A DNA stretch of 64,000 nucleotides. Source: Torymus aiolomorphi. Its lineage: Eukaryota; Arthropoda; Insecta; Hymenoptera; Torymidae. The notes under the pieces were generated by a model. That model was not told the DNA's origin. It made no database searches and saw only the letters and a program-made list of their open reading frames with translations. The translations under genes and the position numbers were made by a program. The stretch is from the NCBI GenBank assembly GCA_036365515.1, contig CM070877.1, positions 111,864,011 through 111,928,010 on the forward strand, written 5' to 3'. Each line of letters opens with the position of its first letter. Positions within the stretch are counted from its first letter, which is position 1. Shown here one piece after another: positions 1 to 64,000 of this stretch.

Positions 1-492
1 AATGGATTCTCGGAAGTGTTTACTCCTGTGGGTCGCACTCGCTAATGCATTCTTGGAATTGTTGACATCCAGAATATTTCCTAGAAGTGTTTTCGTCTTT
101 TCGCTTGTCCTTGGTAATTTCCACGAGGGCAGTTCCTGTAACAGAGTTATTCCCTACCCGAGCGAGCTTTTCTAAATAATTATTATTACGTGCGTCGTTA
201 TTATTTATGGAATTGTTAATTATTATTATCACGTAATTGTTACTTCTCGGATTAGTTATTAATTGTCGGCCACCTGATTATTATTTAATTAATTAATCAC
301 CTGTTTTATTCGGGTTATCGGGAATTAGTTATTTATTTATTAGAATTATTTATCTGGTTAATTAAGTGAATTTAAATACCTATCGGAATTATTTTATTGT
401 TTATTTTAGAATTAATCTTTTAAATCGAAAGTATTATTGTAGAATCGGCCTAAACGCTACGCTAGTCGTTCGCGAGAACGCAGTTCATAACA
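1..492 (-). repeat. Partial solo LTR, reverse orientation
   Basis: The right end reads GTTCATAACA, the reverse complement of the TGTTATGAAC start of the LTR-like repeats at 55520 and 59130. The left part, with the reverse complement of AGGAGTAAACACTTCCGAG, matches the interior of the 55520 copy. The repeat runs off the left edge of the window, so only its 5' portion is visible. The expected 4-bp target duplication would be ACCG at 493-496, but the partner lies outside. No internal retroelement coding region is visible. Confidence 0.75.
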
Positions 493-512
493 ACCGTAAC
501 CATTGTTTACAT

Positions 513-979
513 CATAGAGGTATTATAGATAGAGTACCTGTCTCGCTCTCTACTCACGCGTGCGCAGTACGCGCAGAAAGGAAGCGTCAGCGCCATCGCA
601 TGCGCGTGAAGAGAGAGATAGCTACATACGTGCCGCGATCTTCTCTCTCTCTCTAAAGAGCCTTCTACAACCTCACGCAAAAACTGTGCGTGCACGCAAA
701 TTTCACTAGATTTCGCCAGAATAAGGAGTGCAACCAACCTTGATTAAAAATCAAAACTGTTTTCTAACCTCAAACAAACAATTTTTGGATGGTTTTCTGG
801 AGACAAAGTGTGGCAATTTATAGTCAAGGTTGGTTGCACAACTAGCTCTTAGCAAAATCTAGTGAAATTTGCGTACACGCACAGTTTTTGCGTGAGGTTG
901 TAGATGGAGCATAACGTTCGGACATTTTCACTTACGGGCAGCCCTATGTCTCCCCTGCTCTATCTATAATACCTCTATG
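513..979. mobile_element. MITE with 8-bp target duplication
   Basis: The ends are 22-bp perfect inverted repeats, beginning CATAGAGGTATTATAGATAG on the left. Direct copies of GTTTACAT flank it at 505-512 and 980-987. An 8-bp duplication fits hAT or P superfamilies, and the CA start recalls P-like ends. There is no transposase inside, so it is non-autonomous. A second inverted repeat (664-905) lies within. Confidence 0.85.
664..905. repeat. Inner inverted repeat of the 513-979 MITE
   Basis: TCTACAACCTCACGCAAAAA at 664 is matched by its reverse complement ending at 905. The arms run about 50 bp each, and a second pairing (GCAACCAACCTTGA with its complement near 821) lies nearer the centre. It could be an older nested MITE or an extended foldback of the outer element. 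A related sequence (GAGCCTTCTATAACCTCATG) occurs near 41670. Confidence 0.7.
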
Positions 980-1060
980 GTTTACATGTTCTGAACATCG
1001 GCTCGGTTAGCTCAACGTAGGGGTACCAACTTAACTACTAACCGAAATTTCATTTCCGAA

Positions 1061-1068
1061 CGTATACC
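1061..1068. repeat. Left target duplication of the P-like element
   Basis: CGTATACC, paired with CTTATACC at 41014-41021 (7 of 8 identical), immediately outside the CAGAGA terminus. Confidence 0.7.
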
Positions 1069-1252
1069 CAGAGAAGGCGCCTTTAGAGAGAATAGAGAGA
1101 TTGCCAGCGCCCCGGAAAAAAGTGAGGCAGACTTCTGCGCGCCGCGCGCTGCTGCCTCTCGCGGCCAAAGTAGCGAAGCATGTCCACAATTTCGTGATTG
1201 GTCGTTGAGACGTGTACACGCGGCGCGGGGCGGGGCAAGCGGGAGACGACGG
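1069..1252. repeat. Outer piece of the P-like left TIR
   Basis: GC-rich sequence including ATAGAGAGATTGCCAGCGCC, matched in reverse complement by 40844-41013. It is cut off from the rest of the arm (22808-25048) by the MULE insertion at 1262. The remaining bases 1253-1261 are the MULE target duplication. No gene is supported in it. Confidence 0.85.
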
Positions 1253-1261
1253 CTCGGCGGC
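1253..1261. repeat. Left 9-bp target duplication of the MULE
   Basis: CTCGGCGGC, repeated exactly at 22799-22807. It is present once (as GCCGCCGAG) at 40835-40843 in the opposite, uninterrupted arm of the P-like element. Nine base pairs is typical of Mutator-like elements. Confidence 0.95.
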
Positions 1262-3385
1262 AGCACCGTGAACTATGCGATTAATTATCGCAAAAAATTA
1301 TAAAAAAAATACCAATAATTGTGGAATTGCAAGCTACGTTTGCAAATGCAATTAAAAAAATTGTGCGAAGCTTACTTTTTTTGCAAAAAAATAAAAACCA
1401 AGCTAGTTGCGAAAAATGAAAAAAATTCATATTGCTTACAATCTATTTGTCGCAGAGAGATGATAACTACGTGAATCGATTGCAATTTAATTGCCGATTA
1501 CGGCTATAATTGCAAAATTCCGATATTCGTCATATTTATATAGCAATTGATTAATTTACTTTTGATCAATCGCCACGGCGCAAAGGCATTTCACGCCGTT
1601 CCATATTCCTCGTTCTAAGTTCCGCATTCCGCATGATCGAAACGTTTAGGAACGCGATCTATACGTATATACTTATATTACTTGTAGCCTCAGTATAAAT
1701 TGCGTTATAAACATAAGAATTCACGTCTATTAAAAAAAAAAGTCAAAAATATAATAATTGGAATTATATTACAATGTCAGTTTTGATAAATCATAAAATG
1801 CATTTTTTCTTTTATTCGTCTATATATATAGGCATCCACCGACCATAATAAATGAAATAAGTTTGTTGGTACATACAAGTAAAAAAAATAAAATGGTTTA
1901 ACATAAAAAAAAAGTAAATATAAATATTATTGCAATTACATATGCATCTCCATAAAGTAAATAATAATTACCACGTTTTGAAATCGTTCCATACGCGTCA
2001 TTTCCTTAAATTTTATAAGAATAACTACCAAATCAATTAAGACAATTACTCATCTGGTCTGACTAAACAAGTATCAAATTTCGTAATTGGTATTAGCAAC
2101 GGTATATAAATAATTATAGAGTCAAAGAATGTGCGTACATGCTTGTGATCCACTTTATTTATAGGCGACGGTTATAAGATTTTTTAATAATGATATTCGA
2201 ACTAAATCTATGAAAACCATTTTTCTGATGCCACTGAGTATAGCTCATCGATTAAGTTCCGGTAAGCATTAGGTATTGCAAATTTGTTTATAAAAACTCA
2301 CGATTAAATAATTCGCAAGTAATTAAATATACTATATCATAGTGGCTCGCTCATACGCAAGATGTTCATAAATATATTATAAGAATAATTCTACTAAATC
2401 CATGAGAACCATTGCTCTCATGCAACTGAGTAACACTCATCGATTAAGTATTGAAAATTTAACAATAAAAATACGCAATCAAACCATTCAAGTCCAATAA
2501 GACGTGCTATCCCACAGCGACGTATGCATATGCGACAATTATGAGATTTCGTAATAACGATTCGAAATAAATCGATGAAAAAAATTTATCTGGCGCTACT
2601 GAACACGACTCATCGGTTAAGTTTCGGCATGCATTAGGTATTTCAAATTTGTTGATAAAAAATAAAAATAAAAATAAGCGATTAATTAATTCACAAGTAA
2701 TCAAATTTCCCATGCCTATTAAGTAAATCGCTAGTAATTAAATGTAATTGAAAAATGACGACTAATTTTTCCACGATTGTTAGAGAGATCGATTTAGTAG
2801 AAATTAAAGTTGTGAATAAAGCTGCGTAGAGATACCTCTACAAAATTTTAAGAAAAAGAAACGCGTCTGAGATAGCTCGTTTTGTGAGCCTCAGCCGAGG
2901 TAGCATCTTCTGTTAGTCTCGTCCGAGATAACGTCTTCTGTTAGCTTCAGCTGAGATAGCATTTTGTTACTCTCAGCCGTCGATATGCCAGCTGCGTATT
3001 TATGAGCGACATCATTTTCGGTTTTATTTTTAGGTCTGATGACTATTACTGTACTAAATTATTAATTATAGCGTTTTCTCTGGTGGAAATGAACAATAGT
3101 AATTTATATATAGTATTGAAAATTCGGAAATAAATATTTCTTGAGCAATCGCATGTCCGTATGTTACAGCGACATCTGCAAGTGCGAGTTTTTTTTTTAT
3201 TTCAATATTTACCATCAATATTTACGACCGAGTAAGACTCATCGATTTCGTATGAATATTATTATTTAATATAATTTTTAATAAAATGGATCTAATAAAA
3301 TTAGTAGGCTATAAATAATAATTATTATTTATTATACAGTATATAAATGTTCGAATAATGTTGAAATGTAATTATTATATCAGGA
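1262..3385. repeat. Left TIR of the MULE (about 2.1 kb)
   Basis: Reverse complement of the right arm, with which it can be followed from AGCACCGTGAAC to the region near 3385 (TTCGAATAATGTTGAAATG). It carries fewer copies of the subterminal repeats than the right arm, so it is about half as long. Positions 2865-2990 hold short tandem repeats around GAGATAGC and TCTTCTGTTAG, mirrored at 19190-19310. No coding sequence is supported. Confidence 0.9.
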
Positions 3386-3461
3386 ATTAATAAAATTAAT
3401 GATGTAATATAATGATTAATATAATTAATATTTTTATTCTGAGATAATATTTATTCTTATA

Positions 3462-6400
3462 TTAAATTTTAGCATATACTACTAAAGATACTTTTTCGGA
3501 CGGTATTTCTGTAAGTAGTTGTATATTTTTGTTTAAATCATTATATAATCTCCATTGTTTATCTTCAGCTGAATAAATAAATGCTTTGTAATGCACAATG
3601 TTATTTTCATTTTGGAAATCGCCATCCCCTTCAAAGCAAATGCATCCTTTCAAGATAAAACTTGAATCTTGCAAACGCAAAGTTATCGGTATATCGTTCA
3701 AGTTCGTCCTAAAAGATATTTCTGTCTTTACTGTTCTATATAAAATTTATATATTTTTTCTTTCATGTAAAAATTCTATGTCTATTGCAAAATAATTTTT
3801 GATTTCGTAAGATAATATGGCATTGTTCCCACATTCATTTGGGCAATCAATTACTTTTGCCATTAAAATAGATTCCATAACCGACTGTAAATTTTCTATT
3901 TTATCATCATAAAATTGCTTTGCAGACAGTGATCTAGTATATATTTTTGTTTCGTTATTGAATATACACTTCTTACAATCAATTTTTCAGATGATACTTG
4001 GGCATAGTGTCATGAATTTTTCAAATGCTCTTACAATATTATCTTGACATTGTATTACGAATCTATTGCTGTCATTTTTATCTTTATACATCGAGTATAA
4101 AATTTCTGCTCGGTTCTGATAAAAATACTCTAAATTGAAATTATTAGCACAGTATTCAATGACACAACTTAAAAATCCTACTGTATCTTCGTTAGTGATA
4201 ACACATTGATTAATTTCTATGGAAAAACGACTATTTTCTAAATAGATAGATGTCATCAATTCTAAGCAACTATCGAATGGACATGTATTTATAAATAATA
4301 ATTTCATTAGTAATTTGTTAACATAGAAGTCCTGCATGCCAATTACACAACCATTTAAAATTAGATGACGATTTTTAATATGTTTCGTAACTATTGGTGA
4401 GGAAGCTGTAAATAATGAAGTATTATTAGTGTCAAATTCATCTTCATTTTCTAAAAAGTGACTTTCATCAGATTCAAGTCTATTAAAAACTGTATCTCCG
4501 CTTTTATTTTCAAGTGGAGTAGCGGCAACACGTTTTTCATCAAGTTCTTGTACGTTTAACATTGTATTTTTCAATTTCTTACATTTATTTAAAGCGTGAT
4601 TTGATGTTAATTGTAAATTCTCAAGGTCTAAGTCAAGAAAATTATCAGTTAAAATGTTTTCTGGAACTTTATTAGTAACATCTGCTGATAATTTCATGAA
4701 ACCAAACTTAGTTAAGTTATAGGCTTTCTTCGAATCTTTCAATATAAATTTTTGAACGTTAATAGGGTGTTTCTGTTTCTCTTTTTTTATTTTAAAAAAA
4801 ACCTCTGATCGTGTCGATGTACCTACAAAATTGGGAAAACAGAAATGTTCTCTTATCACATTTGTCCAAGATGGAAAGCTATAACATAAATTTTTAAAAT
4901 TTTTATTCAATTCGGGACAGTAAAAGAAATTTGCTTTGTCACAAATTTCTTCATCTTTATTACTTAAGGATATTGCTTTTTCAAATATATTATCAATAAA
5001 TTCCGTTAGAGAATCTTTTTCCGTATCAATATTGTTATCTGGACTGATTTCTGAAACAGAATCTATCTTGTTAAAAATATCATTATTTTCTACAGGATAT
5101 TTATAATCTTTTAATATATTTGTGATTTTTACAATTCTCATCCGACACTCAAAATTATGTGTAGCTGAGGTGCTGTTAGCGACAATAACGATACACGTAA
5201 CTAAATCTTGGAACTTTTCAACGGAATCACATTGAATTAAGTAGCCAAAGAACCTTATATAAAAATCCTGAATAGTACCCTCTACAGATTGGAAACATTT
5301 CCAATTCTTGAAAGAGCGCATAAGATGAGCTACATCATAACGGTAGTAACAACTTGGAACTTCTTTTGTTTCCTTATTCAAAACCTTATAACAGTTCAGG
5401 TTATAATCCTTATAAGTAACTTGATTGAATGAAAGACATACAGCGTTTTGTAAAGCAAGTGAACCGTCTGTAGAAATCTCCTTCGGTACTTTGGCCCCAG
5501 ATTCGAGCCATCGATCTAACATTTCTTTTAAATAGGATACATGGTGAATAGATGATATGAATTGCATTAGCGGGATAATTTTACGAGCAAAACCGATCAC
5601 TATTGCATAATAAAATAATGTTTTACTACTAAATGTATAAATTTGATATTTTTTTACCAAACTGCCTGTGGAATCTATTGACAGTAGTAAAGATAGATTC
5701 CTCAACATATTCCACAATTCTATTTGATTTTCAGAGCAATACATCACATAAAATGGAGACATTGACAATTTTCTTATATTGCACGCCTTTAAAAATTTTT
5801 CATTGGAAATAGAAAGGCCTTTGAAGTTTACGTAGCCACAAGCTTCGTCAAAAGCCTCTTGTCTTGCTTTTCTTAAACAAACAGTGTTATTCAATTCAGG
5901 AGGTTCAAATTTTGAGGAGGCTTTACCGATTTCGGTTTCTCTAAATTTGGCTGCCGACGTTGATAGTAACACTTTTTTAAAGTCGTTTCGTCTCTTACCT
6001 GCTAGCTTCCTTTTTTTTAAATGAGGAATTAATTCTGTTGCAAATGTTCTAATTACTATTTTTAAATGTTCTTTATGAATACTATCGCTTTGTCCTGCAA
6101 TGCCTGTACCACATTCATTACACTTTCCATTAAATTTAAATTCATTATTTGCTATATAACTATTTTTAAAATTAAATGGGCATGGCAAAGGATGTTCTTT
6201 ATAGATTTCTTGGAATAGAAAGTCAGTCCAGCCTTTTTCCTTTTTCTTTGTCTGCCTATTAATAAGATTATCTGTCTTGATTGTAATCGAAAAATTGATT
6301 CCCTCACAAAAATGTGGATTTGGATCATTATTATTAGGCATATAATCTTCATCTGATTCTTTTTTTGATTTTAATTCAATTTCTCTGACATTAAAATAAT

Positions 6401-6638
6401 TCATGAGCGTCGTCTTACTACCATGCCGATTATTATAAACAAAGAGAAACAGAGACTTTGCTGCCATTTTTAGGTTTAAAGATTTTCTAATTTCACTCCA
6501 TATTGAATTATCTTCTCTTTTAAGCAGATGATTGTTTTCAAAAATTGGATAATCTTTTAATTTGTCAATTAAAAAGTCAGGTGGCACTTCTGGTTCTCTT
6601 GGCATGTTTGGTAGGTTATGTAATTTGTTAATAAACAC
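3462..6638 (-). CDS. MULE transposase fused to USP-like protease domain
   Basis: An open frame of 883 codons (6638-3987) continues in the same frame to 3462 past a TGA at 3987 and a TAA near 3743. An N-terminal domain (about 1-75) is followed by a C/CxxC zinc-binding stretch (about 153-176, GKCNECGTG). The candidate RNase-H-like triad is D322 (LLLSIDSTGS), D391 (EISTDGSLAL) and E612 (STRSEVFFK), with H438 in DVAHLMR; this is a Mutator-type arrangement. The C-terminal part resembles a C19 ubiquitin-specific protease: cysteine box FINTCPFDSCLEL (C786), a CxxC...CxxxC zinc ribbon just after the TGA (DCKKC, CPNEC), and a histidine box VHYKAFIY...WRLYNDL near the end. The first part likely cuts and joins TIR ends. 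The second could act on ubiquitin or SUMO conjugates, which is inference. The two in-frame stops mean this copy is probably decayed, or the protease part is read through or spliced in a way I cannot see. The start is taken as the first Met; M12 is also possible. Confidence 0.75.
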
Positions 6639-7154
6639 TATATTTTACAGTTTATTATACAAAAATAATTACTATAACTATTTTTTAAAATAGTTTTTTC
6701 AATGCTATCTAAAACATAAATTAATTAATAATAAAAATATATTACATAATACTTTCTGATATTAATAATTTTTGTAATATGCATTACTATCAATCTCTAA
6801 ATAATCGTTACATGTGGTGTTCAGATGGGTTTTTATGCGGTAAAGTTACACTATTACCCAAATTAATTATATCTACGTTTGATACAAAAAACAACGAATA
6901 CTGACATTATTATTTAATTACTCTGAGTATGTTGTACAACATTCTTCTTATTTTTGAAAATCGCTCTGGTTAGATCCACTGCCCAACTGTGCTCCTTTAT
7001 ATTATTATGGAAGATGAACAGTAATTCCCGGGAATCACGTCATAGATGTCTCTGCGAAGTCGAACAGCTGAAGTGAGCTGAACTCACAGCAACGATATAT
7101 ATCTATATATATTTAGTCGTTTCATGTAAACGTATCTTTGTTCGATTCAATATA
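6639..7154. other. Divergent intergenic region, left part
   Basis: AT-rich spacer between the start of the minus-strand transposase (6638) and the plus-strand paralogue (7464). A shared bidirectional promoter is likely by position, but I see no defined promoter element. It ends at the hairpin at 7155. Confidence 0.4.
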
Positions 7155-7336
7155 ACAGCGAATCCACATTGCATGCGCTGTGCTCTATGCGCGATGCTCT
7201 ATGAGCTGAGTACGTGTAGACTTCTCCGCTGATTGGTTCACTGATAAAGTTCAACCAATCAGCGGAGAAGTCTACACGTACTCAGCTCATAGAGCATCGC
7301 GCATAGAGCATAGTGCATGCAATGTGGATTCGCTGT
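7155..7336. repeat. Near-perfect hairpin / MITE between divergent genes
   Basis: Starts ACAGCGAATCCACATTGCAT and ends with the reverse complement. Arms of about 80 bp pair almost throughout, around a short loop near TTCACTGATAAAG. The terminal motif GCAATGTGGATTCGCT recurs at 41509 and near 41790, so it is probably a mobile MITE family. I could not find a convincing target duplication. It sits in the presumed promoter region of both MULE genes. Confidence 0.8.
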
Positions 7337-7463
7337 AAAAATATCCAGCCTTTGTAACAGAGAAATCTACAGATTTCATAACCAGTTCAGTTCAGCTACC
7401 TAGATAATATACACAAAATGGAACTAGTTTTTTAACAAAGACGCATCGTTTTGTATTAGAAAA

Positions 7464-8533
7464 ATGAGTAAAAGAGGACCTAAGCCTTCAATTTCTCATG
7501 AAGAGCGATTCGAAGAGCTTCAAAAACACAATCTTTTTGATTCCAATGGATTTTTTAAAAAAGAAAGTGATTCAGTATGGACAACGATAAGTGACAATTT
7601 AAATGAAAAGGATTCAACTAGAAAAATTAGTCGCCACAATTTATATACTTATGTAACTCAAAACAGAAATGGTATTCTTAAGGAGCTAAATATATGGATA
7701 AATAAGCTGCAAACCTCATATTTACGTGAAGATGACACGTATGTAAGAGTACAGAAAATGTTGAAACAAATCAAGAAGAAATTTTACTTGTTATTAAAAA
7801 TAATGTATTATACAAATCAATTATAAGAGAATTATCTATCCACCCTTTCTCTGTTTTTCATTGGCCTATAGAAGCTATTAATTTGGCTTCAGTATTGCCA
7901 AAAAATACACATTATGTGTTTGCATTAATAGGCTCGTTTTGTGAAAAATTTGTTACGCCTTGTGGAGGAGCAAGTAATACTATATTCCTATATGCTTTTG
8001 GTACAAAAGTCAATGATAATTTTGTACCAATTTGTCAAGTCTCAACAGATGAAAATTCAATCAGTTTATTTTCAAGATTTTTTAATGATTGTCTTAGAAG
8101 TTCGTTGCCAATACCGTCAATAATAACATTAGACTTCTATTTGAATCACATCAAGTCTGCAAATTCTGTATTCAATGTAAATTTAAGCTACGAAATGTAT
8201 TTGAATATTTGCTTCAGATATTTAACTGAAAATGATCAAAAATTACCAAACTGCATTATAAACACAAATATTAGACTTCTGATTATGAAAGTTATGAAAT
8301 GGGCTTGTCTGCATAAAACTCGATTAGAGTCCGTAAAATTATTTTATATGTATACTATAATTTTATTAAGCTTACAAGAAACCCTATCAGAATTTGAAGA
8401 TATTCTGTGTAAGATATTTATTCTAACTTACAGCAAATATCAAAATTCGAATAGCAGACGATGTTTTCAATACTTAAAATTAAAATTTGAAGATTCAAAA
8501 ATATCAGACCCATACAGCATGAAAGAAAACTGA
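7464..8533 (+). pseudogene. Diverged transposase paralogue, 5' half
   Basis: The first 88 or so residues (MSKRGPKPSISHEERFEELQ...) align with the N-terminus of the minus-strand transposase: both have an acidic/basic helix, then NGFFKKESDSVWTTI against NHLLKREDNSIWSEI. A one-base frame change near 7735-7760 leads into a second frame open to 8533. That frame matches the DDE region of the paralogue (HPFSVFHW against SPFYVMYC; SRRCFQYLKLKFEDSK against FECRMRIVKITNILKD). The first catalytic Asp block SIDSTG is replaced by ALIGSF, and STDGSL is only weakly preserved as TLDFYL. About 190 residues including the zinc-binding segment are absent. The frame is broken by the insertion starting at 8535. 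The start ATG is the first in frame. It is either a decaying duplicate or a catalytically dead partner protein. Confidence 0.7.
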
Positions 8534-8699
8534 AATAATTACATGAAATAATTCATGAATTAATACATTGAAATGATTTAGAAAGAATTTTAAAAGGAAA
8601 AAAAATTAATTTTAAATTAATTTTTAAAATAATATATGGAATCCTTACAAAATACTTTCAAAAATCTTCCAAAAAAATAAAAAAAGTGTTACCAAAAAA

Positions 8700-10743
8700 T
8701 AATTACACGAATTAATTCTGAAAGGACTTTGAAAAGATTTTTTGAAAGAATACATAAAATAATTTCGAAATTATTGCAAGTATTCTTTCATGCAATAATT
8801 CAGAAATAATTTCAGAAAGATACAAATTAATCATTCACAAAAATAATTCAATATCTATTCAAAAATCTTACATGAATTATTTCATGAAATCTTCTGGGAA
8901 ACTCGTGTGAATTAATACAAGAAATAATTTTGAATTCTTTTGAAAAAGATTTTTAGAATAAAATTTTTTAAAACAAAATAGCAAAAAAAATAATTACACG
9001 AATTAATTCTGAAAGGACTTTGAAAAGATTTTTTGAAAGAATACATAAAATAATTTCGAAATTATTGCAAGTATTCTTTCATGCAATAATTCAGAAATAA
9101 TTTTAGAAAGATACAAATTAATCATTCACAAAAATAATTCAATATCTATTCAAAAATCTTACATGAATTATTTCATGAAATCTTCTGGGAAACTCGTGTG
9201 AATTAATACAAGAAATAATTTTGAATTCTTTTGAAAAAGATTTTTAGAATAAAATTTTTTAAAACAAAATAGCAAAAAAAATAATTACACGAATTAATTC
9301 TGAAAGGACTTTGAAAAGATTTTTTGAAAGAATACATAAAATAATTTCGAAATTATTGCAAGTATTCTTTCATGCAATAATTCAGAAATAATTTTAGAAA
9401 GATACAAATTAATCATTCACAAAAATAATTCAGTATCTATTCAAAAATCTTACATGAATTATTTCATGAAATCTTCTGGGAAACTCGTGTGAATTAATAC
9501 AAGAAATAATTTTGAATTCTTTTGAAAAAGATTTTTAAAATAAAATTTTTTAAAACAAAATAGCAAAAAAAATAATTACACGAATTAATTCTGAAAGGAC
9601 TTTGAAAAGATTTTTTGAAAGAATACATAAAATAATTTCGAAATTATTGCAAGTATTCTTTCATGCAATAATTCAGAAATAATTTCAGAAAGATACAAAT
9701 TAATCATTCACAAAAATAATTCAATATCTATTCAAAAATCTTACATGAATTATTTCATGAAATCTTCTGGGAAACTCGTGTGAATTAATACAAGAAATAA
9801 TTTTGAATTCTTTTGAAAAAGATTTTTAGAATAAAATTTTTTAAAACAAAATAGCAAAAAAAATAATTACACGAATTAATTCTGAAAGGACTTTGAAAAG
9901 ATTTTTTGAAAGAATACATAAAATAATTTCGAAATTATTGCAAGTATTCTTTCATGCAATAATTCAGAAATAATTTTAGAAAGATACAAATTAATCATTC
10001 ACAAAAATAATTCAGTATCTATTCAAAAATCTTACATGAATTATTTGATGAAATCTTCTGGGAAACTCGTGTGAATTAATACAAGAAATAATTTTGAATT
10101 GTTTTGAAAAAGATTTTTAGAATAAAATTTTTTAAAACAAAATAGCAAAAAAAAATAATTACACGAATTAATTCTGAAAGGATTTTGAAAAGATTTTTAG
10201 AATAAAATTTTTTAAAACAAAATAGCAAAAAAAATAATTACACGAATTAATTCTGAAAGGACTTTGAAAAAATTTTTTGAAAGAATACATAAAATAATTT
10301 CGAAATTATTGCAAGTATTCTTTCATGCAATAATTCAGAAATAATTTCAGAAAGATACAAATTAATCATTCACAAAAATAATTCAGTATCTATTCAAAAA
10401 TCTTACATGAATTATTTCATGAAATCTTCTGGGAAACTCGTGTGAATTAATACAAGAAATAATTTTGAATTCTTTTGAAAAAGATTTTTAGAATAAAATT
10501 TTTTAAAACAAAATAGCAAAAAAAATAATTACACGAATTAATTCTGAAAGGACTTTGAAAAGATTTTTTGAAAGAATACATAAAATAATTTCGAAATTAT
10601 TGCAAGTATTCTTTCATCCAATAATTCAGAAATAATTTCAGAAAGATACAAATTAATCATTCACAAAAATAATTCAATATCTATTCAAAAATCTTACATG
10701 AATTATTTCATGAAATCTTCCGGGAAACTCGTGTGAATTAATA
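8700..10743. repeat. 291-bp tandem repeat array
   Basis: The landmark TAATTACACGAATTAATTC recurs at 8700, 8991, 9282, 9573, 9864, 10156 and about 10222 and 10515. Spacing is 291-292 bp except for one shortened unit (10156). Copies are nearly identical by eye. Each unit contains short palindromes such as ATGAATTATTTCATGAAAT. Confidence 0.95.
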
Positions 10744-11084
10744 GATTTTTTAAAGAAAACATAACAATTCAGCAATCATGTCAAGAATTATATCACGAAA
10801 TAATTCAGAAATAATTTCAGAATGATAAAAATTAATTATTCACAAAGATAATTCAATATCTATTGAAAATAATTTCATGAATTATTTCATGAAATGTTGC
10901 GGGAAACTCACATGAATTAATACAAGAAATAATTTAGAATTCGTTTGAAAAAGATTGTTACAATAAAATTTTTTAAAACACAATAGCAAAAAAGATATTT
11001 ACACGAATTCTTCCTGAAAAAACCTTGAAAAGATTTTTTGAAAGAAAACATAAAATAGTTCAGAAATTATTGCAAGTATTCAAC

Positions 11085-12235
11085 ACGAAAAGGGCAGCGT
11101 CCGTATATAAGAGGCATCGTATAATGTATTTATTTTGTTTTTAATTCGAATTTGTTTCAATCAAATAAGTCCTAATTAATACAATATTTAATAAACAAAA
11201 CTTACTAAATAAGTATATACTAATTAAACAAAGTTAATATTAAAAAATAAAGAAATATTAGAAATAAATATTCTAATTTATTTTGTCAGTCATTTTGCAC
11301 TATATAATGAAAAAAATGAAATGATTGGATAATGATCGGATTTAGTCGTCCATTGTTTTCTACATTCGTATGATCCTATTAAAGAACGTATTAAAATGTG
11401 TGGGGGTATATAATTTTTCGTTTTTGTGAACTAAGATAGATTGAAACATTTACTAATTGCGAAAAATATTAATTTGAAAAGTTAATGTAAGAATATAAAA
11501 ACTTAAAATAAAAGGAAAAAAAACATTTAAAGATGAATAATATAGGTACTTAAAATAAGCAATATTTTTTATTATTATTCATAATAGTATTCTTTCAGTA
11601 TGACAATGTTTAGAAGTCCCCTCAAAATCGACAGAAATATTATTTATACGTCTGCCAAGAGTAAAGAGCCTTTGACTCTAAAAGTTGATTCTAAATTGAA
11701 AACACTACAAATAATAATAACGTCGGTAAGGTAGAGCTCATTCTATTCATCTCTGCATTATATGCAATTATCATTTTTTTATTTTTATCGAATTTCGGGA
11801 AAAGAGCTCTTTATTGCCCTTCGTAATGACAAAAATACACTATGTGTAAATTTTCAAGTTATTGCTCGTTATAGATTTTACAGGAAACGGGTTGAAAAAT
11901 TTTCTACCAGTTTTTTATGAAAAATAATGAACAGAATTTCTGAAAAATTTATAGGTGTATTATTTATGCAATTACGGAGTGCAGTGAAGAGCTTCATTCA
12001 TCAAAAGTTGAATCTAAGATCAAAAAAATGTAAAAACTCATAACGTCGGTAAGGAAGAGCTCCCTTTATACACACACATTTCACATCGACTTAATACAAT
12101 ATTTAATAAACTAAAAGTATTAAATAACTATGAATTAATTGATCAAAGTTAATATTAAAAAATAAAGTAATATTAAGAATAAATTTTCTGTATCACTCAT
12201 ATTGCAGTATATAATGAAAAAAATGAAATGATCTA
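11085..12235. other. AT-rich non-coding core of the insertion
   Basis: No reading frame of note. AACGTCGGTAAGGTAGAGCTC near 11729 and AACGTCGGTAAGGAAGAGCTC near 12041 mark a partial duplication of about 310 bp. I see nothing else interpretable. Confidence 0.5.
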
Positions 12236-12310
12236 ACAAGCGAGCGATAGCGTAATGGATAGCGTATTTGCGTAGTACCCAAGCGACCCGGGTTCGAATC
12301 TCCATCATGT
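12236..12310 (+). other. tRNA-Arg-like sequence (SINE head or tRNA relic)
   Basis: Contains an A-box-like TAGCGTAATGGATAGCG and a B-box GGGTTCGAATCTCC at tRNA spacing, most like tRNA-Arg. The acceptor and anticodon stems do not pair convincingly. It is therefore more likely tRNA-derived repeat sequence than a working tRNA gene. It lies inside the satellite-like insertion. Confidence 0.55.
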
Positions 12311-13185
12311 AAAAAATTTTTCTGCGTTTTTTTCTGCGATAAAATAGTGTAAAATTATTAACAATGTAAAATATATGTAAAAATAGTTAGAATATTATTT
12401 AAATAATATTCTAAATTATAAAAATGTACCTTCAAATACGGGATTATATATACCCTTCGAAATTTATTGTTAGTAATATTTACTAAATATTTTCTAATTA
12501 ATTCACAATATTTATTCCTGAATCCTTCCAAAAATCTTTCATTGAAAGGATTCTGCAATAATACATGATTTTATAACCTTCGAAATTTTTTGTTAGTAAT
12601 ATTTCCATTATATTTTCGAATTAATTCACAATATTAATTCCTGAATCCTTTCATACATCTTTCATTGAAAGGATTCAGGAATTAATTTTGTGAATTAATT
12701 CGAAAATATTATGGAAATATTACTAAAAAGAAATTTCAAAGAGTATAAATAACGTATTATTGCAGAATCCTTCCAATGAAAGATGTCTGAAAGGATTCAG
12801 GAATTAATTTTGTGAATTAATTCGAAAATATTATGGAAATATTACTAAAAAGAAATTTCGAACAGTATAAATCACGTATTATTACAGAATCCTTTCAATG
12901 AAGGATGTCTGAAAGGATTCAGGAATTAATTCACAAATTAATTCCTGAATCCTTTGAGACATCTTTCATTGGAAGGATTCTGTAATAATACGGGATTTAT
13001 CCGTCTTCCAAATTTCTTGTTAGTAATATTTTCATAATATTTTCGAATTAATTCACAAAATTAATTCCTGAATCCTTTCAGACATCTTTCATTGAAAGGA
13101 TTCTGCAATAATATGTGATATTAATTCTGAAAGGATTCTGAAAGATTCTTTCAGAAATCATTCAGTGAAAGGATTCTGTAATGAT

Positions 13186-13378
13186 GCTATGTCCGGGGTA
13201 TTTTCCTTTCAGAATTATTTCAGGAAATAATTTTGAAATATCTTTTAGTAACCTTTTGGTAATAATCCATGAATCCTTTCAGAAATCTTCTATTGAATAA
13301 ATTTTGCAATGATATTATAAATTATTTTTGAATTATTCCATTGAATTAATTCTGAAAGGAAAATACCCCGGACATAGC
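13186..13378. repeat. Hairpin with GCTATGTCCGGGG ends
   Basis: GCTATGTCCGGGGTATTTTC at 13186 is matched by its reverse complement ending at 13378. The surrounding TTCTGAAAG / CTTTCAGAA units extend the pairing outward to about 13125-13440, forming a larger cruciform-capable palindrome. Confidence 0.75.
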
Positions 13379-13466
13379 ATTATTACAGAATCCTTTCACT
13401 GAATGATTTCTGAAAGAATAAAATTATTTCATGCATTCTTTCAGAATCCTTTCAGAATTAATACAT

Positions 13467-15416
13467 GCTGTGTGGGAGATTTTTATAATAAAATTAAACT
13501 TACAGAAATAGATTTAAATAATACGTCATTAGTTTTAGGTGATTCAAATTTAAATTATAAGAAATGTGAAAATATTCTAGACTACATCAAACTTATTTTC
13601 AATAAAGCAAACCAATATATCTTGAAAGATGAAGAAAAAATGAATGAAGTTAATGCTTTTTACAGTGAAGATTTCTGTAAATCCCTTATAAAACTTTGTG
13701 CTGAATTTGTTGTATGGTCAAAAGTTATGGTTAAAGATTTTTCAAATCATGATCTTACAGACAATTTTACTTCACTTATAAACAGTTACAAAATAGGTTT
13801 CAAATGTCATCTTCAATCTAAAATTGATTTTAAAAAAACAATTGCGAATTATTTAATCGATAATATACACTATACTGACCAAATATTTGGAAATTGTAGA
13901 AATTGGATTACAGATAAAAAATTAGTATTGGCAAAGAAAAATGTAAATATTGAAAATAAGTATCTTTATTATGAAGAGGATTGGATGGGCTTAAACGAAT
14001 ATACAGAACTAAATAATAGTGATACCACAGACGAAGAAAGCAGATCTGAATCCAGCGACAAAATTAGTGATAGCTCAACACATTCTGATTTGAACGATGA
14101 ACATCAATTTTCTGATGAAAGTTTTGATATAATTATAAATTCTGCTTGTGAACAAAATAATACCAACTTATCAAATGATCCAGTTTGTGATAAATCTTCT
14201 CAAAAAGATATCTGTCCAAGTTCAGATTTTATAGGTAACGTAACTGAAAATAAAATCATAACAGATGAATCTATTTCTATGGATCATCATATAGAGAATA
14301 ATGTATCTGATAAATTTATTTTGGATGAACTTTGTATCGATAACCAAGACATGAATAGAACAATTGTATGCAAACTACATGAAAATAAAATTATGATCAA
14401 TAGTTCAAGACACTTGAGCGAAGTTAAGTCGAGTTCAAATAATAATGAATCGACAAAAAAAACCATAGAATTTAAATTTCAAGCTGGTACTGAAAAGTCT
14501 AGAGGAAGATACTTACAACCATGTAGAGAAATCAACTTATTAGCTCAAAGACCAGTAAAGAGAGTGAAAAAGCGTCAAGTTATAAAAAATTATAATACTT
14601 TAAAGCCTAAAACAATTAACAAAATAATAATTTTTATTAAAACATCAAGTTATTTTGATAGCATAATAGAAGTATTAACAACTGCTTATTTTAATATAAT
14701 GAAGTTCCAAAATTATGTTAACAATAGTACAGATATATTAGAAGAAGAAAAACAAGAATTATTTTCTATATTACATAATTATGTAACAACATTTAACATA
14801 ATAGCATTGTACACAGAAAGAGCTAAATATATTAGCTAAAATTTGTAATGCAAAGAATTTCAAATTCACTTGGACAAATTCCATTGGTGAATTTTTTGAA
14901 AAAAGCGTCTTTCCATGTATCATTAAAACAATACAATGCCCATCTTGTAAATTTATCAAATATGAGCATAGTAACCTTATAAAATTATCACCTGAAGAAT
15001 TTGTAACGCAAGAATTATCACTCTGCATAGATAATCAAGACCAAAATAAAAATACTTGCTGTAAATGTAAAATAGGTTTACTTACAATCAAAAATCAAAT
15101 TAATTATATATTATGTGTGAACATTGAAGAGTTCTCCTCTATTCCCACAAAGAAATATATAATCAAAATAAATGATTTGATACCAAACTTGAAGTATAAA
15201 CAACAAACATTCGCATTGATAGGTGTCATTGCATTTGAAGAGCCTGTCAGAGATGATCAGCGACGGCACTATGTGGCATACTGTAGAAATATACAAGGTA
15301 ATTGGTACAGATATGATGACAGCGCAACACCTAATAGACCCATAAGAATACACAGTACAAATCTAAACATAAATGTAGCATTAATTATTTATATTGAATA
15401 TAATGACACGATTTAA
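13467..15416 (+). pseudogene. Diverged transposase paralogue, 3' half with USP-like domain
   Basis: The frame is open to 14839, then a one-base shift within about 15 nt (near 14830) leads to a frame running to 15416. It aligns with the second half of the minus-strand transposase (IFNKANQYILKDEE against IFEKAISLSNKDEE). The stretch corresponding to E612 reads INSYKIGF, with no acid. A Ser/Asp/Glu-rich linker (about 14010-14360) follows. The cysteine box is changed from INTCPFDS to IKTSSYFDS, removing the nucleophile, while the zinc ribbon (CPSC ... CCKC) and a canonical USP histidine box (HYVAYCRN..GNWYRYDDS) remain. A protease fold without its cysteine would bind rather than cut. The long open frame before the single shift argues that decay is recent or that coding constraint persisted. 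Confidence 0.7.
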
Positions 15417-15850
15417 AATAAGTACATGAAAGTCACTGAACATAAACTTATATTTATATACACAAACACTATATTATATATATTCACATAAAATAAATGA
15501 ATAAATATATTCATATAATACAAATCAATTTTAATTAATTTTATTCCTTTGCTATTAACCCTTTTTCTTCAATTCTTATGTTTATTTCATGTAAACTAAT
15601 TTTCATTGTTTATACATATTTTTTAAACTCCTAATTTCTCTATTACTATTGAATACATTTCTTACTGCAAAAATACCAGAAATCAAATCTTGAATTTCAT
15701 GTAGATTTATATGACAAAAATTTTTGCCATTTATACTGTAAGTTTCTATTATTTTATACATGATAAGTTCCACTTTACAAAATTATAAGAATAAACGGAA
15801 AGGACAGATCTAGCAGAAGAAAAATAATATTTTTGTCCAATATTGCTACC
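15417..15850. other. AT-rich spacer, nothing recognised
   Basis: Follows the paralogue stop. Possible poly(A) signals (AATAAA) occur near 15490. No gene or repeat is identified. Confidence 0.4.
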
Positions 15851-16025
15851 GGCCTTTCAACATGGAGTGCGTCGTGCGCCGCGCGTCGCGTCGTGCGCCG
15901 TGTTTCGCGACCCGTCATCTTCCAAGTCTTGTCCCAAAATGGGCTTACGAGTAACACGGTCTACAAGAATTGGAGGATGACAGGTCACGAAACACGGCGC
16001 ACAACGCACTCCATGTGGAAAGGCC
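15851..16025. mobile_element. Short GC-rich MITE inside the MULE
   Basis: GGCCTTTCAACATGGAGTGCG on the left pairs with CGCACTCCATGTGGAAAGGCC on the right (one mismatch). Inner arms GCGCCGTGTTTCG / CGAAACACGGCGC also pair. It is 175 bp with no coding. The GC content contrasts sharply with its neighbours. The target duplication is not clear. Confidence 0.8.
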
Positions 16026-16343
16026 GTAATGCATAGGAATTGAAACCGTCGCTTTATAGAGTTTTAGACCATCTTATGACTTCGTCATCGACGTGTCATG
16101 TTGACATGTAGGACGTGATTGAAATATCGTTACGCTCTTAGAACATATAGTACCTGCTCTAAGGTTACGCTTTTAAAACAAATAACACATCCATATAAGT
16201 AGTTACATCCAAATTTATAACTGAAAACGCTGAAATATTTAACTCTTTCAGCTAATTGTTACTTTTAACATATAATAAACTACGACGTGACAAATTATTA
16301 GTGCTATTCTGCTATTAGATTTAATATAACGTAAATATATAAA

Positions 16344-18436
<2,093 letters not shown>

Positions 18437-18794
18437 TTTCACTTATACCATAAGATAATCAAGAATGAGGATTAGAATATAGCGAGGAGGATATTGAACA
18501 TATGGTATTTTAAGAGGTAAAATAAGGATTTGATACAAAATCACGGCAGGTAGCCTAATTTTTAATATACTTTTGGATTAAAATTACGCTACAATTACTT
18601 AATGCCAGCAAATTTATCGTAATAATTACGAGTAATTTACCTTGAAAATTTACGAGACAGTACGATATTTATAATCTATATTTATGAGTATTTTATAGCC
18701 GATTAATAAATAAAAGAGTAAAATTTGTTTAAAACAAATCACATTATCCTTCTATTTATTCCCAACATTATCACACTTGCGTAATACGTAATCA
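18437..18794. other. Spacer between cargo gene and right TIR
   Basis: AT-rich. It may hold the cargo gene's 3' UTR (AATAAA near 18705). Nothing else is recognised. Confidence 0.4.
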
Positions 18795-21700
18795 TAATAA
18801 TAATTACATTTCAACATTATTCGAACATTTATACTGTATAATAAATAATAATTATTATTTATAGCCTACTAATTTTATTAGATCCATTTTATTAAAAATT
18901 ATATTAAATAATAATATTCATACGAAATCGATGAGTCTTACTCGGTCGTAAATATTGATGGTAAATATTGAAATAATAAAAAAACCTCGCACTTCCAGAT
19001 GTCGCTGTAACATACGGACATGCGATTGCTCAAGAAATATTTATTTCCCAATTTTCAATACTATATATAAATTACTATTGTTCATTTCCACCAGAGAAAA
19101 CGCTATAATTAATAATTTAGTACAGTAATAGTCATCAGACCTAAAAATAAAACCGAAAATGATGTCGCTCATAAATACGCAGCTGGCATATCGACGGCTG
19201 AGCGTAACAAAATGCTATCTCAGCTGAAGCTAACAGAAGACGCTATCTCGGACGAGACTAACAGAAGATGCTACCTCGGCTGAGGCTCACAAAACGAGCT
19301 ATCTCAGACGCGTTTCTTTTTCTTAAAATTTTGTAGAGGTATCTCTACGCAGCTTTATTCACAACTTTAATTTCTACTAAATCGATCTCTCTAACAATCG
19401 TGGAAAAATTAGTCGTCATTTTTCAATTACATTTAATTACTAGCGATTTACTTAATAGGCATGGGAAATTTGATTACTTGTGAATTAATTAATCGCTTAT
19501 TTTTATTTTTATTTTTTATCAACAAATTTGAAATACCTAATGCATGCCGAAACTTAATCGATGAGTCGTGTTCAGTATCACCAGATAAATGTTTTTCATA
19601 GATTTAGGTCGAATGATTATTGCAAATTCTTATAAACGGCACATATGGATTCGTCGCTGTGGTATAATAGCGCATTGTATTGGATTTGAATAATTTAATC
19701 ACGTATTTTTATAAACAAATTTGCAATTACCAATGCTTGCCGAGACTTAATCGATGAGTCGTGTTCAGTAGCACCAGATAAATGTTTTTCATAGAAAAAG
19801 TTCGATTGATTATTGCAAAATCTTATAAACGGCGCATATGGATTCGTCGCTGTGGGATAGCATCTTTTATTGCACTTGAATTATTTAATATTTATATCGG
19901 TTAGTATTTAATTAGCAATACTAATTCGTTGAGTCTTACGCAGTTACATGAGAACAATAGTTCTCATGGATTTAGTAGAATTATTCTTATAATATTTACG
20001 AACAGCTTGCATATATGAACGCGTCAAGATGGTATAGTACATTTACTAACTTCCGAATTATTTAATCGTGAATTTTTATAAACAAATTTGCAATACCTAA
20101 TGCTAGCCGAAACTTAATCGATGAGCTATACTGAGTGGCATCAGAAAAATGGTTTTCATAGATTTAGTTCGAATGATTATTGCAAAATCTTGTAAACGGC
20201 GTAAATGGATTCGTCGCTGTGGTATAATAGCGCATTGTATTGGATTTGAATAATTTAATTACGTATTTTTATAAACAAATTTGGAATTACTAATGCTTGC
20301 CGAAACTTAATCGACGAGTCGTGTTCAGTAGCGCCAGATAAATGTTTTTCATCGATTTATTTCGAATCGTTATTACGAAATCTCATAATTGTCGTATATG
20401 CATACGTCGCTGTGGGATAGCACGTCTTAATGGACTTGAATGGTTTGATTGCGTATTTTTATTGTTAAATTTTCAATACTTAATCGATGAGTGTTAGTCA
20501 GTTGCATGAGAGCAATGGTTCTCATGGATTTAGTACAATTATTCTTATAATATATTTATGAACATCTTGCGTATGAACGAGCCACTATGGTATAGTATAT
20601 TTAATTACTTGCGAATTATTTAATCGTGAATTTTTATAAACAAATTTGCAATACCTGATGCTTGCCGAAACTTAATCGAAGGATTGTGTTCAGTAGCACC
20701 AGATAAATGTTTTTCATAGATTTAGTTCGAATGATTATTGCCAAATCTTGTAAACGGCGTAAATGGATTCGTCGCTGTGGCATAATTGCGCATATGCATA
20801 CGTCGCTGTGGCATAATAGCGCATTTTATTGGACTTGAATTATTTGATTGCGTACTTTTTTATTATCAAATTTGCAATACTTAATCAATGAGTCTTACTC
20901 AGTTGCATCAGAACAATGGTTTTCATAGATTTAGTAGAATTATTCTTTTGATATTTACGAAACATGTTAGGTATTAACGCGACACTAAGGGATAGTACAT
21001 TTAATTACATTTGAATTATTTCATCGCGAATTTTCATCAACAAATTGCAATACCTAATACATGTTCATACTTATAATCGATTAGCCGTACTCACGGGCAC
21101 AAGAAAAATAGTTTTCATAGATTTAGTTCGAAACATTATTACAAAGTCAAAAAAACGTCCCATATGTATACGTCGCTGTTGCATAATATAGCGCATTTTA
21201 TTGGACTTGAATTATTTAATTGCGTATTTTTATTAACAAATTTGCAATACTTAATCGATGAGTCTTACTCAGTTGCATGAGAGCAATAGTCCTCATGGAT
21301 TTAGTAGAACTATTCTTGTAATATTTACGAACATCTTGCGTATATGAACGCATCAAGATGATATAGTACCTATTTACTTACTTCCGAATTATTTAATCAT
21401 GAATTTTTATAAACAAATTTGCAATACCTGATGCTAGCCGAAACTTAACCGATGAGTCGTGTTCAGTAGCGCCAGATAAATTTTTTTCATCGATTTATTT
21501 CGAATCGTTATTACGAAATCTCATAATTGTCGCATATGCATACGTCACTGTGGGATAGCACGTCTTATTGGACTTGAATGATTTGATTGCGTATTTTTAT
21601 TGTTAAATTTTCAATACTTAATCGATGAGTGTTACTCAGTTGCATGAGAGCAATGGTTCTCATGGATTTAGTAGAATTATTCTTATAATATATTTATGAA

Positions 21701-22798
21701 CATCTTGCGTATGAACGAGCCACTATGGTATAGTATATTTAATTACTTGCGAATTATTTAATCGTGAGTTTTTATAAACAAATTTGCAATACCTAATGCT
21801 TACCGAAACTTAATCGATGAGCTATACTCAGTGGCATCAGAAAAATGGTTTTCACAGATTTAGTTCGAATATCATTATTAAAAAATCTTATAACCGTCGC
21901 CTATAAATAAAGTGGATCACAAGCATGTACGCACATAATTTGACTCTATAATTATTTATTTACCGTTGCTAATACCAATTACGAAATTTGATACTTGTTT
22001 AGTCAGACCAGATGAGTAATTGTCTTAATTGATTTGGTAGTTATTCTTATAAAATTTAAGTAAATGACGCGTATGGAACGATTTCAAAACGTGGTAATTA
22101 TTATTTACTTTATGGAGATGCATATTTAATTGCAATAATATTTATATTTACTAATTTTTTATGTTAAACCGTTTTATTTTTTTTACTTGTATGTACCAAC
22201 AAACTTATTTCATTTATTAAGGTCGGTGGATGCCTATATATATAGACGAATAAAAGAAAAAATGCATTTTATGATTTATCAAAACTGACATTGTAATATA
22301 ATTCCAATTATTATATTTTTGACTTTTTTTTTTAATAGAATTCTTATGTTTATAACGCAATTTATACTGAGGCTACAAGTAATATAAGTATATACGTATA
22401 GATCGCGTTCCTAAACGTTTGGATCATGCGGAATGCGGAACTTAGAACGAGGAATATGGAACGGCGAGAAATGCCTTTGCGCCGTGGCGATTGATCAAAA
22501 GTAAATTAATCAATTGCTATATAAATATGACGAATATCGGAATTTTGCAATTATCGCCGTAATCGGCAATTAAATTGCAATCGATTCACGTAGTTTTCAT
22601 CTCTCTGCGACAAATAGATTGTAAGCAATATGAATTTTTTTCATTTTTCGCAACTAGCTTGGTTTTTATTTTTTTGCAAAAAAAGTAAACTTCGCACAAT
22701 TTTTTTAATTGCATTTGCAAACGTAGCTTGCAATTCCACAATTATTGGTATTTTTTTTATAATTTTTTACGATAATTAATCGCATAGTTCACGGTGCT
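18795..22798. repeat. Right TIR of the MULE with subterminal repeat array (about 4.0 kb)
   Basis: Reverse complement of the left TIR at both its inner and outer parts, but nearly twice as long. From about 19600 to 21900 two alternating unit types repeat. One contains CGATGAGTCGTGTTCAGTAG and CGTCGCTGTGG. The other contains TTACTCAGTTGCATGAGA and AACATCTTGCGTAT. I count roughly a dozen units. Such arrays are common in MULE ends and may be transposase binding sites. No coding sequence. Confidence 0.9.
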
Positions 22799-22807
22799 CT
22801 CGGCGGC
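22799..22807. repeat. Right 9-bp target duplication of the MULE
   Basis: CTCGGCGGC, identical to 1253-1261. Confidence 0.95.
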
Positions 22808-25048
22808 TCAGTGCGCGTGCACCGGTCATGTGTATACACGAGCGACCCAGCGGCGCGCCCCGCGCTCGCCGTCTGTTTACTTCTCCCGCAACAATCCGAC
22901 TTCGGCCGAGCGGCCTGACAACCGCCGCTCGGTCGTGCATTTGTATACTGTATACACGCAAATTAATGAAATTATAAACTTTAAACTGTAAAACTCAAAT
23001 TCTAATTCACAACCTAAGCCGAAGGGGAGAAGATGAACATAAACGATTTCAGTGTTAGACATTGACATCGTAGCGGTAGCCGTGGTGGCTAAGGCGTGCG
23101 GCTAGTTTTGCCGTAATCTTTTGGATCCACGTTCAATCCCGACTCAATATATTTTTTTTTCTCGTGCATAATTTTTTTCATTACATTATTGTAACACAAC
23201 ATACAGAATTTTCACCTTTTTATCATTTAATTATCATTCTCTAGTAGAATTGATGTTTTAATTTATATTTTAAAGAAAATTTTATATTCTGAATAAATTA
23301 ATTCACCAAGAGTAAATTCATTAAAAAAATCGTTATATTTATTTTTTGCAATAATATCCCTATCCAATTTATATGTAAAATGTAATCAATCACGGTCAAG
23401 ATAAACTTTTTTAAGGATTAAGCAGGATAAAAAAAGTATCGTTGACCAAGCAAGTTCAATTTCAGAAATACATATTATATTCTCATTCCCATTCTCTAAT
23501 CCCTATAAAACATACGTTATTTGTTCTAAAAGTAAGTTTTTATTAATATTATTTATTAAGTGGTAATCAAGAAGTAAGCATATAATATAAAATTCATTTT
23601 TAATCGGCCGAAAATGCATAAAGGCTATTCTCAAAAAATGTGCATGTGCTTCAAATTGTTTTATTTAAGCCTCAAAGATAATCCTGCATAAGATTTGCAT
23701 TCACATTTGGGACTTAATGAAAACACCATTTTCCTCTGAATTATAATCAATAATAGTGTATAACATAAAAAAATGGTATTATATTATACACATTTTTTAC
23801 TCTAGTAGAGTTGAAATTTAATAATTCGAAAAAATCATATTTTATTCAATGTAACAACTCTTCTGTAAAATAAATAATTATGTACATGTTTTTACAGCGA
23901 TTTCGTCATTTACTCGATTTTCCATACTCTATTTTTTAATCTATTTAAAATATAAGTAATCGCCAAGACTTCTGACTTTTCCATATAAATTCTTCAAAAT
24001 ATTTAAATGTAAAAAGTTATTAAATGGCGTTAATCATATAAGAGAAAGCAAACTTTTTAACATTCTTTCGAAAAATCTCTTATATTGACATTTTCGTACT
24101 TCTCAAAATGGTTGCAAACAATTTAGAAAATTCCGATAATCTCTTAAATAATATCGTGCGAACCATTCAATATTTTTTGAAGCTGCGTTTCTTATTTTCA
24201 AAGCGATATTTTAGTAGAGAAATAATCAATCCAGCTGCATTAAAAGCTAATGAATAATATTAGTTGAAATTTCAATTAATTACTCAGTTTAATTTAAAAT
24301 TAAAGTTTCAATCGTTATTTAAACCCCAGTTTAATTAATAACTAAAAATTCAATCGTTAACTATACCTGCGTTCAATTTAGAATTAAAATTTCAATCATT
24401 AATTAAACGAGCGTCTAATTAAGAATTAAAGTTTGAATCGTTTATTAAATCAGTATTTAATTAAGTTTCTTCGGACCTGATTCTGCAGTAAAAGCGTAGT
24501 CCTAAATTCAATTATTTAAGATACGAAAACGGTGAAACAAATCTCTAAAAGTAGACAGTAAAAGCTAAAATTTAAGCCCTGATTCGTTACAAAATTTTGA
24601 TTTTTCAGGAAGTTATAATCAATCAAAGATAACGTAAGAAAATATTTAAAATGTATGTTTAGTTTAACTGATTAAATGGATTGCATTTTTAGCTTTTTTT
24701 TTTACTCGACGATCGTGACACATAGACGTAAATTCGTGTTTTCGGCCGTGATTCTTTACAAGGACTTTACAATTACTGCTCGGGGATATCGCATTCGACT
24801 TCAAAATCCATTAAACGATTTAAATGAATTCTTAATTAAACGCTGCCTTAATTAACGATTGAAATTTTAATTATTAATTAACCGATATGAACTTAATTAA
24901 CGGCTTATTTAACAATTGAAATTTTTATTATTAATTAAACCCGGGGTTTTATTAATGATTGAAATTTCAATTTTGAATTAATAATGGTATAATTTACAAC
25001 CCCGGGCATTATATTATCTCGATCAGAATATTAGATTAGTCCAATTAT
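22808..25048. repeat. Inner piece of the P-like left TIR
   Basis: Reverse complement of 33602-34610 plus 39606-40835. It includes the empty TA site (24037-24038) where the opposite arm carries the palindromic mariner element. About 24240-24990 is built of repeats of the type AATTAATTAAAC..GTTTAATTAA..ATTGAAATTT, probable subterminal transposase sites. The inner limit is near TTAGATTAGTCCAATTA. Confidence 0.9.
23072..23145 (+). other. tRNA-like sequence in the P-like left TIR
   Basis: AGCGGTAGCCGTGGTGGCTAAGG resembles the 5' half and A box of class II tRNAs, and CACGTTCAATCCCGACT the B box/T arm. A CGGC/GCCG stem closes a 7-base loop TAGTTTT. A T-rich tail follows. It is duplicated in the other arm (40498-40571). 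It is either a SINE captured before the TIRs became symmetric or a tRNA relic. Confidence 0.5.
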
Positions 25049-25399
25049 TATATCCATCCATAATATTCTGCTTTAAAGTTTTTGGCTATCTTTTTTTCGT
25101 TGACAGCGAGTCGACAAGATTTTACATTGTAGAAAAAAACTTTAGATTCAAGACTTTTAATGTATTTATTATTTTTTAAATAAAAAAATTTTTAAAAACC
25201 TTTTACAGATTATGATGTACGCGTATTAGCGTAATTTTTTGCAGGGATGTTTTGAATATCATATGACAGTATTATTACGGTCACAAGAGTTTATACAATG
25301 TTATTTTCTATAATTTATCCGTTATTACAATTTTTGGTTATCATTTTTGCACAGTCTAAAAAAATAACTTGCTACATCTTTTTCTGGACTTTAAACGGT

Positions 25400-25826
25400 C
25401 TGTGCTTTCTTAGAAATCCATCGCGCGCGCGCTCGCGAGCTACGGCGGCTCGGCATGAGCGCGCGCGTTTGTTGTTGTTACGTGTTTGGCGGGTTAAAGA
25501 GCTTGCGTTTGTTTTTATCCGGGCGCTCAGATGCGTGTCGCGTGAAAAATTAGTCTTCAGAGTAGTGCAGTGATAGCGATATTTCTAGTGCGTGAGATAA
25601 GTAATCAAGTGTATAAAAGTGTCATTAGTGCGAATTTCATGTGCACTTTCTAAATATTGTGATAGTTTTTAGCTACCGCCGAAATGGTTAACTTTTTGTA
25701 GGTTATCGATTGCGTTTGTTTTATTTATCATCCGAACTAAGCTATTGGACGTACTCTTGTGCAGTGTTTATTATAATGTAGGGTATTAAGATACTTTTTT
25801 TAAAAGTGTGTGAAAGTGTTAAGACT
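25400..25826 (+). promoter_or_regulatory. CpG-rich 5' region of the P-like transposase
   Basis: A short GC-rich, CpG-rich stretch (GCGCGCGCGCTCGCGAGC near 25423) in otherwise AT-rich sequence, just inside the left TIR and upstream of the transposase ATG at 25827. It probably contains the promoter and 5' UTR. No TATA box is clear, and the exact start cannot be read. Confidence 0.4.
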
Positions 25827-28800
25827 ATGGCGCAAAAGCAAGAGACGGTCTACGATCGATGCCAATACTTGCATTCCAACAATAGGAAATGTGATGGTCA
25901 CCATTTGTTCCGATTCCCTGCTCAAAAGGAAAGGCAAAAACAATTACAGTGGATAGAACAGTCAGGTTAGTGCAGTACTATTTTCTTGTTGGATAAATCT
26001 CATTTACACTGAAAAAAATTTTAGGCTGTAGAAACCGTAGTTTCGATTTGCTATACTAACACTATTTATAGTGTTCATTTACCCTTACAGACGGCTGAAG
26101 CAGCTATTCATTTGTATAATGTAACGACACTATTGGTCAGGTGCGGGAAATGTACTTGTACAGCTCTGACAGCGGTACGACTTAGTTTTGCCGCCGGTAG
26201 GGTAAGAGACCCGATTAGTGTGCCAGTAAGAGAAAACATCCACTTATACATGAAATAGACAGCGCTATAATTTTTATTTTCTTAACTCAAAGTTTAGTCA
26301 AATAATTGAACTCTTTCTTTTGCTTCCAGTATTTTTATTTATATGAATAAAAAATATTTAATGTAAATATAGATGAAATAAAAAATAATTATTGTGACCC
26401 TATTTGTGTGCCCTGGCAGCTCTCACTGGATGTATTTGTGTGTTCCCGATTTGTGTGCCTGTCCCTATGTGTGAGCCCCGCATTAATGTGCCTTTTAAAA
26501 TTAATGACTGAATTATAGGTTACGGTTGATTTAAAATTTGAAAGAGGTGTAATAAAAATTTATTTTATGATTAATGTGAAACTTTTTAACAATAATTCTA
26601 TGAATAATTGTTACACATTCAGCACTGCGTTAGATGTAGTCATCACGTCCAGGATAAGTGAAGGTTAGGTTCACGATCGCGAGGGGCGCATGACAACACA
26701 CAAATGCGAACAAGTCTTAAAAGTTGACCCTATTAGTGGATTTCATTTATAAAATAAAGAAAAAGTTTTATATATACTTTTTTTTACTAATGTTTAGCTA
26801 AAACACTATTTTTATTGCATAAAATACACTTTATTTGAAGAAAATAGTTAATATAAGCTATTTATTTACTTATAAAAAGTCGTGATATCTAAGAGTTTTT
26901 CATAGAGAACACGATAAATTTCGTCAAATCGAAAGATCATTTTTTAAAAACGTATAAACTATACTTTTAAAGTCTTTAAATGCAACTTTTTCTTATTATC
27001 AATATAATAAAATACTTAAATTTTACTAAAAAAATTATTTCATTTAATTATTTTCATATGCTTTTTTGTGCGAATGGTTTAATTAAAAAAGCACACAAAA
27101 AGGGTCAGGCACACTAATCGGGTCTCTTACCCTATTTGTTTGTTGACAACGCTACAACGCGAAGCCGTTGTTCATGTTATAACCTAAAAAAGTCAAGAAA
27201 CCGGCCACATCAACCGCATGTTTGTAATCCGCTTTTGCGTATTTCATCTGTAATCAGTGTACTTATCAATCGAGATTATTTTAATGAAAAATATGTATGT
27301 ATAGCGAATCATAACCTATTTAATGCTCCGACAAAAAAACTCTATACATTAGTGCTTTCAGTGTATCTTGTACAGCTCTCACAACTGTACGAATAATTTT
27401 ACTGTATCTATAAAATTCAGCAGAAAGAAAATCAGCCGAACAGTACTTTTGTCAGAGCCGTACTTTCAGTTCTTACAACGTGAAATTTTTTTCAGTGTAG
27501 ATAAATATATATATGACTTATATAAGATTTACTAAATAAAACAAAATCTATTTACTTAAATAAGAAAATATCATTTTAAGATAGTTGTACTGTAAATAAT
27601 TATTTTGTAAGACTAATCTAGTACCTATAAATTTCGTTAATCAGATAGCTTCCATTTAATCCAAGAAATGTGCTTTATGAATAATTTTTAAGGCAATTAA
27701 TTGTAATTAAGCGCATACTTTTTGCTTTATTTATTTTAATTTTGTGATTTTCTTTATGAATTGTAATAATTTTTTTACGCGTTCAATTTTGTGTAAGTTA
27801 GTAGATTTAGACTTCTTGCAGTTGTTTTTTCTAAACATTTTTAATTAATTGAAACATATTAATAAACACCTGTATATCGTCGGTTGAGTGGAATAAAGTA
27901 CCAACTCAGGCGAGCGCGTTAACAGGTACCAACTCGCACGGTACGCTTTTTAATATCTTAGCAAGCTATTAAAGAGGCCAACAAATATTCCACAAAAAAA
28001 CGATTAAAGTAGAAAAGGAGAAGTTTAATTTAAGATGAGAATCGTTGAAACCGTTCGATTCTGTGCAAAGTTACATGCATTTGAAAGTGCAAAGAATGAC
28101 AAAAAATGAGCGATTTTTTCCCAAATCCACGTAATACTTTACATGTTTATCATTTTCATATATTACATTCAAAATTAAACTTCTTCTCATTAATTTTAAT
28201 TTCTTTTTTGTATTTTTTTTTTTGCTTCTTCAATAGCTTGCTAAACATTCAAAAGCCGACCGCGCGAGTTGATACCTTTTTACGCGCTCAAAGGAGTTTG
28301 TACCTTTTTACACGAACGCCCGAGTTGATACGTTTTCACGCGCTCGCCTGAGTAGGATCCTTTTTAAGCGCTTGCTCGAGCTGATACCTTGTTCCTCCCA
28401 ACCGATGATATGTATACATCGCCATTCAAATATTCCTACATAAATAAATTTTTATTTTCTCATTTTTATCCCAAATTAAAAATCATACTACATTTAAAAA
28501 ATACTTATAGTTATGGTTTTATTAACAAAATTTTAAAATTATTTCCTATACGTTAAATTGGTGGTATTAACCTTTATGAAACTGAAATTATTAATACATT
28601 ATATTAATTACATCGTCCAAAGAAATAAAAAATTTACGTCAAAACAAACTTAAATCTTTTTAATTAAAACTTTTATAATAACAGAATTATATTAAAGGAC
28701 CCCGCACACAATGTATGGGAAAAAATCATTCGGTCAAATTTTGGGAGGTTTTGCCCATGAGAACTTTTTGTTCAGGACCTCAAGATCTATCTTTTCTCCA

Positions 28801-31800
28801 AGTTTGATCCAATTTGACCGAATGATTATTTTCCATACATTGTGTGCGGGTCCTTTCTTATTTAATTTCTTATTATTTTTTGTTATTTCAAAAAATATTT
28901 AAAGAGCTATACGGAATCAAGATATAATTGAAGAACGGTTTTCTTATTGGTTTATCAAAACAAAATAATAATGAAGGTTATAAATAAATAATTTTAAAAA
29001 TAAATAAAGGTTTTTAATAAATGGTTTAAAAAATAATAAAAATTTGAAATAAATAGATATATCTTGTTCCCAGAAATTGATCAAATTAAATAAAATGATA
29101 TAATGAAGTGTCAAAAATGTTAATGTAACTTTATTATACTTATATTTTTCTAAGAATAAAAGAAAGTTCATTTTTACAATATATTTGATAAAAATAAACT
29201 ATTAATAATAGAATATAAATTTTTCTGTTATCATTTTATTAGAACATTTCGTCAATTTTTCCTTTTTTTTAAGCTTATAAATGAATGTATAACAAATACA
29301 TTACAAACTCCATTAATATAAATCCATTTGAAAGCAAATCAATTCATTTTATTCTCAGTACTGTTAAGCACGAAAAATGTATTTTTTTTTATAAAATATT
29401 GTTTTCTCCGAAACCAACCAACATAAAAAATAATAATTTCGATAAATTACAAATTTATATATTATACATAAACCAAAAAATGTTATCCTGATATTATTTG
29501 TTTTTTATTTTAACCTATTATTAAAAGAGTGATTTTCCATAAGAACTACGAAAAATAGCTAAAAAAAATTTTTGTTTTTTAAATGTCGAAAATTGAATCC
29601 TGCGTCGACTGCATCATTAATATAAGTTTAACGTTAATTTCGAAGTCTCAAAAAATGAAAAATTTATTTATTAATTGTAACAAAATTATAGAAATAAAAT
29701 TAGCTTCGAAAAGATAGAATCTTATAATTTTCTGAATATATTAAATGAAATTATATTCACGTTACGATGTGGAGACATTATTTAAAAATAGCGTTTTTCG
29801 ATTTTAATTGAATTGAAACCCACCATGTCTTTTATGGAACTTTTTTTCTTTTTGCCACAAAGTTGCTGTAGTAAAATAACCATAAATGCTATTAATAGTC
29901 GAATAAAATAATTGACTTCAAGATAAATAACAAATTACTGCTAATATTAGTTGAATAACTAAAAAAAATAATACGAAACTCTAAATCAATTTTAAATTTT
30001 CGCAGGAAACCAAGTATTTTTGAATTGGACGCCAGCTTCACTTAGGCGTGCAGGACTTTGTCGCCTCCACTTCAGCGAGGATGACATGCTAGGACCGACG
30101 AGTTTAAAGCGTGGCACAGTTCCCCTTCATTGGCAAGGGCTTGAAAATGCTGACAATGAACTGCCTGCGCAACTGCAAGCCCAGGTGCAGATGTGTGAAG
30201 AAGAAGCCGAACATCAACAACAACCAGAACAACAAAGGCAACAACCACATCAAGAACAACAACAACAACAAAGACAGCAACAACAGCAACCAGAACAACA
30301 AGACCAACAACAACAACAAGATCAACAACTAGAACAACAAAAACAACAGGTAACACAAGCCATTGTTACTGAAACGACAGAGAAGTCCCAACCGGAAAAA
30401 GAAATTGATTTTGTAGGTGTGTTGAAAAGGTCATTGCCACCTGTAACTTACCCCTCGGGTAAAGAAATTTTTTCTTTTTCTGAAAAAGATGATGACCTGT
30501 CGTTTCTGAATTACGAATCTCCTGTTAAAATTGTTAAAGTAAACGTTAGCTCCACAACTGAGGACTCTGCTCCAATTGCTTCACCATTGAGAAAACGCGT
30601 TGTTGATACAATGGTTCGTAGTAAAGTTTATATTTGTAAATTAAAAAGTAAATTATTAGCTGCAGAATCAAAGGTTAAGCAGTTACAGAGATCCCGCAAA
30701 ACTGAGAAAAATAAAAACAGTCGTTTAACTAGACGTTTACATCAAAAAGTATCCAAAAAATTTTCTGATATTAATGATCTTTTAAAAGAAAAAAACATCC
30801 CTGATATGGCTAAGACGATGATGAAATTGCAATTGCACAAGCCCAATACGCCATACACAACCGAAGAGAAAGACTTGGCTAAACAAATTTATTTTCATTC
30901 AGCAGCTTGCTATTCTCGATTAAGGGCGGGAGGATTAGTTTTGCCAGCTGAATCAACGGTTAGATCGTGGGTGGCAGAATGTGAAATCGTCCCAGGGATC
31001 AATGACGCAATTTTGAAGAAGATAGAATATTTGATGCTACTTCCGCCACAAGAGCGACTGTGTGCGTTGAAATTTGATGAAATGTCCATCAGAGCAGCGG
31101 AAGAATATTCTAAGAAATATGATGTAATTGAAGGTCTGGTCGATATGGGAAAAGATCGCAGAGATTGTAAAGTCGCGAAACACGCGTTGCTATTTTGTAT
31201 TGACAGCATAAATGCAAAAAATTCATGGCGTCAAATAGTATCTTTCGGGTTTAACGAAAATGGCGCCAGTGCAGAAGAGCTCTTTGAGATTGTTCCCCAA
31301 ATCGTAACAGAACTTCGAAAAATAGGAGCAGATATTCGTGTGATTGTATGTGATCAAGGTAGCAACAATCAAAAGTTATTTAAATTATTGGATGTATGTC
31401 CAGAAAAGCCTTATTTTATTTTAGATTCTGTTAAGATTTTTGCAACTTTTGATTGGCCACACCTTATTAAGAGATTGATAGCACAGCTAAGAGCCCACGA
31501 TTGCATTTATGTCGATAACGAAAAAATTATTTCTTTTACCGATTTAAAGCAAACCTGGGAGCTTGACCGCTCTCATGGTACATCAAATTTATTAGGCTTT
31601 TTATCAGAAAATCACTTTAATCCTAATAGTTTTGATGCTATGAAAGTAAAGCTTGCTTTTCAACTGTTAAGCCGTCGCATGGCCTGTGCAATTAAATTAG
31701 CCGGCGAAGATGTTTTATCAGGGTTGTCTTCGAATACATGGCAAAATTCAGCCAATTTCGTTGAAACAATGGATGCTGTCATCGATGCATGTAATGTATA

Positions 31801-32881
31801 TAGTTTGAAAAATCGCCATGCATTGAAGCGACCATTATCTGACAGAAATCCAGAAATCCAGCAGCGACTTGAAAGTTTTATCGAGTGGTCAGAGAAATGG
31901 AATGTAAAGAAAAAAGGGAACGACAACAAGCCACCTTGTTTTTTGGGGTTACCTTTGACTGCTCGTGCTTTAGTAAGTCTGTATTTGGAAATAAAATCTT
32001 CATTCCCCGACTTTGAATTAGCAACAGGTCTGTGCAACCAAGATTCTGTGGAACATGCTCACTCCAAGTTGCGTGGCAGAGGTGGATTCAATCCGAATCC
32101 TACCTGTAGGACGTATCGTTTGACTCTTAGGCACATAATGTCAACCGATTTTATTCATACGAGTAAAAAAGGTAACACAAGTTGCGAAGAAAGCCATTCG
32201 TTACTTCCTCAAAATGACGTTGAAAAAGAGACCACAGAGTTAGTTGCACTACCTGAATATAATTCCAAGGAAATGCAAGAGCTCCAAGAAATTACAGATG
32301 CTGCAGACGATTTACTGGATTTCCATCTAGAGTTACAGTCTTCTAACATGTCAGATATGGACACTAAATTTAGTTATGAACAAAACGCTATAACATACTT
32401 TTCTGGTTACGTGGCACGTAAATCATTAGAAAAAAATCATTGTCTGACATGCGAAAAAGATTTAATGAAAGATGCATCAGAATCTGGAACCAGTAATGAA
32501 ACATACATCAACTTGAGAGAGTACCCACATTCTGATCCAGAAGTTCCATCAGTAATGTTCTTAGTCAGACCAACGGAACAGTTTGCAAAAGTAGTTAATT
32601 GTCAATTACAAGCCTTTGACAAAATTTATTTAAAATTTTGGCATGAGCATGATCTTTTACTTAAGTTAGCTGAAAACGTGGAAGCGTACACTCGTAAACA
32701 GTTTCCTGATTGGTTTGATCAAGAGAATGTCTGTTATGAGCACAGAGTACAAATGCTTAAATTTCTTTTGTTAGTTAAAATTTATGCGAAAACTAGGGAA
32801 CGTAACAATAATAGGAAAACTGCGTCTAAAAGGCCGATTGCGACAAAATGTAGAAAGCTGAAGATTGTTCAAAATGTATAA
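25827..32881 (+). CDS. THAP-domain P-element-like transposase, one intron
   Basis: Exon 1 is 25827-25965 (donor CAG|GTTAG) and exon 2 is 30006-32881 (acceptor CGCAG|GAAAC). The 139-nt first exon restores frame to give 1004 aa with no stops. The N-terminal THAP zinc finger spans the intron: C12 ... C22 with HLFRFP in exon 1, CRLHFSEDDM in exon 2. A Gln-rich run (encoded by 30220-30350) and a Lys-rich coiled region follow. The RNase-H-like core shows D404 (LKFDEMSI), D496 (VCDQGSNNQ) and E729 (DSVEHAHSKLRGRGG), the P/THAP9 arrangement with an insertion between the second Asp and the Glu. A CLTCEKDL motif lies near the C-terminus. It should bind the TIRs through THAP and catalyse cut-and-paste. 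It is the only gene of the host P-like element and looks intact, so the element could be active. The intron holds several MITEs. Confidence 0.9.
26007..27497. mobile_element. MITE with CACTGAAAAAAATTT ends, in intron
   Basis: CACTGAAAAAAATTT on the left and AAATTTTTTTCAGTG on the right, flanked by TA at 26005-26006 and 27498-27499, as for Tc1/mariner-type elements. It is interrupted by the 933-bp element at 26200. Without that insertion it is about 556 bp and has no coding. Confidence 0.8.
26200..27132. mobile_element. Non-autonomous TA-flanked element nested in the MITE
   Basis: 25-bp inverted ends, GGGTAAGAGACCCGATTAGT on the left, flanked by TA at 26198-26199 and 27133-27134. The inside is AT-rich without a transposase. 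It contains CACAAATGCGAAC- and GTGTGCC-type short repeats. It is likely a mariner-like deletion derivative. Confidence 0.85.
27877..28408. mobile_element. TA-flanked MITE with GCGAGCGCG subrepeats
   Basis: TCGTCGGTTGAGTGGAA on the left matches the reverse complement of the right end (TTCCTCCCAACCGATGA) imperfectly, flanked by TA on both sides. Both arms carry degenerate copies of GTACCAACTCGGGCGAGCGC. Frames seen in it are not genes. Confidence 0.75.
28694..28856. mobile_element. Short hairpin MITE
   Basis: AAAGGACCCCGCACACAATG pairs with the reverse complement at the right end, with arms of about 50 bp. No target duplication is certain. Confidence 0.75.
28857..30005. other. 3' part of the transposase intron
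   Basis: AT-rich, no recognised gene or repeat. It ends with the acceptor TTTTCGCAG at 30005. Confidence 0.5.
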
Positions 32882-33601
32882 ATTTGGTAGTAACATTTTT
32901 TTGTAAATTATTGGAAAAAAATTGCTAAAACTTATAACTTCACTTGTTTAAAAAATATTTTACGTGAATTTTTTAATTATTAAATCTAGAGCGTGCTTTT
33001 TCTAATGATAGTAACTGAGTTCCCGTTTTTTAATAATAATAATAATAACATTGTAATATATGTTCTGATGTAAATACGTTGATCCTGTTCTAAATTATTA
33101 ATATTTTGCGACTCAATTTTCCGTATTGTTTTGTAATTATAATGTCTAAAGTTTGTAAATAATATAATTGTTATCCTTTTCAGAATACTTTTCAGGTATA
33201 TTATACTATAAAATTGATTAGAAAATAATATTATCAAGGTAAAATAGAATATTATAAGAAAATAAAAAATAATTTAGCATTCCTGTAACTAATAAGGTAT
33301 TATCGTTTTCAGATAATTTTATTTTCAGATGGGGGGTGGTATTGGTTGCCTTCCCGTTGGTGCCCCCCGAAAACAAATGGACTTATTGTAATTGATAAAT
33401 GCAATACAATAAGTTCCTTTTGTCAAACAACCAATGAATTATTTTTAAAATCATTCTGCTCAATATAAAATGTTAATGAAATTTATCATTTATTTTATAT
33501 AAAAATCTTTTTACATTTAAAATCTGATTTGTGAAAAGACAGATAAACAGAGCAACTAAAGATAGCCAAATACTTTAAAGCAGAAATAAAAAAGAAAAAT
33601 G
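32882..33601. other. 3' flank of the P-like transposase
   Basis: AT-rich, probably the 3' UTR (AATAAA near 33262) and spacer to the right TIR. A GC stretch near 33340 (CCTTCCCGTTGGTGCCCCCC) is unexplained. No other gene. Confidence 0.45.
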
Positions 33602-34610
33602 TAATTGGACTAATCTAATATTCTGATCGAGATAATATAATGCCCGGGGTTGTAAATTATACCATTATTAATTCAAAATTGAAATTTCAATCATTAATAA
33701 AACCCCGGGTTTAATTAATAATAAAAATTTCAATTGTTAAATAAGTCGTTAATTAAGTTCATATCGGTTAATTAATAATTAAAATTTCAATCGTTAATTA
33801 AGGCAGCGTGTAATTAAGAATTCATTTTAATCGTTTAATGGATTTTGAAGTCGAATGCGATATCCCCGAGCAGTAATTGTAAAGTCCTTGTAAAGAATCA
33901 CGGCCGAAAACACGAATTTACGTCTATGTGTCACGATCGTCGAGTAAAAAAAAAAGCTAAAAATGCAATCCATTTAATCAGTTAAACTAAACATACATTT
34001 TAAATATTTTCTTACGTTATCTTTGATTGATTGTAACTTCCTGAAAAATCAAAATTTTGTAACGAATCGGGGCTTAAATTTTAGCTTTTAATGTCTACTT
34101 TTAGAGATTTGTTTCACCGTTTTCGTATCTTAAATAATTGAATTTAGGACTACGCTTTTACTGCAGAATCAGGTCCGAAGAAACTTAATTAAATACTGGT
34201 TTAATAAACGATTCAAACTTTAATTCTTAATTAGACGCTTGTTTAATTAATGATTGAAATTTTAATTCTGAATGGAACGCAGGTATAGTTAACGATTGAA
34301 TTTTTAGTTATTAATTAAACTGGGGTTTAAATAACGATTGAAATTTTAATTTTAAATTAAACTGAGTAATTAATTGAAATTTCAACTAATATTATTCATT
34401 AGCTTTCAATGCAGCTGGATTGATTATTTCTCTACTAAAATATCGCTTTGAAAATAAGAAACGCAGCTTCAAAAAATATTGAATGGTTCGCACGATATTA
34501 TTTAAGAGATTATCGGAATTTTCTAAATTGTTTGCAACCATTTTGAGAAGTACGAAAATGTCAATATAAGAGATTTTTCGAAAGAATGTTAAAAAGTTTG
34601 CCTTCTCTTA
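33602..34610. repeat. Inner piece of the P-like right TIR
   Basis: Reverse complement of 24039-25048. It is interrupted at 34611 by the palindromic Tc1/mariner element. Confidence 0.9.
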
Positions 34611-35245
34611 TACACGGTGACCCATTTTAATCGCTACACCCGGATTTTTCGGATCCTAAGACAGATAGGAAAAAATGATTCAGACAAAAGTTGTAGGGGA
34701 CGAAGGGGGCCAAACGATGGTCCTAACAGCTTTGACCTTGAACTTGACCTTCAAGGTTATTTCAAGGTCAAGTGGTTTTTTTTAATAGGAACACCTATTT
34801 TTGACCCCGGATTCGGAAAGAGCGGGAAATTTTACGTTCAAAATCATATTGAGACATTTTTTTTCAAGGTCATTTCAAGGTCATTTCAAGGCCAAATGAA
34901 GGTCGAACTCCGAAAAATCCATTTTAAGTCGTTTTTTCCATGAGTCACAGGCTTAAGTGGTTCAAACTGATCGTAGGTTTAATAGGGAAACCCACACAGC
35001 CAAAACTTTAACATCCTAGTAAACAAATATCAAACTTGCACATCCGAACCCCATGCTCTTCATAGCCTCACATGCTAAACTGTTACACCAGACATCCCCC
35101 AGTCCCACACATCTCTACCCCATGTCTGATGTTTGTTTAACGGAAACTTCAAGATCATTAAAGCTTCTGTTGTAAATGTGTCAACCTTACGTTTAACGCT
35201 ATCCAGAAACAACGACGTGGACGTAGTAAGGATTGTTTCCTTTGG

Positions 35246-35577
35246 GGTGCTTGATTAAAGTGAGTCCCCTTGCCTCTCACTGTTCAGGGTGCTTGATTTA
35301 AGTGAGTCCCTTCGCCTCTCACTGATCGGGGTGCTTGATTAAAGTGAGTCCCCTTGCCTCTCACTGTTCAGGGTGTTTGATTTAAGTGAGTCCCTTCGCC
35401 TCTCACTGATCGGGGTGCTTGATTAAAGTGAGTCCCCTTGCCTCTCACTGTTCAGGGTGCTTGATTTAAGTGAGTCCCTTCGCCTCTCACTGATCGGGGT
35501 GCTTGATTAAAGTGAGTCCCCTTGCCTCTCACTGTTCAGGGTGCTTGATTTAAGTGAGTCCCTTCGTCTCTCACTTA
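35246..35577. repeat. 42-bp minisatellite, left arm
   Basis: Eight units of 42 bp in two alternating versions (..TTAAAGTGAGTCCCCTTGCC.. and ..TTTAAGTGAGTCCCTTCGCC..), ending just after the transposase stop. Mirrored at 38641-38977. Confidence 0.95.
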
Positions 35578-35586
35578 TGTGTTTAT

Positions 35587-36651
35587 CTAACCTCGAAGAA
35601 AATGTTCGAAATTACGACCATTTGCTTCCAGGCACATAGTCAAACGCCTTTGGAAGTGGCGAACGGTGTTTAGCAAAGTTTGCCTTGGAATGGCAGCGCA
35701 TGCTCGACGAATTCTGTCCATCATGTCTACTCTTGTGGTGGGCCTTTCCTCAAAAACGGCATTTTTTAAATACTCCCATAAGTAAAAATCTGGTGATGTA
35801 AGATCTGGTGAGCAAGCAGGCCATTCAACCGGACCACCTCGACCAATCCATCTGTTACCATACTGCTCATTCAAAAAAGTCCTGACAATTCGAGCGAAAT
35901 GTGGTGTTGCGCCGTCCTGCTGGAGCCACATTCTTCGTCGCGTTTCTAAGTCAACATCTTCCATCAATACAGGTAGTTCATCTCTTATTAGCGTTAAGTA
36001 CGTGTGTTGATTAACATTTTCTTCGAAAAAATAAGGGCCAATCACGCATCCATTAATAATCCCACACCATACCATAATACTCCATCGTCTTTGATGGTTT
36101 ACAGTTCTGACCCAATGAGGATTAACATCAGACCAGTAATGACAATTATGTCTATTCAATTCCCCACCACTTTGAAATTTTGCCTCATCAGAAAAAAGAA
36201 CAAAATTAAAAAAGTCTGGATCATTTTCTATCATTTGTAAAGCCCATTGGCAAAACACAATACGCTGTTGAAAATGAGCAAACTGTAGCTCTTGGACCAG
36301 AGTAATATGATACGCATGATATCTAAGCACCTTCATAATTCTTAAAAATGTACTTTTTGGAAGACCGATTTCCCTTTCGATTCGACGAGCGCTTATCTGT
36401 GGGTCAAGATGAATTATTGCCAGAATAGTCACAACCCGATTATCATTTTCATCATATTGATGGCGCCTACGTTGACGAACCATGTGTCCACCACGAGCTC
36501 TTTGAGTTAAACGTCTGATAGCCATAGCGTCAGGGTGTCGTCTGTCTGGATAGCGTTCAGCATAAATTCTTGCCGCAGCACGATAATTACTTCGGCTTTC
36601 TCCTAAAGCCAACATCATGTCAACGATCTCGTTGGGCGGATAGTCAGCCAT
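35587..36651 (-). CDS. IS630/Tc1-mariner transposase, intact copy
   Basis: A complete 354-aa frame from MADYPPNEIVDMML to EHFLRG. The N-terminal half (about 1-110) is a helix-turn-helix DNA-binding region (SARRIEREIGLPKSTFLRIM). The catalytic triad is D155 (VLFSDEAKF), D246 (LQQDGATPH) and D283 (CSPDLTSPDFYLWEYLK). I count 36 residues between the last two Asp, close to but not exactly the better-known DD34D or DD37D classes. The family motif IGRGGPVEWP precedes the third Asp. It should catalyse TA-targeted cut and paste of the palindromic element. The sister copy at 37569 is broken, so any activity comes from this one. Confidence 0.95.
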   Translation of the reverse strand: MADYPPNEIVDMMLALGESRSNYRAAARIYAERYPDRRHPDAMAIRRLTQRARGGHMVRQRRRHQYDENDNRVVTILAIIHLDPQISARRIEREIGLPKSTFLRIMKVLRYHAYHITLVQELQFAHFQQRIVFCQWALQMIENDPDFFNFVLFSDEAKFQSGGELNRHNCHYWSDVNPHWVRTVNHQRRWSIMVWCGIINGCVIGPYFFEENVNQHTYLTLIRDELPVLMEDVDLETRRRMWLQQDGATPHFARIVRTFLNEQYGNRWIGRGGPVEWPACSPDLTSPDFYLWEYLKNAVFEERPTTRVDMMDRIRRACAAIPRQTLLNTVRHFQRRLTMCLEANGRNFEHFLRG

Positions 36652-37568
36652 TTCAGAGCCAGCTATTAATTACTATTAAATTTGAATAGTGAAATGGTAT
36701 AAAAAATATTAATAATTATAATATTTGCCCGTATACGGTCGCGACCAAAAAAGAAAAATGTTCCTAAATTTTGGTAACTTTATCTGACTAAGTGTATTTG
36801 CCAAAAGTACTCCGATTGTCACACTTTTGTAATTGTAAGTTTTATAATAAAGTAATAATCATTAAATTATTTCTAATTTGAACTGCACATAATACTAAAA
36901 CTTGCTTTTATTTTAAATATTGTGAATTATTGCCGTTCAAACTTGAGAAATACTAATATTGATAATGTAATCATTAAAGGCACATTTACAAATAATTTCT
37001 GTTCCGTCAAGATTTTTGTACAAAAAGAAATGTTGTATCTTTATTCTTTTGAAAGTTATGAGTAAATTAAAGATATGAGCTGTTATGACTGTTATGAAAG
37101 TTATGACTTTTCTTTTTAAACAATGACATTTTTTTACAGCTCATATCTTTAATTTACTCATAACTTTCAAAAGAATAAAGATACAACATTTCTTTTTTGT
37201 ACAAAAATCTTGACGGAACAGAAATTATTTGTAAATGTGCCTTTAATGATTACATTATCAATATTAGTATTTCTCAAGTTTGAACGGCAATAATTCACAA
37301 TATTTAAAATAAAAGCAAGTTTTAGTATTATGTGCAGTTCAAATTAGAAATAATTTAATGATTATTACTTTATTATAAAACTTACAATTACAAAAGTGTG
37401 ACAATCGGAGTACTTTTGGCAAATACACTTAGTCAGATAAAGTTACCATAATTTAGGAACATTTTTCTTTTTTGGTCGCGACCGTATACGGGCAAATATT
37501 ATAATTATTAATATTTTTTATACCATTTCACTATTCAAATTTAATAGTAATTAATAGCTGGCTCTGAA

Positions 37569-38632
37569 ATGGCTGACTATCCGCCCAACGAGATCGTTGA
37601 CATGATGTTGGCTTTAGGAGAAAGCCGAAGTAATTATCGTGCTGCGGCAAGAATTTATGCTGAACGCTATCCAGACAGACGACACCCTGACGCTATGGCT
37701 ATCAGACGTTTAACTCAAAGAGCTCGTGGTGGACACATGGTTCGTCAACGTAGGCGCCATCAATATGATGAAAATGATAATCGGGCTGTGACTATTCTGG
37801 TAATAATTCATCTTGACCCACAGATAAGCGCTCGTCGAATCGAAAGGGAAATCGGTCTTCCAAAAAGTACATTTTTAAGAATTATGAAGGTGCTTAGATA
37901 TCATGCGTATCATATTACTCTGGTCCAAGAGCTACAGTTTGCTCATTTTCAACAGCGTATTGTGTTTTGCCAATGGGCTTTACAAATGATAGAAAATGAT
38001 CCAGACTTTTTTAATTTTGTTCTTTTTTCTGATGAGGCAAAATTTCAAAGTGATGGGGAATTGAATAGACATAATTGTCATTACTGGTCTGATGTTAATC
38101 CTCATTAGGTCAGAACTGTAAACCATCAAAGACGATGGAGTATTATGGTATGGTGTGGGATTATTAATGGATGTGTGATTGGCCCTTATTTTTTCGAAGA
38201 AAATGTTAATCAACACACGTACTTAACGCTAATAAGAGATGAACTACCTGTATTGATGGAAGATGTTGACTTAGAAACGCGACGAAGAATGTGGCTCCAG
38301 CAGGACGGCGCAACACCACATTTCGCTCGAATTGTCAGGACTTTTTTGAATGAGCAGTATGGTAACAGATGGATTGGTCGAGGTGGTCCGGTTGAATGGC
38401 CTGCTTGCTCACCAGATCTTACATTACCAGATTTTTACTTATGGGGTATTTAAAAAATGCCGTTTTTGAGGAAAGGCCCACCACAAGAGTAGACATGATG
38501 GACAGAATTCGTCGAGCATGCGCTGCCATTCCAAGGCAAACTTTGCTAAACACCGTTCGCCACTTCCAAAGGCGTTTGACTATGTGCCTGGAAGCAAATG
38601 GTCGTAATTTCGAACATTTTCTTCGAGGTTAG
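37569..38632 (+). pseudogene. Tc1/mariner transposase, broken copy
   Basis: Reverse-complement twin of 35587-36651. The Trp codon after DVNPH is a TAG (38106-38108), and one base is missing near 38445 (LWGI then stop instead of LWEYLK). There are a few missense changes (for example VVTILAI to AVTILVI). Catalytic Asp codons remain. The near identity to the intact copy shows the two arms separated recently or are kept alike. Confidence 0.95.
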
Positions 38633-38640
38633 ATAAACAC

Positions 38641-38977
38641 ATAAGTGAGAGGCGAAGACTCACTTAAATCAAGCACCCTGAACAGTGAGAGGCAAGGGGA
38701 CTCACTTTAATCAAGCACCCCGATCAGTGAGAGGCGAAGGGACTCACTTAAATCAAGCACCCTGAACAGTGAGAGGCAAGGGGACTCACTTTAATCAAGC
38801 ACCCCGATCAGTGAGAGGCGAAGGGACTCACTTAAATCAAGCACCCTGAACAGTGAGAGGCAAGGGGACTCACTTTAATCAAGCACCCCGATCAGTGAGA
38901 GGCGAAGGGACTCACTTAAATCAAGCACCCTGAACAGTGAGAGGCAAGGGGACTCACTTTAATCAAGCACCCCAAAG
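38641..38977. repeat. 42-bp minisatellite, right arm
   Basis: Mirror copy of the array at 35246-35577. Confidence 0.95.
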
Positions 38978-39605
38978 GAAACAATCCTTACTACGTCCAC
39001 GTCGTTGTTTCTGGGTAGCGCTAAACGTAAGGTTGACACATTTACAACAGAAGCTTTAATGATCTTGAAGTTTCCGTTAAACAAACATCAGACATGGGGT
39101 AGAGATGTGTGGGACTGGGGGATGTCTGGTGTAACAGTTTAGCATGTGAGGCTATGAAGAGCATGGGGTTCGGATGTGCAAGTTTGATATTTGTTTACTA
39201 GGATGTGAAAGTTTTGGGTGTGTGGGTTTCCCTATTAAACCTACGATCAGTTTGAACCACTTAAGCCTGTGACTCATGGAAAAACGACTTAAAATGGATT
39301 TTTCGGAGTTCGACCTTCATTTGGCCTTGAAATGACCTTGAAATGACCTTGAAAAAAAATGTCTCAATATGATTTTGAACGTAAAATTTCCCGCTCTTTC
39401 CGAATCCGGGGTCAAAAATAGGTGTTCCTATTAAAAAAAACCACTTGACCTTGAAATAACCTTGAAGGTCAAGTTCAAGGTCAAAGCTGTTAGGACCATC
39501 GTTTGGCCTCCTTCGTCCCCTACAACTTTTGTCTGAATCATTTTTTCCTATCTGTCTTAGGATCCGAAAAATCCGGGTGTAGCGATTAAAATGGGTCACC
39601 GTGTA

Positions 39606-41013
39606 TGATTAACGCCATTTAATAACTTTTTACATTTAAATATTTTGAAGAATTTATATGGAAAAGTCAGAAGTCTTGGCGATTACTTATATTTTAAATA
39701 GATTAAAAAATAGAGTATGGAAAACCGAGTAAATGACGAAATCGCTGTAAAAACATGTACATAATTATTTATTTTACAGAAGAGTTGTTATATTGAATAA
39801 AATATGATTTTTTCGAATTATTAAATTTCAACTCTACTAGAGTAAAAAATGTGTATAATATGATACCATTTTTTTATGTTATACACTATTACTGATTATA
39901 ATTCAAAGGAAAATGGTGTTTTCATTAAGTCCCAAATGTGAATGCAAATCTTATGCAGGATTATCTTTGAGGCTTAAATAAAACAATTTGAAGCACAAGC
40001 ACATTTTTTGATAATAGCCTTTATGCATTTTCGGCCGGTTAAAAATGCTTTTTATATTATATGCTTACTTGTTGATTACCACTTAATAAATAATATTAAT
40101 AAAAACTTACTTTTAGAACAAATAACGTATGTTTTATAGGGATTAGAGAATGGGAATGAGAATATAATATGTATTTCTGAAATTGAACTTGATTGGTCAA
40201 CGATACTTTTTTATCCTGCTTAATCCTTAAAAAAGTTTATCTTGACCGTGATTGATTACATTTTACATATAAATTGGATAGGGATATTATTGCAAAAAAT
40301 AAATATAACGATATTTTTAATGAGTTTACTCTTGGTGAATTAATTTATTCAGAATATAAAATTTTCTTTAAAATATAAATTAAAACATCAATTCTACTAG
40401 AGAATGATAATTAAATGATAAAAAGGTGAAAATTCTGTATGTTGTGTTACAATAATGTAATGAAAAAAATTATGCACGAGAAAAAAAAAATATATTGAGT
40501 CGGGATTGAACGTGGATCCAAAAGATTACGGCAAAACTAGCCGCACGCCTTAGCCACCACGGCTACCGCTACGATGTCAATGTCTAACACTGAAATCGTT
40601 TATGTTCATCTTCTCCCCTTCGGCTTAGGATGTGAATTAGAATTTGAGTTTTACAGTTTAAAGTTTATAATTTCATTAATTTGCATGTATACAATATACA
40701 AATGCACGACCGAGCGGCGGTTGTCAGGCCGCTCGGCCGAAGTCGGATTGTTGCGGGAGAAGTAAACAGACGGCGAGCGCGGGGCGCGCCGCTGGGTCGC
40801 TCGTGTATACACATGACCGGTGCACGCGCACTGAGCCGCCGAGCCATCGTCTCCCGCTTGCCACGCCCCGCGCCGCGTGTACACGTCTCAACGACCAATC
40901 ACGAAATTGTGGACATGCTTCGCTACTTTCGCCGCGAGAGGCAGCAGCGCGCCACGCGCAGAAGTCTGCCTCACTTTTCTCCGGGGCGCTGGCAATCTCT
41001 CTATTCATCTCTG
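39606..41013. repeat. Outer piece of the P-like right TIR
   Basis: Reverse complement of 22808-24036 and 1069-1252. It contains the uninterrupted MULE target (40835-40843), with both MULE flanks joined around it. Open frames across it have no support. Confidence 0.9.
40498..40571 (-). other. tRNA-like sequence in the P-like right TIR
   Basis: Mirror copy of 23072-23145. Confidence 0.5.
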
Positions 41014-41021
41014 CTTATACC
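41014..41021. repeat. Right target duplication of the P-like element
   Basis: CTTATACC, paired with 1061-1068. Confidence 0.7.
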
Positions 41022-41025
41022 CATA

Positions 41026-41216
41026 GGGCCTTCACACAGCTCTGAGGAACAGATAAAAAGAACAAGAATAACATGGATTATATATCTATATACGAAGAAC
41101 AGCAAGGAACAAGACTCTTGTTCCTTGTGTATCTCGCTGTTCCTCGTATATATAGATATACTATCCCATGTTATTCTTATACTTTATATCTCTTCCTCAG
41201 AGCTGTGTGAAGGCCC
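41026..41216. mobile_element. GGGCCTTCACA-family MITE, intact copy
   Basis: GGGCCTTCACACAGCTCTGA on the left and its reverse complement on the right, flanked by ATA on both sides. The 3-bp duplication and GGGCC start suggest the PIF/Harbinger type, though TWA would be the usual target. The centre is a second palindrome around AACAAGACTCTTGTT. A second copy is split by the gypsy element. Confidence 0.8.
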
Positions 41217-41468
41217 ATAGACTGCGCGCTCCCGTGTAAAGCGCTGAAGCCGGGCAAGAGAGACAGGGCAATAGCTGGGGTCATGCTCTCTCTTTCTAAT
41301 GGGCGCTTAGTGGGGGGAGAGTGTTGCCCTCAACGCCCTCTCCTTCATCTGCCGACACCATTTCCTTTCTACCCCACCACTGTAGGTGTGCGAGAGAGAT
41401 AGCGTGACCTATTGACCTCGCGCCGCCACCTTGGGCTTCACGCCGCCCGCAAGAGCGCGCAGTCTATG
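41217..41468. mobile_element. CATAGACTGCGCGC-family MITE
   Basis: ATAGACTGCGCGCTC on the left pairs with GAGCGCGCAGTCTATG on the right, and pairing with the flanking CTTATAC / GTATAAG may extend the TIR outward. The inside is GC-rich without coding. A related copy spans 55103-58333 with insertions. The 41026 MITE sits at its left end. Confidence 0.75.
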
Positions 41469-41860
41469 AGTATAAGTCTACTATGCGACAAGAAGTCATG
41501 CCGTATCAATTGCAATGTGGATTCGCTTGTAAGGTGCAGGTAGGTTGGTGTATGACAGTGGATCCACATTGCAATTTGCATGCGGTATGCGTTTACTACT
41601 CATAGACTTCGTCGATGATTATGGTTGAAAGTCGACGAGTAGTAAACGCATACAGCATGCGATATAAAAGAGCCTTCTATAACCTCATGCAAAATTCTCC
41701 CGCCGACAGTGCAGATCACGCCTGGATTTTTGTTGATCGCCGTACATTCAATGGTGCCAACCTAATAATAGAAGAAGAAGAAGATCATACGACATGCAAT
41801 GTGAATTCGCTGTACGTCTTTACTAACAGAGGAACTGAATTTTTTAGGCTACGTGAATAA
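41469..41860. repeat. Cluster of short hairpins
   Basis: TTGCAATGTGGATTCGCTTG near 41509 pairs with CATTGCAATTTGC-containing sequence near 41570. GTATGCGTTTACTACT near 41585 pairs with AGTAGTAAACGCATAC ending at about 41653. The GCAATGTG..TTCGCTGTA motif recurs near 41790. These look like remnants of several MITEs related to the hairpin at 7155. No gene. Confidence 0.6.
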
Positions 41861-42008
41861 GGGTGTGATCCCATGGCGTTCCAAAAAATTATACGGAACC
41901 ATTTAAGCCCGTGAGAGCGAGAGAGACATTCACGGAAGAACCTCTCTCTCGCACTCACGTGCTTAGATGGTTCCGTCTAATTTTTCGGAACGCCATGGGA
42001 TTGCACCC
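41861..42008. mobile_element. Harbinger-type MITE, TAA duplication
   Basis: GGGTGTGATCCCATGGCGTT pairs with the right end, with TAA on both sides (41858-41860, 42009-42011). 148 bp, no coding. Confidence 0.85.
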
Positions 42009-42104
42009 TAAGTATAGGAATCGAATCAAAATTTGTATAATTATATGTAAATGGATATATAAAGTAAGTATATATTGAATGAAGACTGTCAAAGATGTGT
42101 GAAT

Positions 42105-42215
42105 CATAAGAGCGAGTCCACATAAGAGGCACAGGCCTGTGCTTTTGTGCTTTTGCGCCAAGCGAAAAAAAATAGTTGTCCGACATCTAGCATACTTGTT
42201 ACCATAGACTTATAC
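42105..42215. repeat. Left arm of a MITE split by 18.6 kb of insertions
   Basis: AGCGAGTCCACATAAGAGGC and the following 90 bp match the reverse complement of 60857-60965. The two were once the arms of one short element; everything between them arrived later. Confidence 0.8.
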
Positions 42216-42347
42216 TCACAGGGCCTTCACAGAGCTCTGAGAAACAGATATAAAGAACAAGAATTATATGGGTTAGTATATCTATATATACGAGGAACAG
42301 CGAGATACACAAGGAACAAGAGTCTTGTTCCTTGATGTTCTTCGTAT

Positions 42348-43430
42348 TGTAGCGTCCGTGTTACAATGTCGCGAAAACGATAAAGTTAACGCGATAAATG
42401 TTCCAGTTTTGGTTTACGCCTACACGTAATAACCACGGGAGAAGGAACGCGTGAAAATAGTTAATCGGACAGGTAAATTAAACAATGATAATTCGCGATA
42501 CTAATTAAGCGGCAAGCGACAGCGTCAGCGAACAATTAGAGTGACAGAGAAAGAGAAAGGATAGCAATCTTCAGAGTTACTTACTTTGGGGCGGTTGCGG
42601 TTGGCTCGTTCTCTCAGTTAGCCCTCGTCAGTCTCAGGACCCAAACGCAGCGGGCGATTCAAATGGCAGAAGAAGAGGATCGTAGAAATAAAGTAACTCT
42701 CAAAAATGCAATTATGTGATGTTTATTAATTGCATAAAGTTACGTTAAAACTGTTACACACTGATTGTAGTCGAGATATAATATCAACAATTATTCGCGA
42801 GACTACAATCAGAAAAGCTTGACAAATATTTTAAGTTAATTCCACACGAAAATATTCTAAGTCAATTATACTCGAAATTATTCTAAGTAAATTCTACTCG
42901 AAATTATTCAAGTAAATTCTGCTCGAAAATATTCTAAGTTAATTCTGCTCGAAAATATTCTAAGTCAGAATACAAAATGTCGAAAATTATTCTAAGTCCA
43001 ATTGTTACAATTAAATAGTCGTCGGTCAAGGGCTTCGCCCTTCGAAACAAAAAGAACAAAAGCTTCTGCTCGAGTGGAGGCGCGTCGCGGCTTTTATACC
43101 CGCGCATGTATCTAGGGCAGATGCAAAGGTAAGGGAGTGTAGGGTATCTCATCTTTTGCATGGGGTGGCAAGGACGCGGGTGGGGAACTCGGGTTCGAAT
43201 GTGGCGCTGCCAAGGACAAGGGTTGGATCGATAGGCGGTACGAATACGGGTAAGGTAGGATTCGTTACCATGCGAACTGTGGCTCACGTAGGTAACCCAG
43301 TTGCTACCATGTGGCGCCACTGACAGGAAAGAGGACTCATGGTAACATGAAGGAAAAAAGGTTGTAGGGTGGTAAGGATAGATGGTAGCATGGGTGTCCA
43401 AAGTAGCGGTCATTCGTGCTCGACGTGACA
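42348..43430 (-). repeat. 3' LTR of the gypsy element
   Basis: Nearly identical to 53949-55032. In element orientation it begins TGTCACGTCGAGCACGA and ends GGACGCTACA. Confidence 0.95.
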
Positions 43431-43445
43431 CGTCCCCCCCCCCCG
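43431..43445 (-). other. Candidate polypurine tract
   Basis: In element orientation a run of about eleven G lies directly before the 3' LTR, the expected position for plus-strand priming. Confidence 0.5.
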
Positions 43446-46400
43446 AAGACGTGCGCTGCGGGGCGGCGCTTGCTGGTCCCTCCGTCCAAGTGTCGCAATT
43501 TTAACATACGCTGTATGTCTGATTGTCTTCGAAGCCTTCCTTTCCAAACTTTAGGTGCAAGATGTAACCTCTTCCTGTTCGCTCTGCCTTAGCCTGCTTA
43601 GTAGTGGGCGAAGTAAGTAGTCGTCGTTTTCCATTCCACGACTTCCTCGTCCTCGGTAAATTTGAAAGCGTATCCATGATTATTAAGCTCGTTTAGTCAA
43701 CGCATATTCTCTCTCTTGCCATGCCGATGGACCGGTCGTCAGTATTGGACAGTAGCTTCCAGGCATCTCCTCCCTTGAACAAATTAACAGTTGCCTTATT
43801 ATGAGCGGATGCAGTTGCCTCCTGTTCATCGCCGCGCCTTGGTTCTCCTTCACGGTGGCCATACATGAGTCGTACCACAGCGAACCACAGAAAAATAATT
43901 CGCAGCAGCCTAAACTGCAGACGGTTGCCTCTGGTTATTCCCTTCGGTTCCCGCTCGTCGACTTCAACGTTTGCCTTTGGAGTGCGTCTACCTTGCTCTA
44001 TTAGATTTGTGTTACTTCCACATACCTCATAACAACGGCAGTTCGTCAGATAAAGTGAATCCGTAAGGCTATGCGTATTCCCTTTGGTCGTTGACGTCCA
44101 AGGTCGTTACATTGCTTGAAGTTCACGATGAGACTCCACCATAGCTGAGCGACGGCATCAAGTCGTACGAGCTTCGCTGTGTTGGTGATTATTAAGTATT
44201 GGCGGGCAAAGTGTAGTGTCGTAAGGTTGCAATGGGGACGCTGTGGCTGGCACAATAGCTGGCGAATGAACACTCCCTCGACCGCTTGGTTTCAATTTGG
44301 ATGGGATAGGAATATTAGTAAAAAAAAAGGAAAATTGGAAGGAAAGTATCGTACCCTAATCGACTTTTTCTTTACTGACAAATTTCCTCTACCCAAGTTT
44401 ACAAATTCCCTATTGATAATTTTTATACTAAAATTCATAATTTTTATACCATGTAACAATACCATATTTATTTTCTTCCCCCCTATACTGGCGTTGGAGA
44501 TGTGTTCGCCTCGCTTAATTCTGAGTAATACGATACCCTTACAAAATTCCAACGCAAAGTAGAGTAATACAGTACTCCTATACGGAATTGCGATCCAAAA
44601 CTTAATTTTAATCTTTATTTTCAAGTAAGCGAAAGACTAAAGAGATAAATATTTCTACAAAGCTAACAATAATCAGAATAAGAAATACAGAAAGTACTAT
44701 GTATAACAAATCTTTTGTTGAAATCTCATTTCGAAAGTTAATCACGTGAACACTATGCTAATTTTCGAAGTTTTATTTAATAGATAATTCTATGTGCAAG
44801 TTTCATTTCACATTAGGTAAGTACCACAATGTCCCAGTCCAATAAAAACTAATAAAAATATTCAGTTATAGACATCGTTGAATTCCACACATTCGTCAAT
44901 TCGCATTCTACAATTCTTTGGAAATTTAATTATTTGACAGTCCGAAATCGGAATTTTATAAACTTTCCGGAATAAGCAACTTCTAACCTAAATTCGCTTA
45001 CAGTCGAAATAAGCCATAACCCATTCTTTTGAAAATAACGCTCTTTTCTTTGTGAAAACTATATGTCACCTATATGATAAATTATCATAATTAGTTTTTG
45101 ATAAGATCATTTTCTCACAAGACATAAGATTTTTAACATAACACTGATTTTCACAAAAAAAGCATTTCTTTCATTACATATTCTTTCATTGATTTAAGCA
45201 TAAATAACAGTTGCCTATATCAGCCACTATCATAAGTATAGTCCGCTTGCAGTTGTATAATAAACTCGATTAGTGTTTTGTTATCCGGATTTAGTCTGAA
45301 AAACTAGAAAAGATTGCATTGCGTACACAAAAAGAAGGGTCCCTATTTGTAAAAGGTACAACCAGTTCAATACATAATTCACTACTTACACTATATTTAC
45401 TTTCACAACGCAAACGAATAAAATAGATCGAACTTTTGATAGAAAAAACTGTAAAGCTAAACTTTTCGTATCTCTTATGCTTAGCAAAGATTTATTTAAT
45501 TCCGCCGATGTAAACGAACAGCACCTTTTGGCGATCCAGTAAATCGCATAAGTTCGATACGAGCTGTTTAGTTTTGAATACAATATGCATTAACGCGTAT
45601 AAATTTTTCAAGCTAAAGTCAAGATTGACTTCTGTTTTTGTATTTTCCAATCAGAAATTCTTTTACTTTATTATCCAACCTTTCAAACTATTTTGCCATA
45701 GCCGTTCTCTCGCTTGCGTAATCATTCTCTATTATACAAATATAGGTTCTTTTTCACCCGTCATAATTTTGACCTTGTCGTCTCGCGAAGTCCACATTGC
45801 CCTAATAATTTCTTTACAATTTTCTAACAAATAGCTGTAGGTGGTACATTGTACTCCTCCCCCTTGAGACAACGGCAAGGTCATTAAATAACTCACTCTT
45901 TTTCAAATTATTAGTTAGTGCGCCTAAACTATGCAAATCTACCTATATCTAAGATTTTTATTACGTAAGTTATCGTGTTATCGGATTCATCTAATTGCTG
46001 ATACGCGTCTTGTAAAGTAATTTTTCTTCATCCAATTTCGCTGGTTTAAATTACATACTGGTACAAATTCGCATTTTCAAATGCCAGTCCTGGATTGGTG
46101 TCGATTGCATAATAGTAAAGTAGCCCATCCCTTGCGCGGATGCTAGAAAGGACAGCAGAAATCCGGTGACTTCGATTAATAGTTTGACGTCCACTGCTGC
46201 TCGCTTTAAATTACCATTTGTTCTAAAAAATTTCAAAAGAACTAAGTTAAAACTGCTAAGAATTAAAAACCCATTGTGTGTACAATTTTGAAGAATCTTT
46301 ATCTGCAAACATGAAAGTAATATGTTATCTTTATTAGTCCGAAAACTGGTTTCAATTTCAAAGTTGTTGCAAGAATGAACAGCAACGTCCTCATCTGTAA

Positions 46401-46453
46401 ACATGAATAAAAATGTTAACTTTCTAACTTACGTTAAGCTTAACTTTTTATTC
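43446..46453. other. Gypsy 3' internal region, no domain recognised
   Basis: Lies between the end of integrase and the 3' LTR. Small frames on both strands have no recognisable motif or signal peptide. An eroded env cannot be excluded but is not supported. Confidence 0.5.
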
Positions 46454-47770
46454 TTACAAGCTTTCGGAATCTGCGTGCGGATTAATATGCGACAAGCGTA
46501 AGCGATTACTATGCACGACTTTGGTCTTATTTTCCTTAATTTGAATTTTTACATTGCCATTTTCCCAGATTTCAATTATTAAGTAAGGGCCTGAATATTG
46601 ATTTTCAAATTTATGCGGTTTTGGCCCGCTCTGCAACCACACAAAATCGCCTATTTTGAAATTCTTATGATTTGATTTTTATCATAATATTCTTTAGCTC
46701 TTTGTTTAGCCGATAATAGTTTTTCTTGTGCGGTTCTTTGGAGAAAACTCAATCTTTCGACCAAAGTTGTCATGTACCCCGCGTAAGTAGGCAATAAATC
46801 TTCCGGCTCTAAGGGGTCGCTCGAGGGCACTCTCGCCAGGCGTCCGAACACTAACTCGAACGGAGTATGCTGGGTTCCTTCATGTTTGCCCGTGTTGAAA
46901 TTAAACATTGCTAACTCAACCCACTCGTCCCAATCTAAATGTTTCGTGGCAAACATTTTCAAAAATTCACTAAGTGGCGAGTGCGAGCGCTCTAAAGAGC
47001 CGTTAGATTGAGGGTGAAAAGCGGTAGTTTTTACTTGCTTAATTTTAAATCGTTTTGCAACGCGCTTAACTAATTTACTAAGAAAATTGGTGCCTTGATC
47101 GGTAAGCATAGCTTGCGGCGCGCCAAAAGCAAATAAAGCGTTTGATAAAAGCATCTGCTACAGTAATGGCAGTCTGGTCTTTTAAAGGGACTCCCACCGA
47201 GAATTTTGTAAATTGATCCTGCATAGTTAAAATGTACTCGGATTCGTCTTTAGTTCTCGGTAACGGTCCTACGATGTCCAAACTAACCGTGAAAAATGGA
47301 ATACAAGGGTGGTCCGTTATAATCATTTTCTGTTTTGTTTTGACCCGCACTAATTTTTTAAGCTGGCAAGGAACGCATTTTTGAATGAAGGCTTGTATGT
47401 CCTCCTTTAAATGCTCCCACTGATATTTATATTTTATTCTATTCAAAGTTTTAGTTACTCCTTTGTGTCCACCCGCCGCCGAACAATGAGCTTCGTGAAT
47501 TATATCCGCTCTTTTACTCGGCTCCGGGTGCTGTATGAGTCCACGGCAAATAATTATTTTAACACTATTATTACCTAATTCACGTCTTAAAGAGGCCAAA
47601 ATATCTTTAAACTCAACATTTTCGATATTACTGCTCCTAGCCATACTAAAAGAAGCAATTTGATTAATATCTAAAAATTTTGCTAACTTCCTAAGTAACT
47701 GGGCCAAAATTTCTAAGGTATCCCATAAACTATTTTTACCTTTGCCCCTAAGTGGTAATACAAAATGCAT
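46454..47770 (-). pseudogene. Gypsy integrase with frameshifts
   Basis: Shows the zinc-binding HHCC domain (HEAHCSAAGGHKG ... CVPCQLKK) and the core catalytic residues in VSLDIVGPLP, MLTDQGTNFLS and HPQSNGSLERSH. A C-terminal segment has GPYLIIEI and HSNRLRL, typical of the gypsy integrase tail. Frame changes near 47115 and 46650 split it into three pieces, so this copy cannot make integrase in one chain as read. Confidence 0.9.
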
Positions 47771-47807
47771 TTTTTATTGGCCTTAATGATTTTAGGCTCT
47801 CCCGTTA

Positions 47808-48467
47808 CTAAATTCTCGAAATGCGGAAGCTTCCTAAATCCTTTAATTGCCTAGACCCCTCATCGAGCGGTTCTCCGTCCGTGCTCACAAAATAAAGGTA
47901 ACTATCCTTCCTCATAAACAATTTCTCTCTACAATAGATTATATTGTCTTGAGGACCGACCGCTTTCAGCGCGACACTTTTTTCATTGACCGCGTCCTCG
48001 TCCCCGAAAGTCATGTCGGAAAAGGGACCTTTAAACACCGAGATGTTGTCGCGCCCGGATGCTTCCCGGCACGCGAGCTCTCCTGACATAACCGTTTGCT
48101 CACTTTCCTCGGGCGCGAACGCAGAGAGACAGTGGCGAGATTGGTCTGTGCAGCGTTTCTTTTTATTGCTATCCGCAGCTTGCGGTACGAGAGACGCAGA
48201 CGTCTCCTTATCTTCGACAAAGGACGCGCATTCCTGAACCTCTTCGACCGCGGGGGCTTCCTTTCTTTTACGCGGCGCGAGAGCTTTAATGGCTTGCTTA
48301 TACTTTTCAGTGGCTTGGCGGCCCGCACGCTTACGCGTGGCCATTGCATGCAAGGTGGGCGCGCCGTCCCCCTGCTGGGTTTGCCGTTCCTGGGGCGGCT
48401 CTACTGTCTGTTCGCCAGCGACAGCATGGCGCCCCTCTCCCCTATGCTGACTTGTGTAGCTACGCAT
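47808..48467 (-). CDS. Gypsy pol linker between RNase H and integrase
   Basis: A basic, Gln/Glu-rich segment of about 219 codons with no recognised domain, more GC-rich than its surroundings. It overlaps the 3' end of the RT/RNase H frame in another frame. It either belongs to the polyprotein through a frame change or is an acquired segment. Confidence 0.45.
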   Translation of the reverse strand: MRSYTSQHRGEGRHAVAGEQTVEPPQERQTQQGDGAPTLHAMATRKRAGRQATEKYKQAIKALAPRKRKEAPAVEEVQECASFVEDKETSASLVPQAADSNKKKRCTDQSRHCLSAFAPEESEQTVMSGELACREASGRDNISVFKGPFSDMTFGDEDAVNEKSVALKAVGPQDNIIYCREKLFMRKDSYLYFVSTDGEPLDEGSRQLKDLGSFRISRI

Positions 48468-50122
48468 ACTTTTTCTATAATCGGGTTGCGCGACAGTGCG
48501 TCCGCGTTCAGATTTAATTCACCTTTCTTATAGAGTACATCGAATTGATAGTCTAAAAGTTTTAAACGCCAACGCGTGACTCTAGATCCTGGATCATTAT
48601 GATTGTTCAACCAAACTAGCGGCCTGTGATCAGTAATTAAAGTGAATTTATTCCCGTATAAGTAAGGTCTGAATTGCGTAATAGCGTACACGATTGCTAA
48701 TGCTTCTTTTGAAAACGTACAATAATTCTTTTCTGCTTGATTCATCGCGCGCGACACAAAGGCTATGGGACGATCTTTTCCAATTTCTCCTTGCGATAAA
48801 ACTGCCCCGATTGCGTACCCGCTAGCGTCGGTAGTTACTAAAAACTTTTCTTCGAAATGCGGATGCGCTAAAACCGGTGGTTCGCATAATTTATCACGGA
48901 GAGTCTCAAATGCCGTTTGCGCGTTCTCATCCCAAACAAAAAGTTGTTCTTTTCTAAGAAGGTCAGTTAAAGGCTTGGCTATTCGTGCAAAGCCATTAAT
49001 AAATCGCCTATAATAACCAGCTAGTCCTAAAAATTGTTTAATATTTTTCTGATTTCTAGGCACTGGAAATTCTTTAACTGCTTTTAGTTTTTCCGGGTCC
49101 GGGCGTAAACCGTCACCGTTAATTATATGTCCCAAATAATTAATTTCCGGTTTAAGAAATTCACATTTTTCCGGTTGCAAAACTAAATTAGCATGGCGCA
49201 GTTTTTCAAACAACTTCTCGATTGTTTCTATGTGCTCGTTAAAAGTTTTAGAGTAGACGCAAATGTCATCAAAAAAATGAACCACGTTTTTCATACCAGC
49301 AATTACTTTAAGAACGAGTGACAAAAATACCGGAGCGCTTGTCTTTAATCCAAAAGGCGATCTAACAAAATGAAATAAACCGAGCTCACAAGAAAAAGCT
49401 GTTTTTTCTCTGTCCTCAGCTTTAATTTTAATTTGATGATAACCCGCGTATAAATCGAAAACTGAGAAAAATTTGGCATCACCAAGCTGATCCAAAATAT
49501 CCGCTATGTTCGGAACCGGATGATTGTAATCGGGTATAATGGCGTTTAACTTTCTAAAGTCTACTACTACCCGAAATTTTTTCTTGCCGTCGGGTCCCGG
49601 TTTTTTGTCAACGCAGAACACGGGCGCCGAGTAGGCACTTGTTGAAGGTTCGACGATGCCTTTCTCTAACATTTCTTTTACCTGCCTATTGATCTCTTCT
49701 TTTAGAATAGGTGGGTGTCTAAATTGTTTAATTCTAATTGGAATATTCGTTGTTGTGGGTATTTCGTGTTCAATTACATTTGTCGCGGGCATAATATCTC
49801 CCGCTAAATAAAATCGATCCGAAAATTTCACAAGGAGTGACTCAATTTCGGCTAATTGATTAGGTGACAAATGCTTAAGACGTAAAAGCTCTCTTAATTT
49901 AGTCACCCTCTCATTTCCTAAAAGGAAAACCGTGTCTGACATGCACATAATTTGATGGTCGCGTGGCTCCCCTATTTTATGGCTCCGCCTTTCTACCCTA
50001 ATTTGGCTACTTAAGTGCGGAGGGTGCGGCCTATGCTTCCATACTGACCAGACTACTCCATTTATATTTCTTTTAATTTGATGTAGCATCTGGCGTAAAG
50101 TGCATAACATGTCAGAGGTCAC
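48401..50122 (-). CDS. Gypsy reverse transcriptase and RNase H
   Basis: A 573-codon open frame. The RT core starts near residue 125: FRVVVDFRKLN, D223 in FSVFDLYAGYHQIKI, PFGLKTSAPVF, and the catalytic FFDD at 284-287 (Asp 286 and neighbour; usually YxDD). RNase H follows from about 425 with VTTDASGYAIGAVL and ITDHRPLVWL. RNase H ends near LNLNADALSR. All core motifs are intact. The upstream join to the protease frame is broken. Confidence 0.95.
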   Translation of the reverse strand: MTSDMLCTLRQMLHQIKRNINGVVWSVWKHRPHPPHLSSQIRVERRSHKIGEPRDHQIMCMSDTVFLLGNERVTKLRELLRLKHLSPNQLAEIESLLVKFSDRFYLAGDIMPATNVIEHEIPTTTNIPIRIKQFRHPPILKEEINRQVKEMLEKGIVEPSTSAYSAPVFCVDKKPGPDGKKKFRVVVDFRKLNAIIPDYNHPVPNIADILDQLGDAKFFSVFDLYAGYHQIKIKAEDREKTAFSCELGLFHFVRSPFGLKTSAPVFLSLVLKVIAGMKNVVHFFDDICVYSKTFNEHIETIEKLFEKLRHANLVLQPEKCEFLKPEINYLGHIINGDGLRPDPEKLKAVKEFPVPRNQKNIKQFLGLAGYYRRFINGFARIAKPLTDLLRKEQLFVWDENAQTAFETLRDKLCEPPVLAHPHFEEKFLVTTDASGYAIGAVLSQGEIGKDRPIAFVSRAMNQAEKNYCTFSKEALAIVYAITQFRPYLYGNKFTLITDHRPLVWLNNHNDPGSRVTRWRLKLLDYQFDVLYKKGELNLNADALSRNPIIEKVCVATQVSIGERGAMLSLANRQ

Positions 50123-52105
50123 CTCGCCCTCGACACGCGATACTCTCTCATTTTCTTAAAAATAGGAATGGCGGTGAAACAAGTAACATTTAAAGCGCAA
50201 GAGTATAAGCGTAATAATGAACTACTTTTCCATGCTTGCAAAAAGGTTAACTTCTCTAGCTTGACACGCAACCCCTCAAAAAGGTGCGCCAGCTGAAAGT
50301 CTTCTCGAACTAAAGCATAAGACAATGCGCTGGTTAATTTATTACTTCCGCCCTTCTCAATATTGCCGGACAACGACAACTTTTGCTTCCTCAATAAATT
50401 ACTAATTTTGCTAAAACTATTCCTTTTAATTTTAGTTCTTTTATGAGTTTCATGCTTGTATTTAATACACGTAAAATTCCTTATTTTATTACAAACAAAA
50501 TTTACTTTTCTCCTACTTTTATTCAATACCGTTTTTGCTCTATAATTTTTTATATTCAATCCAACATTTCCCCCTTGAGTGCTAACACTCATACTATTTT
50601 TACAAGCTAAAATTTCCGAATTTTTCTTATTTTCTACCACAATACATTTATTAACTTTACTTTCAAATTTAGCCCAATTTTTTACAAGAAGATCTTCACT
50701 AACTCTATTTTTCCAATTTTTATTTAACAAGTCCAAATACTGTTGAGATACGCTATTTTTTAACGTTTGCTCTCTAAATAAATTATTTCCGAATATAATC
50801 CTGTTCACTTTTTCTTTCAAACTTTTATTTTTACAAAACTTAGTTCTCAAATTTTGCTTTTTAGCTATTTTAACTAACCGGTTTTTAGTTTCACAATGCT
50901 TAACTTTCAAATCTTTATTTTTATCAATTTTTAAGTTTAAGCTTTTATTTTTTTTTTCTGTTCAAATTTCATTTTTTTCAAATTTTATTTTTACAAATTA
51001 GATTTTTTGCTTTTAACTTTTTTAACGAGTTTTTAATGCTTAACTTTCAAATCTTTAGCTTTTTATTCAATTTTTTTTTAAATTCACATCTTTTAATTTT
51101 ATTTTTACAAATTTCATTTTTCAATTTTCTAGTTTTTTCAAATTTCAAATTCAAATTTTTGTTTTTACAAATTTTATTTTTCAAATGACTAGCTTCTTCA
51201 AAGTTCAAATTCAAGTTTTTGCTTTTATCAATTTTATTTTCCGAATCGCTAGCTTTTTCAAAGTTCAAATTCAAATTTTTGCTTTTACTAATTTTATTTT
51301 CCGAATCACTAGTTTTTTCAAAGTTCAAATTCAAAATTTTGCTTTTACAATTTTTACTTTCCAAATTACTAATTTTTTCAAATTTCAAATTCAAATTTTT
51401 ATTTTCATCAATTCCATTTTTTAAATCAATTTTTTCCAAAACGTGCACGGTACAAATTTCAAATGGGGCGATACTTTTAAGCGAAGAAAGACAAATATGT
51501 GAAATAATTTTCTCATGCGAAGCAGGTAAATCGCTATAAACGTTCTGAGTGCTACACTCGCCTAAAACAACACTGGATTTGTGCGACCGAGCAGTTGCAA
51601 CGGGATTTTTCGCGTGTCCGGAATTGCGCTCATCCCCCCACATCGTACCCTGCGTTACTTCCTTATGTCGTTCGGCTCGTGCCAAACTTACACTCTCTTT
51701 GTTTATTGGCCGCGCGAAATCTACACTACTCGAGCACCGTAAACTGATTACGTGAGAAGCTATTTCCAAAAAATTTTCTTCATAATTAATTTTTGCCCCG
51801 TATTTTCTTAACATTTCGCTGCCGATTAACCCGTCCTCTTCAATAGGAAAATCGTCAGGAACCAAATGAAAATACAATGTTAAATCGCGGAAAATCAAGG
51901 GTATTTTCCCGCGCGAGTTAATCGATTCCTTAGTAATACCTTTAAGTTCAAGAATTTCGTTTTCAAAAACAATGGCCTTACTAGGTTTTTTACTAATTTT
52001 AAGCAACGACGGGCCTGCCCCCGTATCTAACATTAATTTGAGCGATACCTGATAATTTTCAAATGGCAATTCTATTACAGGTGACTTACTATTAATACTC
52101 AACAA
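50119..52105 (-). pseudogene. Gypsy protease and repeat-rich spacer
   Basis: The aspartic protease motif LMLDTGAGPSLLKI opens the frame (52105-51047), with a flap and IGSEMLRKYG further on. From about 51430 to 51100 the protein is a tandem repeat of about 20 residues with the theme NLNLNFEKASDSENK, encoded by 60-bp DNA repeats. A Lys/Asn-rich frame (50910-50119) continues in another phase up to RT. The spacer has no known domain. Confidence 0.8.
51100..51430 (-). repeat. 60-bp coding tandem repeat in gypsy pol
   Basis: About five units around TTCAAATTCAAATTTTTG on the plus strand, in frame with the protease reading frame. Confidence 0.85.
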
Positions 52106-52125
52106 AATGGACTTTCGCGCAAATT

Positions 52126-53811
52126 TTAATTCTGATTTGTGTTTGATTGGTGTGGGCGCGTGCTTTCTGATTGCCCCCAGGTCGCGCCCTGTGCCGCGGG
52201 GCTGTTCGCGTTTCCCGCTTCACGTTGCAATTTTTCTCTACTTTTTCTTTCCAATATTTGGCATTCATTCTTCCAGTGTCCCTCTTTTTTACAATAATTG
52301 CAAATTTTAACAAAATTATTGATTTGATTCGATTGTGCCACTGCGGGACTGTGCGATCGCGGTCTATATTGATTTTGTGAGACTTGGGGCGTGGCTGGCC
52401 GCGCGCTAGCCAATGGGTTCGCGGCTGGTGCCGAGACGCGCGCTTGCGTAGCTACGGGCTGCGCCCATGTAGTCGGCTGTGTCGCGGGTTGCTGTGTACC
52501 CGGGGGTAACAATGATTTTAAAGTCCAACAGTTTTTCGCGATGTGATTTCTTTTGCCACAATATTGACAAATTTCTGTCGGTTTATTTTGAACAATTTTA
52601 ACTTCAGCTAATTCTGCCTTCAATTTGTTATTTTCTTGATTTAATTTACTTTTACGCGTTGGTTCGGTTTTCTCTAAATCTGTAACCTCACGCTCTATTT
52701 CTATTGCTTTTTCTACGGCTTCCTGAAAAGTTGCGGCCACCCCCATGCGCCTCTTAATTTCCCAATCCATACCGCGTACAAAAAATTTTAATTTATCGGC
52801 TTCTACATTTTGTATGAACCCCGCATCATCCCTTTTTTCTCTTTTTGCGGCCTCTTTTAATTCTATTGCGATACGCCTAACTCTGTTTGCAAATGTTATA
52901 ATGTTTTCTTTTTCTCTTTGTCTGGCCGCGGCTAATTCCCCCATCAAGGTGTGATGTGTTTTATACGATCCGAAATTTGCCTCAAAATATTTAACTAGAT
53001 CCGTCATATTAAAAAAACTATTTCCTCCATTGACTTTGCTGCTTCACCCGTTAGCCGTCGTCTAATTAATTTTACCAAGTCGGCTTCGTTTGCTGCCGGA
53101 ATCATGCTAATGGCTTCTCTTAAACCGAATAAAAAGGTACTAAGTGGAATATTGCTACCGTCAAATTTTGGTATGCAGTCTAGTGCATCTTTAATCGACA
53201 AATTTTTTAACGGAGTTAAAGTTGCATTTGGACGAAAAGAATTCATTGTTGTTGGCAGTGTTGTTCTAACATTCGTAACTAAAGGCGTACTGTGCCCCTT
53301 CCCCTGCTACGTGCGGAGTATAATTTGCCGAATTTAATAAGTTTGTATCAAAATTCACTTTATTTTGTGTATTATCCCCGTCTATTGTGTTTATTACCGT
53401 TTTATACTGCGTAACTTCACCGTCTTCAGTTAATTCTTGGTCGGATTTGACTAGAGCTGGAAGTTTTTCAGTAATCAAATGTTTATCCACGCTCGAGATT
53501 GCTTCCATAATTTCAATAACACTAATATTGTGATGCATAAATTCACGTAAAATGTCTATCATAATTTCGTCTTGACAAATTTTTTCAACTAATGCCCTAT
53601 CCACGGTTTCTGCGAGAGACAACTGCAACTTCTTAACATCCCGAATTCTTTCCGGCTTTATTTCCGATGCCGATTGATATCTAGCCCTGAGCACTGCTAC
53701 TAACTCGTTGAGCGTAGCCGTTATTAATGTAGGTTCCTCTACACTAAGGTATTTCCGCAAAATCTCAGTTGCTTCTGAATTCCTAGCGACCGCACCGTTT
53801 GAAGCTGCCAT
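52126..53811 (-). pseudogene. Gypsy gag with two CCHC knuckles
   Basis: Starts MAASNGAVARNSEATEILRK at 53811. A middle part (DALDCIPKFDGSNIPLSTFL) resembles the gypsy capsid. Near the C-terminus are two zinc knuckles, CQYCGKRNHIAKNC and CNYCKKEGHWKNEC. It is broken by single-base shifts near 53290 (a G-run) and 53015 (a run of seven T where eight would keep frame). Shifts at homopolymers could be sequencing error. Confidence 0.9.
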
Positions 53812-53927
53812 TTTAATAATTTATTTATATTTTTCTTTTGAACGCAAGAAACGAAGGGAAAAAGAAAATTTTTATAACTGTGGTATGTATGTATATATAA
53901 AAAAAATTTTCACTATTTTGACTTATA

Positions 53928-53947
53928 TCCCGGAGGTGGGCCCCCAA
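53928..53947 (-). other. Candidate tRNA primer binding site
   Basis: In element orientation TGGGGGCCCACCTCCGGGA begins two bases after the 5' LTR. It resembles tRNA-Pro-type sites, but the exact tRNA is uncertain. Confidence 0.55.
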
Positions 53948-53948
53948 T

Positions 53949-55032
53949 TGTAACGTCCGTGTTACAATGTCGCGAAAACGATAAAGTTAACGCGATAAAT
54001 GTTCCAGTTTCGGTTTACGCCTACACGTAATAACCACGGGAGAAGGGACGCGTGAAAATAGTTAATCGGACAGGTAAATTAAACAATGATAATTCGCGAT
54101 ACTAATTAAGCGGCAAGCGACAGCGTCAGCGAACAATTAGAGTGACAGAGAAAGAGAAAGGATAGCGATCTTCAGAGTTACTTACTTTGGGGCGGTTGCG
54201 GTTGGCTCGTTCTCTCAGTTAGCCCTCGTCAGTCTCAGGACCCAAACGCAGCGGGCGATTCAAATGGCAGAAGGAGAGGATCGTAGAAATAAAGTAACTC
54301 TCAAAAATGCAATTATGTGATGTTTATTAATTGCATAAAGTTACGTTAAAACTGTTACACACTGATTGTAGTCGAGATATAATATCAACAATTATTCGCG
54401 AGACTACAATCAGAGAAGCTTGACAAATATTTTAAATTAATTCCACACGAAAATATTCTAAGTCAATTATACTCGAAATTATTCTAAGTAATTTCTACTC
54501 GAAATTATTCTAAGTAAATTCTGCTCGAAAATATTCTAAGTTAATTCTGCTCGAAAATATTCTAAGTCAGAATACAAAATGTCGAAAATTATTCTAAGTC
54601 CAATTGTTACAATTAAATAGTCGTCGGTCAAGGGCTTCGCCCTTTGAAACAAAAAGAACAAAAGCTTCTGCTCGAGTGGAGGCGCGTCGCGGCTTTTATA
54701 CCCGCGCATGTATCTAGGGCAGATGCAAAGGTAAGGGAGTGTAGGGTATCTCATCTTTTGCATGGGGTGGCAAGGACGCGGGTGGGGAACTCGGGTTCGA
54801 ATGTGGCGCTGCCAAGGACAAGGGTTGGATCGATAGGCGGTACGAATACGGGTAAGATAGGATTCGTTACCATGCGAACTGTGGCTCACGTAGGTAACCC
54901 AGTTGCTACCATGTGGCGCCACTGACAGGAAAGAGGACTCATGGTAACATGAAGGAAAAAAGGTTGTAGGGTGGTAAGGATAGATGGTAGCATGGGTGTC
55001 CAAAGTAGCGGTCAGTCGTGCTCGACGTGACA
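53949..55032 (-). repeat. 5' LTR of the gypsy element
   Basis: 1084 bp, nearly identical to 42348-43430. Confidence 0.95.
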
Positions 55033-55519
55033 GTATATATAGATATATAACACATGTTATTCTTGTTCTTTTTATCTGTTCCTCAGAGCTGTGTGAAGGC
55101 CCATAGACTGCGCGCTCCCGCGTGTAAAGCGCTGAAGCCGGGCAAGAGAGAGAGGGCAATAGCTGGGGTAATGCTCTCTCTCTTTCTAATGGGCGCTTGG
55201 TGGGGGAAGAGTGTTGCGTTGCCCTCAACGCCCTCTCCTCCTCTGTCGTCACAATTTCCCCTCTATCCCCACCACTGTAAGTGTGCGAGAGAGATAGCAT
55301 GATCCCGCGCCGTCATCTTGGTCTTCACGCCGCCCGTAAAGGAAGTATCTACATAGGGGCGCGTCTTGGCGTGCGTCAAGATGCGCGTCGAGATGCGCGT
55401 CCAAACTGTGGGTTCCAAGCGTGTTCCAATCCGTTTCACATCGTGGATATAGGGTCAGGGTCGATGTAATTAGAAAAGTGAAACGATGTGAAACAGATTG
55501 GAACGCACAGTTTGGACGC

Positions 55520-57727
55520 TGTTATGAACTGCGTTCGCATGGTCGAGTAACGTAATATTTAGGATCGTTCTACAATGATAATTCGAATTTAAGAGATTAA
55601 TTTCAAAATAAATATCAAAATAAATCACCATTTGAATAACAAACGCATTGAAACGTATTACTATAAAATAATAATCCCGATAAAGATTTTAACAATAAAA
55701 TAATGAATTTGTTTAATTAATCAGATAAATAATTTTAACCTGTTCCGTAAATAAATAGTAAATAAACAATTAACGAATTTACGATAGCCCGAATAGAAAT
55801 AAACTGTCCTGACGATTGTTAATAATTGCATTCGTAATTAAATAAATAATAACGAGGTGATCGACAATTAATAATTGATAGCGAAAATAAACGTGATAAT
55901 AATAATTAATAATTGAATTAACAATTGAATATGGGAGCTCGCTCAGGGTGAAAAGCTCTTCCAAGAATTATTTACTGCTCTGAGATTCTAGGAAATCCTC
56001 AAGGACAAGTAGCAACGGTCAAGGCATTCAAGAACAAAGAGGGGAGGTAATCGAAGTCAACAATACCAAGAAGCCAAATTCCAACGGTCAAAAATCACTT
56101 AAGAAGGAATACAATCCAAGGTCAAAACAGAGAGTCAGCATTCCGAGGAGCGTAAACACTTCCGAGAATCCATTAGCGAGGAGCGTAAACACTTCCGAGA
56201 ATCATTGCGCGATGGCGTAACAGCCCAACGGCCCGAGCCATCGTCAACAACCAATCACGGACTAGCGGCGTCCCACGCCACTGGAGGGAGGCGGCCCATC
56301 ACCCGCTGCTCATCGCTCTCGACCCTATTTTCAGGTCTGAGGTCCCTCCACTGCCACTCTCTCTCTACTTCAGAGTGGGGGAGGCCTCTGAGACAACTTG
56401 GCACCCTACAGCCTCTACACCATACTGCCTTCCACCACCAACCTGAAGCTCCACCCACCCCAGTGGAAATTATAAAATATATCAAAATGTACAAAATGTA
56501 TCAAAATTTATTAAAAGGTATTAAAAGGTATAAAAAGGTATCAAAAGGTATTAAAGTGTATCAAATTGTATGTAGAGGTTGCATTTCGTAACTTTTGTAG
56601 AACACTTTGATATCTTTTGATACCTTTTAATACATTTTGATACATTTATATACAAAATCATTTTTTGATCAAAGAAAAAATTTATTGATGAAAGAAACAT
56701 TTAGACACGCTCTGGTAGACTTATATATATTTTAATACCTTTTGATACCTTTTGATATCTTTTAATACATTTTGATACATTTTGATACATTTTGACATAT
56801 TTATGTACATTTTGATACCTTTTAATACTTTTTGATACCCTTTCATACATTTATGAAAAAATTTTTTTTAAATTAAATTATTTTTACATTTTCATACATT
56901 TTTGTACATTTAGAAACACTTTGACATATTTATGTACATTATGATACGTTTTAAGTATATAGGAAATATATAGAAAGGTATCAAAAAGTATCAAAATGTA
57001 TCAAAAGGTATTAATGAATATTTGTTTGTATATACATATCAAAATGTATCAAAATGTACCAAAATGTACCAAAATGTACACAAATATATGAAAAGGTATC
57101 AAAATGTATGAAAAGGTTTTAAGATGTACCAAAAGGTGTTAATGTGTTTAATAGAATGATAAATAAATTAATATTACATTTTTTTATTTTTTTGAAAAGG
57201 TATCAAAATGTATCAAACGGTATCAATAGGTATTAAAGTGTGCTACAAAAATTACGAAATGCAACCTCTATATACACTTAGGTACACTCTGATACCTTTT
57301 GATACATTCTGATACCTTTTCATACATTTAAAATTTCCACTGGGACACGATCCAGAATATAAATTGGCCCACAGCGCCGGCATCGAGTCAGTCGCTACCG
57401 AGCACATAAGAAGCTCTGTAGTCAATTGCACTAGTGCACGAGCTCTGACCACGTCTGTGAGTCAGTCGCCATTACGATTAAAATTCGAGTTAATTGAATT
57501 GCATAGAGTCACGGTTAAAAGTCTATCTATTTGTTAAAATTCATAAAGTATTTAATTACTTTAATAAACCTCGAGTTAAAGTTATTTCTCCGAGTTCGAA
57601 TTTTATTTCAAACTTCCCTCGACTCCTTGCGCTTCAGCGCTTAATTGGTCCCACATCCTGATTGGTCAACTTGGCGACCATTGCAGAAGTGCCTTTCTAT
57701 TCGCAGACCCCGATTTGGGTTATAAGA
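55520..57727 (+). repeat. Solo LTR with 4-bp duplication
   Basis: Starts TGTTATGAACTGCG and ends TTATAAGA, flanked by ACGC at 55516-55519 and 57728-57731. It shares blocks with 59130-60851 (for example GTCAGTCGCTACCGAGCACAT). It contains the fold-back insertion at 56461. No internal retroelement sequence, so it is a recombination-derived solo LTR. Confidence 0.8.
56461..57342. mobile_element. Fold-back element made of TATCAAAATG-type repeats
   Basis: Ends CAGTGGAAATT and AATTTCCACTG. The two halves are built from degenerate 10-11-bp units (TATCAAAATG, TATCAAAAGG) on one side of the centre and their complements on the other. An inner inverted repeat GAGGTTGCATTTCGTAA / complement (about 56575-57275) is flanked by TA. 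No coding. No certain outer target duplication. Confidence 0.8.
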
Positions 57728-57803
57728 ACGCGCAACTCGACGCGCATCTCGACGCGCATCTCGACACGCTCCTTGACGTGCCCCTAGTGTAGATACTCCC
57801 TAA

Positions 57804-58310
57804 GGCTGCGTCTATATAGACGCTTTTAAGCACGTTCGGCGCGCGTGTGGGTGTAACTGATACCGACAGACGGTAACCGGGTTTAAAATAAAACACTAGA
57901 AATGGCACTAGAGATATTACATTGTATAGCAATTATATTGTATAGCAATAAATTGTATAGCAATAATATTCATTGTAGCAGATTGGAGCAGATGGAGCAG
58001 ATGTAAGGCCCGAATTCATAGTCGTAAGTGAGACGTGAGACACTGAGACGGACTCAAGTAAGGTTTGAATCCATGCATTAGTATATCTATATATACTGTA
58101 CTTGAGTCCGTCTCACATCTCACTTACGACTATGAATTCGGGCCTAAATATTGCAGATCACTTTCGAGCGCTCTTTTACAAGTTACGCCTATGTAATATC
58201 TCTAGTGCTATTTCTAGTGTTTTATTTTAAACCGGGTTACCGTCTGTCGGTATCAGATACACCCGCACGCGCGCCGAATGCGCGTTTAAAGCGTCTATGT
58301 AGACGCAGCC
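57804..58310. mobile_element. Harbinger-type MITE, TAA duplication
   Basis: GGCTGCGTCTATATAGACGC on the left pairs with the right end. TAA flanks at 57801-57803 and 58311-58313. Contains the nested element at 58007. Confidence 0.85.
58007..58144. mobile_element. Nested Harbinger-type MITE, TAA duplication
   Basis: GGCCCGAATTCATAGTCGTA and its reverse complement bound 138 bp, with TAA on both sides. Confidence 0.9.
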
Positions 58311-58358
58311 TAAGAGTGCGCAGCCTATAAGTATAAGTCTATGCTCGTTACCCGTTAA

Positions 58359-58902
58359 GGGCCTTTGCACGCTAAAAGCATAACACGAAGGAATAAGGAA
58401 TAAGAGGGCATAAGGTGGACATAAGGTACTTATGCTCCGCTTATTCCTCTTATGCCCGTGTTGTGTACGCAACGAAACGTGCATAACCTCTTGATTTTTT
58501 TGGAGTAAAGTTTTCGAAATGAAATAGCTTACTGTAATTATTAATTGACTCTAATTGGTTACAATTTAAAAGTTGACAAAATAATAAAACTTGAGGGGCT
58601 TTTGTATTTTATCATTTTAACGTGCAGAAGTGAGAAAAGCTTTCTTCTTAATCATTTAGTGATTATTTTTATAATAATTTATAGTGTAGAAATTTTTGAA
58701 CAATGGATGAAGAGGTAAATGTTTACTTGCAATTTATTATTAAAAAACTTACTCCAAAACAAGCAATTTAGGGGTTATGCACGATCCGTTGCGTACACAA
58801 CACGGGCATAAGAGGAATAAGCGGAGCATAAGTACCTTATGTCCACCTTATGCCCTCTTATTCCTTATTCCTTTGCGTTATGCTTTTAGCGTGCAAAGGC
58901 CC
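58359..58902. mobile_element. Harbinger-type MITE, TAA duplication, long arms
   Basis: GGGCCTTTGCACGCTAAAAG opens arms of about 130 bp, with TAA at 58356-58358 and 58903-58905. The centre has an ATG (ATGGATGAAGAG, near 58703) with a GTAAAT donor-like site, perhaps the first exon of the lost autonomous parent, which is speculative. Confidence 0.85.
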
Positions 58903-58905
58903 TAA

Positions 58906-59108
58906 GGCCTCGACATGAGAAAAGTATCAAAGAGGTACAACGACACTGATACACGAATAACATGGATTACTATACCTATATATAGAGGAATAGTGAGGAA
59001 CAAAGTTATTTGTATCTCACTGTTCCTGGTATATATAGATATAGTAACCCATGTTATTCGTGTATCTGTGGCTTTGTTCCTCTTTGATCCTTTTCTCATG
59101 TCGAGGCC
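58906..59108. mobile_element. Short palindromic MITE
   Basis: GGCCTCGACATGAGAAAAGT and its reverse complement bound 203 bp. The centre carries ATATATAGATATAGTA-type sequence also found in the 41026 family, hinting at a related group. Confidence 0.8.
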
Positions 59109-59129
59109 TTTACTACTGAAGATTAACAT

Positions 59130-60851
59130 TGTTATGAACTGCGTTCATCTGAACGAGTATCGTTGCATTTAGGGTCACCCTACAATGATTCCGGAACATT
59201 CCCACAAATAAATAATAAGATAATTTAAATAAATACCAAAGATTAATCTATACATTGTTTAGTTAATTAACCAAGTTATAAACAAGTAATTAACGATAAC
59301 TCGAATAGAAATTGATGATAAACAAGCGATACTGAATTTGTTAACTAATTAACTTTAACAAATAATAATTGCGCCGGTATAGCAATGTGTTAACAAACAA
59401 ATTGGGATTTAGCAATAAATAACGATAATAATCTGCGGTTAAATCAATAACTATTCTGATAATAAATAATAATTACGAGACTAACTGTAATAATAGTGAT
59501 AGCTAGGGAAAAGCTCGCTCAGGTAGGGTAAGGCTCTATTTATAGGAGGACAGCCAGCACGACGACAATCAATGGTCAATTAGTTCCCGAAATCCATTAG
59601 CCAGAGCAACGACAACCAACGGTCAACCAGTTCCCGAAATCCATTAGCCAACGGCCGGCAGAGCACAAACAATTCTGAGAAGTGCTTACCCGACGAGAAA
59701 GAATGCAGGAGCGAAAACAAGTCCGAGAACAGTACAGCAGTCAGCAGGCCAACAAACAATTCCCGGAACTACTACGATACGGAGCGCAAAGGTCTGCATC
59801 GGAACAACCAATCACGAACCAGCGGCGCCCCACGCCACTGGAAGGGGCCGGCCCGTCACTCACTACTCAGCGCTCTCGACCCTACTTTCGGGTCTGACGC
59901 CCCTCCACCGCCACTCTCTCCGCTCTCTCTCCTTCAGAGTGGGGGGAGGCCTCCGAGGCAACTTGGCGCCCTACAGCCTCTACATCGTACTGTCCCCACT
60001 ACCAACCGGGAGCTACTACATCACAACGTAACGGCCTACAGAGGGGAACCAATCAAGAGGCAGGCACAAGCGCCGCAAGTCAAGAAGGGATTTTCGGCCA
60101 GGATCTGAGCATCCACAGGTGTTCCTCCACCACGAAGCTCGCCATGATTAAGAGAAGACAGGGAAGCACTCGGCCCTTCTAGACACCTATAGGCCTCGGA
60201 ACAGACTTCCAGAAGATTCAGCTTTTCGCCACTAGAGGAACTGGCTCCTCCCATACCCTCGCGTTAACGGTTTAAGGTCCGCATCAGGGATATAAAAGAA
60301 GAACCCCAGGCCGCCAGAGTCAGTCGCTACCGAGCACATGAGACGCTTCGTAGCTTTAGACCTGGGTCGTTACCAACTCGCTTGGTACTCTGCTGCACTT
60401 GTGCATGTTGCGCCTAGAAGCTCTAACAGTCGGCTGCCAACTAGTCCGGTCTTTGTTACCGTGTACGTTGCGCCGTTGAGCTTTTAGTCGAGAGTTACCA
60501 AGTACTCTTAAAGCTTCGTAACAAGTATTGCATCAGTGCGCGAAATCCGATTTGTTAACGGTTATTGCATCAGCGCGCGCAAGCTGGCTTTATCTTACTG
60601 TCAGTTAAAGTTTATATCGAGTCACGAACACATTAACGAAAGAATTGTTAAAGACATTAATTAAAGTGATATCTAATTCAATAAACACGGAATAAACTCT
60701 AAATCTCTTGAGTTTGAGTTTTATTTAAACCTCTCGCAACTCTGTGCGCTTTAGCGCTTAATTGAGCAACGTTCCCAAATTCTAATTGGTCAACCCGGCG
60801 ACCATTGCAGAAACGCCTTTCTTCTCGCCGAGCCCGACTCGGGTCGTAACA
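59130..60851 (+). repeat. Solo LTR, complete copy
   Basis: Starts TGTTATGAACTGCG, ends GGGTCGTAACA, flanked by ACAT at 59126-59129 and 60852-60855. It has a TATA-like GATATAAAAG (near 60289) and AATAAA signals near 60680, positioned as in an LTR promoter and terminator. No neighbouring internal region. Confidence 0.85.
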
Positions 60852-60856
60852 ACATA

Positions 60857-60965
60857 TTGAACTTCTGCCATGGGTCATGAGTATGCTAGATATCGGACAA
60901 CTACTTTTTTCGCTTGGTACAAAAGCACAAAAACACATTCATGTGCCTCTTATGTGGACTCGCTT
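60857..60965. repeat. Right arm of the split MITE
   Basis: Reverse complement of 42105-42215 (TGCCTCTTATGTGGACTCGC). Confidence 0.8.
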
Positions 60966-61128
60966 TAAAAGCTGAGAAATATTCCTGAAGAAAAATAAAA
61001 GATATGCTTTTATCAGATAATAAACATGAATATTTTAAAGAAAATGAAGGGTAACATTGAATAGACGTAAAATTTAATTTGTAATTATTATTTTATTGAA
61101 AAAAATCATTTATAAAAAAATATATAAA

Positions 61129-61934
61129 ATGGGTCTCTTAACGGATCCAAGATCTGGAAATGGAGAAATGGCCAAGTTTATTTTAAAATGGGAAAAATCA
61201 CTTTGTTATTTGCTATATTTTTCTGGAGTTATTTGGATGATGCTTTTGGCATTGGCTTATTTTAATGATAGTATGTATTCTTTTTAGAAATAAAATAATT
61301 TATTAAATATTGTAAATTTTAATGTATAATATTTTTTCACAGATACATACTATTCTGAAAATGCACTACTTCCTGGTCTCGTAAAAAAAGAAAGTAATTT
61401 AATGCCTGCAGCAAAACAATTCTATCATGAATTAATTTCAGAAAAGGAAAGATTTCCAGATACAATGCCCTATTCATGGGTAATAGCCAAATTTCATCAG
61501 CTGCATCTGGATGTTTTTACTCATAACTTTACTTTGAATTATCCATTTAACAAACAACAGGTAATTTTATCAACACTTACACTTAACTACTGATTTCATG
61601 AATTAAATTTTATGATTTTTTATGTAATAATAATAAGCATTATTTGAACATTTTTTCATATATATAGTTTTATGAATTTTATATGAAAGTATAAAAATAT
61701 TTCTCTATAACTCTCTTTGGCTTGTTCCGTAATTCGGTCTTGTTTGTGTATGATTTTTTATATTATAAAACTTTTAGTTTGTCGGTCAAAATGTTTATGG
61801 TATTGTAAGAGCACCAAGAGCTGCAAGTACAGAAGCTATTGTCGTAAGTGTTCCATATCGTCCGACAATCAGTATACATCCAGACACTACACCTTCTATA
61901 GCATTATTGTTTGCCTTTGCTCAATTTTGTCGCA
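61129..61934 (+). CDS. GPAA1: GPAA1-like GPI transamidase subunit, first three exons
   Basis: Exons 61129-61270, 61343-61560 and 61778-61934, with clean GT/AG borders and phases 1, 0 and 1, encode 172 residues. MGLLTDPRSG at the start, a hydrophobic segment (SLCYLLYFSGVIWMMLLALAYF, about 25-46), YYSENALLPG, and QNVYGIVRAPRAASTEAIVV are hallmarks of GPAA1 (GAA1). GPAA1 is an ER membrane subunit of the complex that attaches GPI anchors to proteins. The family protein is about 600 residues, so only the N-terminal quarter is here. The next expected block (YWAKDI..) is not seen intact. A weak match follows a TTATCCTAG acceptor near 62119, reads KNSIAK and soon stops. Either the gene continues beyond the window after a long intron or this is a truncated copy. 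Confidence 0.85.
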
Positions 61935-62640
61935 GTGAGTTAAATTTTATCATACCAAAAATAAATAATTTTTTATAACATTATTAATATTTCAAGTAAT
62001 AATCATAAATATTAGCTAACTATCCTAAGTATGCCTTTATTATCTTATATTCACATTTTATTTTATTGTACTTCAGTTTGAATAAAATTTTTTTAATTTT
62101 AAATTATTTATTATCCTAGAAAATTCTATAGCTAAAAAATTGCAGTTATTACAATTCTTTTCTGGCATATTAAATAGTACATAATGGAGATCAGGTTGTA
62201 AACAGAATAAAGCTGGAAATTCTGTGAAAAACTACTTTTGATAACATATTAAATCAATCTTTTAACAAAATATCAAATCATCATGTAATATTTACTTTAA
62301 TTTAAATAAAAAATTTTAATTATCAAGAATAGTTTACAACTTGCAGGTTTTTTATTTAGTTTGAAATAATAATTTTTTTTTATCTATGAAGTTGGAGAAT
62401 GTATATTAACGCACTATAGGGAAGGAATAATAATAATATTAACTTTATTATTTCTGTAATTCTTATAAACAATTTAGTATATGAAAATTGATTCTTAAAA
62501 CAAAGTTATAAAATCTTATATTTTGGAATATTTCAAGTGTTATATTTCATTATTTGATTTATTTTAATAATTAATGAATATTATAATTTTTAAGTATTGA
62601 TATTCCTCTCCATATTAACAAGTAGTGAAATGATAACACA
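61935..62640. other. Possible decayed fourth GPAA1 exon and AT-rich spacer
   Basis: About 62120-62185 gives KNSIAKKLQLL then a stop in the phase required after exon 3, aligning poorly with the conserved KNYWAKDI region of the family. The rest is AT-rich with nothing recognised. Confidence 0.35.
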
Positions 62641-62714
62641 GCAAATGTGGGAGGACAACCCAAGGCTTAAATAAAAACTCCTTTAGTTAATTTTTTTCCA
62701 TAAATACCGGCAAC

Positions 62715-62743
62715 GTTTCGTCCCTGGTATGGGACCTCTTCAG
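62715..62743 (-). ncRNA. Hammerhead ribozyme-like core
   Basis: On the minus strand CTGAAGA, a 5-6-bp stem GGTCCC/GGGAC with loop ATACCA, then GAAAC, matches the hammerhead core (CUGANGA .. GAAA). Hammerheads are known in Penelope-like elements. Stems I and III were not verified. Confidence 0.65.
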
Positions 62744-63080
62744 GCCTTTATTAAAAAATAATAAAAATTATAATTGTATAGTAATGTTTTCACAATAAAT
62801 ATGGAAGTTATAAACTTTGTTATTGTATAAAAATCAAAAAATTAATGGTCATACCATAATACTTAAATAACTAATATCACATCAGAGACGAATACGTCTC
62901 TATCGTCGTACGCGTTTTCAGTCTATGGCAGTCATATAATAGATGTAAGTATGTAACAGAGTCAACCCAGGCGGAGATACCCGAAGGTACCTGAACTTAC
63001 TTATTCACGTATACATAGAAAGCCATAATAGAACACCTTCACACAAACAAAGAGAAATTTCAAACAGAGAATAGTTATAC

Positions 63081-63826
63081 TTAGGAATCTGATTTATTTA
63101 AATATCTATTTAATTTATTATATTGTTTACTAATAGTGTTAAAGTCTTCTTGTTTATTAATGTTATTATTATTGATATTAATAAAAATATTTTCCGCAAT
63201 TAATCTTTTAAAATTATTTGGTTCTTTATCTAAAATTTTAACATTATCATAATCAAAACTATGTGAAAAATTATTTACATGAGTCGGAATTGGTAATATT
63301 TTGTCTAACGGGTTTTTTTGTGCTCATATATTCTCTTTTTAAACATCTCTTTGGTTGGCCAACATAAGTGGCATTACAATCCTTACACGCAATCTCGTAT
63401 ACCACATTGGTCTCACACCATTTTTCCAGCTTATCTTTACCTAACTTAATAATGCTATTTAATTTGTTTGACATACAAGGAACTATAGTAAAACCATACT
63501 TTTTGAAGGAAGACTTACATGTAAAAAATAATTTATCATGAAACGGAATCGATATAACATTTTTGATTGTAGACATATTATTATTAAGTTTTGAATTGCC
63601 ATAAGTGTGATATCTCACGCGATAACGAATACAACTATCAATAAAATTATCAGGGTAGCTATTTTTGGCGAGTATTTTTTTAACCATAATCAAATTTTCA
63701 TTATGAAATTGTTGGTGCGAAAGAAGAAGAGCTCTATCTACTAGATTGTAAATGATATTGCGTTTTAATTGAATTGTGTGGTTTGAATTAAAATTTAAAA
63801 CTCTATTAGTGTTTGTGGGTTTTTGA
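63081..63826 (-). pseudogene. Penelope-like RT end and GIY-YIG endonuclease
   Basis: The GIY-YIG core reads VVYEIACKDCNATYVGQ with the following K/R-rich helix. A preceding CxxC-like zinc area lies near CKSSFKKYGF. Near 63335 a one-base shift moves the frame, after which YEHKKNPLDK and SHSFDYDNVKILDKEP continue to a stop at 63081. Such endonucleases nick target DNA for retrotransposition. The frame is also broken near 63693, so it is not functional as read. Confidence 0.85.
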
Positions 63827-64000
63827 AATTAGAAATAAATGATAGTTTTGTACATGTTGAATTTTTAAAAAAAAGACTTAATGCGATAGCTCATGTGTTA
63901 AGTACTTTACACTTTGATGTTAACCATCTGGATAAGTTTCTTGAATTTACAGAGAAAAAATGCTCAAATATGTACTTACAACTATCGAATTCACTAAGAA
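63827..64000 (+). other. Plus-strand coding-like tail, unassigned
   Basis: An open stretch (VEFLKKRLNAIAHVLSTL...) runs to the window edge on the opposite strand from the Penelope fragment. It may be part of an inverted Penelope-type segment or another repeat. I cannot assign it. Confidence 0.3.

Follow-up and report, generated by a model that had tools for sequence, protein, structure and literature searches.

In the window (the whole 64,000-nucleotide stretch analysed), we find a Mutator-type transposon with two divergently transcribed genes, one for a transposase fused to a predicted USP-fold domain (gene A), and one for an apparently catalytically dead paralogue (gene B). The most likely explanation, in which function is inferred, is that the transposase and its dead partner cooperate, and that the isopeptidase acts on ubiquitin or SUMO. 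The arrangement suggests that such elements are two-protein machines interfering with host protein tagging.

Boundaries and size of the element

The ends of the terminal inverted repeats (TIRs) are exact (AGCACCGTGAAC at 1262, its reverse complement at 22798), and the flanking TSD, with 9 bp exact, agrees with the 8–11 bp of the MULE superfamily. When both flanks are joined at a single TSD copy, they match a paralogous unoccupied target in the same window (41012–40434, minus strand) that itself carries one TSD copy at the junction. Exact ends, duplication and empty site had all been claimed in the first-pass annotation and are confirmed here (Table 1). The inverted arms consist of 468 nt (98%) and 948 nt (97%), with additional inverted blocks extending beyond the left main block to 3378.

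The 21.5 kb given in the first-pass annotation is indeed the distance between the TIR ends, but 4,968 bp of it is a nested insertion missing in a second copy, which rules it out as the natural size of the element; without the insertion and its 3-bp duplication, 16,566 bp remain. The insertion has ends CCCATACAGCATG/CCCACACAGCATG (13-bp ends CCCAYRCAGCATG) and holds 291-nt and 122-nt tandem repeats. The second copy (copy 2; contig C1, 20,061 bp) has the same ends as the window element and is 98.7% identical to window positions 3537–8508. No TSD was found for copy 2 or for the L012-family element, which lacks an exact 9-bp repeat within 25 bp of either end. Outside the window element and copy 2, the three plus-strand frames (16.3–18.1 kb) have no match in the loci compared. 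A scan of viral contigs found no relative among 43 pattern matches.

Table 1. Features of the element and its target site, in window coordinates.
Feature	Position	Strand	Details
Whole element	1262..22798		21,537 bp; exact TIR ends and TSD, empty site, second copy with same ends
Left TSD	1253..1261		9 bp, CTCGGCGGC, exact
Right TSD	22799..22807		9 bp, CTCGGCGGC, exact
Left TIR, main block	1262..2661	+	97.8% over 1,400 bp vs 21404-22798
Right TIR, main block	21404..22798	-	inverted match to left block
Minisatellite-like repeats	19513..21904		periods 193, 367, 401; within and beside right inverted repeat
Empty site	40434..41012	-	98.1% over 579 bp
Gene A, transposase with predicted USP domain	3462..6605	-	ATG at 6605
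Putative WRKY-like DNA-binding domain, A	6015..6317	-	residues 97-197; C142, C162, C165
Putative RNase H-like catalytic domain, A	4746..5747	-	residues 287-620
D311, A	5673-5675	-	
D380, A	5466-5468	-	
D424, A	5334-5336	-	
H427, A	5325-5327	-	
E601, A	4803-4805	-	
Predicted USP (C19)-fold domain, A	3465..4385	-	residues 741-1047
C775, A	4281-4283	-	
H1005, A	3591-3593	-	
N1022, A	3540-3542	-	
Gap between A and B start codons	6606..7463		858 bp; head to head
Gene B, first part	7464..8508	+	covers N-terminal domain and RNase H-like region; first Asp of the triad replaced
Nested insertion in B	8509..13476		4,968 bp; 3-bp AGA TSD; missing in copy 2
Gene B, second part	13477..15416	+	beyond nested insertion; Glu replaced, pseudo-USP
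Ser replacing catalytic Cys of USP, B	14648-14650	+	
Three more open frames	16335..18073	+	16335-16595, 17010-17561, 17732-18073

The transposase of gene A

The stop-to-stop minus-strand frame of gene A is 885 aa long, and the gene carries two in-frame stops in the window, TGA at codon 873 (3987–3989) and TAA at codon 953 (3747–3749). Full-length relatives of its protein show 39–41% identity. The triad first annotated as D322/D391/E612 becomes D311/D380/E601 when counted from the ATG, and is invariant in a 9-sequence alignment. Together with D424xxH427, it is kept in 19 of the 20 A rows of the residue table, with spacings of 69 (D-D) and 221 (D-E); a [C/D]xxH motif is a hallmark of Mutator-type transposases. 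One relative, L018, misses the second Asp and the Glu. It was omitted from an earlier residue table (14 A and 5 B rows), while the later table and the tree use 26 rows (20 A, 6 B) out of 41 A and 33 B-only loci.

Pfam returned no match for the window A protein, including MULE (PF10551), Peptidase_C48 and PHD finger profiles, and MULE stays below cut-off in relatives (E 1e-4 in L016, 3.6e-3 in P0008). As such, the profile comparison with MULE, C19 and C48 proposed in the first-pass annotation is empty in Pfam for this protein, and the C19 relationship emerges from fold and alignment.

A predicted, divergent USP domain at the C-terminus

Structure prediction of the C-terminal part, also proposed earlier, gives a USP fold (mean pLDDT 64.3 for the whole model; within the domain, ten-residue means are mostly 70–93). 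A SUMO isopeptidase heads its structural matches, but in a tied position, and the matches also include Pan2, described there as a pseudo-ubiquitin hydrolase. The best sequence-profile matches are the ubiquitin-directed USP36, USP2 and Ubp8.

The C19 Cys box, zinc ribbon and His box of the first-pass annotation are all present (C775, H1005; ribbon from C877), but ribbon and His box lie past the TGA at codon 873. Across gene A sequences we find the Cys, His and Asn/Asp triad and a CxxC...CxxC ribbon, with exceptions: Ser replaces Cys in P0008, Phe replaces one ribbon Cys in L013 and L014, and the second ribbon pair of the window copy is CxxxC. Specifically, among 21 covered rows, 20 retain the Cys and all 21 the His; the set comprises 23 rows, or 17 groups after merging near-identical copies.

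Sequence signals vary with the query. Profile A2 (9 rows, B included) matched USP in PDB (best 4.8e-6), and the broader, A-only profile A6, from which the stop-containing USP piece of L022 was omitted, matched USP weakly. Profile A3 (6 rows) matched no USP in PDB, and the L012 USP domain as a lone query had no match. Pfam UCH did not exceed its gathering score of 23.9 bits, the best values being 17.4 for gene B (window 14805–15413, E 0.0035) and, among A domains, 15.0 for L012. Because the predicted structure has the USP fold, we read these values as divergence. The USP assignment is thus a prediction that rests on fold and alignment and not on Pfam; on our reading, gene A has a diverged domain, and the more canonical His box of B probably contributes part of the strong sequence signal.

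Gene B, a second gene with an apparently dead product

Gene B had been overlooked earlier and lies head to head with A. The gap between their start codons includes a hairpin with 84-nt arms (7155–7336) and is a possible shared promoter. B is a distant, ancient paralogue of the whole transposase-USP protein, with no counterpart seen to the WRKY-like region of A. Its product appears catalytically dead, as the first Asp is found in 0 of 6 and the Glu in 0 of 5 B rows, and the USP Cys has become Ser in 8 of 8; zinc ribbon and His are kept. The frame of the window copy breaks near 7.74 and 14.83 kb, while frames of 1091 and 1111 aa are open elsewhere. A host gene is ruled out: in two copies the TIRs enclose B, and at 20 of 33 loci it has A as a neighbour.

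Pairing, ancestry and selection

Of the 33 B-only loci in the host genome, 20 are at most 20 kb from an A locus, always on the opposite strand (20/20). The tree places B in a single ancient clade inherited alongside A; some families are without B. In one A lineage, Ulp1 (C48) replaces USP, i.e. Peptidase_C48 is above cut-off in L017 (1e-13), with a weak PHD-like match (zf-HC5HC2H_2, E 0.14), while B of that lineage still has a dead USP.

Substitution rates show purifying selection on A, B and both USP regions. Gene B has a dN/dS of 0.18–0.29, B and its pseudo-USP range from 0.12 to 0.36 between families against 0.98 for the control, and close copies show near-neutral change.

A cooperative model and its alternatives

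We consider it fairly probable that the element is a Rehavkus-like Mutator-type transposon with a working transposase-isopeptidase, a dead paralogue and a heteromeric transpososome. Gene A would be the working transposase, with an N-terminal helical domain, a WRKY-like domain, an RNase H-like DDE domain and a C-terminal USP-fold cysteine isopeptidase. In the transpososome that A and B would form, DNA would be cut by A, and B may be an architectural or ubiquitin/SUMO-binding subunit. The candidate targets from which the isopeptidase may strip ubiquitin or SUMO are the transposase, repair proteins and the host's silencing factors at the element. Ulp1 is known mainly as a SUMO protease and is usually SUMO-specific. 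Its presence in one lineage, in the position that USP holds in the relatives, leads us to favour SUMO slightly as the substrate, and this would be in keeping with a role against silencing. The interpretation offered in the first-pass annotation, a deubiquitinase that could protect the transposase or alter chromatin at target sites, is partly supported.

Alternatively, the isopeptidase may mainly stabilise the transposase to which it is fused by clearing ubiquitin chains from it, and have no role in chromatin. The fusion in cis, which places the enzyme beside the transposase, and the ubiquitin-directed profile matches make this quite conceivable, if short of probable, while the SUMO-type Ulp1 in one lineage and the tied SUMO isopeptidase match argue against it. 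Somewhat more tentative is a wider form of the cooperative model, in which a catalytic transposase-isopeptidase and a dead full-length paralogue, co-inherited across deeply diverged families, build the transpososome and disarm ubiquitin/SUMO-dependent silencing; the protease module (USP or Ulp1) would be exchangeable, since what matters would be the pathway targeted and not the fold.

B may instead repress the element that encodes it: as a dead paralogue, it would bind A or the ends and keep transposition low, in the manner of truncated P-element products. Its lost catalytic residues beside a retained N-terminal domain and RNase H-like region, and its absence from some families, agree with this. 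However, B lacks the WRKY-like region, selection acts along its length, pseudo-USP included, and repressors usually originate as late deletion derivatives, unlike this ancient clade inherited with A, so that we regard a repressor as rather unlikely.

It is less likely still that the USP domain serves to bind ubiquitin or SUMO, or as a structural module, and is not an active protease. The Ser of P0008 and of all B rows and the match to Pan2 point that way, but A almost always keeps Cys and His, and the Ulp1 that one lineage has in place of USP suggests a need for the enzymatic activity. Finally, that B and the USP part are functionless, decaying remnants with frames open through recent origin is scarcely credible: both genes are broken in the window copy and close copies change near-neutrally, but the between-family dN/dS and the open B frames rule out a relic.

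Comparison with known systems

The window element resembles, by description, Drosophila Foldback FB4/NOF in its long, repeat-rich inverted ends and large protein (the NOF protein has about 1,056 aa). The Peptidase_C48 of Kaonashi-type, Ulp1-bearing transposons was not found in the window protein and is found in L017.

Rehavkus comprises Repbase elements placed as an outgroup of MULEs in arthropod and annelid hosts, with a 9-bp TSD, a minisatellite before the 3' TIR, a PHD finger, one ORF and TIRs of 26–400 bp, according to the available text of PMC6446971, which lacks the words peptidase, protease and ubiquitin. The window element shares this TSD and minisatellite; no PHD finger was found in its protein, although L017 may have one. 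It differs, by description, in its USP domain, its two genes and its TIR blocks of at least 1,400 bp, and because of the latter two we call it Rehavkus-like only. Arthropod Mutator-like elements, as described in the accessible part of PMC13359780, have TIRs, a D-D spacing of 60–76, a long D-E stretch (214 in one family) and transposases of up to 1136 aa, and the window element is similar in TIRs, both spacings and transposase length; these elements measure 1.4–10.0 kb and have one ORF, or two in six species, and the words protease, peptidase and ubiquitin are absent from that part.

Several unrelated transposases are known to carry ubiquitin/SUMO-pathway proteases, for which a role in transposition or repair has already been proposed (PMC2836005, available text). 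Ulp1 on Ginger1 transposons and plant and hydra Mutators, and C19 on a Trichomonas transposase_11 protein, resemble gene A in carrying such a cysteine protease at the transposase C-terminus. By contrast, Ginger elements are integrase-related with OTU or Ulp1, the Trichomonas case is another transposase family in a protist, and that text mentions no paired dead paralogue for these cases. Among the matches listed in a literature search with most subscription journals and Repbase Reports outside its scope, we found neither a C19 domain in a Mutator or Rehavkus transposase nor a report of a transposon-encoded dead transposase paralogue. A single transposase family with USP or Ulp1 in the same place, and USP under selection, makes the reason for such proteases testable, and the alternation narrows the cause to a shared activity.

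Maize MuDR likewise has two genes in one Mutator element, mudrA and mudrB, the second apparently required for integration, but mudrB is a protein of unknown function in the available text of PMC6446971. Closer to the pairing of A and B is PiggyMac of Paramecium, an active transposase bound by catalytically dead paralogues (PgmL) that are needed for excision; these are domesticated piggyBac-type host genes, not from one transposon, and no protease is mentioned in the accessible text (PMC6143343). A paired, selected, dead paralogue would be the transposon-encoded counterpart of PgmL, and would imply that two distinct transposase subunits are required by at least some Mutator-type elements.

Boundaries and natural size of the element

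The exact TIR ends, 9-bp duplication (CTCGGCGGC) and empty site claimed by the first-pass annotation were all recovered, with the paralogous empty site at 41012-40434 matching the joined flanks of the element at 98.1% over 579 bp. The inverted arms of the element are 97–98% identical, with a main block of 1,400 bp, and abound in tandem repeats. Positions 8509-13476 are missing from a second copy on contig C1 (copy 2) and therefore represent a nested insertion, itself carrying tandem repeats of 291 and 122 nt. The annotated 21.5 kb thus holds as a span but not as a natural size—i.e. the element proper is ~16.6 kb, with a 5-kb passenger.

Host-genome searches used the 1.08-Gb assembly, in which the window is C5:111864011-111928010. 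Copy 2 is 98.7% identical to window positions 3537-8508, and the 9-mers flanking its intact termini differ (ATCTTGTGC and CTGAGCCGT), indicating either an old insertion or the product of a rearrangement between copies. By eye, the window also contains a 961-aa open frame (29996-32881) that has a THAP-like start and resembles P-element-type transposases, an IS630/Tc1-like transposase frame present twice in inverted orientation, the second shortened (35587-36669 and 37551-38108), and pieces of a Gypsy-type retroelement with Gag-, protease-, and pol-like frames (47078-53043, minus strand).

Features of the element and of related copies (window positions unless a contig is given)
Feature	Position	Strand	Size	Details
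Element	1262-22798			identical, inverted 12-bp termini AGCACCGTGAAC; 9-bp target-site duplication CTCGGCGGC
Nested insertion	8509-13476		4,968 bp	3-bp duplication AGA; 13-bp imperfect inverted ends CCCAYRCAGCATG
Gene A	ATG 6605, TAA 3462-3464	minus	1,047 codons	
Gene B	start 7464	plus		858 bp from A start, divergent from A
Three frames	16335-18073	plus		also in copy 2
Copy 2	C1:75724205-75744265		20,061 bp	termini as in window's element
L031+L012+L030 element	C5:111646873-111667269		~20.4 kb	ends GGGACCCCCC; one A gene mid-element

Two genes, one with a predicted protease and one apparently catalytically dead

Gene A encodes a transposase fused to a domain with a predicted USP (C19) fold. In the window two in-frame stops break it, TGA at codon 873 and TAA at codon 953. 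Both are sense codons in copy 2, which has frame breaks of its own, so these stops are late. Among 5.8 billion proteins searched, we find 8 relatives, including 3 full-length proteins free of interruptions (1055, 1113, and 1058 aa; 39–41% identity over 100% of the query), and a profile search adds one more (P0010). The 872-aa part of gene A has at least 56 matches in the host genome (a lower bound, the best candidates alone being scored), merged into 41 loci, and stop-to-stop frames of 1128, 1195, and 1202 aa each carry both domains. One A-type protein (P0008) keeps every transposase residue and has Ser for the USP cysteine.

Gene B is a paralogue of gene A, with local sequence identities of 21–34% over the RNase H-like part and the USP part; no counterpart of A's WRKY-like region was seen in gene B. 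The window's gene B is disrupted by two frame breaks in addition to the nested insertion, and that of copy 2 by a single break (691 + 332 aa). Uninterrupted B frames were read at loci L032 (1111 aa) and L033 (1091 aa), and a further one of 1130 aa is reported. None of the 6 B rows keeps the first catalytic Asp, its place being taken by Ala, Ile, or Met; the Glu is kept in none of the 5 rows covered (Ile or Leu), and DxxH is intact in none of the 6; the second Asp persists in 3 of 6. The USP cysteine is Ser in all 8 B rows, from 5 families, and the His position has His in 3, Gln in 3, and Leu in 1, with one row cut.

The A–B intergenic gap holds a hairpin (7155-7336; 84-nt arms, 98%; 14-nt loop), perhaps a small MITE. 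The three plus-strand frames possibly form a third, spliced gene; copy 2 has ~380 bp extra between two stretches of this region, and no match was found in the other loci compared.

Pairing, ancestry, and selection of A and B

Searching the genome with a single B protein returned 62 matches, 15 on A loci and the remainder merged into 33 B-only loci—i.e. those off any listed A locus. Some B-only loci are weaker matches (23–29% identity); three of these were read wholly or partly (L032, L033, and L023), and these three are B by their residues. Twenty of the 33 are at most 20 kb from an A locus (expected 0.15%), all on the opposite strand (12 divergent, 8 convergent); they include the window's element, copy 2, and one further locus pair with 97% identical B proteins. 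B is also present at A loci L019 and L022, though unlisted by the B search, which brings the number of paired A loci to at least 22 of 41. For the remaining 13 B-only loci, the 20-kb range contains no A; three of them have an A no more than 65 kb away, whereas for ten there is none even up to 1 Mb.

On a 26-row tree, B forms a single clade (support 100/99) whose branching agrees with that of the A partners. In detail, l32 and l33 group on the B side and l17 and l22, stand-ins for their near-identical A partners, on the A side, while l21 and l24 group on both sides, adjoining the window's family. Between families, dN/dS is 0.12–0.16 for gene A (4 unsaturated of 6 pairs) and 0.18–0.29 for gene B (4 unsaturated of 5), against 0.98 for an out-of-frame control. 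A's USP part gives 0.13–0.43 (6 pairs) and B's pseudo-USP 0.12–0.36 (4 pairs). All these ratios are approximate, because dS is high in most of the pairs. For close copies, which differ by few changes, the ratios span 0.41–3.43, with two undefined, as expected of decay after insertion.

Protease exchange and a lineage without B

Three A loci (L017, L020, and L027; 32–33% identity to A) carry a C-terminal Peptidase_C48 (Ulp1) domain instead of USP. L017, whose domain scores above the Pfam cut-off (E 1e-13) and precedes a weak PHD-like stretch (E 0.14), shares ~99% DNA identity with the other two, which match it at 98–99% of residues. On the tree, the Ulp1-bearing A groups with l22 and P0007, a database relative (100/100), amid USP-bearing A rows. 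The B gene L032, 10.4 kb from L020, still has its dead USP.

No B was seen in the clade of L012, L015, L016, L018, and L028, nor in its sole whole element (L031+L012+L030), which has ~7.9-kb arms of 99.5–99.6% identity and at whose ends no exact 9-bp duplication was found. This element lies ~200 kb from the window's. In the same clade, L018:3559-6195 is an open 879-aa frame without USP, its second Asp changed to Asn and Glu to Lys; from its sequence, it is perhaps an independent dead transposase.

Possible mechanism and comparison with known systems

Dead transposase paralogues such as PgmL can be essential partners (PMC6143343), and transposases repeatedly carry ubiquitin/SUMO-pathway proteases, for which a role in transposition or repair has been proposed (PMC2836005). 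The element's anatomy, ancestry, pairing, and selection, and its predicted fold, are results of the analysis, whereas the following roles are inferred. A would cut and join DNA, and B would stabilize or position the complex, with its dead USP perhaps binding a ubiquitin-like modifier. The isopeptidase of A would strip the modifier, SUMO or ubiquitin, from transposase, repair, or silencing proteins.

We file the element as Mutator-like and Rehavkus-like, Rehavkus being compared by description rather than by sequence. The 9-bp duplication and minisatellite described for Rehavkus fit the window's element, unlike the tabulated ORF number (one) and TIR length (26–400 bp; PMC6446971). A survey of arthropod Mutator-like elements gives 1.4–10 kb and one ORF as a rule, and mentions no protease (PMC13359780). 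Within the literature searched, three features are new: a Mutator-type transposase that carries a USP, the occurrence of Ulp1 in place of USP within one transposase family, and a selected, dead paralogue on the opposite strand.
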